Assembly (NCBI RefSeq): GCF_040712315.1
Contig: NC_134020.1
Coordinates: 49,213,751-49,277,750, forward strand
Length of the DNA stretch: 64,000 nucleotides
Direction of reading: 5' to 3'
DNA from: Castanea sativa
Lineage: Eukaryota > Streptophyta > Magnoliopsida > Fagales > Fagaceae
Both the position numbers and the translations under genes were made by a program. Each line of letters begins with the position of its first letter. Positions within the stretch are counted from its first letter, which is position 1. The notes below the pieces were generated by a model. The model was not told the DNA's origin. It ran no database searches and was given only the letters and a program-made list of their open reading frames with translations. This document shows, in pieces, positions 1-64,000 of the stretch.

Positions 1-293
1 AGATGTGAGGAAGGTTGCCTAAACTAAAATGTAATGCAATAATTTGAAGATGGTTCAATCCATATTGAAAGATAGGAATTTCATTCACATTATTGAAATT
101 CAGATTTCTTCAAAACATTTGGAAATTAGTTCTAAAAAAGGTTATTGGAAAATGTCCATCTAAGATTTGAAATTTTTCATTTTAGTAGGAAGGAATTATA
201 TGTCTCACCCCCGAGCCCCAGCCCCTGTGCCTTGCCCATCTTAAGTGCATAAATTTAATATTTTTACACATATCCTATTATTAACCCCCAAAA

Positions 294-345
<52 letters not shown>

Positions 346-2532
346 GTATTGGTGCTATCTCATTAAAGGATAAAATGTATGTCTCTACTTGTTTGATGTC
401 CACTTCACACAAATTTTCCCCATACGGAAAATGGAAGGGGATAAGAGCGCATTGTGTGCTTTGCCTAAATGCATAATTTAAATGCATATGCTAAATTTCA
501 GTTTCATAGCTTTTTTCTTTCCCCCAAAGATATGATAAGATTTGATCCTATGAGGTCTGTTTTATTGTGATTGCTTGTTATCATGAGTCCAATACACCAA
601 TTAATTTTTTGTGTAAATAATATTCAAAATTAAATTCCTTATTTAACGATCTTTAAAAAAAAAAAAATTATTTAATAACAAGAGACTTGACCGATTAAAC
701 CATATAAACTCACATTAATTCCATGAAATATGATGAATTCAAAATTTCTATTTTATTTTATAAGAATTAAGATGAAAAAATCCATGATTAAAAAAAAAAA
801 TTTAAAAGAAGAAGATAAAGAAATCCATTACCACGAATGGGAATTTCAGAAAAAAATTTGCAATGGTCATGGCAAAAGGGTACATGATTTAATCATTATA
901 TTTTTTTTAATGAGAGATTTGGCAAAAGGTTATAACCTCTTTTATTTTCATCAGTAAATTACGCCAAATATGAAATACCAGTGAACTCCTTGCTAAGAAT
1001 GGACAAGGTGAAGCCGTGAATAGCACCTTACAGCTTATATTTTCTAATCTTATATGAAGTATACATTTGCTTCGCTGTTTACTGTTTAGGACAAATTGGG
1101 ATAATTTACTTTTTTTTTTAAAGATACTTTAGGGACCAAGAAACCCAAAAAAAATTTAATTGATCCACCGCAAATTTTGACCTACGTATTACATAATTTA
1201 CCATTATTCTCCACCTTACAAAAGTACTTAGGAGCCATTGCAATTCAATTAACTATGGCAAAGACTGTGTGAAATGTTAGTAAAAGTTTCTAGATTATTC
1301 CTCAAACAAAGTACAAAAGAAAATTTATCTATACATTTCATCAGTTAAATAAAAATAATAATTCATCAATCTCAGCACTAGTTTTGCATTTGATTCGGCA
1401 AAAAAGGTTTAAAAGTGGGTGACTCCCTAGAAAAAAAAAATTATTGATACAGACTATACAGTGAAAGCTGTCAAGAGTTTGCTACACAAAGAGGAACATG
1501 ACCAATAGATCAAAATATTCTCCATCTTGGTTTCAGACTTCAAGGATTTATATGTCAGAAACAACATTCTGGCATTCTAGAAAAAAATAATAATAATAAT
1601 GAACGTTGAAATATATGTAAGACCAAAATTGGTTGAATATATGCCCACAACAAAACTGAAAGATTTCAAAACGAAAAAAAATTAATCAAGAGTCAAAAAC
1701 CCATCATGCCAAAACAATATTTCTCCATCTCATTTTCAGAATTTCTTATATCAGAAACAATATTCTAGCATCCAAAAACATATACAATTGCATGATTCAA
1801 ATCCTTCTTCTTCTTCCTTTTTATCAATAAGTTGCAATGTATGGATCGTGAATCTCCGCCCTCATCCCTTATCCTATTATTATTGTTATTATTTTTTTAG
1901 ATGCTAAGTTACACATGCATTCAATGAATTTTATATGAATTTCCGCTCTCATCCCTTAAGCTGTTGTTATTATTATTTTTTTGGATGATAAGCTACACAT
2001 AAACTCAATGGATCTTAAATCAATAACTTTATCGTCCAACCAATTATTATAGGAGAAAAAAGTGCCAATCGAGCTAAAACTCATTAGTCCTCTATTATAT
2101 TATTATACGAGAGAAATGGCAATTGAGCTATAAGCCTATAACTCAATGGTGCAATTCAAAACGAAAAAACCGAGACACATTTTTAGACCATTCACATGGT
2201 TTCAGCGTATAATTGAAGTGATGAACTGGCAACTTTTTGTCGGCTGGACCAATCAGGTCGTGTCATCTGTCCCCACATTTTATCACCAAGCACAATCAGC
2301 TAATAGGAAAAGCATTGTTAAAAGAAGATATTGTTTGTAGTATTAAACATTTCTCAAATCACAGACCCAAAGAATAAAATTATTTATTGTAGAGAGTTTC
2401 GGACACCCAACATCTAGCAATTAGTGCATAGAAAGAATCAGATACCACATGGGTGCATTTCTTAAAAGTCTTATCTATAATGGAGTTTGGTCCAAATCAA
2501 ACGGCTCCACCTCCTGTTATCAATATACCAAT
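1..2532. other. AT-rich intergenic DNA, no gene seen
   Basis: No convincing coding exon, RNA gene or full transposon was recognised. The open frames here are short and low-complexity. A CT microsatellite lies at about 294-341. The right-hand part probably includes downstream flank of the RING gene that ends at 2825. Confidence 0.6.
294..341. repeat. (CT)n microsatellite
   Basis: An uninterrupted CT dinucleotide tract of about 24 copies. The Arg-Glu repeat frame read across it on the minus strand is an artefact of the microsatellite. Confidence 0.95.
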
Positions 2533-2824
2533 TCAAACAAGCAGACAATCCATACACGAAATTACAATCATATTGGAACTTTCAAAGCACCTAAAACACA
2601 CACAAAATAAAAGCAATGAATGAAAAAAAAAATTTATACAATATAACAGTAGGCAAATTAAGAAAAACAGCAATTCTCTTAAGAGGGTAGCAGGTGATTT
2701 ACAAGATTGAACACACAAATCGTTCTTGCAAGATTCGGATGCAGCAAGTACGATAATATATACATAAGGGATGTCTGGCAATATATTGAACATTAAACTC
2801 ATATAATGACTGAGGAAAATATAT

Positions 2825-3985
2825 TCAATTCTCATCTGTTTGAGATGCATTCCCACTTCCAGTTGCATTAGCTGACGAAGATGACGGTGTTGAGGAAGAA
2901 TTACCTCCACCAGATTGAGATGTTGAAGATGAAAAAAAACTAGGAAATGGCCATGGAAATGAAAACCTTCTTGTATTTCCACTTCTCCCATCTCCATCTC
3001 CTTCTCCTTCTTCGCCACTAACTTGACTGCTCTCATTGCTCTCACTACTCTCTCTTGGGGTATTAGTACTGTTTCTAGACCCATCATCTGAATCACGCTT
3101 TGCCTCATCAGCAGGCAGCTGGAACCTACATACTGGACAAGAACTATGAAGCTCAAGCCAAGGCAGAATACACCCACTATGAAATTTATGCTTACAAGGC
3201 ATCTGCTTTGCTTCAGCACCCATCTCAAAATCATCTAAACACACTGAACACTGCAAATTATCCTTAATTGTCACAGTAGGCAATGCTTCAATGGCCTCCT
3301 TTTGTGCCGGTGGTGTCCCATATCTATTGGGGTCATTCTCAGCCAAATGCTGCAGCAATAAATCTAAACCAGGACCAATGAAGTAATCACCTAGCGACCC
3401 AATGGAGCTCTGATTCTCACCTTGACCCCGGTTTGAATCAAAAGAACCTTGAACAATCACAGTTTGATTAAAAGGGTTGATCAAAATTACGCGTTCTCTT
3501 TCTCTTTCTCTTTCCCTCTCTCTATCCCTATCCCTATTATCCCTATCACCCTCCGAATTCTCAGACATTTCGGATTGCATTCCAGCTCGAATGCCTTGGA
3601 GCAATTGTAGTATAGTAGCTGAGCTTCTTCTCCTCCTCCTAATAATGGATTCCAATTGACGCTCCGCATCAGCCTCACCCCCATGGCGTGACTCGCCATT
3701 ATCATCATTGTTATCCTCCTCCTCGTCCTCCTCGAATTCAAAACGTCTAGTCCGCCCTCGGCGGCGAGGATTGCCCATCATGCCGAGCAAGATAGGGGCC
3801 CATAAAGAAAGGGCACGGTCAGATCCAAATTCTGTTTCAGGGTCTTGGTTATCCCCAGCAGTGCTGCTCATTTCTTCAATAAAATCATCTTGGCAAAAGG
3901 GACATTTGATACCAGTTTCCATAACAGGATTCACCATTTGTGAACACCTGTGACACCAATACCTTGCTGCCATTGTTTCCTCCAT
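2825..3985 (-). CDS. RING-H2 E3 ubiquitin ligase with N-terminal zinc ribbon (At4g26400/At5g56340-like)
   Basis: Single-exon CDS of 386 residues, a usual length for this plant family. The N-terminus (residues ~8-32) has a CxxC...CxxC zinc ribbon, starting METMAARYWC-like after MEE. A RING-H2 finger lies at ~245-287, beginning CSVCLDDF, with the CKHKFH centre and closing CPVCRFQLP, so all eight metal ligands are present. Between them are an acidic stretch and a long Arg-Asp/Arg-Glu run (~145-165) encoded by an imperfect CT microsatellite. After the RING the tail is Ser/Asn/Gly-rich. The family acts as E3 ligases transferring ubiquitin from an E2; substrates here are unknown. The first ATG of the frame fits the family N-terminus. 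From memory, At4g26400 neighbours At4g26410 (RHIP1), and an RHIP1 gene lies 18 kb away here, which supports the assignment. Confidence 0.9.
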   Translation of the reverse strand: MEETMAARYWCHRCSQMVNPVMETGIKCPFCQDDFIEEMSSTAGDNQDPETEFGSDRALSLWAPILLGMMGNPRRRGRTRRFEFEEDEEEDNNDDNGESRHGGEADAERQLESIIRRRRRSSATILQLLQGIRAGMQSEMSENSEGDRDNRDRDRERERERERERVILINPFNQTVIVQGSFDSNRGQGENQSSIGSLGDYFIGPGLDLLLQHLAENDPNRYGTPPAQKEAIEALPTVTIKDNLQCSVCLDDFEMGAEAKQMPCKHKFHSGCILPWLELHSSCPVCRFQLPADEAKRDSDDGSRNSTNTPRESSESNESSQVSGEEGEGDGDGRSGNTRRFSFPWPFPSFFSSSTSQSGGGNSSSTPSSSSANATGSGNASQTDEN

Positions 3986-4228
3986 ATTTTCTTCTCTCTT
4001 CTTTCCCCACCACCACCACCACCACCACCTTTGACTCTGTCACAATCAAAAAATTGAATTTAAAAAAAATAAAATAAAATCAACACAGCAATTCAATGAA
4101 TAATAGACATCAACCATCCCCAACACAAAAACCCTCATAGTCAAACATTCATTCAACGGCAAATAATCAAACAGTTTGCAAGCCTTTCACAGATCTAAAT
4201 CATCATCAACCTTTTCAACCACCACACC

Positions 4229-4229
4229 C

Positions 4230-4258
<29 letters not shown>
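4229..4258. repeat. Poly-A tract inside the RING 5' UTR intron
   Basis: About 29 consecutive A residues on the plus strand, hence a T-rich stretch on the transcribed strand. It could simply be a slipped mononucleotide repeat. Confidence 0.85.
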
Positions 4259-4263
<5 letters not shown>

Positions 4264-5167
4264 ACCCCACAAAATTCCAAGATTAAAAAATTGCCCAGAA
4301 ACACTGTTTGAGATTATAGAATAAAGGTCACAGATTTGCATACCCATTAACCTCAAAAAAGCAAAAGTCAAACCCCAAAAAGCAAAAGAACCTGGTTAAT
4401 ATTGTGAACCAAGATAATCTAGTAAGCCCAAAAAAAAAAAAAAAAAAATGCGTTTTTGAAATTGGTATATTATAACAAAAATTGTTGGATCCGCAAATAA
4501 ATAAAAAGAAATGAGATTGAGAAAAATTTTGCACTTACCAAGACCCAGAAGAGGAACAAGAGGAGAGAGCAGGTCCAAAACCAAAATCTAAAAAAAAAAA
4601 TGATAAAATATAGCTCATGGGTATTGCATATCAGAGAAAATAAGGAGGGTTTAGACTCAGTAATTTATGTTTTTATAAAAATAAGGAAAGAGAGAAAGAA
4701 AGTTAGGTGAGAGACATAGAAAAAAAACCCTTTAAAACTGTCATTGGAAAAAAAGAAGAGAGAAGGATCTGGAACCATCTAATAATTCTTAAATTTCATA
4801 AATTTTTTTTATTTTATAAATTTAGAAAATTTTCCTAAATTTTTTGATAAATTCAGAATCACAAAAAAAAAAAAAGCAACAATTATGATATTAGATAAAA
4901 TTACAACCATACAAGCAAAGGAAAGGAAATAACATCATCATTGAGTTTGTCAAACAAAAATTTAAATTAAAAGGAAACATAAATAACATAAAAAGATATA
5001 TATAGTCAAAAGAGTTTTGAAAATCTTTACCTTAACCCACCTCACAATACATCACCACAAAAGCTGTGTTTTTTTTGGTTTTTTTTTTTTTCTCTAGCCT
5101 TGTGTTTTTTTTTTTTTTTTTTTTTAAATTGTATTAGTAAGAGAGGAAAGAAGGAATGAAATGATAG

Positions 5168-5168
5168 C

Positions 5169-5195
<27 letters not shown>
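5168..5195. repeat. (GA)n microsatellite
   Basis: Perfect GA dinucleotide tract near the presumed 5' end of the RING transcript. Confidence 0.9.
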
Positions 5196-5199
<4 letters not shown>

Positions 5200-5900
5200 A
5201 AAGACAATGGCAATCAATAGAATGGAAAGATTCTATTGATTGGGAACAAGGACAACAAACCGCGTTTTCCCCTCTCTTTCTCTTCCACTATTTCCTTTTT
5301 TCTTTTATTTGTTTTGTTCTCTCTTCCTATATTTTATTGTTTTTTTACTCTCATCTTATCATGTTTGCTGTTTTTAAAATGTAATTTTTAATTAATTTGT
5401 ATTTTTCCCTCTTTTTTAAGTTTTTGATTGTTTCTATTTTCTTACTTTATGTTTCAAATTTATATTTTTAGTCCTTCGTGTTTGAGTCTATTTTTAAATT
5501 AATTATCCGTACATTGCTTTAAGTGAATTGGTTATTAAATACGGAGTACATTATAAAAGAAAATTAGTTTTTTTTTTTTTTTTGGTCTCCTTAGTTTCCC
5601 AAATTTTCTTCACATCCAAAGAAGAAAATTCAAAAAGAGAGAGAAGCAAATCAAATGAATGGAAATTTAAGCAATCCATCCAGGAAGAGTGAGCATGTCA
5701 TAAGAGAAGATGTGGACTTGGGAGACTTCTTCCTGACAAAGGAGAGGCAACTATGGTAGCAAAAGTGAGGGATGTCCACATCATCTATCTCACATGCTTA
5801 GAGGACATCATGGCTTTTGTGATTGGACAGAATTTAGCTCTAAACCAATTTAAAAGAATCACTTCTAATATTTCATGCGACAATTTATAAAATTATAGGA

Positions 5901-6903
5901 AAACTAGGTATTTGGTTCTATTCGATATAGGGGTGCCCAACTCAACCGGTGGCTCGACCCACCCAATAAATCCAACAGGACCCGCGTCGATCATCGACCA
6001 ATCTAACTACTCAGGCAATCAGTGGCGGGTCTTTCTCTCCAAAATCCGATCTTCACGATTCTATCTCAGATCTTCTCCCCAAAACCTAAATAAACCCGAC
6101 CCGACCAAATTACATTGCAATTTTCGGCAAGATTGCTTAGATCCGAAGAGATCTTGGCAAGATCCCGTCGTTTTTCGCTCAGATCTAGCTACAATCTAGT
6201 GGGTTTTGCTTAACTATGGTTTAGATCCGGTGGAAATCTCACGGGTTTTGCACAAATTCGGAGATGATGTGGTTTTTTTGCTCAGATCTCATGAGTTTTG
6301 CGTAAATTCGGCGACGTTTTGGTTTTTTTGCTCAAATCTAGTCAATTTTGCACAAATCCAGTGACGATTTGGTGTGTTTCTCTTAGATTCGAGGAAAAAT
6401 ACAGATCGTCGCCAAAAGGAAACTCCAGCAGCATCTTCGCCGACTTTAATTGATCTAACCACCGATTAAACAAATCCGACCCGACCTAACCCGTTGGTTT
6501 TTGTGGTCGGTGATGGGTTTTCTTGCTGGAAATCTAATATCATCGGGTCGATTGCGGGTTGGGCACAAACCCGACCCGAATTGACCCGTGGACAATCCTA
6601 ATTCTATATACCATATTTCAATTTAGTCCCTAATATTTCAATTGTGTCAATTTGGTCCATGTCGGTATATCTTAGATGAAAATTAATGACATGGAAAATG
6701 ACCAAAATAAAATTTGTGTATTATCATATCAAAGAAATCTAATTTTTTATTTTGGCCATTAGACGAGTCATCAATTATCCAAAAAATAATGGTAAAGACT
6801 AAATTGACACAACATTGAAAAGATATGGACCAAATTGACACACTTGAAAAGTTAGGACCAAATTAAAATATGGTATATAGGATAGGAACTAAATACGTAG
6901 TTT
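5901..6903. mobile_element. Terminal-inverted-repeat element (non-autonomous), interrupted by a nested element
   Basis: The left end (5901, AAACTAGGTATTTGG) and the reverse complement of the right end (6903, AAACTACGTATTTAG) match. The similarity continues inward through 'tatataccatatttcaattt' at ~6605 and its inverse at ~6875, and on through 'gtcaatttggtcc'. The two arms form a long inverted repeat with a short centre. The left arm is split by the element at 5929-6601. No clear target duplication was found at the outer ends, so the superfamily is not assigned. Confidence 0.6.
5929..6601. mobile_element. Nested hAT-like non-autonomous element rich in CCCGACCCG motifs
   Basis: It lies within the left arm of the 5901-6903 element. 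It is flanked by TTCGATAT (5921-5928) and TTCTATAT (6602-6609), an 8-bp target duplication with one mismatch, as expected for hAT elements. The ends (AGGGGTGCCCA; inverse of right end AGGATTGTCCA) are related. The interior carries repeated 'gacccgaccc' motifs and no transposase. The 95-residue open frame at 5912-6199 is considered spurious. Confidence 0.6.
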
Positions 6904-7716
6904 ACACTAAAACTATTTATGTGTATTATTTAAACAAGTTACATAACTTGTTAAAAAATGTAATGTAACTAAAATTACACATGCATAATCTCTATAAATA
7001 AAGCTTTATTATTTATACTACTTTAAGAGTATATAATAAATGTTTATTTCTTTCTCTCACATGAATTTAATTAACAAAACCTAATATTATGTGAGATGGA
7101 AGAGCATGCAATTATTGTGTTTCCGTAGCACTAAATAATTGCTCACAAATAAATTAGAATTGGCATCTTTTTAATTTTTAATTTTTTAAATAAGTGTGTG
7201 AGTACCACAATTATCTTACATAATAAATTGTAATTAATTGCTTATCACTTTCTCATCAATTTATCACTTTTTATCCCTTATTCACAATATGCCACGTAGA
7301 CATTTGTGCAAGAGTTAAATTTTTTTTTTTTTAAGTAATGAATTTTTTGCTACGATAAAAGCAAATGCTACCACAATTTAATGGCTTTTGCTTAAGTTAA
7401 TAAACTTTCTTTTTAAAGAACATTTTTCATCCATTTATTTTAAGACGTGCAAATGATTATTTGACTGTGGTGGCGGTGGCCGCCAATGTTTCGTCGGTTT
7501 TTCATTCTATAAAAGTAAATAAATAAACTTTATATTTAATTTGGTGATGAGCAATTAGTATCGAGGGAGTGGGTATAGTGATGACTGAAGTGACATCTGT
7601 ATGTGGACATGCTATATATTGTTGCCACGTAAGCACTAACTTAGCACAGATAATGACAGCCTCAATTGGTAATTAAAATTCCAACTAAACACGTGTACGT
7701 ATCATTTTGCATTATA
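6904..7716. other. Gene-free AT-rich DNA
   Basis: No coding exon or recognisable repeat was found, apart from short A/T tracts. Confidence 0.5.
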
Positions 7717-7923
7717 GTGTGTTTGGATGCAAATGAAATATTAAATTATTTTACTATTTAACTTATTTTTGCTATTATTTGTAGACTTCACTGCACTTTT
7801 TAGTACTATTTATGGGTCTTAGTGTCTCACTGTACTATATCAACTAATTTTTACCTTTATCTACAATTCTTTCAGTAAAAAATTTTCAATTTCAACAAAA
7901 TAAACGGTTCCAAATATACCCAA
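7717..7923. mobile_element. Short MITE, same family as 25488-25687
   Basis: The ~207-bp segment has weak terminal inverted repeats (GTGTGTTTGGATGC at the left, TTCCAAATATACCC near the right). Its core, 'cactgcactttttagtac' plus 'tatttatgggt', is the reverse complement of the core of the MITE in the RHIP1 intron. The family is therefore present in both orientations. Confidence 0.65.
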
Positions 7924-10900
7924 AGTGCACAAATGCACTAAAACAAAAACCGTATTCTTTTCTTATTTTTGAAAAAGAATTCATGTTCATCTTACTATAT
8001 TAATTTTAGATACTTGCCCACATGTATCGTCTCCTCCAATGCACAATATACTATTCAATCTTACTGCACTGCTCCATCTATCATCACCCATGATTCCATG
8101 TCTTCACAATTTTTGACCATGACCTGCAAAGCTGTGAAATTATATATTGTTGTGAAAGTGTCCCTCCAAATCCAATCAATGAATCATTCATATGAATTCC
8201 TACGTCTCCCACTTTAGCCATATCACATTTTCATCCATCTATGCATTGTTCTTAAAGGACAAATTATACCCTAAATCATAATTTTTTTTATTGTGTATTA
8301 TATAATACACATAACACTTTATAAAAAATATATAATTATTACACACTTAGAATATATTCAATAAATGACAACTTAATTAGTACTTACCCATATAATTAGC
8401 TATTTACCAAATATCTAGAGAAGAATATGCCTATTTAGTAATATTACGGCGATGTTTTTATTAGTCGTTTATTTTCATAATATATATACCGATCGATTTA
8501 GTATTTTAAATCCTATCATATCTTAAAACTAATAATACTATTAAAAAAATTAGATTAACTTGTGAGTACATTCGTTAAATTTAATTTTTTTTTCCTTAAA
8601 AAAATCAATTTTCTTATAATAATACTTGTCTATAATCCATTAACACAAAGTAATTTAATATGGGAATTCTAGAGTGCCGTTTGGGTCATGCTTAAGGACT
8701 TAGAGAGAATAGGAGTAAAAAATAATAATAATAAGACTTGAAATTCAGAAGTGTGTGTGGTCCAATTTTTGTAGAGAGAGAGAGAGAAGCAATAGATGTG
8801 GTTATTTTATTAGGCTAACTGAGTGGTATTAGGAATTTGTGTTAAAACAAGTCCAATAATTACTTATAAAAGAGAAAGTCCAATAATTTGATGAACTTTG
8901 GTGAAATACTAAAATCAAAGAAAAATAAATAAATAACAAAAGCTATATATAAACCCATTTGTTTATGTCCTGCACGACATATTCAATACATTTGATTTGA
9001 TATGATTAATATGATACACATGTTTTTTTTTTTTTTGTTGAGGAAATATGATACACATGTTTGTATCATATAATTCACGAGCTTGATATGAGACTTTTTT
9101 TTTCTTTTTTTTTTTACTTTGATTGTAATAGGAATTATCCTTTTTTACCTTTTAAATCCCTTTAGGCCTTTGCCAAATTTCCATAACCAATAGGAATGGA
9201 AAGAAAAAAAGAAGGGACTTAGAAATCTTTCTTTTTGGGACCTCACTCATCACGTTTCTAGTTTTTTTCCCCTAGTCATTATAAAAGGAAATTTTTTTAA
9301 TTTTTTTTCCGAAGGAAATTTTATTTGTGACCCTAAAAGAAAGAGGCCTTTATTTTTGTACAAATTTAACATTTTCTACTCCATTTGATTCTCAAAAAGA
9401 AAAGAAAATTTCTACCCTGTTTATTTCTTTTTTGTTTATGTTTATAACTTTATTTCCCAACATTTTATTCAATGAATAAATTCAACCCTATTTTTAACTA
9501 CTTCCAAAAGAGATTGGATCACCACCAAGGTAGACGTTGTACACTGATGTGGTGGTAGTAATTACTAATCATTCCTTTGCATAGAAAAGAATATGGCGTG
9601 TATACCTAATTTTTATTCCCTTGAAATATGTGTCTTTTTACTTTTTGATAGCAAAATGGTCCTAGGTTGTAACCAAAGTCATTTTTATTTGATGAACTAA
9701 CCAAAGTCATGGTCATGGAGTAGTAAAGTCTTTCTCATTTAATACTTCTATCATTGTTTTCTTACTTGTAGGAAGGGGCAAACACACAAATCTACCTAAC
9801 AAAAAGTCCCTCTTTACAACTCCACAATTTTCAGTCAATGATGCCTATTAATAAGCTTTCTATTACCATTCTAGTGGACCCTTAATTCTGGAAAATAAAA
9901 ATTATATTTCATATATTAAATATATTTGAATGTCTATTTTTTCTCTGTCCCACAACATGTAATGTTTACATAAGATAGTAATTGTTAATGAGAAGATATT
10001 CTTTACTAACTCATTGTTGTTTGCTAATTAGTCATCGTTATTTATGTTGTATAAACCTTTTTTTTTTGTGCGATGAAGTGTTACAACCCTTCAGTCATAT
10101 GTTTTATAGTCCACCTATTGTTAATTTAGAGTGCATCTCAATACTAGCACCCCGATTTGTTATAGTGATTTGATAAGATGAAAAATGGAGAATGAAAAAT
10201 ATGGGAGATTTTGGGGAGGGGTTGTTTGGTTGCGAGGAAAAAAGGGAGGGGATTTTGGAGAGGCCCTCGACCAAATTCCTATTTTCTAAAATGGGGGAGA
10301 AAATGAGAGGAGGAGGGAGGGTTTGGAAAATTACCCATCTATCCCATCTCCTCCCTCCATTTTGTGCAATTAGTGTGTATTTGTGTTTTTAAATGCAAAT
10401 GTGCACAAATCATAACAATTATTTTAAGTATTCAACACAAGTTAGGTTCTCGGGACTATTGAGACCGTCAAATCTGACTTATTAAAAAAAGAAAAAAAAA
10501 AAGAAAGAAAAAGAAAAAGAAAAAGAAAAAACTAGTGGTCGCAGCCTCGCAGGGCAGGCCCCAAAATTTAGTGGCTGAAATTGTTTTCCTTATCTCCCAC
10601 ATTCTTTGACTTCCACATGGCAAGCTCTTCTTGTGGTCAGAAATAGACTTCCCCATGACTATAAACGCGAATCAAAATCCTTTTTTGTGCCAACTATTCA
10701 ACTAAACGTGAGTCTCTCTCTCTCTCTTCTCCCAATTATTTTTGTTTGTTGGAGAGAAAGACGTGAATGATTCAAATAAAAATTAAGAAAATAATGTTAA
10801 AGTCACAAATTATTTTATAATATTTTTATAAATAATTGATATAATAAATTTTTATTAATTTTTATTTGTACTTACATTCAATAATACCATTTTACTTACT

Positions 10901-11370
10901 AATAACAATTTAGTACATCAACATTTTATAAAACATAGTGTAATGTAATTTGTGTTGGCATTTTCTAAGGAAAAAGAGGGGAATATTAATAAGCCAGGCT
11001 AATTGAATTATTGAACCCAATGGGGGCCATACCATAAAATACAATACAATAAACGCCATGTAAATTGCTATGCTTTTGCCGTCCCGCAATTTCTCGTAAT
11101 CTGGCTGACAAATCAATAGAGTTAAGGTTAAATAAATATTGGGCATTTTTCTTAGGTCTTTTTCTTTAATTAATTAATTTAATTATCTTGATTTCTCCGA
11201 AGGGACTTTTTCTTTTTAGTCCTTCTGAATCTTGTCTCCTTCTTTAGGTGAACATGTCCAATGGAGCTCATAATATAGTTTTGTGGTGACCACGCGGAAC
11301 CTCCCTACTTTTTTTTTTTTTTTTTAAAGTCTGGACCCCGTTATCCATTTGAGAAAATTACTTCAACAAC
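7924..11370. other. Gene-free AT-rich intergenic DNA
   Basis: No gene is supported. Open frames here are short, low in complexity and without recognisable domains. The G-rich purine stretch at ~10190-10340 has the look of a small TIR element (it contains 'tttggttg'), but its ends could not be fixed. Confidence 0.5.
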
Positions 11371-11657
11371 CCATAGTCTGGACCCGATATTTATTTGAGA
11401 CATTACTCCAAGAATCCATCTCTTATCTTTTGCCAAGTGATAGAACTCAAATTAACACTTCTTCGTGTACCTAACGACTTTATTGCAGTGGAATTTCATG
11501 AGCTTTATGTATATACTTTTATATGAGCTTTATGTATATACTTTTATATGGACAGGAAAAAATTTAGGTAGTTTTGGGGTATTGAATTTTTAAGATACAG
11601 GAATACTTCATTTGAGATGTCATAACCATGTTATTTTGTAATGGTGTTTTATTTATC

Positions 11658-11716
<59 letters not shown>

Positions 11717-12337
11717 TTAAATTGTCCATGTCATTGTATCGTACCCGCAACTGTTACCGTGTCTATGCATTCTAGCTAAGCTCTCACATAGGGGGTGGTC
11801 CCCCAAACGTGAAACCCACCATGGGGCTCAACCACTATGTGAGAGCCTTGAGCATTGCTACAGGGCTATGTAAGAATTTTCCATAGTTTGGACCCCATTA
11901 TTTATTTGAGACATTACTTCAACAACCCATCTCTTATCTTTTGCCAAGTGATAGTACTCATATTAGCACTTCTTCATAAACCTAACGACTTTATTGCAGT
12001 GGAATTTCAAAAGCTTTATGTATATACTTTTATATGGATAGGAAAAAACTTAGGTAGTTCCAGGGTATTGGACTTTTAGAATGCACGAATACTTCATTTG
12101 GGGTGTCATAATTATTATATTTTGTCATGGTGTCTTATTTACAATATGATTTAAAAAAAAAAAAAAAATTTAAATTGCCCATGTCATCGTATCGTATCCG
12201 CAACCATTACTGTGTCTATGCATTCTAGCAAAGCTCTCACATAAGGGGTGGGCCCCAAACGTGAGACACACCATGGGGCATCGACATTATGTGAGAGCCT
12301 AGAGCACTGCTACGGGGCTATGAAAGAATTTTCCATA
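11371..12337. repeat. Tandem direct duplication, two ~0.46-0.51-kb copies
   Basis: Copy 1 (11371-11880) and copy 2 (11881-12337) share in order: 'ggaccc...tatttatttgaga', 'ccatctcttatcttttgcc', 'taacgactttattgcagtgg', 'gctttatgtatatactttt', and the closing 'gctatg.aagaattttccat'. Copy 1 contains the TA microsatellite and a 27-bp internal tandem repeat at ~11510-11550. A third, partial copy of the beginning lies at ~11330-11370. No protein is encoded. Confidence 0.85.
11662..11711. repeat. (TA)n microsatellite
   Basis: About 24 perfect TA units inside copy 1 of the 0.5-kb tandem duplication; copy 2 has an A-tract at the corresponding place. Confidence 0.95.
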
Positions 12338-13911
12338 TGAATAAAGTTTTAGTGTAGTGCTTCCGTATATAAACATGATATGGAATAGACATATGTTCAT
12401 TTTAAGACACGTGTCATATTGGTGTCACAGGATCACTAGACGCAATTCAAGCCCATTTTATTTATTTATGCTACAAGTGAAATGGTTAGGGTCCCAAAAG
12501 TAAAAGGCAAGGGTGCTCATAGGTTAGTCAATCTTGGAATAGGGGTTGAAACCTCACTCAACTCGATTCCTTCAAGTGGAAAACCACCAGTTGCCTACTG
12601 ACGGATGGGATGAAATCGTCCATTCTCTTCCATTTTATGATCAATCCGCTAAGCAATTCAAGAAAGCCAATTGTTTTCGTATTGCCGCCACAAGTTGAAC
12701 TATTCTAGTAATAAGATCTTCAAATTACAATTTTGTAGCTAAAAAATTGATATTTCCTTTTGCTACAGAAGGGAGCCCTTAAGTGCTTGACAGGCAAAGA
12801 AATATGTACGACTTGGGTGATTTTTTGCAGGGGACAAAAGTAACATGATAAAGCAAATATATCAATGAATCCCGGTGAAGAATTTGTCTTCTTGCTTTAA
12901 TTCTTAAATTACTAAAAGCATTAACATTTTACTATTGCCAAGTTACTACTTTACATTCTCAGTCTGAGTTGCTTGGTTATCCATGCGTTGGTTGGTTCCA
13001 GTTTTCTCAGACATAAACCATCCAAAAGCATACCATAGTTGCTTGTGTATTGACATTATAGACAACAGCACAATGCCATGGAAGTAGAAATAAAATACTT
13101 AGCCACCTAAAGTAATTAAGCAAGGTCACTTCATTATCCTCTATATACCACATGTTGAAGACTACATCTGATTGAAATTTGAATATTTTCTTCGTTCTCC
13201 GATCTCCAAGTTTTTTCTTCTTTAGATTCTGATCTTGTGGGCAATAATTGAATGAATAAATAAACAACATTAGATGGATGTAACCATCCTCTATGAAAAT
13301 CTGCAGATATATTTCATGCATAATGGCATGGACAGGCTGTCAAACCCACCAAAAATGAATATAAAAAGAAAAGAAAACAAAAGAAAGAATAAAAGCCACT
13401 ACATTCTGAAGGGTCTACCAATGTGACTTGGGGAACAAAATGCCACTGACTGGGGTTGCTGAACGCCGCCACATTGGCGAACCCACCCAGGCAAATCAGA
13501 GTTCATTGTGAGCTAAACTGCACTGCCTAGGTGTAGGTGGCATGCCAATATGACGGCATGGCCAGGAAAGTACACCCATATGCAAGTCATCCTTGAATCC
13601 TGATCCAAACCTTTGAAGGATTTGCCAGAATGGGTTTGCAGGATTAAAACTCATAACATGAAGTTAAATACAGCTCTCAAATGGCAAAACCTTTTGACAT
13701 TGTCACACTCCTTACAGAATATGCTAGACATGGGTTCTCCTTTCGCTTTGACCAGCAGCACTTCTACCCTGGGAAAAAAAATGTCTAAAATTGTGACTGT
13801 ACAAAACTTACTCCCACATAGTCTTGGCCGCATTAAGCAGAAGAAACCTCATAACAATAATTACGGAGAGTGGGTACCAAGGAAAAATTTTCATGGATAC
13901 CATACTCAACT
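12338..13911. other. Intergenic DNA including the 3' UTR/flank of the membrane-protein gene
   Basis: The full TMEM gene ends at 13912 on the minus strand, so its 3' UTR should occupy the right part of this interval. No other gene is supported. The 103- and 104-residue open frames here have no recognisable domain. Confidence 0.5.
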
Positions 13912-16900
13912 TCAAACCATTTGATTCAGGCTAGCTGATATATCATCCTGCAAGGAAGATATCAAGTTGAGAACAAGTAGCAGAATTTACATTCTATATG
14001 ACTGAATACATATAATCATAAAGATAATATTTTTTTATATAAGTATAATCATAAAGATAATATATGTGAAGATAACATGACAACATCCATAATTTTATAA
14101 TTATATTGTCAAAAATTGTCAAGAGCCTCGTAGCTTAACTGACACCTCCATCCAGTGTTCAAATCCCCCCACCCCCAATTATCGACGTATAAAATTAAAT
14201 TATCTTGTTGAAATTTGATGTATGTTAGTCAAGTATGAAAACAATTGCAATCACATAATCAACCCAAGTGAACTGCACAATCACATAATCAACAGTAATG
14301 CATGGACCAATCCCATAAATGATCCATAAGAGATGAATGAGTTCCCCAGAAGATAACATCTGTAGTATAAACTTCAAGAGGTACAAAAGAGCAGAAAATA
14401 AACCTATATAACCTAGTAACCCTGCGGCTAAATGGGTGAACAAGATCTCTAGGAAAGAGTTGAAAGAGAGAACAAGAGAAAGAAAGAACAAAAAACATAT
14501 GCATGAAATTCAGATTTACTAAAATAACAACAGAAGGATGATATTTTTTTCAAATTTCTTGATAGTAGATGCAGCAGGAAAGAACATGAATATGATCTCT
14601 GAAACCAGAAGAACCTTTTTCTTTTTAACACAAAAAAACCTGAAGAACCTAAAGGACCATGTTTTTTGTTTAATAACATACAAGTTGTCCATGGAAATAA
14701 TAGCACACAGTTGCAAATAAAATTGACAACCATTCATGTGGAGTCAGTTTTGGGTCGGGAATCATATTAACTATTGTCTGGATTAACTTTTTTCTTTTAG
14801 ATTATTGAATAATTTTTTATGGACAAGTTTTTGAAGCCTTACTTTTTCTACATACAGCTGTACTTTAGCCCACTTTAGCAAATCAGAAAAAAGTTAATCT
14901 AAACACACAAAAAAAGACGACTGATATAGAAAATGGGAACAGATATACATAAAGTTGTTTTATGTTGAGAATCTATTACCATGTGGGTGTGATTCAGCTC
15001 ATGGCCTGAGCAAACTACTCTTCTTTGCACTTTTGTGCTTTTTATTTACTTGAAATTTAAAATAAGATTGAAGAAACATCAACAACTAGTTTAGGGAATC
15101 AAAATTGTATATGTTCCAGACTGAATGAGTAAACAACTCATACAAAATGGGCAAACATTTCGTTTCTCATGCAACCCCTTCAAAATGCAAACGCATTATT
15201 AGCACTTTGAAAACAAGAGAACTAGCGGTTGTGCTAAACTGAAAGAACAAAGACAATTCATAATTCATTAAATCTAACACTTAAAATTCTACATAATCAT
15301 TTAAACAGATCATTAATTAGGATAATAGCTGCATTTTATTATTGTCACAGTAATTGTAATCTCAAAACTCAAGCCAAACTAGACACAATATTGCCCTGAA
15401 ATCTAGATATGCCTTCAAAACTGCCAAATAGGGATGACACCCCCCAAAAAAAAAGATGCATTTGAAGTTTCAGGTCATTCCGTCAGAATTTTTGTGATCT
15501 AAAAAGGTAAGAACTAAGAAAATAATATTAACCTTGAAACTAACAACAGGTACAGTAACATGAAGCACTACACGTTCAATAAATACATCAGACCAAACAA
15601 AAATATGTTAAAAAGCCAGATAATTGTTCTAGACCCAGTCTTATTTTAACCTATTACTTCAACAAACAACTGAGTTCAGGTTAGTCAGTGTGCTGAGTGT
15701 CCTCTACTCTCTACAGACCGATGAATAACACTCCTAATGTAGATAATCAGTAAAAAAAAATTTATTATACTTATAAAGACTGATGATTTCAGAATAGGCC
15801 CACAGGAAATAAGAATGGGAAAAAAAAGCATTAACAGATACTTACATCTACAGCCTGAAATGATCTGCTTACAGATGGTTTCAACAGAGGAGATTCAGAA
15901 GCAGAAGAAGACCCATTGTCTCTAATACCATGGTTTCGACCCTATAAACAAATAACAGAAAGAGATGCAAAGTAATATCATATACATAAGAAATGAGATC
16001 AAAGGGCTCGGAAGAAACTGAACATAGGAAACAACACAACTTAGCTCAACTAAGCCTTAATCCCAAATTCTCAATTTGGAATTGGCTTATAAACATAGGA
16101 AACAACATAAAGCAAAACTCCTAAATAACAGTAGCAGTTTCAATCATTACATTATAGCAGAAGATAGCTTGGGATACCTGCATACGATCTATAGGATATT
16201 AAAGTATAACAAAACGAAGATAACAGAGTACAAACACAAATCCTCATAACTAGGATGATGGTAACATCCCTCCAAATACTCAACCAAGTTTTAAAATAAC
16301 TTTTTTTTAATAAGTCAGGTTTTAAAATAACTTTATCCCACACTAACAAAATAATGTGTTTATGATCCTTTGTAGAGAACTTTAGATGGTGTCAACATAG
16401 TTTATTCATCTTTATCCCCAATGGTACTGCCAGTAAGGAGTGGGTCAACTCTTTGGGTGGGGTAGGGTTGGGGGGGGGGGGGGGTTAGATACACATGCGC
16501 CTAGAGTGAATTAACTTGAAGGAATTACTTCAATGGAGATGAATAATATTAGAGCTCTAGGTATCACAAAATATGGCTTACCCTACCAGCCTACCCAAGC
16601 AATAAAAGCTTCATTGGCTTTTTTACTATAAGTTTCACTAGAAAGATTAGTGCCTGTCACCTTATCAGCAGGTTGAAATGGGGTGGAGAAGCTAAAAAGA
16701 AGAAGAAAGTATCACTTCATCCAGTGGCAAAAATCACTCACTACCTCTATAGTTCATCAAACTCTTCTCTTTAATCCTCCCTCAGGCAAGCAACTTATAT
16801 CTTGCCATTAGACATCAAAACAAATCAATATAGGTGGGCTATTTAATAATTTTTAGTTCTAAAAAGAGTAATGAGAATAACTCCACCTGTGTCTATTCTT

Positions 16901-19898
16901 AGTGTCATAGATTTTTGTTTATAGTCTGTCCCTAGCCCAAACCTGGAAAAAAGAGGAGGGTTGCGAATTGAATTGTGCTTGGTGTCATATTATAGGATTG
17001 TAGTAAGATCAGCTATGCTCTATAGTAATGAGTGTTAAGACTGTTAAGAAGTAACATGTTCATAAAATAAATGTAACTTAAATGAGAATATTAAGATGGA
17101 TAAGTAAAAATACAAGAAAATTTAGGATTCAAAATGAGGGTAGACGCTTGAAGATAGGAGTGACCCCTATTGATCAAAAGATGGGGGAGAGTTGCTTGAA
17201 ATAGTTTAGCCATGTGCAAAGCAGAGCGATTAATGCATCGGTGTGGAAGAGTGAGTTAATTCAAGTTGAGGGAACAGAAATAGGTAGAAGACCTAAAATA
17301 AAATTAGTAGTAATAAAAACATGTCAATTAAGGAGGTAATAAAGGGTATGACTTTGGATAGAATATAATGATGGGAACGAATACAGGTGGCCACCTAACT
17401 AGTTTCTAGAGGATCCATAACCGATCCCAAAATTCTGAAAACTAAGCCTTGGTTGTTGTAAAACAAGGACCCAGAATCCAAGTAGAGTGGGAACACGGTA
17501 ATTCCAGTATCTACCATCAAGTTATACAATTGATGTGTGAATTTTGAAGTCTTTGCTTGACTAGTAAAGAATTAAGTTTAATAAATCACTATCAATCCTT
17601 TGAAGGATACCAAAACTCTTATCCATAGAAATCAATGAAATCATTTATAAACAGAAGATTACACTCTCCATAAGGCCTTCTCAAAACTAATTAAAATAAC
17701 TTAAGATGCATACTCATATGGGTCAAGTGATACACTTAAGTAATCAATAGCATTTAAATCTAGTAAATTGTTTTACTTTTCCTGTTATTTTTTATAATAG
17801 TTCTACCCTGTTCTATTTTTTAATACAAATTGAAAGCACTAGCTATATCCAAATTTTATACAAATACAAGTATGCATGTATGCACAAACACAATGAGTAA
17901 ATAAAATTTTAACCAAAAAAAGTCCAAAACAAACACATGAATGTTATCCAAGAAAACTCAAATAGGTATTTGATTGTGTGAAGGTGAAGAATACCGTACC
18001 CCATGTGAACATCTGTTTTCTTGACCTTCAAAGAGGGACGAGAAATAAGCAGGATTATAGATAGAGCCTCCCAAAATGTCATCAGAATCTGAGGGTTGTC
18101 TAACTACAGCAGGAGTTGCAGGACTCAGAAAACTATTTCTTACATCGAAATCTGCTTCTCTAGAAGCTGTAGTGTCTACATATGAAACTCCCAACCTGTA
18201 AATCTGAATCCATAACAACGAGGACGACAACCTTACAGTAAACCCAATGATTTCCATTACCAGAGTGAGTTTTACTGAAAAGATAACGAATGTCCCATAA
18301 TAATCAGAAGAAATGTCCCTGCATACACATACAATTTCCACCAGGTGAGAGATCAGTATAGCCATTACCATCACTTAATCACAATATAACAAACACTCAC
18401 AGTCACACACACATGATGGTACATTTAAACACAGACTACTAGGATTCTAAAATTATTTTGCAACTAGGTCTTGTGCCAACATGTGAAGATGTAGACAGTA
18501 GAAACAACCACGTGCTGCTGCATGAGTGAATGGTTACACAATGAAATCAAATATTAATTTTTTGGGAGGCCACAGCTATGTCAAAGATTGCTTAATGTAA
18601 TAGACAGAACCTAGAAGACTTGTCCAAACAAATGCAAAATTTTTGTACGTAGAATTTAAATAAACTGATCTTTTAAAAACATTGGTATATATTGCGGGCT
18701 AACAAAGCAATTTGATGATGATAACGATGACGACAATGTTTCTCCATGTTTATAATAATAAATAATTGGCTAAAACTTAAGTATAATTCCTTACATGCTA
18801 TACTTTAAATTCCCCAATTAAATTCAACCATGTGCTTGCATTAGCAAACGAACAACATGGTTGAATTTAATTGTTCTTTAAAAAGACAAACTATTTTTGT
18901 TGTATTGGCCAATACAAACATGTGGTGGAGTTCAAATAGTGAACCTATGGTACAACACCTACGAAACTATACCTAAGTCCCTAAATAATAAAGGGTCCTG
19001 TTAATGGGTGCCCTTGTGCACCCATTAAGGTGGAATTTTACAATGCAGTCGACTGGCTTTTAATAAGGAGCCGAACCATTCTCAGTCTAAAGTCAATGGT
19101 TTTATCATGTTTTGCTATTTCCCAATGCAGGTAGGACCTTTTGTAGCTTCCTCAATAAGTGCACAAGGAATCAAAGATGCACAGACACGGACACAGGTAT
19201 AGTTACGATTCGGTGACACATGATACAGCAGATAGGACACCGTTATGACATGGGTAGGACACCCCAAATGAATCCATTGACAATTAAAGTGAAAGCTCAA
19301 CAAAGACTAAGCTAATCTACTCAAATCTTGTACTATTAATTATTACTTTTTTTTTTTCTTTCCCTTTCTTTTTAAAGAAACCAAATTTGAAATTGCACAA
19401 AAATTGAAATGCGTGGACAATATGTACATAAACAGAAATGAAAATTGCAATGCGGTAGAAAATGAAAAATGGGTAAGAAAAAAAAAAAAGAAAAGAAAGG
19501 AGAGACCAAATATCGTTAGTGAAGAGGATGAACCAAGAAACATCGAGAAGGAGAGCACAGAAGAGAAGAACAGCATAGGTACGCCCAAGTTTCTGACTGC
19601 TACTCTCAATGGCCACCAAAGCGAACAATGCTATCGCCAGATTTATCAGCAAAACCCCGTTGTACAACGCTCCCAGAGATCCAATCAACGCGGACCCTAT
19701 CTGGGTTTTTTTCACATTATCATAAAAATCAAATCTTTAATAAAATAATCAAGAAAGAAACCCTAAATAAGTGTTTGGGTGCCGAGAAAAATTGACCTGA
19801 ATGTAGATGAGAATGACAGCGACAGATTGAAGCCTGTCGTAATCGCGAAGAAAAGGCAGTAATTGCTCTCTGAAAGAACAGCAACAACAAAGCATCAT
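13912..19898 (-). CDS. Four-helix membrane protein (AGTRAP-like), full-length copy
   Basis: Five exons in consistent phase: 19797-19898, 19507-19700, 18000-18318, 15846-15941 and 13912-13947. Together they total 747 bp, 248 residues. The N-terminus is MMLCCCCSFREQLLPFL. Hydrophobic helices lie at ~23-47, 50-66, 76-94 and 106-135, the last two around LLLDVSWFILF and the conserved RLSSSLLWIQIYRLGVSYVD. The C-terminal ~110 residues are Ser/Pro-rich, probably cytosolic and disordered. It resembles plant proteins labelled type-1 angiotensin II receptor-associated protein-like; the biochemical role is unknown. The ATG is the first of two in tandem, with a Cys-rich start conserved in the two truncated copies. 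Intron 3 (15942-17999) carries an RTE-LINE remnant. Intron 3 also holds the left breakpoint of the tandem triplication at ~17751. The gene name is tentative; the exon model is strong. Confidence 0.82.
16470..16484. repeat. Poly-G tract
   Basis: Fifteen G in a row within TMEM intron 3, in a locally G-rich stretch (GGGTGGGGTAGGG). It could form a G-quadruplex, or its length could be a sequencing error. Confidence 0.85.
16980..17470 (+). mobile_element. Decayed RTE-type LINE 3' end
   Basis: The plus-strand translation, with frame breaks, follows the typical C-terminal end of plant RTE reverse transcriptases. It has a MLRWISKNTR-like start, then KIGVTPIDQKMGE, then FSHVQSR, then GRRPKIK, and finally NEYRWPPN. 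Several stop codons interrupt it. It lies in TMEM intron 3 in the opposite orientation to the gene. Confidence 0.6.
19003..19028. repeat. Small perfect hairpin in TMEM intron 2
   Basis: TAATGGGTGCCC and GTGCACCCATTA form an inverted repeat around a few bases. The corresponding place in unit 2 (~32092-32117) and unit 3 (~45896-45921) keeps most of the palindrome. A second inverted repeat, AAATTCAACCATG/CATGGTTGAATTT, lies at ~18825-18872. Confidence 0.6.
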
Positions 19899-22453
19899 AT
19901 GCCTCACCCACCCACCTCCACTGTCTTTGCTCTTTATCAAAGTTCCAATCCAAACAGAGTAAACGGAATCGAAAAAGTGTTGGTTTTGGCGGGAGGAAGA
20001 AGAAGAAGAAGAACCAGAAGAAGAAATAGCAAACCAAATTAGCAATAACAACAACATGTATGTATATGTATGACTCTGCCTCTGGCTTATTTTTTTGGGG
20101 TTTTTGTTTTTTGTTTTTAACTGCTTTGCTTGTGAGCGATGGAATTTTGAAACAACCCCAAATACGTTTTTTTTTTTTTTGGCTCTGTTTTGAGTGTTTT
20201 GCATTCATTCCTTTTGTTCTTTCTCTAAACAAACTTTCCTTTTTTCCTTTTTTATTATCTACTTTTTTAAAAAATAATAATAATTTTAGGCATGTTATGG
20301 TTCAATGATTTTTTTTTTTTAAAGAGAAGTATTTCCACAATATTTTCATAGGATCCGGCTTGTGTCCAGTGGCCACAAGTTAGAATATAGACACGTATCC
20401 AGTGGCCAATGCCACTGGATACAAGCTCCATCTATTTTTTTAATATTTAATTCTAAGTAGCAGATTGTTATAATTTTAATAAAAATTCACTATTGAAATT
20501 ACTTTTTTGTCTACTAGTATAACAAATAACAACTTGCCACATATTGTGAAAATTTTATGGACAATTCTCTTTTTTAAGGAGTTTAATGTGCCAGTATATA
20601 TATATTAATGTGTATGTTTGTAACTTGTAATTTAAGTTACTTTAATCCGGCTTAAGTGATGCAAAGAATGGTAATTAACTTAACTCTGACCATTAGGTAT
20701 GAAAGTGATACACATGGTTACACCGGTGAGTTTTTGAATTGGAAAGCAAAAGAGCATATACTGTCTTGTTAGCTAAAGAGATTGAGCATATACTCTTTTT
20801 TGCTAAACAACAACTTTATCATTCATCAAGCAAAACAATGGCTGTCAACGCAACAATTACTACAAGAAGACTATACATATTGAAACAAAATGCTCAACAA
20901 AATCTAATTGCATACTTTGCAGCCACATGGATAGCAGTATTGCAGAATCTCCTAATCCAACTAAAATTACATTTCAAAAAGAATTTACAAAGATCAAGTA
21001 TATTACTAATAATAGGAGCAATTGAGCATATACTCGTAACTTGACCTTCGAATCAATACCATCAAGTGCACGGTGATATTAAGTTGGCCAAAAAAACAAT
21101 AAAAGTGTACAGTCACATGATGCATGCGAAGACTGAAGAAACAAATGGCATTAATGACTTTTACTTTTTATTTTTTATGAGAGCATTCATGACTAGTTTC
21201 TTCAAGTGATGATACACCGTCCCCGATTTTTTATCTACACCAGACAAAGATCTTATTATGCTCCTTATTGCACTTTTCTTAACTCATATGGGTAGTGACT
21301 AGTTGGTGCAATTATATACAGTAATAAAAAGGTGTAGTAAGTAGGAACATAATGTTTTGAGATATCATGAAAGTAGGGGTGCTAATCTAGTGCAAAGACT
21401 TTTTTGCTAGTTTTTATCTGGATGATGTAGAATGAAATTTAGAGGTAATTTTGAACCATAGTTATCAAAATTCTATAAATTGAAAGTTGAATAGAAGATT
21501 AGAGAATAAGCAAAGTTGTCAATATTACTCGTTCGTTTGATTTAAAAAAAAATTATAATAGGATTTAAATTTTAAAACTTATGGTATCCACTCATAATAA
21601 TTACTACTTTTTTTATTATTTGAGGAAGTTTTTTTGGTGCAAGCTCGATTTAAAACCATGTTACTTGTCAGTTATGTGTGAGTAAAAAATACTAAAAAAT
21701 AGCAGCAATGATTGTTACAATTAATTTAAAGATAATGGGGAAAAAATCTACAAAGAAGGAGGGTTAACCGATGAAAGTAGTTACAAGTTGAGATTTACAC
21801 TTCACACTCTATCTTTCTCTCTAATTTTTCTCCCCCATTGTCATATGGGAGATAACCTATTTATAGAAGCTCGGGCTTTTTCTTATCACTCGTTTGGACT
21901 AGGGAGGGAGATACTTGTCCCATTAAGATTATACTTATTTTTTTTAATGGAATGAGTGGATGCATTGGTTGAGTACACTATTCAATCTTTTTTTCACACG
22001 CTCCCACGCAGACTTGGGTAAGTAGGCCTTGGAACCATATTCATTTAATCCAATATTGTAATAATTTTCATTGTACCAAAAAAAAAGTTTAAATTGTAAT
22101 TAAGTAAAAGACATAAATAGGGATGGGCATGGGTTGGCCCAACCCAATGCAATCCCACTCACATGGAATGGGTTGAGACGGGTTGGGTTGGGTTTAGATG
22201 TTTCATGGTCTAGACCAATACACTTAAATAATAGCACATTGTAAAAGCCTTAATATTTAAGGTTTCTCCCTAATAGACTACATGGTTCCTACTTGGGCTT
22301 GTCTAAAGCCCAAATTCCAAAAATATGGGCTCAATGTGGACATTTGATGGGCTTATACTATAGTAGAGGCTCAAATATGATAACCAAACAGAGCAAAAAA
22401 AAAAAAAACAGAACAAAACAAAGCAAAGCAAAACCAAAAGAGAAGAAGAAGAA
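19899..22453. promoter_or_regulatory. Divergent intergenic region between TMEM (-) and RHIP1 (+)
   Basis: The two start codons face away from each other across 2.55 kb, so both promoters should lie here. A small hairpin at ~20352-20433 (TCCAGTGG motifs in inverted orientation) looks MITE-like. In units 2 and 3 this region is reduced to ~0.2 kb, which removed the RHIP1 promoter and most of exon 1 but kept the TMEM 5' side. The 101-residue open frame at 20739-21044 has no recognisable domain. Confidence 0.55.
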
Positions 22454-25400
22454 ATGGCAGAGACGGCGTCGAGTGGTGAAGAAGCTTCGGCTTCAGCACC
22501 AGTATCAGTATCAGATTCTTCAGAGCAGCAGCAAAAGATGGAAGCTTTATCATCATCATCTTCTTCTTCAACATCAATAGCATCAATGGCAGAGGATCTG
22601 CAACGCACTGTGATCGAATCCACTCGTTCTCTCCAACACAACTCTTCCACTCATCTCCGTACCTTACAGGTCACTTCACTCTTTACCCATATTTTACTTT
22701 CACAATTCACTCTCTTTTGAGCCAAACAATTTGAAATAATAATAATAATAATAATATGGGTCATCAATGGTGTTTCAGGACTTTGTACCACATGCTTTAT
22801 CTCAATACAGAAGCTATGAAGATGCTTTCATCTCCAAAATTAAAGGTCAACTCAACTCTCTAAACTATAATCAGTATTTGGGTCTTTTTATTAATGGGTT
22901 TTTATTTTATTTGGGCCATCTGATCTAACTAAACTAAGACTAACAACACTTGATGAATGATGATGATGATGATGATGATGATTTCAGATGAGGTAATGCG
23001 TGTGAGGGAACACCCAGCTGAGGCTGCTGGGCTTGCCTTAACCTCTGCTTTCATTCTTCTTCCAGGTAGCTACTACGTACAATCAACTATTTACTACTAC
23101 TTTCATTCATTCATCTTTATTTTTTTTTTTGATAAGTAATCTGGAAGCTTTTATAAATAAAGGAAATAACGTCATGCAAGGAAATAACATCTTTATTGTA
23201 CTCTATTTAAACAAACATAATAAGGTTAGGGAGGGATGTTGAATTATTAGTGGGGTTGATAATTCCACTTCTATAATTAAAACTGATGTTTGGGCTTTCA
23301 AAACCAGAGAAATTATACAAGCAACTGCCAGATTCTACTGAACACTTTTCCTGCCTAATTTACACTTTTTAATGGGGTCTCTTTTTTGATAAGTAATACA
23401 ATTGTATAAATCGAGAAAAACGAGTCACCCAAGTATATAGGAAATATACTGGGGTAAACAATCAGTTACAAAAGTTACATAAATCTAAAAAATCAACAAT
23501 AGAGAATAAAGAAAGTTTCCTCATGGCTGACAAGCGACAACCAATCCAATAAGGTCTTTTTTAAAATCCTCACTCTTGTAATTTTATGCTAAACGGATTC
23601 TAGTGCATTCATTTAGACTAAAACGTGGTTATATCTTTTGGCACTTTTCCCTTGTTCCGTCCCCGTTATATTTATACTTTATGAAGTTAGAGATTTAAGC
23701 TAAAACGTAATCAGCTGTATTGTTAGTTTGTTGATTATTGGATTGTTGAACCTCCTATGTACATGCATGTAAGTGCATTATTCAGGTGATTTCTGGTTCC
23801 TTGCATGTCTTCTTGAATAACAAACTCTTGATCAGTCTAGATAACTTTTTTCCTTTTTTGAAGGGTAGAGAACTTTTATTATGTACTTTAAATTAGTTAC
23901 ATAGACTACTGTTGCCTTGTAAATCTTATCTAAATTGATCCTTAAGAGTTTTGTCTTGTTTGCAGGCCCGAGAAGGTTCTTGCTTCGTCATACATTTGGT
24001 CGACTACAAAGTGAGGAGGTATCTTTCTGTCTTCTAAATTTGAATGGATGCTTCCTTTGCCTATGAATATTCTAGATAACTGTTTCTGAATCTTCCCACA
24101 TAATCTGCAACTGCAACTTGGTTTAGTACTCAGAACCCTGGTCCTAGGCTTCATGTATTTCAATATTAAGGATTGTATTCTACTAAAATTTTGATACATT
24201 TTCCTTTCTTTAGATTCTTTCCCCCCTTTTTGTTTATCCCTTGTTTGCAGCAATAACTTGGTATACCTACTATACCAGCATTAACTAAAGTATGTCTATG
24301 GTTAACTAATTGGTGGGCTATGAATGCATATGCAGGCACAGTTTGTTAAAGCGGAGAAGAATGTAAAGGATTTTAATATTTCAGTTGATCTAATGAAGAA
24401 GGAGAGCAAAAAATTGCTTGAAAGGGCAGAACTTGCTGAAAAGGATATGAAATATGGCTATACTGAGCTCAGGTAGAAGTGATTTAAGTACCCTTAAATA
24501 AGTACATGGCTATTTTTGTTTCTATTGCATCTGATGACACCAAGTAATATGTGTAGGGGTGCTGGAAGTCAAATTCAACGCCTTGCGAAATCAGTCTACA
24601 AGGTTGAAACTAAAGCTGCAGGTATGCATTCTTGACTTTCTTGTTTCCTTTCCCCCTCCATTTTGTTTTATGGTTAATGAGGTGGTAGGACCATCATCAG
24701 GCATTCTTCTTTAGCTTGGCTGTAATTTGTGTTGTGGTCTGGTCTGTAGCCTATTCAAGGTTTGCTTTTGATAAATTTACACCAATGAGCTTTAGCTCAA
24801 ATGACACTGAATCTTCTCCCATAAGTGATGCAAACAGTTAAAAGTTAAAGGAAAAGTAAGATTAAATATCAAAAGATTCGAGAATTGTGGTCTAGTTTTG
24901 ATGTGGGGGTTTTCTTGGCACCTTTAACAGACTACTTTAGTTTTTATTGAGTCTTACTATTAAGTTTCTTTATGTTAGAAAGTTTCTTGATCAGATTTAA
25001 TTTAGTTTACTAGAATAAGGACAAATTGGTAAATTCCAGAATTTCTAGAATGGGCTATCCTTGGCTTTACCAAAAGTCCATGAAACTTATTTTATGTTAT
25101 AAGTTCATTTTCTATTTAATTTAGAAGTTCTTAATTAAGCTTCTTTATTATTGGGAGTCCTTGTCTTTCAAGGGAAAAGTTAATTAGGAGTCCTAACCTC
25201 TCTAGGAGTAACAATGAAAATAGCCTATTAAAAAGGAGTTTTTATGTATTCAATAAAAGGAAGAAATAGTGAGATTGATTTTTCTAAAACTCCAACACTT
25301 TATGTAAGTTTTGAGGGTGTGATTTCCTTCTCCTATCTAAACTCATTTTTCACTCTATTCACTGTTTTTACCAAATAGTCATGAAACACATTCAAGATCC

Positions 25401-27193
25401 AATCCTTTTATAACCTAAATCTACCTAAACCCTTAAACATCTAATATTCAAGAATCCTTCAAGATCTCATCAAGAAATCTAATTTAGAGTCTGTTTAGGA
25501 TCTGTTTATTTTGCTGAAACTAAAAACTTTTTGCTGAAAATATTGTGGATAAAAGTAAAAGTTAGTTAAAATAGTACAGTGGAACCCATGAATAGTACCA
25601 AAAAGTGCAGTGGGACTCATAAATAGTAGCAAAAATAAGCTGAATAGTAAAATAAGTTAGCAAAAATAATATTTGCCAAACGGACACTTAGTGTTGAATT
25701 CCTAAAGATCATACATCAAAATTGGTATTGTAATCCAATAAGGCTTCTGTCTTGCGCCAATAAGAATGGGTGAAGGGTGAGGGTGCATGTGTGACTTACC
25801 TATTAAAAAAACTTTCTGGTTTCACCATATCATGTTCTTAGTTACTGAAAAGAAGGATTTATACATGGTTCGAAAGTGGAAAATACAGAATAACTTTCCA
25901 TGAGTAAGACAGAAGAGGTTCTTTTTTCTTACTGTGACCTTGTAAGTTTCCACTTTTAGATGTTTAAAAATCTTGGAAAGAAAAGATAATAATAAAAACC
26001 TAAAAATTCTGTTCAAGTACATTGCTGTTTGATAATGATTTTTATTTATCGTGTGATCTTCTTCAGCTAGGTAGCGAGTGAGATGGTGCAAAAGGAGAGC
26101 AAAGTGGTTCATCACCATTTTTTAACTGGTTCCTCTTTTCCTCTCTTTCTAGGTGATTTTGCTTGTCCTTTTCTGTTTCTTTAGAGAGAGGAGGGGGGGG
26201 GGGGGGGTGTCTTGATGTTGGGAATATGTGGTGTATAATGTTCACTTGTTTTATATTTAATGCACTAGCTGAAGGTGCTGATGTAGGATGGCTTATTATT
26301 CAGAGTTCAGGTTTTGCTGTGCTCAATATAGGTTGGCTAATAGTGGCTTTAGATTTTGGGATTTGTCCATTACAAGACAGTCCGAGATCATCAGTGAAAG
26401 CTTAGGAGCTTTTGGGTTTCCAAGTGATGGAACGTTGAGTTAAGGTTTTATGGATGAGTACAAACTAATGTGTCTCCAACATTCATTTATTATGTTGAAT
26501 TCTAGCAATCACATTCATTGCCACATTTGTTTGTAAACATTTTGTGGTAAAATGTGTAGTAACTTTTGCATTTTCTTTTATGGATTGATTGATATTGTTA
26601 ATGGCATTGTTTTGGTCTGGTTGTGTCTCATAACTAAAGTAAATAAGAGAGAAAGAAAGAAAGCAATAATCGACTCATGATAGGACCCATGGGCCATAAC
26701 TATAGCTGATAGTAAAGCTTATTAAAATTAAAGACAATGCTTGAAACTTAAGAAAGTGCAAGGTTCCAAAGCAGTGGCTGCCTAATTCCAAGAAACATGG
26801 AGTATTCAAATTAGGCCTCCCCTTAAAAGTAAAACCTAATAGAAAACTTCTTTTGTCTTTAATCTTTTTATTCCTTGAACTCCTTGTATCCTACGTGGTG
26901 TACTTATTTTGTTATTACATTTTGTTTTAGACTTGATGGATGGGCTGCGAGAAATCCCTGGTAGGGAGGCTTTGAAACTTCGAGCAGAGGCAAGTCAAAC
27001 ATTGTCCTCATATATGCTGTCATTTTTCTCCTAATACTTTTACACATTTATATTACATCATGATTAGTTGTCATAATGAAATTGTTGCCCCCTTCAAAAC
27101 CAGGTGGCTACTATGACAGCACATCTGAAGCGGCAGAGGACTGCAATAAACAAACGGATAATGAAGATTTCTGATTTGGGGGTTCCTGTGTGA
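22454..27193 (+). CDS. RHIP1: RHIP1-like protein (RGS1-HXK1-interacting protein 1), intact copy
   Basis: Eight exons in consistent phase: 22454-22669, 22779-22845, 22988-23065, 23966-24018, 24336-24472, 24557-24621, 26931-26989 and 27104-27193. They total 765 bp, 254 residues, near the Arabidopsis At4g26410 length. The protein has a Ser/Ala/Glu-rich N-terminus, the conserved block starting [20 protein letters not shown], a short hydrophobic segment ([20 protein letters not shown], ~109-128) and a charged helical C-terminal half, likely coiled coil. In Arabidopsis RHIP1 links the RGS1 regulator and hexokinase 1 in glucose signalling; that role is inferred by homology. Intron 7 begins with GC (GAG/GCAAGT), a rare GC-AG intron whose donor is also present in both pseudogene copies. 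Intron 6 holds a 200-bp MITE. It is the only functional-looking copy of three in the window. Confidence 0.88.
25488..25687. mobile_element. 200-bp MITE in RHIP1 intron 6 (unit 1 only)
   Basis: It is flanked by TTAG on both sides (25484-25487 and 25688-25691). Units 2 and 3 have one uninterrupted copy of the site ('aatttagtgttg', e.g. ~36611), so this is an insertion after the units separated. The ends (GTCTGTTTAGG; inverse GTGTCCGTTTGG) are weakly inverted repeats. The core matches the MITE at 7717-7923 in inverse orientation. Confidence 0.75.
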
Positions 27194-28176
27194 TTAATAA
27201 GAAGAATATCTTGATGAACCTTGCCTCCCGCTCCTTATTTTTTTTTCCCTTCTTCTTTCAACCCCTGCAATGCAAAAGGAAAGCAGATGTGTAATAAGGG
27301 AGGATGTTGGGACTTTCATTTTCTGACATTCGTAGTTCTGATAGTTAAAATCGATTTTGGTTTCAGTTGGCTTAGTTTGTTATACTTTTTGGTTACTTTA
27401 TATTGTTGAACACAAACACCAGCAGATAATTCTGCTTGATAATTTGTCACTACCCTTCTCCCTCTCCCAGTATAATCATTTCAGTTGGCAGGCATCAACT
27501 GAATACTTCTTTGAGATTATAACGGCTGCTGACTTCTGATCTGTGTCAAGGAATAGTGCAAGTCACGAAACTTTGAAATCCCTTTGACGACGTTAAGATT
27601 CATGGGAAATGGAGTCGGATACATTAATTTGTCTAAGGGCATTGGTTTGCATGTGCCTAATAGGACACAATCCTTCCCACCTTCAGTAGCAGTAGTACAA
27701 AAACATTGAGAAATGGGAGAAATTATTGTGTGTACTTGTGCATTGTCCTTCCATCACATAGAAGGTGGTTCTATGAATGGGTCCTGTACATGAGATTTCC
27801 TTTTTTCGTAAGAGGGAGGTGTTGTGCATGAGTGCGTAATAGTAATTCTTTATGCTATTCACTCTAGTTGGAGTTCTTTGAGTGGAGCAGATCAAGTCAT
27901 TCATTCATAAAATTTGTCAATCTCATTCATCAAATGTGTGAGACAAGAGACTGCACTTACAGGATTAGTCAATTGCTTGGGATAGATTAGGAAATAGTTG
28001 AGGAAACTAAGAATAAAAAAGAATCTGGACTGAATTTTGTAGAGACGCTGCTTAAAAAGGCTTTTGTCCTGGGTATGAAGTTTAGCACCTGCATGGCTAC
28101 CTTACGAAACTCACTCCACACATTCGAGATACTCCGCTCCCTAGCAAATGCAGGTTCATACTCATACACATTCTAA
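27194..28176. other. 3' flank of RHIP1 and intergenic DNA
   Basis: The first ~480 bp are the RHIP1 3' UTR and flank, conserved in units 2 and 3. The stretch ~27680-27968 is replaced in units 2 and 3 by a LINE fragment. From ~28020 a minus-strand frame (EFRKVAMQVLNFIPRTKAF) is conserved in the other units. Confidence 0.5.
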
Positions 28177-28560
28177 AGAGCACTCACGTCTTAAAATTCT
28201 ATCCCATTTTATTTTACTATTTCAAAAAGTTACTTTACTAATTATACAATACTCTCAACATCTTAAATTTTATTTTACAACACAATATATTAAAATAATA
28301 TTTTAACACAATAAAATAATATATCTCAATAAAAATAAAAACTCGAAACCCAAAAACCCGGTGAGAGAGGAATTGATGAAGTAAGTGAATAAAATATTTT
28401 TTTTATTTTAAGAATTGAGCTACTGTATAATTCTGTAGAATTGCATTGTAGCACTGTTGCAAATTTTTTTTACAATAATTGGTTTTTACAAGGTTGGATG
28501 AAGCTTGATTTTTGTGCAAAAATGGTAAAATTTGCCAACATATGGCAGTGCGAATGCTCT
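28177..28560. mobile_element. PIF/Harbinger-like MITE (unit 1 only)
   Basis: The left end AGAGCACTCACG and the inverse of the right end AGAGCATTCGCA are similar. Flanks are TAA at the left and TAC at the right, near a 3-bp duplication. Units 2 and 3 lack the segment, so it is a private insertion of unit 1. No coding capacity. Confidence 0.6.
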
Positions 28561-28874
28561 TACGCATACCCAACTTAGGGCCAGAAGCCTTTGCTATATG
28601 ATGAGCACCTTAATTACGTTATATCATCTACATTACGATCTTTTTCTCTACAAACCAAATCCCAATAACTGTGACAATAGCAAAACAAGTACACATATCA
28701 ATGTACATCACTCGGAATTTTATGACACATATCATGATAAGATGAACAGCCAATGATCCAGTGAATCTATCATTTACCACTTTTAGGTGGTTGTCAAGTA
28801 ACTGCCTTCATTGGAATGAGACTTTTGCGATCAAATTAAGCTTCCTATGAGTTTTTAGCCACAACCCAATAAAA

Positions 28875-30871
28875 CTATTTTCTAATCTGTGTGAAGAGCT
28901 CGGTAGGTTTTCCAGTTCCTCCTGTGCTTCCACTGAAAGCAGAAAAAACACTTACTATTTGGCTGTTGAAAGCCCCAAATCCACCACCAGAAAATCCCCC
29001 AGACCCACCAGCTGAAGCTACCCTTGCAAATCCAGCAACCCCTGAAGCCACACCAGCAAACCCACCACCAGTAGCAGCACTTGAAAACCCACCAGGTGAA
29101 CTAGTGCCAGTGAAGCCACCACCACCACCAAAACCACTGGGAGATCCAAAACCTGTGCCTGGTAGACCAGTACCAATCTGTCTTGATTGTCCAAAAGACC
29201 CAAGAATGGATCCCAGTGCTTGCTGTCCTGATCCCAGGGCCGGCCCACCAAAATTTGGGGCTAAGCGGAAATTTTATACGAGACATTTTTATATGAAACA
29301 TTAATTAAATAAATATATATATAATACTAATTAAATCAAGATTAATTTGATGTAAATATAGAAATTGATGAATAATAATAATTAAACTAAAGTTAATTTT
29401 ATATAGAGGATGGAATATCATTGAACTATAAATTTAAACAAAAAGAACTAGAAAACATATTATTTTTTTTAAAAAAGAAACTTATTTTAACTTGGATATA
29501 TAACTATGAATAGTTAAGTACAGTTGTAACATAAATTTTAATTTATATATTCTTTTTAAGAGAAAGAAATAGATAAATATTATTTGGTGCTTGGGTTTGT
29601 AGGATATTAGTTTACAAAAATTAAGATCTCAAACTATTAGAAGAGATTAGTTATCATTGATGATCTATCACATTTGTAATAATTTTTTTGAAACATTTTA
29701 GGGTTTCAATTGGTTTTAATTTCTATTGGTTTCCTATTTTGGAAGCCTTGTTAGAAATGAAAAAGAAAAATACTAAAAATATTGTAAAATATTCACAATA
29801 TAATGTGATAATGACTGTAATTGATGAAATTCAATAACTTAATTTATTTGTGTTTGAATTAATTTTTTATGTAATCGGTGACATGTTTGTTAAATTTAAA
29901 CTTAAACATATAATAAAATTTGTGGTATCTTTAACATCACTTAAAAAAATACTAATTATTTAAAAAATATTATATTTTTATAAAATTTTGGTCCTTTACA
30001 AATGAAAAAGTGGCCTTTTTTTTAGTAGGGAATTTTTTTTTTTTTTTGGTTGTGGGGCGGCCTAATTAGCCTAGGCCTTGAGCCGGCACTGCCTGATCCA
30101 ATGCTAAACCCAGTTTGAGTTGGAGCTTGAGCTGTTGTTCCAGTACTGAAACCACCAGAGAATGCACTCGAATTTGTTGGTTGAGATGGTTGTGAAGACT
30201 GGGGAAGCTGGAAGCTAAAAGATGCAGGACGAAACAGCTGTCCGCTAGGAACCGTTATGTCAAAAGCTGAGCTCATCGGACTTGATGCTGCATTACCAAA
30301 TGGACCACCAAATGGATTTGATTTTGGAGCAGTTGCAGTAGGGGTTGAGCCAATACCAAATGCACCAAGGCTTCCCAAACTAAATTTTGCTGTGTTACTT
30401 GTCTCAGGAGCCTCCTCCTCCATCTCATCCTCTTCTGTTTCTGCAACATCCAAACTTCCATTCTTTTCTCCAGTTGTCCTCCCAGAAGTTGGGAGTGGTG
30501 TTGGGAATAGAACACGTGCAGTAGATGGCTGTGCTGGTTGAGCATTCAATGTCACATTAGGTGCAGGTTTTGCCATGTTACCGAAACTGGGCTGGCTTCC
30601 AGATGTCAGACGGGTTGAAATTTCAATTGTAGGGTCAGTTGTTACTGAAGGTTCAAGCTTGGATTCAATTTCACCTTTGGGAGGCTCAGACTGCAGAGAT
30701 GATACTTGTTTACTAGCAGCCTTATCTGTTTTCAAACTAGATTTGGCCATAGGAGGTTGAAGCTCTGTTTTAGGAGACTCGGATATTGGAGTAGATAAGG
30801 GCACCGATGTTTTAGGAGCCTGCAAGGAAGAGGAACCAGAGGAAGAGGCAATTAAAGAAGGGGAAGCTGAT
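28875..30871 (-). pseudogene. NUP214: Truncated NUP214 3' tail, copy 1 (interrupted by a hAT element)
   Basis: This copies the last exon of NUP214 from the stop codon to the breakpoint corresponding to 55965 in the intact gene. The upstream coding region is absent. It lacks all the 10-residue [10 protein letters not shown] repeats and the following VDDIPAK segment, has a small deletion beside the hAT insertion, and is split at 29235-30091. The 5' part stays open (267 codons ending inside the transposon). Directly upstream on the same strand lies the truncated TMEM copy of unit 2. The transposon and repeat loss make a functional product unlikely. Confidence 0.88.
29235..30091. mobile_element. 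857-bp hAT non-autonomous element
   Basis: It is flanked by an exact 8-bp target duplication CCTGATCC (29227-29234 and 30092-30099). Terminal inverted repeats are CAGGGCCGGC and, on the inverse, CAGTGCCGGC. The uninterrupted site is present in units 2 (~43930) and 3 (~55190). The interior is AT-rich with no transposase. Confidence 0.92.
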
Positions 30872-32197
30872 CATATAGTGACTTGTTTTACTTTTCCTGT
30901 AATTTTTTTTAAATAGTTCTACCCTATTCTATTGTCTAATACAAATTCAAAGCACCAGCTATATCCAAATTTTATACAAATACAAGTATGCATGTACGCA
31001 CAAATACAATGAGTAAATAAAATTTTAACCAAAAAAGTCCAAAACAAACACATGAAAGCCAAGAAAACTCGAATTGGTATTTGTTTACGTGCAAGTGAAG
31101 AATACCCTACCCCATGTGAACATCTATTTTCTTGACCTTCAAAGAGGGACGAGTAATAAGCAGGATCATAGATAGAGCCTCCCAAAATGTAATCAGAATT
31201 TGAGGGTTGTCTAACTACAGCAGGAGTTGCAGGACTCAGAAAACTATTTCTTAAATCATAATCTGCTTCTCTAGAACCTGTAGTGTCTACATATGAAACC
31301 CCCAACCTGTAAATCTGAATCCATAACAATGAGGACGACAACCTTACAGTAAACCCAATGATTTGCATTGCCAGAGTGAGTTTTAATGAAAAGATAACGA
31401 ATATCTCATAACCCTCAGAAGAAATGTTCCTGCATACACATAAAATTGAGAGATCAGTATAGCCATTAACATCACTTAATCAAAATGTAACAAACACTCA
31501 GAGTCACACACACATAATGGTACATTTAAACACAGACTACTAGGATTATAAAATTATTTTGCAACTAGGTTTTGTGCCAACATGTGAAGATGTAGACAGT
31601 AGAACAACCACGTGCTGCTGCATGAGTGAATGCTTACACAATGAAATCAAATATTAATTTTTTGAGGGGCCACAGGCCCACAGCTATGTCAAAGATTGCT
31701 TATGTAATAGACAGAACCTAGAAGACGTGTCCAAACATGCAAAATTTTGTAAATAGAGTATGAATAAACTGACTATCTTTTCAAAGCATTGGCATATATG
31801 ACGGGTTAATATAGCAGTTTGATGATGATGACGAGGACAATGATGTTTCTCCATAGATATAATAATAAATAATTGAGTAAAACTAAAGAAGATTATCTTA
31901 GTTGCTATACCTTGTCTCCCTAGTTAAATTCAAACATTTACATGGTTGAATTTAATTGTTCTTTGAGAAGATAAAATTACTTAGTTATATTGGCCAATAC
32001 AAACATGTGGATGAATTCAATTAATGAACCTAAGGTACAACAACACCTAAGAAACTTTACCTAAGTCCCTAAATAATTAAGGGTTGATTTAATGGGTGCC
32101 CTTGCGTACCCATTAAGGTATTATTTTATAACGAAGTCAAGCCACTTTCTTTCTAAACTCCATATTTTTATTAGCTTTTTGCTATTTTTCAATGTAA

Positions 32198-32883
32198 GAG
32201 CATCCACACCAGCTCATGTAAAAACTTCTAAAATAAACATAACTACCAATTTTACACATTTTGAGCAAAAAAACACCCACATCAGTGGGTTTAAAAATGT
32301 TTAAAATTTTGTAAACCCATCCCCGAGCTACAGTAACCGTGTATATTAACATGGTCACTGTAGCTCGTTTAAACCATTATTTTATTATTTCCGTTCGCTC
32401 CTTTTTTTCTCTCTCCTTTTCGTGCTCAACCAACCCAGCTAAAACTCAACTCCTCATCCTCTTCTTTTTCCTCAGATGCACACAAACACACCCACACACA
32501 AACACATCCACACAGAAAATCAACACAGACACTTGCTCAAAAAAAAAAAAAACATAAATACACAAACATAGATCGGCGCTTGATCGGAGCGTGGATCAGA
32601 GCAGCCGGAGCTTGGACCGGATCTGATCGGAGCTAGGGAGAGTAGATCGGAGCTCGGATCAGAGCTAGGGAGAGTAGATTGGAGCTCGGAGCTCGGAGCA
32701 AGTGGATCAGAGCGTATCGGAGTGGATCGGAACTCGGATCGGTGCTCGGAGTGACTGGATCGGAGCGTATCGGAGTGGATCGGTGCTTGAAGCGACTGGA
32801 TCAGAGTGTATCAGAGTGGATCGGTGCTCGGAGCAGATCGGGGCAGATCAGAGAGTTGATCGGGAGGGAGAGTTGATCTGGGT

Positions 32884-32937
<54 letters not shown>

Positions 32938-33140
32938 TAATCAGAAATGAAGAGAGGCGCGCGTATAGGAATTGGAGAGAAATAATAAAAAAAAGTGAGG
33001 AAATTATTATTTAATTAATAGAAGTGGTAGGATAGATGAACTGATGTGGGTGTTTTGTAAAAGTAAATGTGTAAAATCTTAAAAGTAGGTTTTTTGTGTA
33101 AAATAGACGGAATCTTTTAAACGAGCTGATGTGGTTGCTC
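32198..33140. mobile_element. 943-bp PIF/Harbinger-like MITE (unit 2 only)
   Basis: It is flanked by TAA on both sides (32195-32197 and 33141-33143). Terminal inverted repeats are GAGCATCCACACCAGCTC and, on the inverse, GAGCAACCACATCAGCTC. Unit 3 has one intact site at ~46000. The interior contains CT- and CA-rich sequence, imperfect tandem repeats of 'gatcggagc'-type motifs (32573-32880) and a GA microsatellite. No transposase was found. Confidence 0.88.
32887..32934. repeat. (GA)n microsatellite inside the MITE
   Basis: Perfect GA tract of about 24 units following the 'gatcggagc' minisatellite. Confidence 0.95.
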
Positions 33141-34325
33141 TAAGTATGACCCTTTTGAAGCCCCTTTATAACGATTGCATGTGAGCAACAAAAAGCAAAA
33201 AATCAAAGTTGAAGCTCAACAAAGAATAAGCTAACCTATTCTAATTTTATGCCAAGTACCATTAATTATTACTTTTTCCCCTTCTTTTTAAAGAAACCAA
33301 ATCTGAAATTGCACAGATTGAATGCGTATAATAAATACTATCTTTAGTAAAAATTATTGGTGTTCTACTATTCTTTATGAAATAATTAGTTATGTACCAT
33401 TATTTTGTAACTTGAGTTACACAAGTTCGAGATTGCCTTATAACTTAAGTTTCATATAAAATAGACATCAAGTTTATTATGTAACTTGATGACTATTTTT
33501 TTATGGCTATTGAGTTACATGGCAAACTTGAGTTTCAAAAGCCAATAATTTGGGCTATTCGACCATTTTCACCACCTAAGATTACAAGAGTGAACAATAT
33601 GTATATAAACAGGAATGAATAATGTAGTGAAAATGGAAGAGAAGAACAGAAGAGATCATATATCGTGAATGAAGAGGATGAACCAAGAAATATCCAGAGG
33701 GAGAGCACAGAAGAGAAGAACAGCATAGGTACACAAAAGTTTCTGATTGCGACTTTCTATGGCCACCAATGCGAACAACGCTATCCCCAGATTAATCAGC
33801 AAAACCCCGTTGTACAATGCTCCCAGAGATCCAATCAACGTGCACCCTATCTGTTTTTTTTTTTTTTTTTTTTTTTGAACATTATCAAAAATCAAAATAT
33901 CCAATTCATCAACAAAGAAACCGTAAATAAAAACAAAAAAAGTGTTTGGATACCGAGAAAATGAAACCTGAATGTAGATGAGGATGACGGCGAAGGATTG
34001 AAGCCTATCGTAATCGCGTAGGAAAGGCAGTATTTGCTCTCTTAAAGAGCAAGAATAAGAACAACAACAAAGCATCATAAGCAAACAGAGTGTTTAAGAA
34101 AAAACCCAATCGAAAAGATTTGGTTTTGGCCGGAGGAGCAAGAACAAGAACAAGAACCAAGCCAAATTAGCAATATATATATGCCTCTGTTTGTTTGTTT
34201 GTTTGTTTTTTTTTTTTTTTTTTGGGTTTTATGTTTAACTGAAAGTTGAATAGGCAAAGTTTTGTCAATAGAACTCCATACTTTATAGGTCACTTCACTG
34301 ACTAACTTTCCTCTTTACCCATTTT

Positions 34326-34830
34326 CTATGAAGCACGGGTGCGTTTCGGGATTCGGGTGCGGGTGCGGGACTCAACAATTTTTGAAAAAGTAGGGTGCGG
34401 GTGCGGCGATTAAAAAATTATTAAAAATATTTTTATTTATATTTTTAATATATTGCTAAGCATACTTTTTTCACATTATATAAATATATACCAAATTTAA
34501 GAGCAATAGTAAATAATAACTAGAATACAGAGAATGAGAGAGAGCCTAGCTGAAGAGAAATACTTTTTTTTTTTTGAATTTCGGCCAGTATTGGCCGATT
34601 TCGCCGGTATCGGTTTGCGCCCGATACGTACCGATTCGGGCTGAATCGACGCGAATCGGCCCGATTTCGCGCGCGTCGGCCCGAATCGGCTTGAATTGCG
34701 CCGAAAAAAGTATTTTTTTAATGCCCGACGCGGCACAGACGCGCAGGCAGCGGCGTCGCCTGCGCGTCCCCGCGTCGAACCGCGTCAGACGCGGGTGCGG
34801 CAGCCCAAACGCCGCACCCGTGCTTCCCAG
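34326..34830. mobile_element. 505-bp GC-rich hAT-like MITE (unit 2 only)
   Basis: It is flanked by the exact 8-bp duplication CCCATTTT (34318-34325 and 34831-34838). Inverted termini share GAAGCACGGGTGCG; the inverse of the right end reads GGGAAGCACGGGTGCGGCG. Unit 3 has the uninterrupted site at ~47210. The interior is strikingly rich in CG (cgattcgggc, gacgcgggtgcgg) compared with surrounding DNA. Open frames in it are spurious. Confidence 0.9.
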
Positions 34831-37324
34831 CCCATTTTTCACTTTCACAATTCACTCTCTTTTATATTTGTACTTTATGAAGTTAGAGGCTTTAAGCTAA
34901 AATGTAATCAGCTGTATTGTTAGTTTGTTGATTATTGGATTGTTGAACCTCCTACGTACATGTGTCATGTGTGTAAGTGCATTATTCAGGTGATGTCTGG
35001 TTCCTTGCATGTCTTTTTGAATAATGAACTCTTGATCAGTCTACACAACTTTTTTTCTTTTTCTTTTTAAAGGATAGATAACTTTTATCATGTTCTTTCA
35101 AATTAGTTGCATATACTACTGCTGCCTCATAAATCTGATCTAAATCGATCCTTAAATAGATGCTTCCTTCGCCTATGAATACTATAGATAACTGCTTCAG
35201 TATCTACCCACATAATCTGCAATTGCAACTTGGTTTAGTACTCAGAACCCTGGTCTTAGGCTTCATGTATTTCATTATTAAGGATTGTATTCTTCTAAAC
35301 TTTTAATACATTTTCCCTTCTTTGGATTCATTTCCCCCTTTTTGTTTATTCTTCGCTGTAATAATATTAATAATATCTTGGGGTTCGCAGCGATAACTTG
35401 GTGTACCTACTATACCACCATTAACTAAAATATGTCTATGGTTAACTAATTGGTGGGCTATGAATACATATGCAGGCACAGTTTGTTAAAGCAGAGAAGA
35501 ATGTAAAGGAGTTTAACATTTTAGCCGATCTAATGAAGAAGGAGAGCAAAAAATTGCTTGAAAGGGCATAACTTGCTGAAAATGATATGAAGTAAGGCCA
35601 TACTGAGCTCAAGTAGAAGTGATTTAAGTACCCTTAAATAAGTACACGGCTATTTTTTTTTTCTATTGCATCTGATGACAGCAAGTAATATGTGTAGGGA
35701 TGCTGGAAGTCAAATTCAACGCCTTGTGAAATCAGTCTACAAGGTTGACACTTAAGCTGCAGGTCTGCATTCTTGACTTTTTTTTTTGGTTAATGAGGTG
35801 GTAGGACCATCATCGGGCATTCTTCTTTAGCTTGGCTGTAATTTGTGCTGTGGTCTGGTCTGTAACCTATTCAAGGTTTGCTTTTGATAAACTTTTACCA
35901 ATGACATTTAGCTCAAAGGACACTGAATCTTCTCTCATAAGTGATGCAAACAGTAAAAAGTTAAAGGAAAAGCAAGATTAAATATCAAGAGATTCGAGAA
36001 TTGTGGTCTAGTTTTGATGTGGGGTTTTCTTGGCACCTTTAATAGACTACTTTAGTTTTTATTGAGTCTTAACTATTAAGTTTCTTTATTTTACTTTCTA
36101 AAAAAAAAAGTATCTTTATTTTAGAAAGTTTCTTGATCAGATTTAATTTGCTTTACTAGAATAAGAACAAACTGGTAAATTCCAGAATTTATAGACTCGG
36201 CTGTCCTTGACTTTACCAAAATTCTATGAATCTTATTTTACGTTATAAGTTCTTTTTCTATTTAATTTAGAAGTTCTTAATTACGCTTCTTTATTATCGG
36301 GAGTACTTGTCTTTCAAGGGAAAAGCTATTTAGGAGTCCTAGCCTCTCTAGGTGTAACAATGACAATAAAAAAGTCTTTATGTATTCAACAAAAGGAAGA
36401 TGCAGTGAGATTGATCTTTATAAAAGTCCAACACCTTATTTAAGTTTTGAGGGAGTGATTGCCTTCTCCCATCTAAACTCATATTTCACTCTATTCACTG
36501 TTTTTATCAAATAGTCATCAAACACATTCAAGATCCAATCTTTTTATAACCTAAATCTACCTAAACCCTTAAACATTGGATATTCAAGAATCTTTCAAGA
36601 TCTCATCAAGAAATATAATTTAGTGTTGAATTCCTAAAGATCCTACGTCGAAATTCGTATCCTAATCCAATATAAGGCTTTTGTCTTGCGCCAATAAGAA
36701 TGGGTGAAGGGTAAGAGTGCTTGTGTGACTTACCTATTAAAAAAACTTTCTGGTTTCACCATATCATGTTCTTAGTTACTGAAAAGAAGGATTTATATAT
36801 GGTTGGAAAGTGGAAAATATAGAATAAATTCCCACAAGACAGAAGAGGTTCTGTTTTCTTATTGTGACCTTTAAAGTTTTCACTTTTAGATGTTTACAAC
36901 TCTTGGAAAGAAAAGATAATAATAAAAACCTAAAAATTATGTTCAAGTACATTGCTGTTTGATAGTGATTTTTATTTATCGTGTGATCTTCTTCAGCTAG
37001 GTAGTGAGTGAGATGATGCAAAAGGAAAGCAAAGTGGTTCATCACCAATTTTTAACATGTTCCTCTTTTCCCTCTCCTTCTAGGTGATTTTGTTTGTCCT
37101 TTTTTGTTTCTTTAGAGAGAGAGAGAGGGGGTGGGGTTGGGGGGGGGGGGGGTTTGGTCTTGATGTTGGGAATATGTGGTGTATAATGTTCACTTGTTTT
37201 ATATTTAATGCACTAACTGAAGTAGCTGATGTAGGATGGCTTATTATTTGGAGTTCAGTTTTTGCTGTGCTCAATATAGGTTGGCTAATAGTGGCTTTAG
37301 ATTTTGGGATTTGTCCACTACAAG

Positions 37325-38252
37325 GTTAAAGATTAAAAAGTTCTCGAATTGGAATAATTTCAAAAGTCAAATTGGAGGGTGCAGGAATTTTCAAGAAGCT
37401 GCAAATTAGGATGCTTCATGTAGGAATACTGGCTAGAGAGGAAAATGGTGGGAAAAGGTTAAGAAAGAAATATAAGGGGTTTGTGTTGTTAATGGTGTAA
37501 CAAAACAGCTATGGCTTTGGGTTCAAAAAAAGTATGGAAGCAAGTCTTGGTGGCTGTGGTGAGAACTGTGAACAGTATTCCAAGATCAACACTAAAAGTA
37601 ATGATGCCAAAAAGCATAAGTCGCACGGTCCTCATGTACTCAAGATAAGACCTGCGCAACATAGAAAAAGAAGAAAACCCTATAGAGAGTACCGGTGTGG
37701 TACCGGCCAAATACCCTCCAAAAGTTAAGTTAGAGAAATTTTCACAACTCTAGAGTGTCAGAGCTGGGGTAAATTATGCGTACCTTGGTTTGTGAGGGTT
37801 TGGGGATTTTTATAGTAGCGTAAAGCTAACATTTGTTTCTTGGCGGAGAGCGTCTTTCCTTGAAGGGAAGATCCTGATTAATACGCGTATCTTGCGGGAT
37901 CCTTTCCTTGTAGGGATCCTCTTAATTAGGGTTAACTATGGGGCACAAGATGTTTCCTTATATACCCATTCGTAGAGGCCAAGCAAGGCCACGCTGGACT
38001 CGTTATGCTCTTCATCCCGTTGGCTTCATTACTCCCGTTGGCCCTCTCTTCCCGTGGGCCTTTGGATCTGTTTGAGGTTCCTCGTCGTCTTGTAAGAATG
38101 TCGTCAGGTATTGAGGTGGGGTCGTCATCCTACGATATCGTCGCTTTCGTATCTCCATCTACGTGCGTGGAGCTAACGGGCTTATTGAAGTTGTCAACTT
38201 CCTCGTATGCAAACGAGTTTGCTTCCCTTTGAGAATACCCTTACCAGAATGC
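37325..38252. mobile_element. ~0.93-kb unclassified insertion, unit 2 copy
   Basis: The segment is absent from unit 1, where 'ttgtccattacaag' runs on to 'gaaagcttaggagctttt'. It is present in units 2 and 3. It is relatively GC-rich, with 'ggaccatcatcggg'-free unique sequence including 'taccggtgtggtaccggcc' and 'tagaggccaagcaaggcca'. No inverted termini or target duplication could be fixed and no domain is visible; a solo-LTR or LTR fragment is possible but unproven. Confidence 0.6.
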
Positions 38253-39152
38253 TTTGGAGCTTTTTGGTTTTCAAGTGATGGAACGTTGAGTTAGATTTTG
38301 CTAATAGGATTTTGTGGATGACTGATGCTAGGGATACTAAAAATTCTACTACATAACTCTTACAAACTAATTTGTCTCCAATCACGCAAAATATAAGATA
38401 AAATAAAATAAAATGAAACTCTAACATTCATTTATTATGTTAAAGTCTACCAATCACATTCATTGCCACGTTAGTTTGTAAACATTTTGTAGTAAAATGT
38501 GTAGTAACTTTTGCATTTTCTTTTACAGATTGATTGGTGTTGTTAATGGCACTGTTTTGGTCTAGTTGTGTCTCATAACTAAAGAAAATAAGAGAGAAAG
38601 AAAGAAAGCAATAAGTGAACTCATGATAGGAACCATGGGCCATAACTATAGCTGATAGTAAAACTTCTTAAAATTAAAGACGATGCTTGGAACTTAAGAA
38701 AGTGAAAGGTTCCAAAGTAGTAGCTGCCTATTTCCAAGAAACATAGAATATTCAAATTAGGCCTCACCCTCAAGTTAAACCTAATTGAAAACTTCTCGTC
38801 TTTAATCTTTTTATTTCTTAAGCTCCTTGTATCCTGCACGGTGTACTTATTTTGTTATTACATTTTGTTTTAGATTTGATAGATGGGCTACGAGAAATCC
38901 TTGGTTGAGAGGTTTTGAAACTTCGAGCAGAGGCAAGTTAAACATTTTCCTCATGTATGCTATCATTTTTCTCCTAATGCTTTTGCACATTTAAATTACA
39001 TCAAGATTAGTTGTCATAATGAACCCCACTTCAAAACCAGGTTGCTTCTATGATAGCATATCTAAAGTGGCAGAGGATTGCACTAAACAAACGAATAATG
39101 AAGACTTCTGATTTGGGGGTTCCCTTGTGATGAATAAGATATGTTGATGAAC

Positions 39153-39168
39153 CCCCCCCCCCCCCCCT
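39153..39168. repeat. Poly-C tract
   Basis: Sixteen C in a row in the RHIP1-pseudogene 3' flank. The same place in unit 3 (~51555-51568) also has a C-tract, while unit 1 has none ('ccttgcctcccgctcc'). Confidence 0.8.
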
Positions 39169-39649
39169 TTTCCTTTTTTTCCCCTTCTTCATTCAACCCC
39201 TGTAATGCAAAAGGAAAGGAGATGTGCAATAGGAGAGGATGTTGGGACTTTCATGTTCTGACCTTCATAATTCTGCAAATAAAAACTATTTTGGTTTCAG
39301 TTGGCTTAGTTTGTTATACTTTTTGGTTAATTTATATTGTTAAGCACAAACACCAGCCGATAATTCTGCTTGATAATTTGGTACTACCCCTCTCCCTCTC
39401 CCAGTATAATCATTCATATGATGCTGATTCCAGTTAGAGTATGCAGTTGGGAGGCATCAACTGAATACTTCTTTGAGATTAGAATGGCTGCCGACTTGTG
39501 ATCCGTGTCAAGGAACAGTGCAAGTCGCGAAACTTTGAAATTCTGAAAGGGAAGATGATGTTAAGACTCATGAGAAATGGAGTCAAATACATTAATTTGT
39601 CTAAGGGGGTGATTGGTTTGCATGTGCTTAATACGACAGAATCCTTCCT

Positions 39650-40960
39650 ACCTCTTTTATATATATATATATATAAAAGTAAGAAAAATGTATATTCAAA
39701 AACTGCTATAAGCAGAGAAGCACAAAGCAAATCAAAAAGTACAAAACAAGAGAAAAGAGCAAAAACATAAAAGAACTAATTACAAAGAAAAATAGAGCTA
39801 AGGAACAAAGGGATAGAATCACAAGATGTGAGTCCCCAAGCCTCAGACCAATTAAAAAGGGAACCAGAAAAGAGAGCAAGCAGCTGGTCATAGGATCTAT
39901 TTAAGTCCTCAAATGTCAGCCAATTGCATTCCCTCAAAATACACCACATCAAATACAACAGAACTAAATTCCAAATGTTAGATGAGTGCTTCCCCAACCA
40001 ATTCCACCAACCAAATAGAAAATCTGCCACTGAGTGTGGGGTAACCCACGAAATCCCAAAAGTTCTAAAGATAAAGCTCTACAACTGATTAGCATTTCCA
40101 CAGTATAACAACAAATGATCCACTGTCTCCCCACAACAACACATAATGCACCAGTTAACGAAATCAAAACCCCTAACCCACAAGTTATCGCCTGTGAGAA
40201 TCCTATCCCATGCGGTTGTCCAAACAAAAAAAGAGACATGCTGAGGTGCCTTAACCTTCCAAATACCTTTCCATGGTAAAACAGCGGAAGAAGAACCACG
40301 TAACCTATGATAAAACGAACGGATATTAAAATCTCCATTCTTTGTAAACTTCTATCTCATACGATCACCATTAATCGCTGAAGGTAAATTGGATGCCAAG
40401 AATTGAAAGAAATTATCCACCACATCCACCTCCCAATCATTAGGATCCCGAATAAAACGAACATCTCAAGTTCTCCTATCCCTCAATCATTGGCATAATA
40501 AAGATGGGTCTATAGAAGCCGCTCTGTTAGTGGAAATATTGTACAAGATCGGAAAAGCCAAATGGAGAGGAAGATCCCTACACCACCGATATGTCCGAAA
40601 TTTCACTGTATTCCTCACCCCAACCTTAAACTGAGTGTTTTTGCTAAAAACTTCCCAACCCATCCAAATACTTTTCCACAAACCACACCCATACCCATTC
40701 CTAGATTGGAGGTCCACACCCCCCCCCCCCCCCCCATTCTTCCCCATATTTGAAAACTACAACCCTCCTTCAAAACCGAGTCTCCTTGACCCCAAAACAC
40801 CAAAGCCACTTTCCTAGTTAGGTTTTATTGAAATTCGTCTGTTTCCTAATTCCTAAACCGCCATTGGCAATAGACATGCATACCTTATCCCATCCCAACA
40901 AATGAGTCTTAGAACCACCCCACAAAAAAATCCTTTGCAGCTTCTCAATTTTGTTAGCCA
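39650..40960 (-). mobile_element. 5'-truncated L1-type LINE fragment, unit 2 copy
   Basis: Minus-strand pieces encode the 3' end of a plant L1 reverse-transcriptase ORF: a 'GLGIRKL..FNK.QLGKW' motif, then DLPLHLAFPILY, then the zinc-binding reverse-transcriptase tail (zf-RVT: PQHVSFFVWTT...LTGNNLWVWGFDFVDWCIMC-like). Frameshifts interrupt it. The low-coordinate end has an A/T-rich tail and TA repeats at ~39660. It replaces ~290 bp present in unit 1 (27680-27968). The same fragment is at 52055-53360, so insertion preceded the separation of units 2 and 3. Confidence 0.8.
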
Positions 40961-41306
40961 CATGTACATTGTCAATTGCTTAATGCTTGGGATAGTTTAG
41001 GAAATATTTTTGGACTGAATTTTGTAGAGAAGCTGCTTTAAAGGGGAAAATGGGCTTTTGCCCTTATTTTGTAATAAATCTAGCACAATGTCCTTGTTTT
41101 GAGACTATTAAGCACCGTGTCCCTATTTTGAAACTCAATTTTAAAAAAAATCGAGTAACAGGTAGAACTCGACATTAGCAATGTCGAATTTTATCCATAT
41201 TTTGCCACTTAATTTTTTAAAAAAATTTAAGTGAAACTCGACTTTGTTGAAGTCGTGTTTCACCTAAAACTTTACATATAACTTGATTTTGAAGATATTG
41301 AGTTTT

Positions 41307-42242
41307 GGACAAAACTTAGATACAGTACCTTAGGTTCCCTATTTAAAATTTTGACACCTGTCCAATTTAATAGACCACAATAACTACGTTAAAACTAAGG
41401 TTTTTTTTTTCTTCTTCTTCTTCCTTCTTTTTCCTGTACCTGCAAACGCTTCCCTTCCAAATCTCTTTCTCTTCCAAACCACTAAACTTTCAAATATTAC
41501 AATCTCAAACACCGATGTGATCCAATTCTAAAGAATACAATATTTACAAGAAAAAAAAAATTCCAACTTGGATCAAATTGGAACCTGCAAATCACAAATA
41601 AGAAACAAAATCCAAAACTTCTTTTGAAATTTAAATCTATCTCCAAAATCCAGAGCTTATCAGATCAATGCCTACACAAAAACTTTTTTTTCCTTAAAAA
41701 AACCATTAACCCAATAATGAGAAACAGATATTCAGTGAAAAAAAAGACTTACCCCTATGCCAATGAGCCTTAAATTCCAAAACCCGAATCAAAATCCTAA
41801 ACTTTAAGTCTTTATATGAACTGGGTTTTTCCTATTGGGATCGAATTCAAGAGTTTCTGTTCCGAAAAATTCTTAGAGAAAATCCTTGGTATATCTGTTT
41901 CCTTTCTTCTTTTCTAATCTATGATTCTTTCTTTTCTGATCTATGATGCTTTCTTCTTTTCTGATCTATGATTCTTTCTTTCTCTCTCTGTTGGTGTATG
42001 TATGTGTAACTGCTTCCTTTCTCCTTTTCTGATCTATGGTTCTTTCTTTTCTGATCTTTTCTGATCTATGATTCTTTTCTGACTTCTTTTCTGATCTATG
42101 ATTCTTTCTCTTTTCTGATCTGTTCTGTCTTCTATTCTGATCTATGATTCTTTCTCTTTCCCTCTCTCTCTCTCTCTTGGTGGAGATTTGAAGCCGTTTT
42201 CTCTCTTTTTTGATATTTTCTGTCTTCTTTTCCAGATCTATG

Positions 42243-42324
<82 letters not shown>

Positions 42325-42489
42325 GATCACCATCACAACACAGGAAAAAAAGGAAGAAGGAAAAAAGAAAAAAATTTTAAGCCATGGGTTAACACCGTTA
42401 TTTTGGTCTGTTAAATTGGACAGATGTCAAAATTTTAAGTAGGGAACCTAAGGAACTGTACCTAAAGGTACTGTACCTAAGTTTTGCCC
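41307..42489. mobile_element. 1183-bp Mutator-like non-autonomous element with exact 9-bp target duplication
   Basis: It is flanked by TTGAGTTTT at 41298-41306 and 42490-42498. The inverted termini (GGACAAAACTTAGATACAG and inverse GGGCAAAACTTAGGTACAG) continue through 'ttaggttccctatttaaaat' for ~65 bp. Unit 3 keeps the single-copy site at ~53706, so the insertion came after units 2 and 3 separated. The interior has a CT-rich arm, a 'ttttctgatctatgattc' minisatellite (~41910-42155) and a CT microsatellite. No transposase. Confidence 0.92.
42246..42320. repeat. (CT)n microsatellite within the Mutator-like element
   Basis: About 37 CT units, next to the 'ttttctgatctatgattc' minisatellite. Confidence 0.95.
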
Positions 42490-42888
42490 TTGAGTTTTAT
42501 ATAAAATTCGATGATTTTGTTAAAATCGAATTTCAAAAACAAAGACACGGTACTTAATAGTTTCAAAACAGAGACATTGTGCTAGATTTTTTACAAAATC
42601 AGGGCATAAGCCCATTTTCCCATGCCTTAAAAAGGCTTTTGTCTTGGGTTTGAAGTTTAGCACCTGCATTGCTCCCCCACGAAACCCACCCCATATTAAC
42701 AAACACTCTCGAAACTCCCGACTCGGTGCAAACGTAGGTTCATGCTTCATTCCTTTGGGGCACATATGAGCTGCATTTAGCGAACTCAAATTAGGGCCAG
42801 CGGGCCCACAAGCCTTTGCCATTTGATGAGCACCTTAATTACGTTATATATCAGCTAGATAACTGTTACAAACTTACAATGGCGAAAC

Positions 42889-42892
<4 letters not shown>

Positions 42893-42926
<34 letters not shown>
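42893..42926. repeat. (TA)n microsatellite, unit 2
   Basis: TA tract downstream of the NUP214 tail. The equivalent in unit 3 is at 54107-54147 and is longer, in otherwise nearly identical flanks. Confidence 0.95.
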
Positions 42927-42928
<2 letters not shown>

Positions 42929-43405
42929 GACAACTTTGATGAATGAATGACTGATCTGTTCCCATTCAGACGGGCTCACGTTTCAACTATGCATGTTTTG
43001 GTCGCTCATCATTAAGATATTGATCCTACCAAACAACATGGCTCATCACCAGACTTTGCATGGTCTCCTTTGTTACAGGTACTGTCAGTCTGTCATGCAA
43101 GGGAAAAAGGGGAACAACCACCAGTCACACTTCGGAGCAGCTAAATTAGTTTGTCTTGCTACTTGCTACTACACTTGTGTTTAGAAATAATAAAAAAAAA
43201 AAAAAAAACTTTAACCTATTGGAAGTTTATATCAATGTACATGACTCGGAATCTTATGACACATATCATGATAAGATGAGCCAACGACCCAATGAATCTA
43301 TCATTTACCAATTTTAGGTGGTTGTCAAGTAACTGCCTTCATTGGAATGAGACTTTTGTGATCAAATTAAGCTTCCTATGAGTTTTTAGCCATAACCCAA
43401 TAAAA

Positions 43406-44681
43406 CTATTTTCTAATCTGTGTGAAGAGCTCGATAGGTTTTCCAGTTCGTCCTGTGCTTCCACTGAAAGCAGGAAAACCACTTCCTTGTTGGCTGTTGA
43501 AAGCCCCAAATCCACCACCAGCTGAGGGAGCACCGGCGAATCCACCACCAGCCGCGGGAGCACCAGCAAATCCACCACCAGCTACAGGAGCACCGGCAAA
43601 TCCGCCACCAGCTGTGGGAGCACCAGCAAATCCGCCACCAGCTGAGGGAGCACCAGCAAACCCACCACCAGAAAATCCCCCAGACCCACCAGCTGAAGCT
43701 ACACTTGCAAATCCAGCAACCCCTGAAGCCACACTAGCAAACCCACCACCGGTAGATGATATACCAGCAAAGCCACCACCAGTAGCATCACTTGAAAACC
43801 CACCAGGGGAACTAGTGCCAGTGAAGCCACCACCACCAATACCACTGGGAGATCCAAAACCTGTACCTGGTAGACCGGTACCAATCTGTCTTGATTGTCC
43901 AAAAGACCAAAGACCGGATCCCAGTGCTTGCTGTCCTGATCCAATCTGTGCTGGCTGGCCAAACCCGGTTTGAGTTGGAGCTTGAGCTGTTGTTCCAGTA
44001 CTGAAACCACCAGAGAATGCACTCGAATTTGTTGGTTGAGATGGTTGTGAAGACTGGGGAGACTGGAAGCTAAAAGATGCAGGACGAAACAGCTGTCCGC
44101 TAGGAACCGTTATGTCAAAAGCTGAGCTCATCGGACTTGATGCTGCATTACCAAATGGACCACCAAATGGATTTGATTTTGGAGCAGTTGCAGCAGGGGT
44201 TGAGCCAATACTAAATGCAAGGTTTCCCAAAATAAATTCTACTGTTTCTGCAACATCCAAACTTTCATTCTTTTCTCCAGTTGTGCTCCCAGAAGTTGGG
44301 AGTGGTGTTGGGAATAGAACACGTGCAGTAGATGGCTGTGCTGGTTGAGCATTCAATGTCACATTAGGTGCAGGGTTTGCCATGTTACCGAAACCGGGCT
44401 GGCTTCCAGATGTCTGACTGGTTGAAATTTCAGTTGTAGGGTCAGTTGTTACTGAAGGTTCAAGCTTCGATACAAGTTCACCTTTGGGAGGCTCAGACTG
44501 CAGAGACGATGATACTCGTTTACTAGCATCCTTATCTGTTTTCAAACAAGATTTAGCCATAGGAGGTTGCAGCTCTGTTTTAGGAGACTCAGATATTGGA
44601 GTAGATAAGGGCACCGATGTTTTAGGAGCCTGCAAGGAAGAGGAACCAGAGGAAGAGGCAATTAAAGAAGGGGAAGCTGAT
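43406..44681 (-). CDS. NUP214 FG-tail copy 2, open for 407 codons; possible 3' exon of a chimeric gene
   Basis: This is the NUP214 last exon from the natural stop (43406, ...IELFTQIRK) to the duplication breakpoint. Apart from an in-frame deletion of the [14 protein letters not shown] stretch and one [10 protein letters not shown] repeat fewer than the intact gene (five, not six), the frame is undamaged over its length. It has no NUP214 promoter, start codon or N-terminal domains. A pyrimidine-rich tract and CTTGCAG ending at 44630 precede the in-frame codon GCT at 44627-44629. That could serve as a 3' splice site for the truncated TMEM lying 240 bp upstream on the same strand. Otherwise it is simply an unprocessed gene fragment. 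Confidence 0.6.
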
Positions 44682-46959
44682 CATTTAGTAACTTGTTTTA
44701 CTTCTCCTGTAATTTTTTTATAATAGTTCTACCCTATTCTATTCTCTAATACAAATTCAAAGCGCCAGCTATATCCAAATTATATACAAATACGAGTATG
44801 CATGTACGCACAAATACAATGAGTAAATAAAATTTTAACCAAAAAAGTCCAAAACAAACACATGAAAGCCAAGAAAACTCAAATAGGTATTTGTTTACGT
44901 GCAAGTGAAGAATACCCTACCCCATGTGAACATCTATGTTCTTGACCTTCAAAGAGGGACGAGTAATAAGCAGGATCATAGATAGTGCCTCCCAAAATGT
45001 AATCAGAATCTGAGGGTTGTCTAACTACAGCAGGAGTTGCAGGACTTAGAAAACTATTTCTTAAATCATAATCTGCTTCTCCAGAACCTGTAGTGTCCAC
45101 ATATAAAACCCCCCACCTGTAAATCTGAATCCATAACAATGAGGACGACAACCTTACAGTAAACCCAATGATTTGCATTGCCAGAGTGAGTTTTAATGAA
45201 AAGATAACGAACATCCCATAATCCTCAGAAGAAATGTTCCTGCATACACATAAAATTGAGAGATCAGTATAGCCATTACCATCACTTAATCAAAATGTGA
45301 CACTCACATTCACACACACATAATGGTACATTTAAACACAGACTACTAGGATTATAAAACTATTTTGCAACTAGGTTTTGTGCCAACATGTGAAGATGTA
45401 GACAGTAGAAACAACCGCGTGCTGCTGCATGAGTGAATGCTTACACAATGAAATCAAATATTAATTTTTTGAGGGGCCACAGCTATGTCAAAGATTGCTT
45501 ATGTAATAGACAGAACCTAGAAGACGTGTCCAAACAAATGCAAAATTTTGTAAATAGAGTATGAATAAACTGACTACCTTTTCAAAGCATTGGCATAAAT
45601 GACGGGTTAATAGAGCAATTTGATGATGACGACGAGGACAATGATGTTTCTCCATAGATATAATAACAATAAATAATTGGGTAAAACTAAGGAAGATTAT
45701 CTTAGGTGCTATACCTGGTCTCCCTAGTTAAATTCAAACATCTACATGGTTGAATTTAATTGTTCTTTGAGAAGATAAAATTACTTTAGTTATATTGGCC
45801 AATACAAACATGTGGATGAATTCAATTAATGAACCTAAGATACAGCAACACTTAAGAAACTGTATCTAAGTCCCTAAATAATTAAGAGTTGCGTTAATGG
45901 GTGTCCTTGCGAACCCATTAATGTATTATTTTATAATGAAGTCAAGCCACTTTCTTTCTGAACTCCATATTTTTATTAGCTTTTTGCTATTTTCTAATGT
46001 AAGTATGACCCTTTTGAAGCCCCTTTCTAACGATTGCACGTGAGCAACAAAAAGCAAAAAATCAAAGTTGAAGCTCAACAAAGACTAAGCTACCCTATTC
46101 TAATTTTGTGCCAAGTACTATTAATTATTACTTTTTTCCCCTTCTTTTTAAAGAAACCAAATTTGAAATTGCACAGATTGAATGAGTATAATAATTACTA
46201 TATTTGGTAAAAATTATTAGTGTTCTACTACTGTTTATGAAATAATTAGTGATTAACTATTATTTTGAAACTTTAGTTTTATAAATCCGATTTTGCCGTA
46301 TAACTTAAGTTTCATACAAAATAGACATCAAGTTTACTGTGTAACTTGATGGCTATTTGAGTTACATGGCAATCTCGAGTTTCAAAATAGTTATAAATCA
46401 CTGATTATTTCGCAAACCGTGGTACAACGCCAATAATTTGGGCTATTCGACCATTTTCACCACCTAAGATTACAAGAGTGAGCAATATGTATATAAACAG
46501 GAATGAATAATGTAATGAAAATGGAAGAGAAGAACAGAAGAGACCAAATATCGTGAGTGAAGAGGATGAACCAAGAAACATCCAGAGGGAGAGCACAAAA
46601 GAGAAGAACAGCATAGGTACGCAAAAGTTTCTGATTGCGACACTCTATGGCCACCAATGCGAATAACGCTATCCCCAGATTAATCAGCAAAACCCCGTTG
46701 TACAATGCTCCCAGAGATCCAATCAACGTGCACCCTATCTGTGTTTTTTTTTTTTTTGAACATTATCAAAAATCAAAATATCCAATTAATCAACAAAGAA
46801 ACCGTACATAAAAACAAAAAAAGTGTTTGGATACCGAGAAAATGAAACCTGAATGTAGATGAGGATGACGGCGAAGGATTGAAGCCTATCGTAATTGCAT
46901 AGGACAGGCAGTATTTGCTCTCTCAAAGAGCAAGAACAAGAACAGCAACAAAGCATCAT
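43406..46959 (-). CDS. Candidate chimeric gene: TMEM exons 1-3 fused in frame to the NUP214 tail
   Basis: Proposed exons: 46849-46959, 46545-46738, 44921-45239 (from TMEM) and 43406-44629 (from the NUP214 tail). Introns 1 and 2 have GT-AG ends. TMEM exon 3 ends in phase 0 (TCA CAT GGG) before GTAGGG. The proposed acceptor CTTGCAG is also followed by phase 0 codons (GCT CCT AAA), giving a 291-bp intron and a 615-residue product: four hydrophobic helices and a tail with FG and GGGF repeats. The TMEM part differs from the full copy by substitutions only, with no stops. If splicing does not occur, read-through gives ~221 residues ending LARKQIPI. Expression is not shown by the sequence, so this is a hypothesis with a specific junction to test. 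Confidence 0.4.
44921..46959 (-). pseudogene. Truncated TMEM copy 3 (exons 1-3, reading frame intact)
   Basis: Exons 46849-46959, 46545-46738 and 44921-45239 are all open, with splice donors and acceptors conserved, unlike copy 2. Exons 4-5 are missing, so the original C-terminal ~40 residues cannot be made. Substitutions against the full copy include IECRNQ for IESSSQ and YRWGVLYVDTT for YRLGVSYVDTT. The 5' side matches the full gene upstream of the ATG, so promoter elements may have been copied. It is labelled pseudogene for want of its natural end; it may instead be the 5' half of the chimeric gene 43406-46959. Confidence 0.7.
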
Positions 46960-47139
46960 ATGCAAACAGTCTTTGAGAAAAAACCCAATCGAAAAGTGTT
47001 GGTTTTGGCCGGAGGAGCAAGAACAAGAACAAAAACCAAGCCAAATTAGCAATATATATATATGCCTCTTTTTTTTTTTTGGGGGGTTTTTTTTTTAAAA
47101 CTGAAAGTTGAATTAAAAAGATAAGAGAATAGGCAAAGT

Positions 47140-50100
47140 TTTGTCAATAGAACTCTTCCAGTCATCTCCATACTTTACAGGTCACTTCACTGACTAACTT
47201 TCCTCTTTACCCATTTTTCACTTTCACAATTCACTCTCTTTTATATTTGTACTTTATGAAGTTAGAGGCTTTAAGCTAAAATGTAATCAGCTGTATTGTT
47301 AGTTTGTTGATTATTGGATTGTTGAACCTCCTACGTACATGTTTCATGTGTGTTAAGGGCATTATTCAGGTGATGTCTGGTTCCTCGCATGTCTTTTTGA
47401 ATAATGAACTCTTGATCAGTCTATACAACTTTTTTTTTTCTTTTTTAAAGGATAGATAACTTTTATCATGTTCTTTTAAATTAGTTGCATATACTACTGC
47501 TGCCTCATAAATCTGATCTAAATCGATCCTTAAATAGATGCTTCCTTCGCCTATGAATACTATAGATAACTGTTTCAGTATCTACCCACATAATCTGCAA
47601 TTGCAACTTGGTTTAGTACTCAGAACCCTGGTCTTAGCTAGGCTTCATGTATTTCATTATTAAGGATTGTATTCTTCTAAACTTTTGATACATTTTCCAT
47701 TCTTTGGATTCTTTCCCCCCTTTTTGTTTATTCCTCGCTGTAATAATATTAATAATATCTTGGGGTTCGCAGCGATAACTTGGTATACCTACTATACCAC
47801 CATTAACTAAAATATGTCTATAGTTAACTAATTGGTGGGCTATGAATACATATGCAGGCACAGTTTGTTAAAGCAGATAAGAATGTAAAGGAGTTTAACA
47901 TTTTAGCCGATCTAATGAAGAAGGAGAGCAAAAAATTGCTTGAAAGGGCATAACTTGCTGAAAATGATATGAAGTAAGGCCATACTGAGCTCAAGTAGAA
48001 GTGATTTAAGTACCCTTAAATAAGTACACGGCTATTTTTTTTTTCTATTGCATCTGATGACACCAAGTAATATGTGTAGGGATGCTGGAAGTCAAATTCA
48101 ACGCCTTGCGAAATCAGTCTACAAGGTTGAAACTCAAGCTGCAGGTCTGCATTCTTGACTCTTTTTTTTTTGGTTAATGAGGTGGTAGGACCATCATCGG
48201 GCATTCTTCTTTAGCTTGGCTGTAATTTGTGCTGTGGTCTGGTCTGTAACCTATTCAAGGTTTGCTTTTGATAAACTTTTACCAATGAGATTTAGCTCAA
48301 AGGACACTGAATCTTCTCTAATAAGTGATGCAAACAGCAAAAAGTTAAAGGCAAAGTAAGATTAAATATCAAGATATTTGAGAATTGTGGTCTAGTTTTG
48401 ATGTGAGGTTTTCTTGGCACCTTTAATAGACTACTGTAGTGTTTATTGAGTCTTAACTATTAAGTTTCTTTATTATACTTTCTCAAAAAAAAAAAAAAAA
48501 AGTTTCTTTATTTTAGAAAGTTTCTTTGATCAGATTTAATTTACTTTACTAGAATAAGAACAAATTGGTAAATTCCAGAATTTCTAGAGTTGACTGTCCT
48601 TGGCTTTACCAAAAGTCTATGAATCTTATTTTATGTTATAAGTTCTTTTCCTATTTAATTTAGAAGTTCTTAATTACGCTTCTTTATTATCGGGAGTACT
48701 TGTCTTTCAAGGGAAAAGTTATTTAGGAGTCCTAACCTCTCTAGGTGTATCAATGACAATAAAAAAAGTCTTTATGTATTCAATAAAAGGAAGAAGCAGT
48801 GAGATTGATTTTTATAAAAATCCAACACCTTATTTAACTTTTGATGGCGTGATTGCCTTCTCCCATCTAAACTCATTTTTCACTCTATTCACTGTTTTTA
48901 TCAAATAGTCATCAAACACATTCAAGATCCAATCTTTTTATAACCTAAATCTACCTAAACCCTTAAACATCTGATATTCAAGAATCTTTCAAGATCTCAT
49001 CAAGAAATATAATTTAGTGTTGAATTCCTAAAGATCCTACGTCGAAATTCGTATCGTAATCCAATATAAGGCTTCTGTCTTGCCCCAATAAGAATGGGTG
49101 AAGGATAAGGGTGTTTGTGTGACTTACCTACTAAAAAAACTTTCTGGTTTCACCATATCATGTTCTTAGTTACAGAAAAGAAGGATTTATATTATTATGG
49201 AAAGTGGAAAATATAGAATAAATTCCCACAAGACAGAAGAGGTTCTGTTTTCTTATTGTGACCTTTAAAGTTTCCACTTTTACATGTTTACAACTCTTGG
49301 AAAGAAAAGATAATAATAAAAACCTAAAAATTATGTTCAAGTACATTGCTGTTTGATAGTGATTTTTATTTATTATGTGATCTTCTTCAGCTAGGTAGTG
49401 AGTGAGATGATGCAAAAGGAAAGCAAAGTGGTTCATCACAAATTTTTAACATGTTCCTCTTTTCCCTCTCTTTCTAGGTGATTTTGTTTGTCCTTTTTTG
49501 TTTCTTTAGAGAGAGAGAGAGAGAGAGTGGGGGGGGGGGGGGTTTGGTCTTGATGTTGGGAATATGTGGTGTATAATGTTCACTTGTTTTATATTTAATG
49601 CACTGGCTGAAGCAGCTGATGTAGGATGGCTTATTATTTGGAGTTCAGTTTTTGCTGTGCTCAATATAGGTTGGCTAATAGTGGCTTTAGATTTTGGGAT
49701 TTGTCCACTACAAGGTTAAGGTTTAAAAAGTTCTCGAATTGGAATAATTTCAAAAGTCAAATTGGAGGGTGCAAGAATTTTCAGGCAGCTGCAAATTAGG
49801 ATGCTTTATGTAGGAATACTGGCTAGAGAGGAAAATGGTGGGAAAAGGTTAAGAAAAAAATATAAGGGGTTTGTGCTGTTAATGGTGTAACAAAATGGCT
49901 ATGGCTTAGGGTTCAAAAAAAGTATGGAAGCAAGTCTTGGTGGCTGTGGTGAGAACTGTGAACAACATTCCAAGATCAACACTAAAAGTAATGATGCCAA
50001 AAATCATCAGTAAGTCGCATGGTCCTCATGTACTTAAGATAAGACCTGCGCAACACAGAAAAAAAAAAAAAAAAAAACCCTACAGAGAGTACCGGTGTGG

Positions 50101-51531
50101 TACCGGCCAAATACCCTCCGAAGGTTAAGTTAGAGAAATTTTCACAACTCTAAAGTGTCAGAGTTGGGGTAAATTATGCGTACCTTGGTTTGTGAGGGTT
50201 TGAGGATTTTTATAGTAGCGTAGAGTTGTTATTTGTTTCTTGGCGGAGAGCGTCTTTCCTTGAAGGGAAGATCCTAATTAATACACATATCTTGCGAGAT
50301 CCTTTCCTTGTAGGGATCCTCTTGATTAGGGTTAACTGTGGGGCACAAGATGTTTCCTTATATACCCATTCGTAGAGGCCAAGCAAGGCCACGCTGGACT
50401 CGTCATGCTCTTCATCCCGTTGGCTTCGTTACTCCCGTCGGCCCTCTCTTCTCGTGGGCCTTTGGATCTGTTTGAGGTTCCCCGTGGTCTTGTAAGAATG
50501 TTGTCGGGTATTAAGGTGGGGTTGTCATCCTACGGTATCGTCACTTTCGTATCTCCGTCTACGTGCGTGGAGCTAACGGGCTTATTGAAGTTGTCAACTT
50601 TCTCGTATGCAAACGAGTTTGCTTCCCTTTGAGAATACCCTTATCAGAATGCTTTGGAGCTTTTTGGTTTTCAAGTGATGGAACGTTGAGTTAGATTATG
50701 CTAATAGGATTTTGTGGATGACTGATGCTAGGGATACTAAAAATTCTACTACATAACTCTTACAAACTAATGTGTCTCCAATCACACAAAATATAAGATA
50801 AAATAAAATAAACTGAAACTCTAACATTCATTTATTATGTTGAAGTCTACCAATCACATTCATTGCCACGTTAGTTTGTAAACATTTTGTAGTAAAATGT
50901 ATAGTAACTTTTGCATTTTCTTTTACGGATTGATTGGTGTTGTTAATGGCACTGTTTTGGTCTAGTTGTGTCTCATAACTAAAGAAAATAAGAGAGAAAG
51001 AAAGAAAGCAATAAGTGAACTCATGATAGGACCCATGGGCCATAACTATAGCTGATAGTAAAACTTCTTAAAATTAAAGACGATGCTTGGAACTTAAGAA
51101 AGTGAAAGGTTCCAAAGCAATGGCTACCTATTTCCAAGAAACATAGAATATTCAAACTAGGCCTCACCCTCAAGTTAAACCTAATTGAAAACTTCTCTTC
51201 TTTAATCTTTTTATTTCTTAAGCTCCTTGTATCCTGCACGGTGTACTTATTTTGTTATTACATTTTGTTTTAGATTTGAAAGATGGGCTATGAGAAATCC
51301 CTGGTTGGGAGGTTTTGAAACTTCGAGCAGAGGCAAGTTAAACATTTTCTTCATGTATGCTATCATTTTTCTCCTAATGCTTTTGCACATTTAAATTACA
51401 TCATGATTAGTTGTCATAATGAACCCCCCCTTCAAAACCAGGTAGCTTCTATGATAGCACACCTGAAGCGGCAGAGGATTGCGCTAAATAAACGGATAAT
51501 GAAGACTTCTGATTTGGGGGTTCCCTTGTGA
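47140..51531 (+). pseudogene. RHIP1: RHIP1 pseudogene, copy 3
   Basis: As in copy 2, the start, most of exon 1 and exons 2-4 are gone. Exon 5 (~47858-47994) has the shared TAA at 47951-47953 and the shared MK-stop. Exon 6 (~48079-48143) and exon 8 (ends 51531) keep open frames, and exon 8 ends in the same LGVPL-stop sequence as copy 2. Exon 7 (~51274-51332) retains the GC-type donor context GAGGCAAG. No in-frame start is available for an RHIP1 product. Confidence 0.9.
49715..50652. mobile_element. ~0.93-kb unclassified insertion, unit 3 copy
   Basis: It is homologous throughout to 37325-38252 with scattered substitutions and a longer A-tract at ~50060, and is absent from unit 1. Nature not identified. 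Confidence 0.6.
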
Positions 51532-52054
51532 TGAATAAGATATGTTGATGAACACCCCCCCCCCCCCCCTTTTCCTTTTTTCCCACTTCTTCATTCAACC
51601 CCTGTAATGCAAAAGGAAAGGAGATGTGCAATAGGAGAGGATGTTGGGACTTTCATTTTCTGACCTTCATAATTCTGCAAGTAAAAACTATTTTGGTTTC
51701 AGTTGGCTTAGTTTGTTATACTTTTTGGTTAATTTATATTGTTAAGCACAAACACCAGCCGATAATTCTTCTTGATAATTTGTTACTACCCCTCTCCCTC
51801 TCCCAGTATAATCATTCATATAATGCTAATTCTAGTTAGAGTATGCAGTTGGCAGGCATCAACTGAATACTTCTTTGAGATTAGAATGGCTGCCGACTTG
51901 TGATCCTTGTCAAGGAGCAGTGCAAGTCGCAAAACTTTGAAATTCTGAAAGGGAAGATGATGTTAAGACTCATGAGAAATGGAGTCAAATACATTAATTT
52001 GTCTAAAGGGGTGATTGGTTTGCATGTGCTTAATACGACAAAACCTTTCCTACC

Positions 52055-53360
52055 TCTTTTATATATATATATATATATAAAAGTAAGAAAAGTGTATATT
52101 CAAAAACTGCTATAAGCAGAGAAGCATAAAGCAAATCAAAAAGTACAAAACAAGAGAAAAGAGCAAAAACGTAAAAGAACTAATTACAAAGAAAAATAGA
52201 GCTAAGGAACAAAGGGAGAGAATCACAAGATGAGAGTCCCCAAGCCTTGGACCAATTAAAAAGGGAACCAGAAAAGAGAGCAAGCAGCTGGTTATCAGAT
52301 CTATTTAAGTCCTCAAAAGTCAGCCAATTGTGTTCCTCAAAATACACCACATTAAACACAACAAAACTAAATTCCAAATATTAGATGAGTGCTTCCCCAA
52401 CCAATTCCACCAACCAAATAGAAAATCTGCCACCAAATGTGGGGGAACCCACGAAAGCCCAAAAGTTCTAAAGATAAAGCTCTACAACTGATGAGCATTT
52501 CCACAGTATAACAACAAATGATCCACTATCTCTCCATAACGACACATAATGCACCAGTCAACGAAATCAAAACCCCAAACCCACAAGTTATTGCCCGTGA
52601 GAATCCTATTCCATGCAGTTGTCCAAACAAAGAAAGAGACATGCTGAGGTGCCTTAACCTTCCAAATACCTTTCCATGGAAAAACAGCGGAAGAAGAACC
52701 ATGTAACTTATGATAAAACGAACGGATATTAAAATCTTCATTCTTCGTAAACTTCCATCTCATACGATCACCATTAATCGCTGAAGGTAAATTGGATGCC
52801 AAGAATTGAAATAAATTATCCACCACATCCGCCTCCCAATCATTAGGATCCTGAATAAAACGAACATCTCAAGTTCTCCTATCCCTCGCTCATTGGCATA
52901 ATAAAGATGAGTCTACAGAAGCTGCTCTGTTAGTAGCAATATTGTACAAGATCGGAAAAGCCAAATGAAGAGGAAGATCCCTACACCACTGATATGTCCA
53001 AAATTTCATTGTATTCCCCACCCCAACCTTAAACTGAGTGTTTTTGCTAAAAACTTCCCAACCCATCCAGATACTTTTCCACAAACCACACCCATGAACA
53101 CCCATTCCCAGATTGGAGGTCCACACCCCCCCCCCCCCCCCCATTCTTCCCCATATTTGAAAACTACCACCCTCCTCCAAAACCGAGTCTCCTTGACCCC
53201 AAAACACCAAAGCCACTTTCCTAGTTGGGTTTTATTGAAAGTCATTAGTTTCCTAATTCCTAAACCGCCATTGGCAATAAACATACAGACCTTATCCCAT
53301 CCCAACAAATGAGTCTTAGAACCACCCCACAAAAAAATCCCTTTTGCAGCTTCTCAATTT
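52055..53360 (-). mobile_element. 5'-truncated L1-type LINE fragment, unit 3 copy
   Basis: This is the same insertion as 39650-40960. Its zf-RVT region is better preserved: a 114-residue open frame (52482-52826) contains RMRWKFTKNEDFNIRSFY and PQHVSFFVWTTAWNRIL, then LWVWGFDFVDWCIMC. The upstream piece encodes GGLGIRKLMTFNKTQLGKWL. A C-tract at ~53127-53142 interrupts it, also found in the unit 2 copy. Confidence 0.85.
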
Positions 53361-53451
53361 TGTTAGTCACATGTACATTGTCAACTGCTTAACGCTTGGG
53401 ATAGTTTAGGAAATATTTTTGGACTGAATTTTGTAGAGAAGCTGCTTTAAA

Positions 53452-53836
53452 GGGGAAAATGGACTTTTGCCCTTATTTTGTAAAAAATCTAGCACAATGT
53501 CCCTGTTTTGAGACTATCAAGCACCGTGTCCCTGTTTTGAAACTCGATTTAAAAAAAATCAAGTAACAGGTAGAACTTAACATTAGCAATGTCGAATTTT
53601 ATGCATATTTTACCACTTAATTTAAAAAGAAAATTTAAGTAAAACTCGACTTTGTTAAAGTTGTGTTTCACTTAAAAATTTACATATAACTTGATTTTGA
53701 AGATATTGAGTTTTATACCGAATTCGATTTTGTTAAAATCGAATTTTAAAAACAAGGACACGTTATTTAATAGTTTCAAAACAGAGACATTGTGCTAGAT
53801 TTTTTACAAAATCATAGCAAAAGCCCATTTTCCCCT
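53452..53836. mobile_element. 385-bp foldback MITE, unit 3 copy (without nested insertion)
   Basis: It is the uninterrupted form of 41043-42623. The ends GGGGAAAATGG and inverse AGGGGAAAATGGG, and inner arms through 'tctagcacaatgtccctgttttgaga', form a near-continuous hairpin. Flanks GCTTTAAA and GCCTTAAA form a probable target duplication; unit 1 has the empty site. It shows the single-copy TTGAGTTTT target of the Mutator-like element. Confidence 0.82.
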
Positions 53837-54101
53837 GCCTTAAAAAGGCTTTTGTCCTGGGTTTGAAGTTTAGCACCTGCAGGGCTCCCCCACGAAACCC
53901 ACCCCATATTAACAGACACTCTCGAAACTCCCGACTCGGTGCAAACGTAGGTTCATGCTTCATTCTTTTGGGGCGCATATGAGCTGCATTTAGCGAACTC
54001 AAATTAGGGCCAGCGGGCCCACAAGCCTTTGCCATTTGATGAGCACCTTAATTACGTTATATATCAGCTAGATAACTGTTACAAACTTACAATGGCGAAA
54101 C

Positions 54102-54106
<5 letters not shown>

Positions 54107-54147
<41 letters not shown>
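54107..54147. repeat. (TA)n microsatellite, unit 3
   Basis: TA tract of ~20 units in the NUP214 3' flank, homologous to 42893-42926. Confidence 0.95.
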
Positions 54148-54151
<4 letters not shown>

Positions 54152-54629
54152 GACAACTTTGATGAATGAATGACTGATCTGTTCCCATTCAGACGGGCTC
54201 ACGTTTCAACTATGCATGTTTTGGTCGCTCATCATTAAGATATTGATCCTACCAAACAACATGGCTCATCACCAGACTTTGCATGGTCTCCTTTGTTACA
54301 GGTACTGTCAGTCTGTCATGCAAGGGAAAAAGGGGAACAACCACCAGTCACACTTCGGAGCAGCTAAATTAGTTTGTCTTGCTACTTGCTACTACACTTG
54401 TGTTTAGAAATAATAAAAAAAAAAAAAAAAAACTTTAACCTATTGGAAGTTTATATCAATGTACATGACTCGGAATCTTATGACACATATCATGATAAGA
54501 TGAGCCAACGACCCAATGAATCTATCATTTACCAATTTTAGGTGGTTGTCAAGTAACTGCCTTCATTGGAATGAGACTTTTGTGATCAAATTAAGCTTCC
54601 TATGAGTTTTTAGCCATAACCCAATAAAA

Positions 54630-57600
54630 CTATTTTCTAATCTGTGTGAAGAGCTCGATAGGTTTTCCAGTTCCTCCTGCGCTTCCACTGAAAGCAGAAA
54701 AACCACTTCCTTGTTGGCTGTTGAAAGCCCCAAATCCACCACCAGCTGAGGGAGCACCGGTGAATCCACCACCAGCCGCGGGAGCACCAGCAAATCCACC
54801 ACCAGCTACAGGAGCACCGGCAAATCCGCCACCAGCTGTGGGAGCACCAGCAAATCCGCCACCAGCTGCCGGAGCACCGGCAAATCCACCACCAGCTGAG
54901 GGAGCACCAGCAAACCCACCACCAGAAAATCCCCCAGACCCACCAGCTGAAGCTACACTTGCAAATCCAGCAACCCCTGAAGCCACACTAGCAAACCCAC
55001 CACCGGTAGATGATATACCAGCAAAGCCACCACCAGTAGCAGCACTTGAAAACCCACCAGGGGAACTAGTGCCAGTGAAGCCACCACCACCAAAACCACT
55101 GGGAGATCCAAAACCTGTACCTGGTAGACCGGTACCAATCTGTCTTGATTGTCCAAAAGACCCAAGAACGGATCCCAGTGCTTGCTGTCCTGATCCAATC
55201 TGTGCTGGCTGGCCAAACCCAGTTTGAGTTGGAGCTTGAGCTGTTGTTCCAGTACTGAAACCACCAGAGAATGCACTCGAATTTGTTGGTTGAGATGGTT
55301 GTGAAGACTGGGGAGACTGGAAGCTAAAAGATGCAGGACGAAACAGCTGTCCACTAGGAACCGTCATGTCAAATGCTGAGCTCATCGGACTTGATGCTGC
55401 ATTACCAAATGGACCACCAAATGGATTTGATTTTGGAGCAGTTGCAGTAGGGGTTGAGCCAATACCAAATGCACCAAGGTTTCCCAAACTAAGTTCTGCT
55501 GTGTTACTTGTCTCAGGAGCCTCCTCCTCCATCTCATCCTCTTCTGTTTCTGCAACATCCAAACTTTCATTCTTTTCTACAGTTGTGCTTCCAGAAGTTG
55601 GGAGTGGTGTTGGGAATAGAACACGTGCAGTAGATGGCTGTGCTGGTTGAGCATTCAATGTCACATTAGGTGCAGGGTTTGCCATGTTACCGAAACTGGG
55701 CTGGCTTCCAGATGTCTGACTGGTTGAAATTTCAATTGTAGGGTCAGTTGTTACTGAAGGTTCAAGCTTCGATTCAATTTCACCTTTGGGAGGCTCAGAC
55801 TGCAGAGATGATACTTGTTTGCTAGCATCCTTATCTGTTTTCAAACTAGATTTGGCCATAGGAGGTTGAAGCGCTGTTTTAGGAGACTCGGATATTGGAG
55901 TAGATAAGGGCACCAATGTTTTAGGAGCCTGCAAGGAAGAGGTAATTAAAGAAGGGGAAGCTGATGATGAGGATGTTGGCACTGTTAGGTTAGCATCTGC
56001 ACTTGCATTAGAAGTGGTGAAAGGTCTGCTCAGGGGCATTGAAGATAAAAAGGTTGGGGTAGCTGATGAGGATTGAGGAGCTGTCATTGACTTGATCATT
56101 GGAGATGATGGAGCTGATGGAGCTGAAAGTACCAAAGATGTAGAAGAAACTAGTACATTTTCACCAGGCTCACTTTTGCCCGCGGGAAATTGAAATTTTC
56201 CACTCAGGGTGGACACTGCAGAAACACCAAATGTGGAAGAGAATGGAGAGTCATAATTTTCTCCAGATTCAAAAAGTGAACTTTTTGTATTTGAAGCCTT
56301 ATCCTTAATAGTTCCAATTGTGGAAGTAAGCGTAGTTTCTTTACTACTTGAATTAAACATTTCACTGGATTTCTTCAGCAATGACACTGTTTGTGTGGGG
56401 AACATTGTGGATATCGATGGCTTTTGATGTTGGTTAGTTTCAGACTGCGCCATAGACTTGGCCTCATTTAACGGAACTGAACCAGGATTGTAAGTTATTT
56501 CACTGAAGGAATGTCCTATGGTGATATCGCAAGTTTCCCTTGGGCAATCTTTTCCTATTACAGGTGAAAATTCAGACGCTGACAGAAATGACAATGCTGA
56601 AACATTGTCTGTTTGCAATGTAGGAAACTTTAGCCCCACAGATTGTGATGGTGCTGGAAGCTCATTCGCCCGTGTGAATTGAATTGGGTTCTTAGAGGCT
56701 TGTTTTGTAGATGTATCCTGAATGCCTGCAGAATACACAACTCAAATGGAAAAGCGACGATCAGCCACTGTTTCTTATTAAGCTTCTAACTGTAAGTCAA
56801 AAAAACATTGTGGTTTTCACTTAGTTTGGCTCACCTTTGTCTTGAGATGAATAGGTTGAAGGGGTTATGCGAACCAGTGGGCGCTCAGCTGCTGACACAT
56901 TAAGCATGTGAGGGTTAAAATGCTGCTTATTTACTAGAAGGGATGACCCATTCATGCTTGCCTTTTGGTGTTCTTGCAAAAGAATCCGTTTAACAGTTGT
57001 TTTTGAAGGTTCAAACTTAGCCCAACTCTGCATGCAAGTTATCGGAAAAAACTTGTCAGTTTGATTGTTCAGCACTAATTGGTGAGAAGCAAAGATTTTC
57101 TTACACATAACTGCTTGGAAAACTTGCTAAAATTAACTTGAACTTTACCCAAGTTTGGAAAATTAAGAGAAATGAGAGGATTGAGTTATCTATTCAAGAG
57201 ATTCTCACCTTCAGTCTACATATCCCTACGTGCATGCATGTAAATACATCTACCTTGATAGATAGAAAACGATACAAGAAGTATAACATTGTTAAAATTT
57301 TTAAAGCTTTTCACCTGAATAGAGGTGTTTCTATTATTCTTCTTTGCACGATATCACCAAATACAAGCAGAATAATCTAAACAAACTCTATATATAACTA
57401 GTGACAAAACAATATGCAAGTCAATCACATCAATAACAACCCAGCAGATTCTTTTCGCAAATTTGGTAAAGATTTGGCCTTCAAAGTCTAACTAACGTCA
57501 GCCAGATCAAGTTGAGCTCTAAAACTGAGCATCAATTGGTAAAGAGTACAACATTTAATGCTTAAAGTGGCTTATTTAATTTTTTGGAATACAAAATATA

Positions 57601-60600
57601 GAAACAGTCAGGAAATATTACCCGATCTAATGAGTCTCTCCTCCTCCTCACTGTTTCTGGTTCAGAGCTCTTCATAGCACTCAATTGTTTTCTCCGAGAC
57701 TCATCTTTAGCAGCAGTAGAACCAGAAGAATGCAAGAGTTTCTTAGTTGAAGGGGTATCACTAACTTTTGTTGCATCTGGAGAGCTGAATGAGGCATCAT
57801 AGGGGATCCCTATTGTTTCAAACAACTCCTTTTTTACATTCTGTTGTTTTGCAGGTGTACTTATATTTAGAACTGCCATTTGTTTTGACAGACATTCAGA
57901 AAGTTGCTCAGCAGCTGCTAATTGTGAACTCATTGTGCTGTGTAAACTATGCAAGGACTGAGTCTGTCTGCAACAAGAATGTGTCGCTTAGGCAAAAATT
58001 AGAAATTAATCCACTTAGGTTCAGAGAGCTAAAACTAAGTAGCCTTGTGAATTTACCCTGCTATTGGCATCCTCAAAGTACACAATATATTGATCGATTG
58101 TGAAGATAACTTGACCATTCTTTAGTTGGAAGTAAAATTTGAAATATACATTGAAGAGGATGAATTCAATTGTATTTCCTAAACAAAAGACAACAAAATG
58201 CATTTATCATACCTTGAAGGCCTAAATTTACTCTGTTGAGCTCTCCAACCTACATGAGATCCACCATTTTCACTAAATTTATTGAGTTCAAGGTTGTTGA
58301 AATGCCTTTCCAATTCAATTAATTGATTGGTCAAATCCTGGGACAGGGAGAAAAATACAAAATTTTATTGAAAACTCAGGCGGTAAACGTATATGTCTAG
58401 TGTAAAATAACTGATAGGTTACCTGACTCATTTGTAATATATGACGACGCTTCATCTCATGTTCAGAACTCAACTTCTGGCGATTCCAGAGGTCCCAATA
58501 TCGGCTATCAGAAGCTTGCTTAACAATGCCTTCCATGTATATTTTCCTTGCCAAAACTGAGTCAGTCAGACAATTATCAGTAAGTTAAATTAATTTGTAA
58601 CAAACAAGAGAAATTTAGGTATTGAGATTTTATGTGATGATGTTGTCTTCAAATTACATCATTGGTACTTAATGGAAGGGAAAGTGCGACACAAATTAAA
58701 AGTAAAACAGGACATTCATTTTGAAATAGAGGTAGGTCTCTATCACCTCATAAAACCTCATGGGAGGAAATGAAGTTTATCTAAAGATAACAAAATATAA
58801 CATAGAATTAACTTAGTTCTTAAAAGAAACTGTAAAAATGATTATAGAGTAATAATTGTAAAGGGCCTAATGTATCTGGAACTCATTAGACATCAACGTG
58901 GAAGCCATAAGGAATTTCAAGCAAACTGGTGCAGACCGATCAATTACCAAGAACTTAATAGGTATAGCTAATTGTCCACCTTAATCTCTTCTCCCCAGAG
59001 CAAAGTCCACTTCAGGCCTTCTCAACTCTGATACTATGGGAAACCTCATTCAAGGTTTTCAGAGAAACCACTTCCTTGACAGTGTGTTGAAAATTTTAAA
59101 CTTTATGACACATTCCTTAACTTTTTTCACATCTTGACAATGTTTTTGACATACTCCTTTCCAAGTAATTCCATTTTAACACACTACCATCATTATTCCA
59201 TATCACAATTTTCAAGAACCATAATTTCAACTCTAACACAAGCTTCCACACAATTTATCTGAGCGCTAGAGAAAATACTACAGCACTGTAATACAACCGC
59301 ATTAAATGCACTTGTACTGTTAGGAGATAGTGAGAACCTTAGATTTGACCATGCTAGGACCCCTCTTTTTCTTTTTTCTTTTTTAATTGATAATTACGAT
59401 CTCCCAATGGATCTTGAATTCATGATCTCACCCTCCACATTACTTTACAAGAGGAAGAGATGCCATTTGAGCTAGAGCTTATTGCCAGGACCCCTCTAGT
59501 TGATGTTATAACAATATCTAATATATCTCTCTTCAGGTTCTGAAATCAATAAAAAATAAATAAAATACTGTTAATTCCAATGATACCTTTTCCAATAGAA
59601 CAATACCTTGTACAGTTTTATCAAGAAGATTCTCGATCTCACCAAGTCGTTCATCCATTATGCTCTACAAAGTCCAGAGAAAACCAAAATTCAAATATCA
59701 GTGATGGAATTTCAGAATTACAGCAATAGAGAGCATATATGTAATACCAAAAGGAAAATTACCTAAAATTCAAACAAGTTGGATATAAATATTTTTTACT
59801 GTAAGTTACACACGAACAAAATTATATAGTTAATAATCCACCAAATATGAACAACTCTACGAACAATGTATTACAAACACAAGGAAAATGTTCACAGTGA
59901 TACGTACACTCAGACAACTGGAAGAACAGTTTATGTGAAACAATACCATCAAGAGCAAAACAAATGAAAAGGAAAATTATTCTATTCAGCAAAGCCCTAA
60001 TCCAACTTTTTTTTTTATAAGTCAGCAAAGCCCTGATCCAACTACCAGAAGTCAGCAAAGAAGTTTGCTTCAATGATTACCAATTCACCAACTCATGTAA
60101 ATTCATACCCATTTTGAGAAAAACCAATAATTTACCACCACAACTGACAACTTGATCATTTGTAAAGTGTCCTCATTCCAGTTGTAGTATGAGACATATT
60201 TTGAGATATTTCCAGCTAGTTATATAGCTTAAGACTACTGCCATGGGTTTAGGAAGGAACTATACTTGCAATCTTTTGCAGAGTACATGAATAGCAATGA
60301 AGAATGCCTTTACATACCAGTTCTAGGAGATTCTTTACCTAATAAAATTATTTTTACTTGTTAGTTTCTGACTGACCTTTGGGTTGTATGTTAAAAAAAT
60401 GTGTAGGGTTTTTTTTTTTTTTTGGGTGTGTGGCTAGGTCTTTGGAGAAGCACCTTTACAGAAAGATGCTACTCTTATCAAACTCCCTCACCAGCTTCAC
60501 TTTATTATTTTCCATTTCACTGGGGTTTAATACAAGTTAAAATTAAACGTGTTGAGGAATCTTTTAGCAAAGTGAAATATGTGCATTTCTCTTGTAAATG

Positions 60601-63600
60601 GTAACAAGGGTAACCATCCAAGAGTTCCCTTGAAAAATAGTGATTAGAGAAAAGGCATTGACATTTCCATTAATGCCCATCCACTTTAAGAAGGAAGGCT
60701 ATCCTTGACAACTATGTAAATTCAGTTGATGTCATAGCAGGTGTGCATTCATGTTGAGGAGGGTTTTTTTTGTATGAATAAATTTTTTATTTCCAAACAG
60801 GAAGGCCTCCTCCAGCATCAGAGGAAAAAACCTACACAACAAAGGGATTCAGAGAAATCCCAGAGCTGCCCAACAAAAGAATTTTGCATGGCCCACTCAC
60901 CTAAACACATGAGGGGCTTGGTTAGCAGCTTGGGGAGGGGGGGGGGGGGGGGGGAACCCAGTTAAAACAACAAAAATCAAATTCAATTGACAAACTAACA
61001 GTGTCCAAAATAACAGCGTCCAAAATAACAGCTGAAGATTGCCAACTAGCAACTCCACCTTTGAAATTAATAGCTTCAACACACGGATTAGAAACCCCTG
61101 CAAAACACACTTTGTTCAGTTGTAACTGCCTAGATATCACAACAGCCCATCTAAAAGCTTCTGCTTCTGCAACTTCAGGTTCTGTATTTAGAAACAACCT
61201 TCTGCTTCCCTTTCTAAGGCCTTATTCTTTAAAAATAAATCCTCATGATAAGTAAGATTCAATAACTCAATTTAGGTTTTTCTTCTAAAACTCATCCATT
61301 TTGAGGTTGGCAAGTGCAATGTTGGAGAGAGTATTTAGAAAACTCTAAAAAACATTGGCTATCTACTGAATCTAATACAGCAAAAGACAGAGTCTAGTTT
61401 CTCATAACCAAAATCGTGCTGGAAACCATCTTGTTTCCCAGGTTCAGATAACATATGAAAGACTGAGAGACGGTTAACATGGACAAGCTTCTAGAGCTGC
61501 TTTATTAACTTAAAAGGGGGGATATAATAGAAATTAGAGTCATACAAATCCACATTGATTGACTCTTACACACACACATCTGTGTTTTCTAAGTTCCACC
61601 CTCTCTCATCAACAGTCTGATTAAGAGCATTTGGCATTACCAAGTTCCATTTAAAGCCATCTTCTTCAATGTTCAGCAAAATTTTTAACACATACAAGTA
61701 CTTTTTACTTCATCTAGTCCCTTGTCTAATGATTTCCACAATCTCCAAGATTGGCTAGATCCAAAGGGACCTTTATTGTTGTCAGACTTAGCTCTGCTTA
61801 AAGTTCCTATTTTTTTTTATACTAGGATTTTTTTTTTTTTTTGAAAATAGGGGGGTTAAGTTCCTTTGAGGTTTTTTCCTTAAATCATTCCCCCATATTT
61901 GTTCTTAGGATTGGGCTGACTTTTATTAGGCCACTGCCATCTCACTTTATCTTGCAAAAGCTAGTCTCCCTTAAGGTCTAATCGAAACAACAAGACTGGA
62001 GAATTTTTCCTCTCCCATTATATTCTTCTTTAAAAATGTGTTTGGTTGCACCTACAGAAAGAGAAGGGAAAGGATAAGGAAAAGGAAAGAAAAATATTTT
62101 CCCTTGGGTGAGTTTGGATATAGGGAGGAATGGAAAGAAAAAAAGAAAAGGTATATTTCCTTTGTTTGTTTTGCAAATAGAAGGGAAAGGGAAAATGTGT
62201 GTTTTTACCTTTATGCCCTTATATATATCCAATTGACATATTTCTATACTTTTCTGTTTAGTTTGCAAATATAAATTAAAAATAGAAAAGATATGTCTTT
62301 TGTATTTATTAGATTTTAAATGAAAAAACATTTTACGCTCTACCAAAATTGAGTCAAATATGAAACATTACCTTCCATATTCCGCATTTCTCACAAAGGG
62401 TCCTCATGCCTTCCTCCAATGCTTCAACTGAACTTTTCTGATTGATGGTGCAGGCATCCCTGAAACCACCCTCGGCTTCTATAGATTCCAAAAGTGTATC
62501 AAGCTCTTTGGTCAGCTCGTTTATCTGGAGTGAAGAGACAAAGGAACACTAAGAGGAATTGGGTCTTCCAAAGGGTGATAGAAAAGTAAATTAGACTTGA
62601 GAATAAGACCATTATCTCAAAACTTTTTAAAAAGTTAGCATAGACGTCCTATCATACTTGTGAACATATTAGCATAGCATAATCAACCTTTAACTCAGTC
62701 ATAGCTGGGACAGCATTTGTGTTAGTCTTAAAAAATGCTACCCTCAAATGCTAACTCTCAACTCTTACTCAAATTCTAGTCAAATTTGAAAGAAATAAGA
62801 CATGTACATTACATTTCCAAATTGTTTTGATGAGTTCAGTTCAGAATTCAGCATGGCTGACGGGGGCTGAGTCCTGTAATTTTCCTTGGAAGGATGAACG
62901 TTATGGTTGCCATACTTTCCCAATGCAAACTTTTCCTGTGAAGACGTTTGTAAGCTATGAACAGAAGGTGATGATTCAATATTCCCTGCCCCTACTGAAG
63001 TTCTCTGTCCCCCAATCTGAACTGGTCTACCAGAAGAATTTACTGAAGTTGATGTACTGGTGGAATCCTTTAAATGTAAAGGTTTAACAGCTAGGCCTCC
63101 AGAAAGATTTGAAGCACCATAAGAAAGGCCAGAGTTTTCAGTTCGGTTGCCTTGAATAGAACCTGAAGGAAAAAGTGAGGATCTTGCATTACTGTCTTTT
63201 GGAAAGATGGAATTTCCACTTGACAGCGACTGAGATGAAGCACTCTGTAAGCTAGTTGATCTAATATTTCCTAGAAATTGCTCGCTTGTCCCAACACTAT
63301 TTGATAATTTCTTATGATCTGATTGCCCAGGGATATCAGCTGGACTATTTACTCCAAAAGCAGGGTTAGATCCAATTTTTTGAGTTCCGGTCTTGCTTAA
63401 GTCACTAAACACGTTAAAAGAAGCTTTATTAGATGATTGGTCTAATTTTGTGCTTTGCTGGCTGGAAGGCTGTATTGGTTGACCATCTGTTTCTTGGGAA
63501 AGCTTTGTAACAGGGACAGTTTGTAGTCTATCAGCTTCAAAGGACAATGAACTTAGCTGGGATTCAACTTTCGAGGTCTTCAATATACTGTCTTTAAAGG

Positions 63601-63875
63601 ATACTGGACTGGCAACAACCGGAGAAACTGAATCAGAAGGCTTTGGATCAGTTATCTTTAAAATATCACCAACTCCTTTCATGTTAAGTTCCTTTTTGTT
63701 CCCCTCCTGGAACCGAAAACCCAAAGACACAAGCTCTGATTCTGGTTTGTCCAATCCAAGTGAAGATTTGGATAGATCACATTGTACAGGTACTGCTGCA
63801 TGAGTATCCACTACCTCATCTTCCTCCTCAGAAGGGGCAGAAATAACCTCAGGTGGAACTGCAGTTTCTCTAGTA
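54630..63875 (-). CDS. NUP214: Nuclear pore protein NUP214 (LNO1), C-terminal part; 5' end beyond the window
   Basis: Eight exons in consistent phase: 62813-63875, 62372-62524, 59607-59664, 58423-58556, 58213-58337, 57622-57967, 56835-57027 and 54630-56725 (stop at 54630). The first is an FG-containing, Ser-rich linker. The next five form the conserved helical region ([85 protein letters not shown]), predicted coiled coil. The last is a Ser/Thr-rich then FG/GGGF tail with six [10 protein letters not shown] decapeptides, ending [12 protein letters not shown]214 sits on the cytoplasmic face of the pore and aids mRNA export; its N-terminal beta-propeller is outside the window. It is the only NUP214 copy here with upstream exons. 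The long intron 59665-62371 holds LINE debris. Confidence 0.9.
54745..54925 (-). repeat. 30-bp coding minisatellite ([10 protein letters not shown]) in NUP214
   Basis: Six tandem 30-bp units encode decapeptides with variable ninth residue (S, A, T, V, A, S). Five units are present at 43510-43660 in unit 2 and none in unit 1. Confidence 0.92.
60740..61250 (-). mobile_element. LINE remnant with RNase H-like segment, in a NUP214 intron
   Basis: A minus-strand frame at 60950-61197 resembles the RNase H-like domain (RVT_3) of plant LINEs: [20 protein letters not shown], then NPCVEAINF, then [15 protein letters not shown], then [13 protein letters not shown]. Catalytic residues are mostly lost. 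A 15-20 base G-tract (~60936-60953) follows. The limits are approximate. Confidence 0.6.
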
Positions 63876-64000
63876 CTACAAAAAAAAAACTTAATTTAAT
63901 GCGGAATATAGACAAACATAGCACAGAAACTGTAGAAACAATGCCACTTAAAGGTACTTAGAGACCAACTTGTATGATATCAAATGAGCCTCATGATAAT
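63876..64000 (-). other. NUP214: NUP214 intron, window edge
   Basis: A T-tract and TTTGTAG acceptor at 63876 on the minus strand begin the intron 5' of exon 62813-63875. The next exon is not identified before the window ends. Confidence 0.6.

Follow-up and report, generated by a model that had tools for sequence, protein, structure and literature searches.

The 64,000-nt stretch of Castanea sativa DNA analysed here (the window) carries a chimeric gene in which the first three exons of a TMEM gene, a relative of At1g55535, are followed by the FG/GGGF tail of the nucleoporin gene NUP214. The structure of this gene is near certain. We consider its transcription in C. sativa likely and a selected function in this species unlikely, the sequences lending weak support to such a function. 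Overall, the locus is probably best explained as a Fagaceae chimera that originated by tandem duplication and that in C. sativa is now nearly without constraint at the residue level. Because constraint is nearly absent, the putatively expressed protein is most likely dispensable or mildly useful.

Organization of the locus and of the chimeric gene

All genes discussed at the NUP214/TMEM locus lie on the minus strand, including a neighbouring RING gene, and follow one another on that strand as intact NUP214, a repeat-rich spacer, the chimera described here (unit 3), the same spacer, a second chimera (unit 2), once more the spacer, intact TMEM and the RING gene. Both parents are close by in the same orientation, and the chimera lies between them with the head of the downstream gene and the tail of the upstream gene, as a tandem duplication would leave them. 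The last exon of intact NUP214 spans 54630-56725, and seven further exons are located at 56835-63875, the gene running past the window; the seven introns inside the window have phases 0, 0, 1, 0, 2, 0 and 1, so that four of them are phase 0. The intact TMEM gene occupies 15846-19898, with exons at 19898-19797, 19700-19507, 18318-18000 and 15941-15846 (the last short exon not included). Reading through its intron 3 (17999-17958) gives a short C terminus and then a stop, and a Morella rubra TMEM (P0204) is annotated with the same kind of ending, thus retention of intron 3 may be natural in the TMEM gene. A Pfam search for TMEM gave no family above the cut-off, no solved relative of TMEM was found at E 0.1, and a literature search on AT1G55535 found no paper naming it. 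The gene downstream of TMEM encodes a RING-finger E3 (2825-4039). Gene models of Dillenia and Brassica merge TMEM with the RING gene, which points to an old TMEM/RING neighbourhood.

In unit 3, the TMEM head consists of exon 1 (46849-46959, ATG at 46959), exon 2 (46545-46738), whose donor TTG/GTCTCT is the same as in the intact copy, and exon 3 (44921-45239), which contains the last long helix and a hydrophilic stretch and has a phase-0 end, GGG/GTAGGG. It is followed by a chimeric intron of 291 bp (44630-44920), in which the start of TMEM intron 3 is joined to sequence of the NUP214 last exon, and by exon 4 (43406-44629), which comprises 407 codons of the NUP214 tail and a stop. TMEM homology stops ~240 bp inside intron 3, and the breakpoint itself (44681-44686) consists of the intron sequence ending in TTACTA, ~4 filler bases, and NUP214 sequence starting with ATCAGCTTCCCC. 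The same breakpoint junction is found in unit 2 (28875-34078), with exons at 34078-33968, 33850-33657 and 31429-31111 and a tail from 30819. This second copy is broken, since the donor of its intron 2 has changed from GT to AT at 33656 and an insertion of ~850 bp (about 30099-29232) interrupts its tail; protein P0005 is its annotated remnant. In a self-alignment, the spacer of unit 1 was 85-91% identical to those of units 2 and 3. The upstream region of TMEM, which the first-pass annotation had described as retained in the chimera, is indeed present, in blocks of 41-293 bp that are spaced further apart in the unit-1 copy.

These features are consistent with a tandem duplication whose breakpoints fell in the last exon of NUP214 and in TMEM intron 3. 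It would have set the head of the downstream TMEM gene, i.e. its promoter side and exons 1-3 with their membrane-length helices, ahead of a duplicated NUP214 tail that kept its 3' end. Since the phase of TMEM intron 3 is 0 and an acceptor-like CTTGCAG lies in phase in the NUP214 exon, a transcript could be spliced to encode a membrane protein of 615 residues whose FG tail is disordered. A second duplication would then have generated units 2 and 3, after which unit 2 decayed while the frame of unit 3 stayed open. Transcription presumably starts from the TMEM promoter side and would be followed by splicing over the 291-bp intron. In the resulting protein the helices of the head would be inserted in a membrane, with the FG tail exposed on one of its sides. 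In NUP214 this tail binds nuclear transport receptors, and by analogy the tail of the chimera may bind them as well.

The first-pass annotation had proposed a phase-0 donor at 44920 and a phase-0 CTTGCAG at 44630, spliced over 291 bp into a protein of ~615 residues, and both the coordinates and the phases proved correct. Exon 3 ends with CACATGGG, followed by GTAGGG at the start of the intron, and in-silico splicing of 46959-46849, 46738-46545, 45239-44921 and 44629-43406 resulted in 615 amino acids in frame without a stop. The donor GGG/gtaggg is weak, yet it resembles the donor of intact TMEM, GGG/gtacgg. In intact NUP214, the CTTGCAG motif is ordinary coding sequence (Ser-Leu-Gln, the CAG ending at 55929), indicating that the chimera made its candidate splice site from exon sequence. 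The zone free of AG upstream of this acceptor measures 47 bases, with a pyrimidine fraction of 0.82, a combination reached by 2.1% of the 3,752 same-strand AG sites; at the intact NUP214 site the AG-free zone is 31 bases. An earlier claim that the chimera had strengthened its pyrimidine tract by a gain of ~16 bp did not hold. The extra sequence is 15 bp (5 codons) long, and its residues were present in all four other aligned rows with sequence at this position, namely those of Q. robur and Q. suber together with P0006 and P0007, which indicates that the tract is ancestral and was lost from intact C. sativa NUP214. Close to the site, pyrimidines make up a fraction of 0.82 in both the chimera and intact NUP214 (the latter read one base out of register). 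On these two grounds, a gain in the chimera was rejected.

The predicted protein retains the membrane-helix region of the TMEM (At1g55535) family, matching 61 of 65 invariant columns, and lacks the family's own C-terminal exon or exons after intron 3. NUP214 contributes sequence of its last exon only; the other parts of that protein, which include an N-terminal propeller and a coiled coil, are absent. The tail is FG-rich, with 7 FG and 17 GF in the chimera compared to 9 and 18 in the matching stretch of intact NUP214. Two structure models had mean pLDDT values of 56.4 and 47.7; the latter, low-confidence model is that of the chimera and predicts five helices between residues 9 and 151, followed by a tail almost without secondary structure.

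Related chimeras and their origins

The chimera was first proposed as a possible new gene. However, the same protein is already predicted by NCBI as C. sativa LOC142608470 (P0001), with 100% identity over 100% of its length (615 of 615 residues), thus it is not unknown to the databases. Its C. mollissima counterpart CMV_030486 (P0002) has the same junction and the residues specific to unit 3. Both are named only 'uncharacterized' or 'hypothetical', and the names do not state their parentage. A search for the same junction in related species, as the first-pass annotation had suggested, was therefore positive for C. mollissima, whereas Quercus has related chimeras with other entry points into NUP214. 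As read from the proteins, the entry into NUP214 is at a natural phase-0 exon (SWAKFE) in the 837-aa Q. robur chimera (P0003), at SKSEPG in the 620-aa Q. suber chimera (P0004), and at the same natural exon as in Q. robur in the chimeras of three Populus species (P0009-P0011). When the Q. robur head was used to search proteins of 460-1465 aa, 18 were found, comprising 7 TMEM-NUP214 chimeras, 8 TMEM-RING gene models and 3 others. Besides the identical NCBI model, an orthologue in C. mollissima and analogues in Q. robur, Q. suber and three Populus species support a chimeric gene made by tandem duplication with predicted in-frame splicing. A read-through annotation of neighbours was rejected for the chestnut locus, as it would give the order NUP214-TMEM and not TMEM-NUP214.

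The ancestry of the chimeras was examined with a head tree of 38 rows and a tail tree of 28 rows, chosen by hand from 239 proteins. In the head tree, the five Fagaceae chimeras were recovered as a clade (100/98) whose sister group is intact Castanea TMEM, with Fagus outside, indicating that this head lineage predates the split of Castanea and Quercus. The three Populus chimeras paired with three rows of intact Salix TMEM (100/98), and in the tail tree they grouped with Salix viminalis NUP214 (100/100). The Fagaceae tails fell, without resolved order, into a group (100/100) that also contains chestnut NUP214 and two further rows. In constrained trees, a single origin of all eight chimera rows was rejected for the heads (p=0.00055, to be read with caution as the Populus heads are on a long branch of 0.45) and for the tails (p=3.2e-6). 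Gene conversion at both ends could imitate separate origins, but both the head and the tail would have had to undergo it, and these phylogenies argue that the Fagaceae and Populus fusions arose independently. Within Fagaceae a single tail origin was not rejected (p=0.34); one Fagaceae origin is not proven, because the Castanea chimera enters inside the last exon of NUP214 and that of Q. robur at a natural exon.

The recurrence is partly explained by TMEM intron 3 being phase 0, as are four of the seven NUP214 introns in the window. It might be supposed that the NUP214-TMEM neighbourhood recurrently makes membrane-anchored FG proteins, since codirectional neighbours with these phase-0 introns would put many duplications in frame, and that selection kept the products as a new class in Fagaceae and, independently, in Populus; we regard this as doubtful.

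Selection, frame retention and alternative explanations

To score selection, nonsynonymous (N) and synonymous (S) changes were counted over 342 tail codons free of gaps in all three copies, and over 205 head codons, with 1 multi-state codon set aside. Changes private to the tail amounted to 16 N and 5 S in unit 3 (ratio ~1.1), 20 N and 5 S in unit 2, and 6 N and 4 S in intact NUP214; the N count of unit 2 is inflated, as several changes adjoin its insertion. Private head changes were 10 N and 5 S in unit 3, and 6 N and 2 S in unit 2. No private branch departed from neutrality, including that of intact NUP214 (p=0.24), although the counts are small. The comparison of the unit-3 tail with intact NUP214 that the first-pass annotation had proposed gave no significant difference (p=0.42), and the N/S counts of the unit-3 tail did not differ from those of the broken unit-2 tail either (p=1.0). 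The older path, from the unit-1 head to the heads of units 2 and 3, was constrained (24 N and 18 S, ratio 0.40, p=0.0035), and in the head tree the stem lengths of the chimera (0.114) and the intact gene (0.118) were alike. Together these indicate that the head was constrained for part of its history, perhaps before the chimera was formed.

Between C. sativa and C. mollissima, 10 of 208 residues differ in the chimera head compared to 2 of 205 in the intact head (Fisher p=0.036), and 24 of 376 in the chimera tail. An acidic stretch kept in C. mollissima has been lost in C. sativa, and the tail carries a deletion of 45 bp. Invariant sites were defined as 65 columns in 27 intact proteins chosen from the best 120 of 574. 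The unit-3 head breaks four of these, R73C, D74N, S122C and L196W (P0123 numbering), against 1/65 in C. mollissima, 1/64 in both Q. robur and Q. suber, and 8/61, 4/63 and 4/63 in the Populus chimeras; intact rows, scored by leave-one-out, break 0 to 3. The tail had been described as undamaged, which holds for its open frame and not for the residues, with a neutral-like ratio in the tail and four broken invariant positions in the head. R73C and D74N, both in exon 1, affect the invariant RD(Y) motif that precedes the first membrane helix (46894-46899). This motif was changed independently in the Populus chimeras P0009-P0011 (R73S, D74N and Y75I), and is unchanged in those of C. mollissima and Quercus.

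The frame was kept better than drift predicts. The probability of an open frame under drift was ~0.034 for the private branch of unit 3, and all three private non-repeat indels in the tail were multiples of three, versus 1 of 17 noncoding indels (p=0.0035), so that selection may have acted on the frame, either weakly or in the past. These two results are not independent, unit 3 was picked as the more open of two copies, and the drift estimate ignores sequence exchange at the tail end. Such exchange is apparent from the tail end and 3' flank (43449-42763), which over 687 bp differ from intact NUP214 (53976-54673) only by length changes of 1 bp and 10 bp in two simple repeats. Chimera and NUP214 tail differ at 24 codons before 43957 (15 N and 9 S); between 43957 and the stop there are 8 differences, all of them nonsynonymous. 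A recent conversion, in one direction or the other, refreshed the tail end and 3' flank, which in part accounts for the open frame without selection.

A functional new gene, in which selection keeps the FG tail anchored in a membrane, for example to gather nuclear transport receptors there, would account for the frame being open in both C. sativa and C. mollissima, for the analogues in Quercus and Populus, for the frame-keeping indels and low probability of openness under drift, and for the few invariant sites broken by the C. mollissima and Quercus heads. We nevertheless consider it unlikely, as the tail in C. sativa evolves like that of the broken unit-2 copy, the acidic stretch was lost in C. 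sativa and not in C. mollissima, two FG motifs fewer are present than in NUP214, and the databases list open frames only, so that openness is ascertained.

The locus may also be a transcribed pseudogene whose intron is mostly retained, yielding a short TMEM protein that ends 13 residues past exon 3, with the NUP214 part serving only as 3' UTR. The poor donor GGG/gta and the continuation of the exon-3 frame to a stop at 44881-44879 fit such a transcript, as does the C terminus annotated for the intact Morella TMEM. However, donors of the same class are used in intact TMEM models (P0123) and the NCBI model is the spliced form, which makes retention as the main outcome quite improbable. An artefact of assembly or annotation is very hard to sustain: tandem copies that share 687 bp of almost identical sequence can be misassembled, but the C. 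mollissima protein comes from a separate genome and has the same junction and unit-3-specific residues, and units 2 and 3 differ at 267 of 6,468 noncoding columns. The tandem-duplication chimera with little remaining constraint is the reading we prefer.

Comparable fusions and other copies of the NUP214 tail

In Drosophila yakuba, tandem duplications have been described to make chimeric structures with new regulatory and coding combinations (PMC5460883). The chestnut chimera resembles these in its origin, and differs in being from a plant, in requiring two successive duplications, and in that the same gene pair was fused independently in another lineage. Among Oryza fusion genes, the parents were in the same region for 2 of 35 type I genes and purifying selection was found in 90% of gene pairs (PMC9199173). 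The chestnut chimera is of this same-region type with both parents still present, but its unit-3 tail shows no detectable purifying selection. Our search for plant NUP214 chimeric genes, judged from titles and abstract openings, found nothing related.

The human leukaemia fusions DEK-NUP214 and SET-NUP214 likewise place a foreign N-terminal part on the NUP214 FG tail. They are somatic, their partners are soluble, and they have no common descent with the chestnut chimera. If the chestnut protein exists, it would hold a disordered FG tail at a membrane in the absence of all other NUP214 parts, and nature would thereby have tested what tethered FG sequence does. The independent fusions in oak and chestnut and in poplar are replicates of one event, with which one can ask if the order of genes and the phase of introns foretell which chimeras arise and last. 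Arabidopsis NUP214 null mutants are embryo-lethal (PMC4203139), which makes the exchange of tail sequence between NUP214 and the chimera of interest.

Pieces of the NUP214 tail were also observed at other loci. There, elements that measure ~770-1000 bp and have long inverted repeats contain 280-400 bp of this tail, corresponding to 55648-55373 or 55648-55251 of the window. The details come from four loci, L004, L006, L007 and L008 (C4, C12, C1 and C3 of G000), where the elements lie at about positions 1250-2050 (up to 2270 in L004); a fifth copy is present on C5. No direct repeat flanking the L008 element was found, and that at L006 is ambiguous owing to a simple repeat. Direct repeats flank the inverted repeats at L004 (9 bp) and L007 (up to 11 bp), a layout that we take to be the one expected of Mutator-like elements of the Pack-MULE type.
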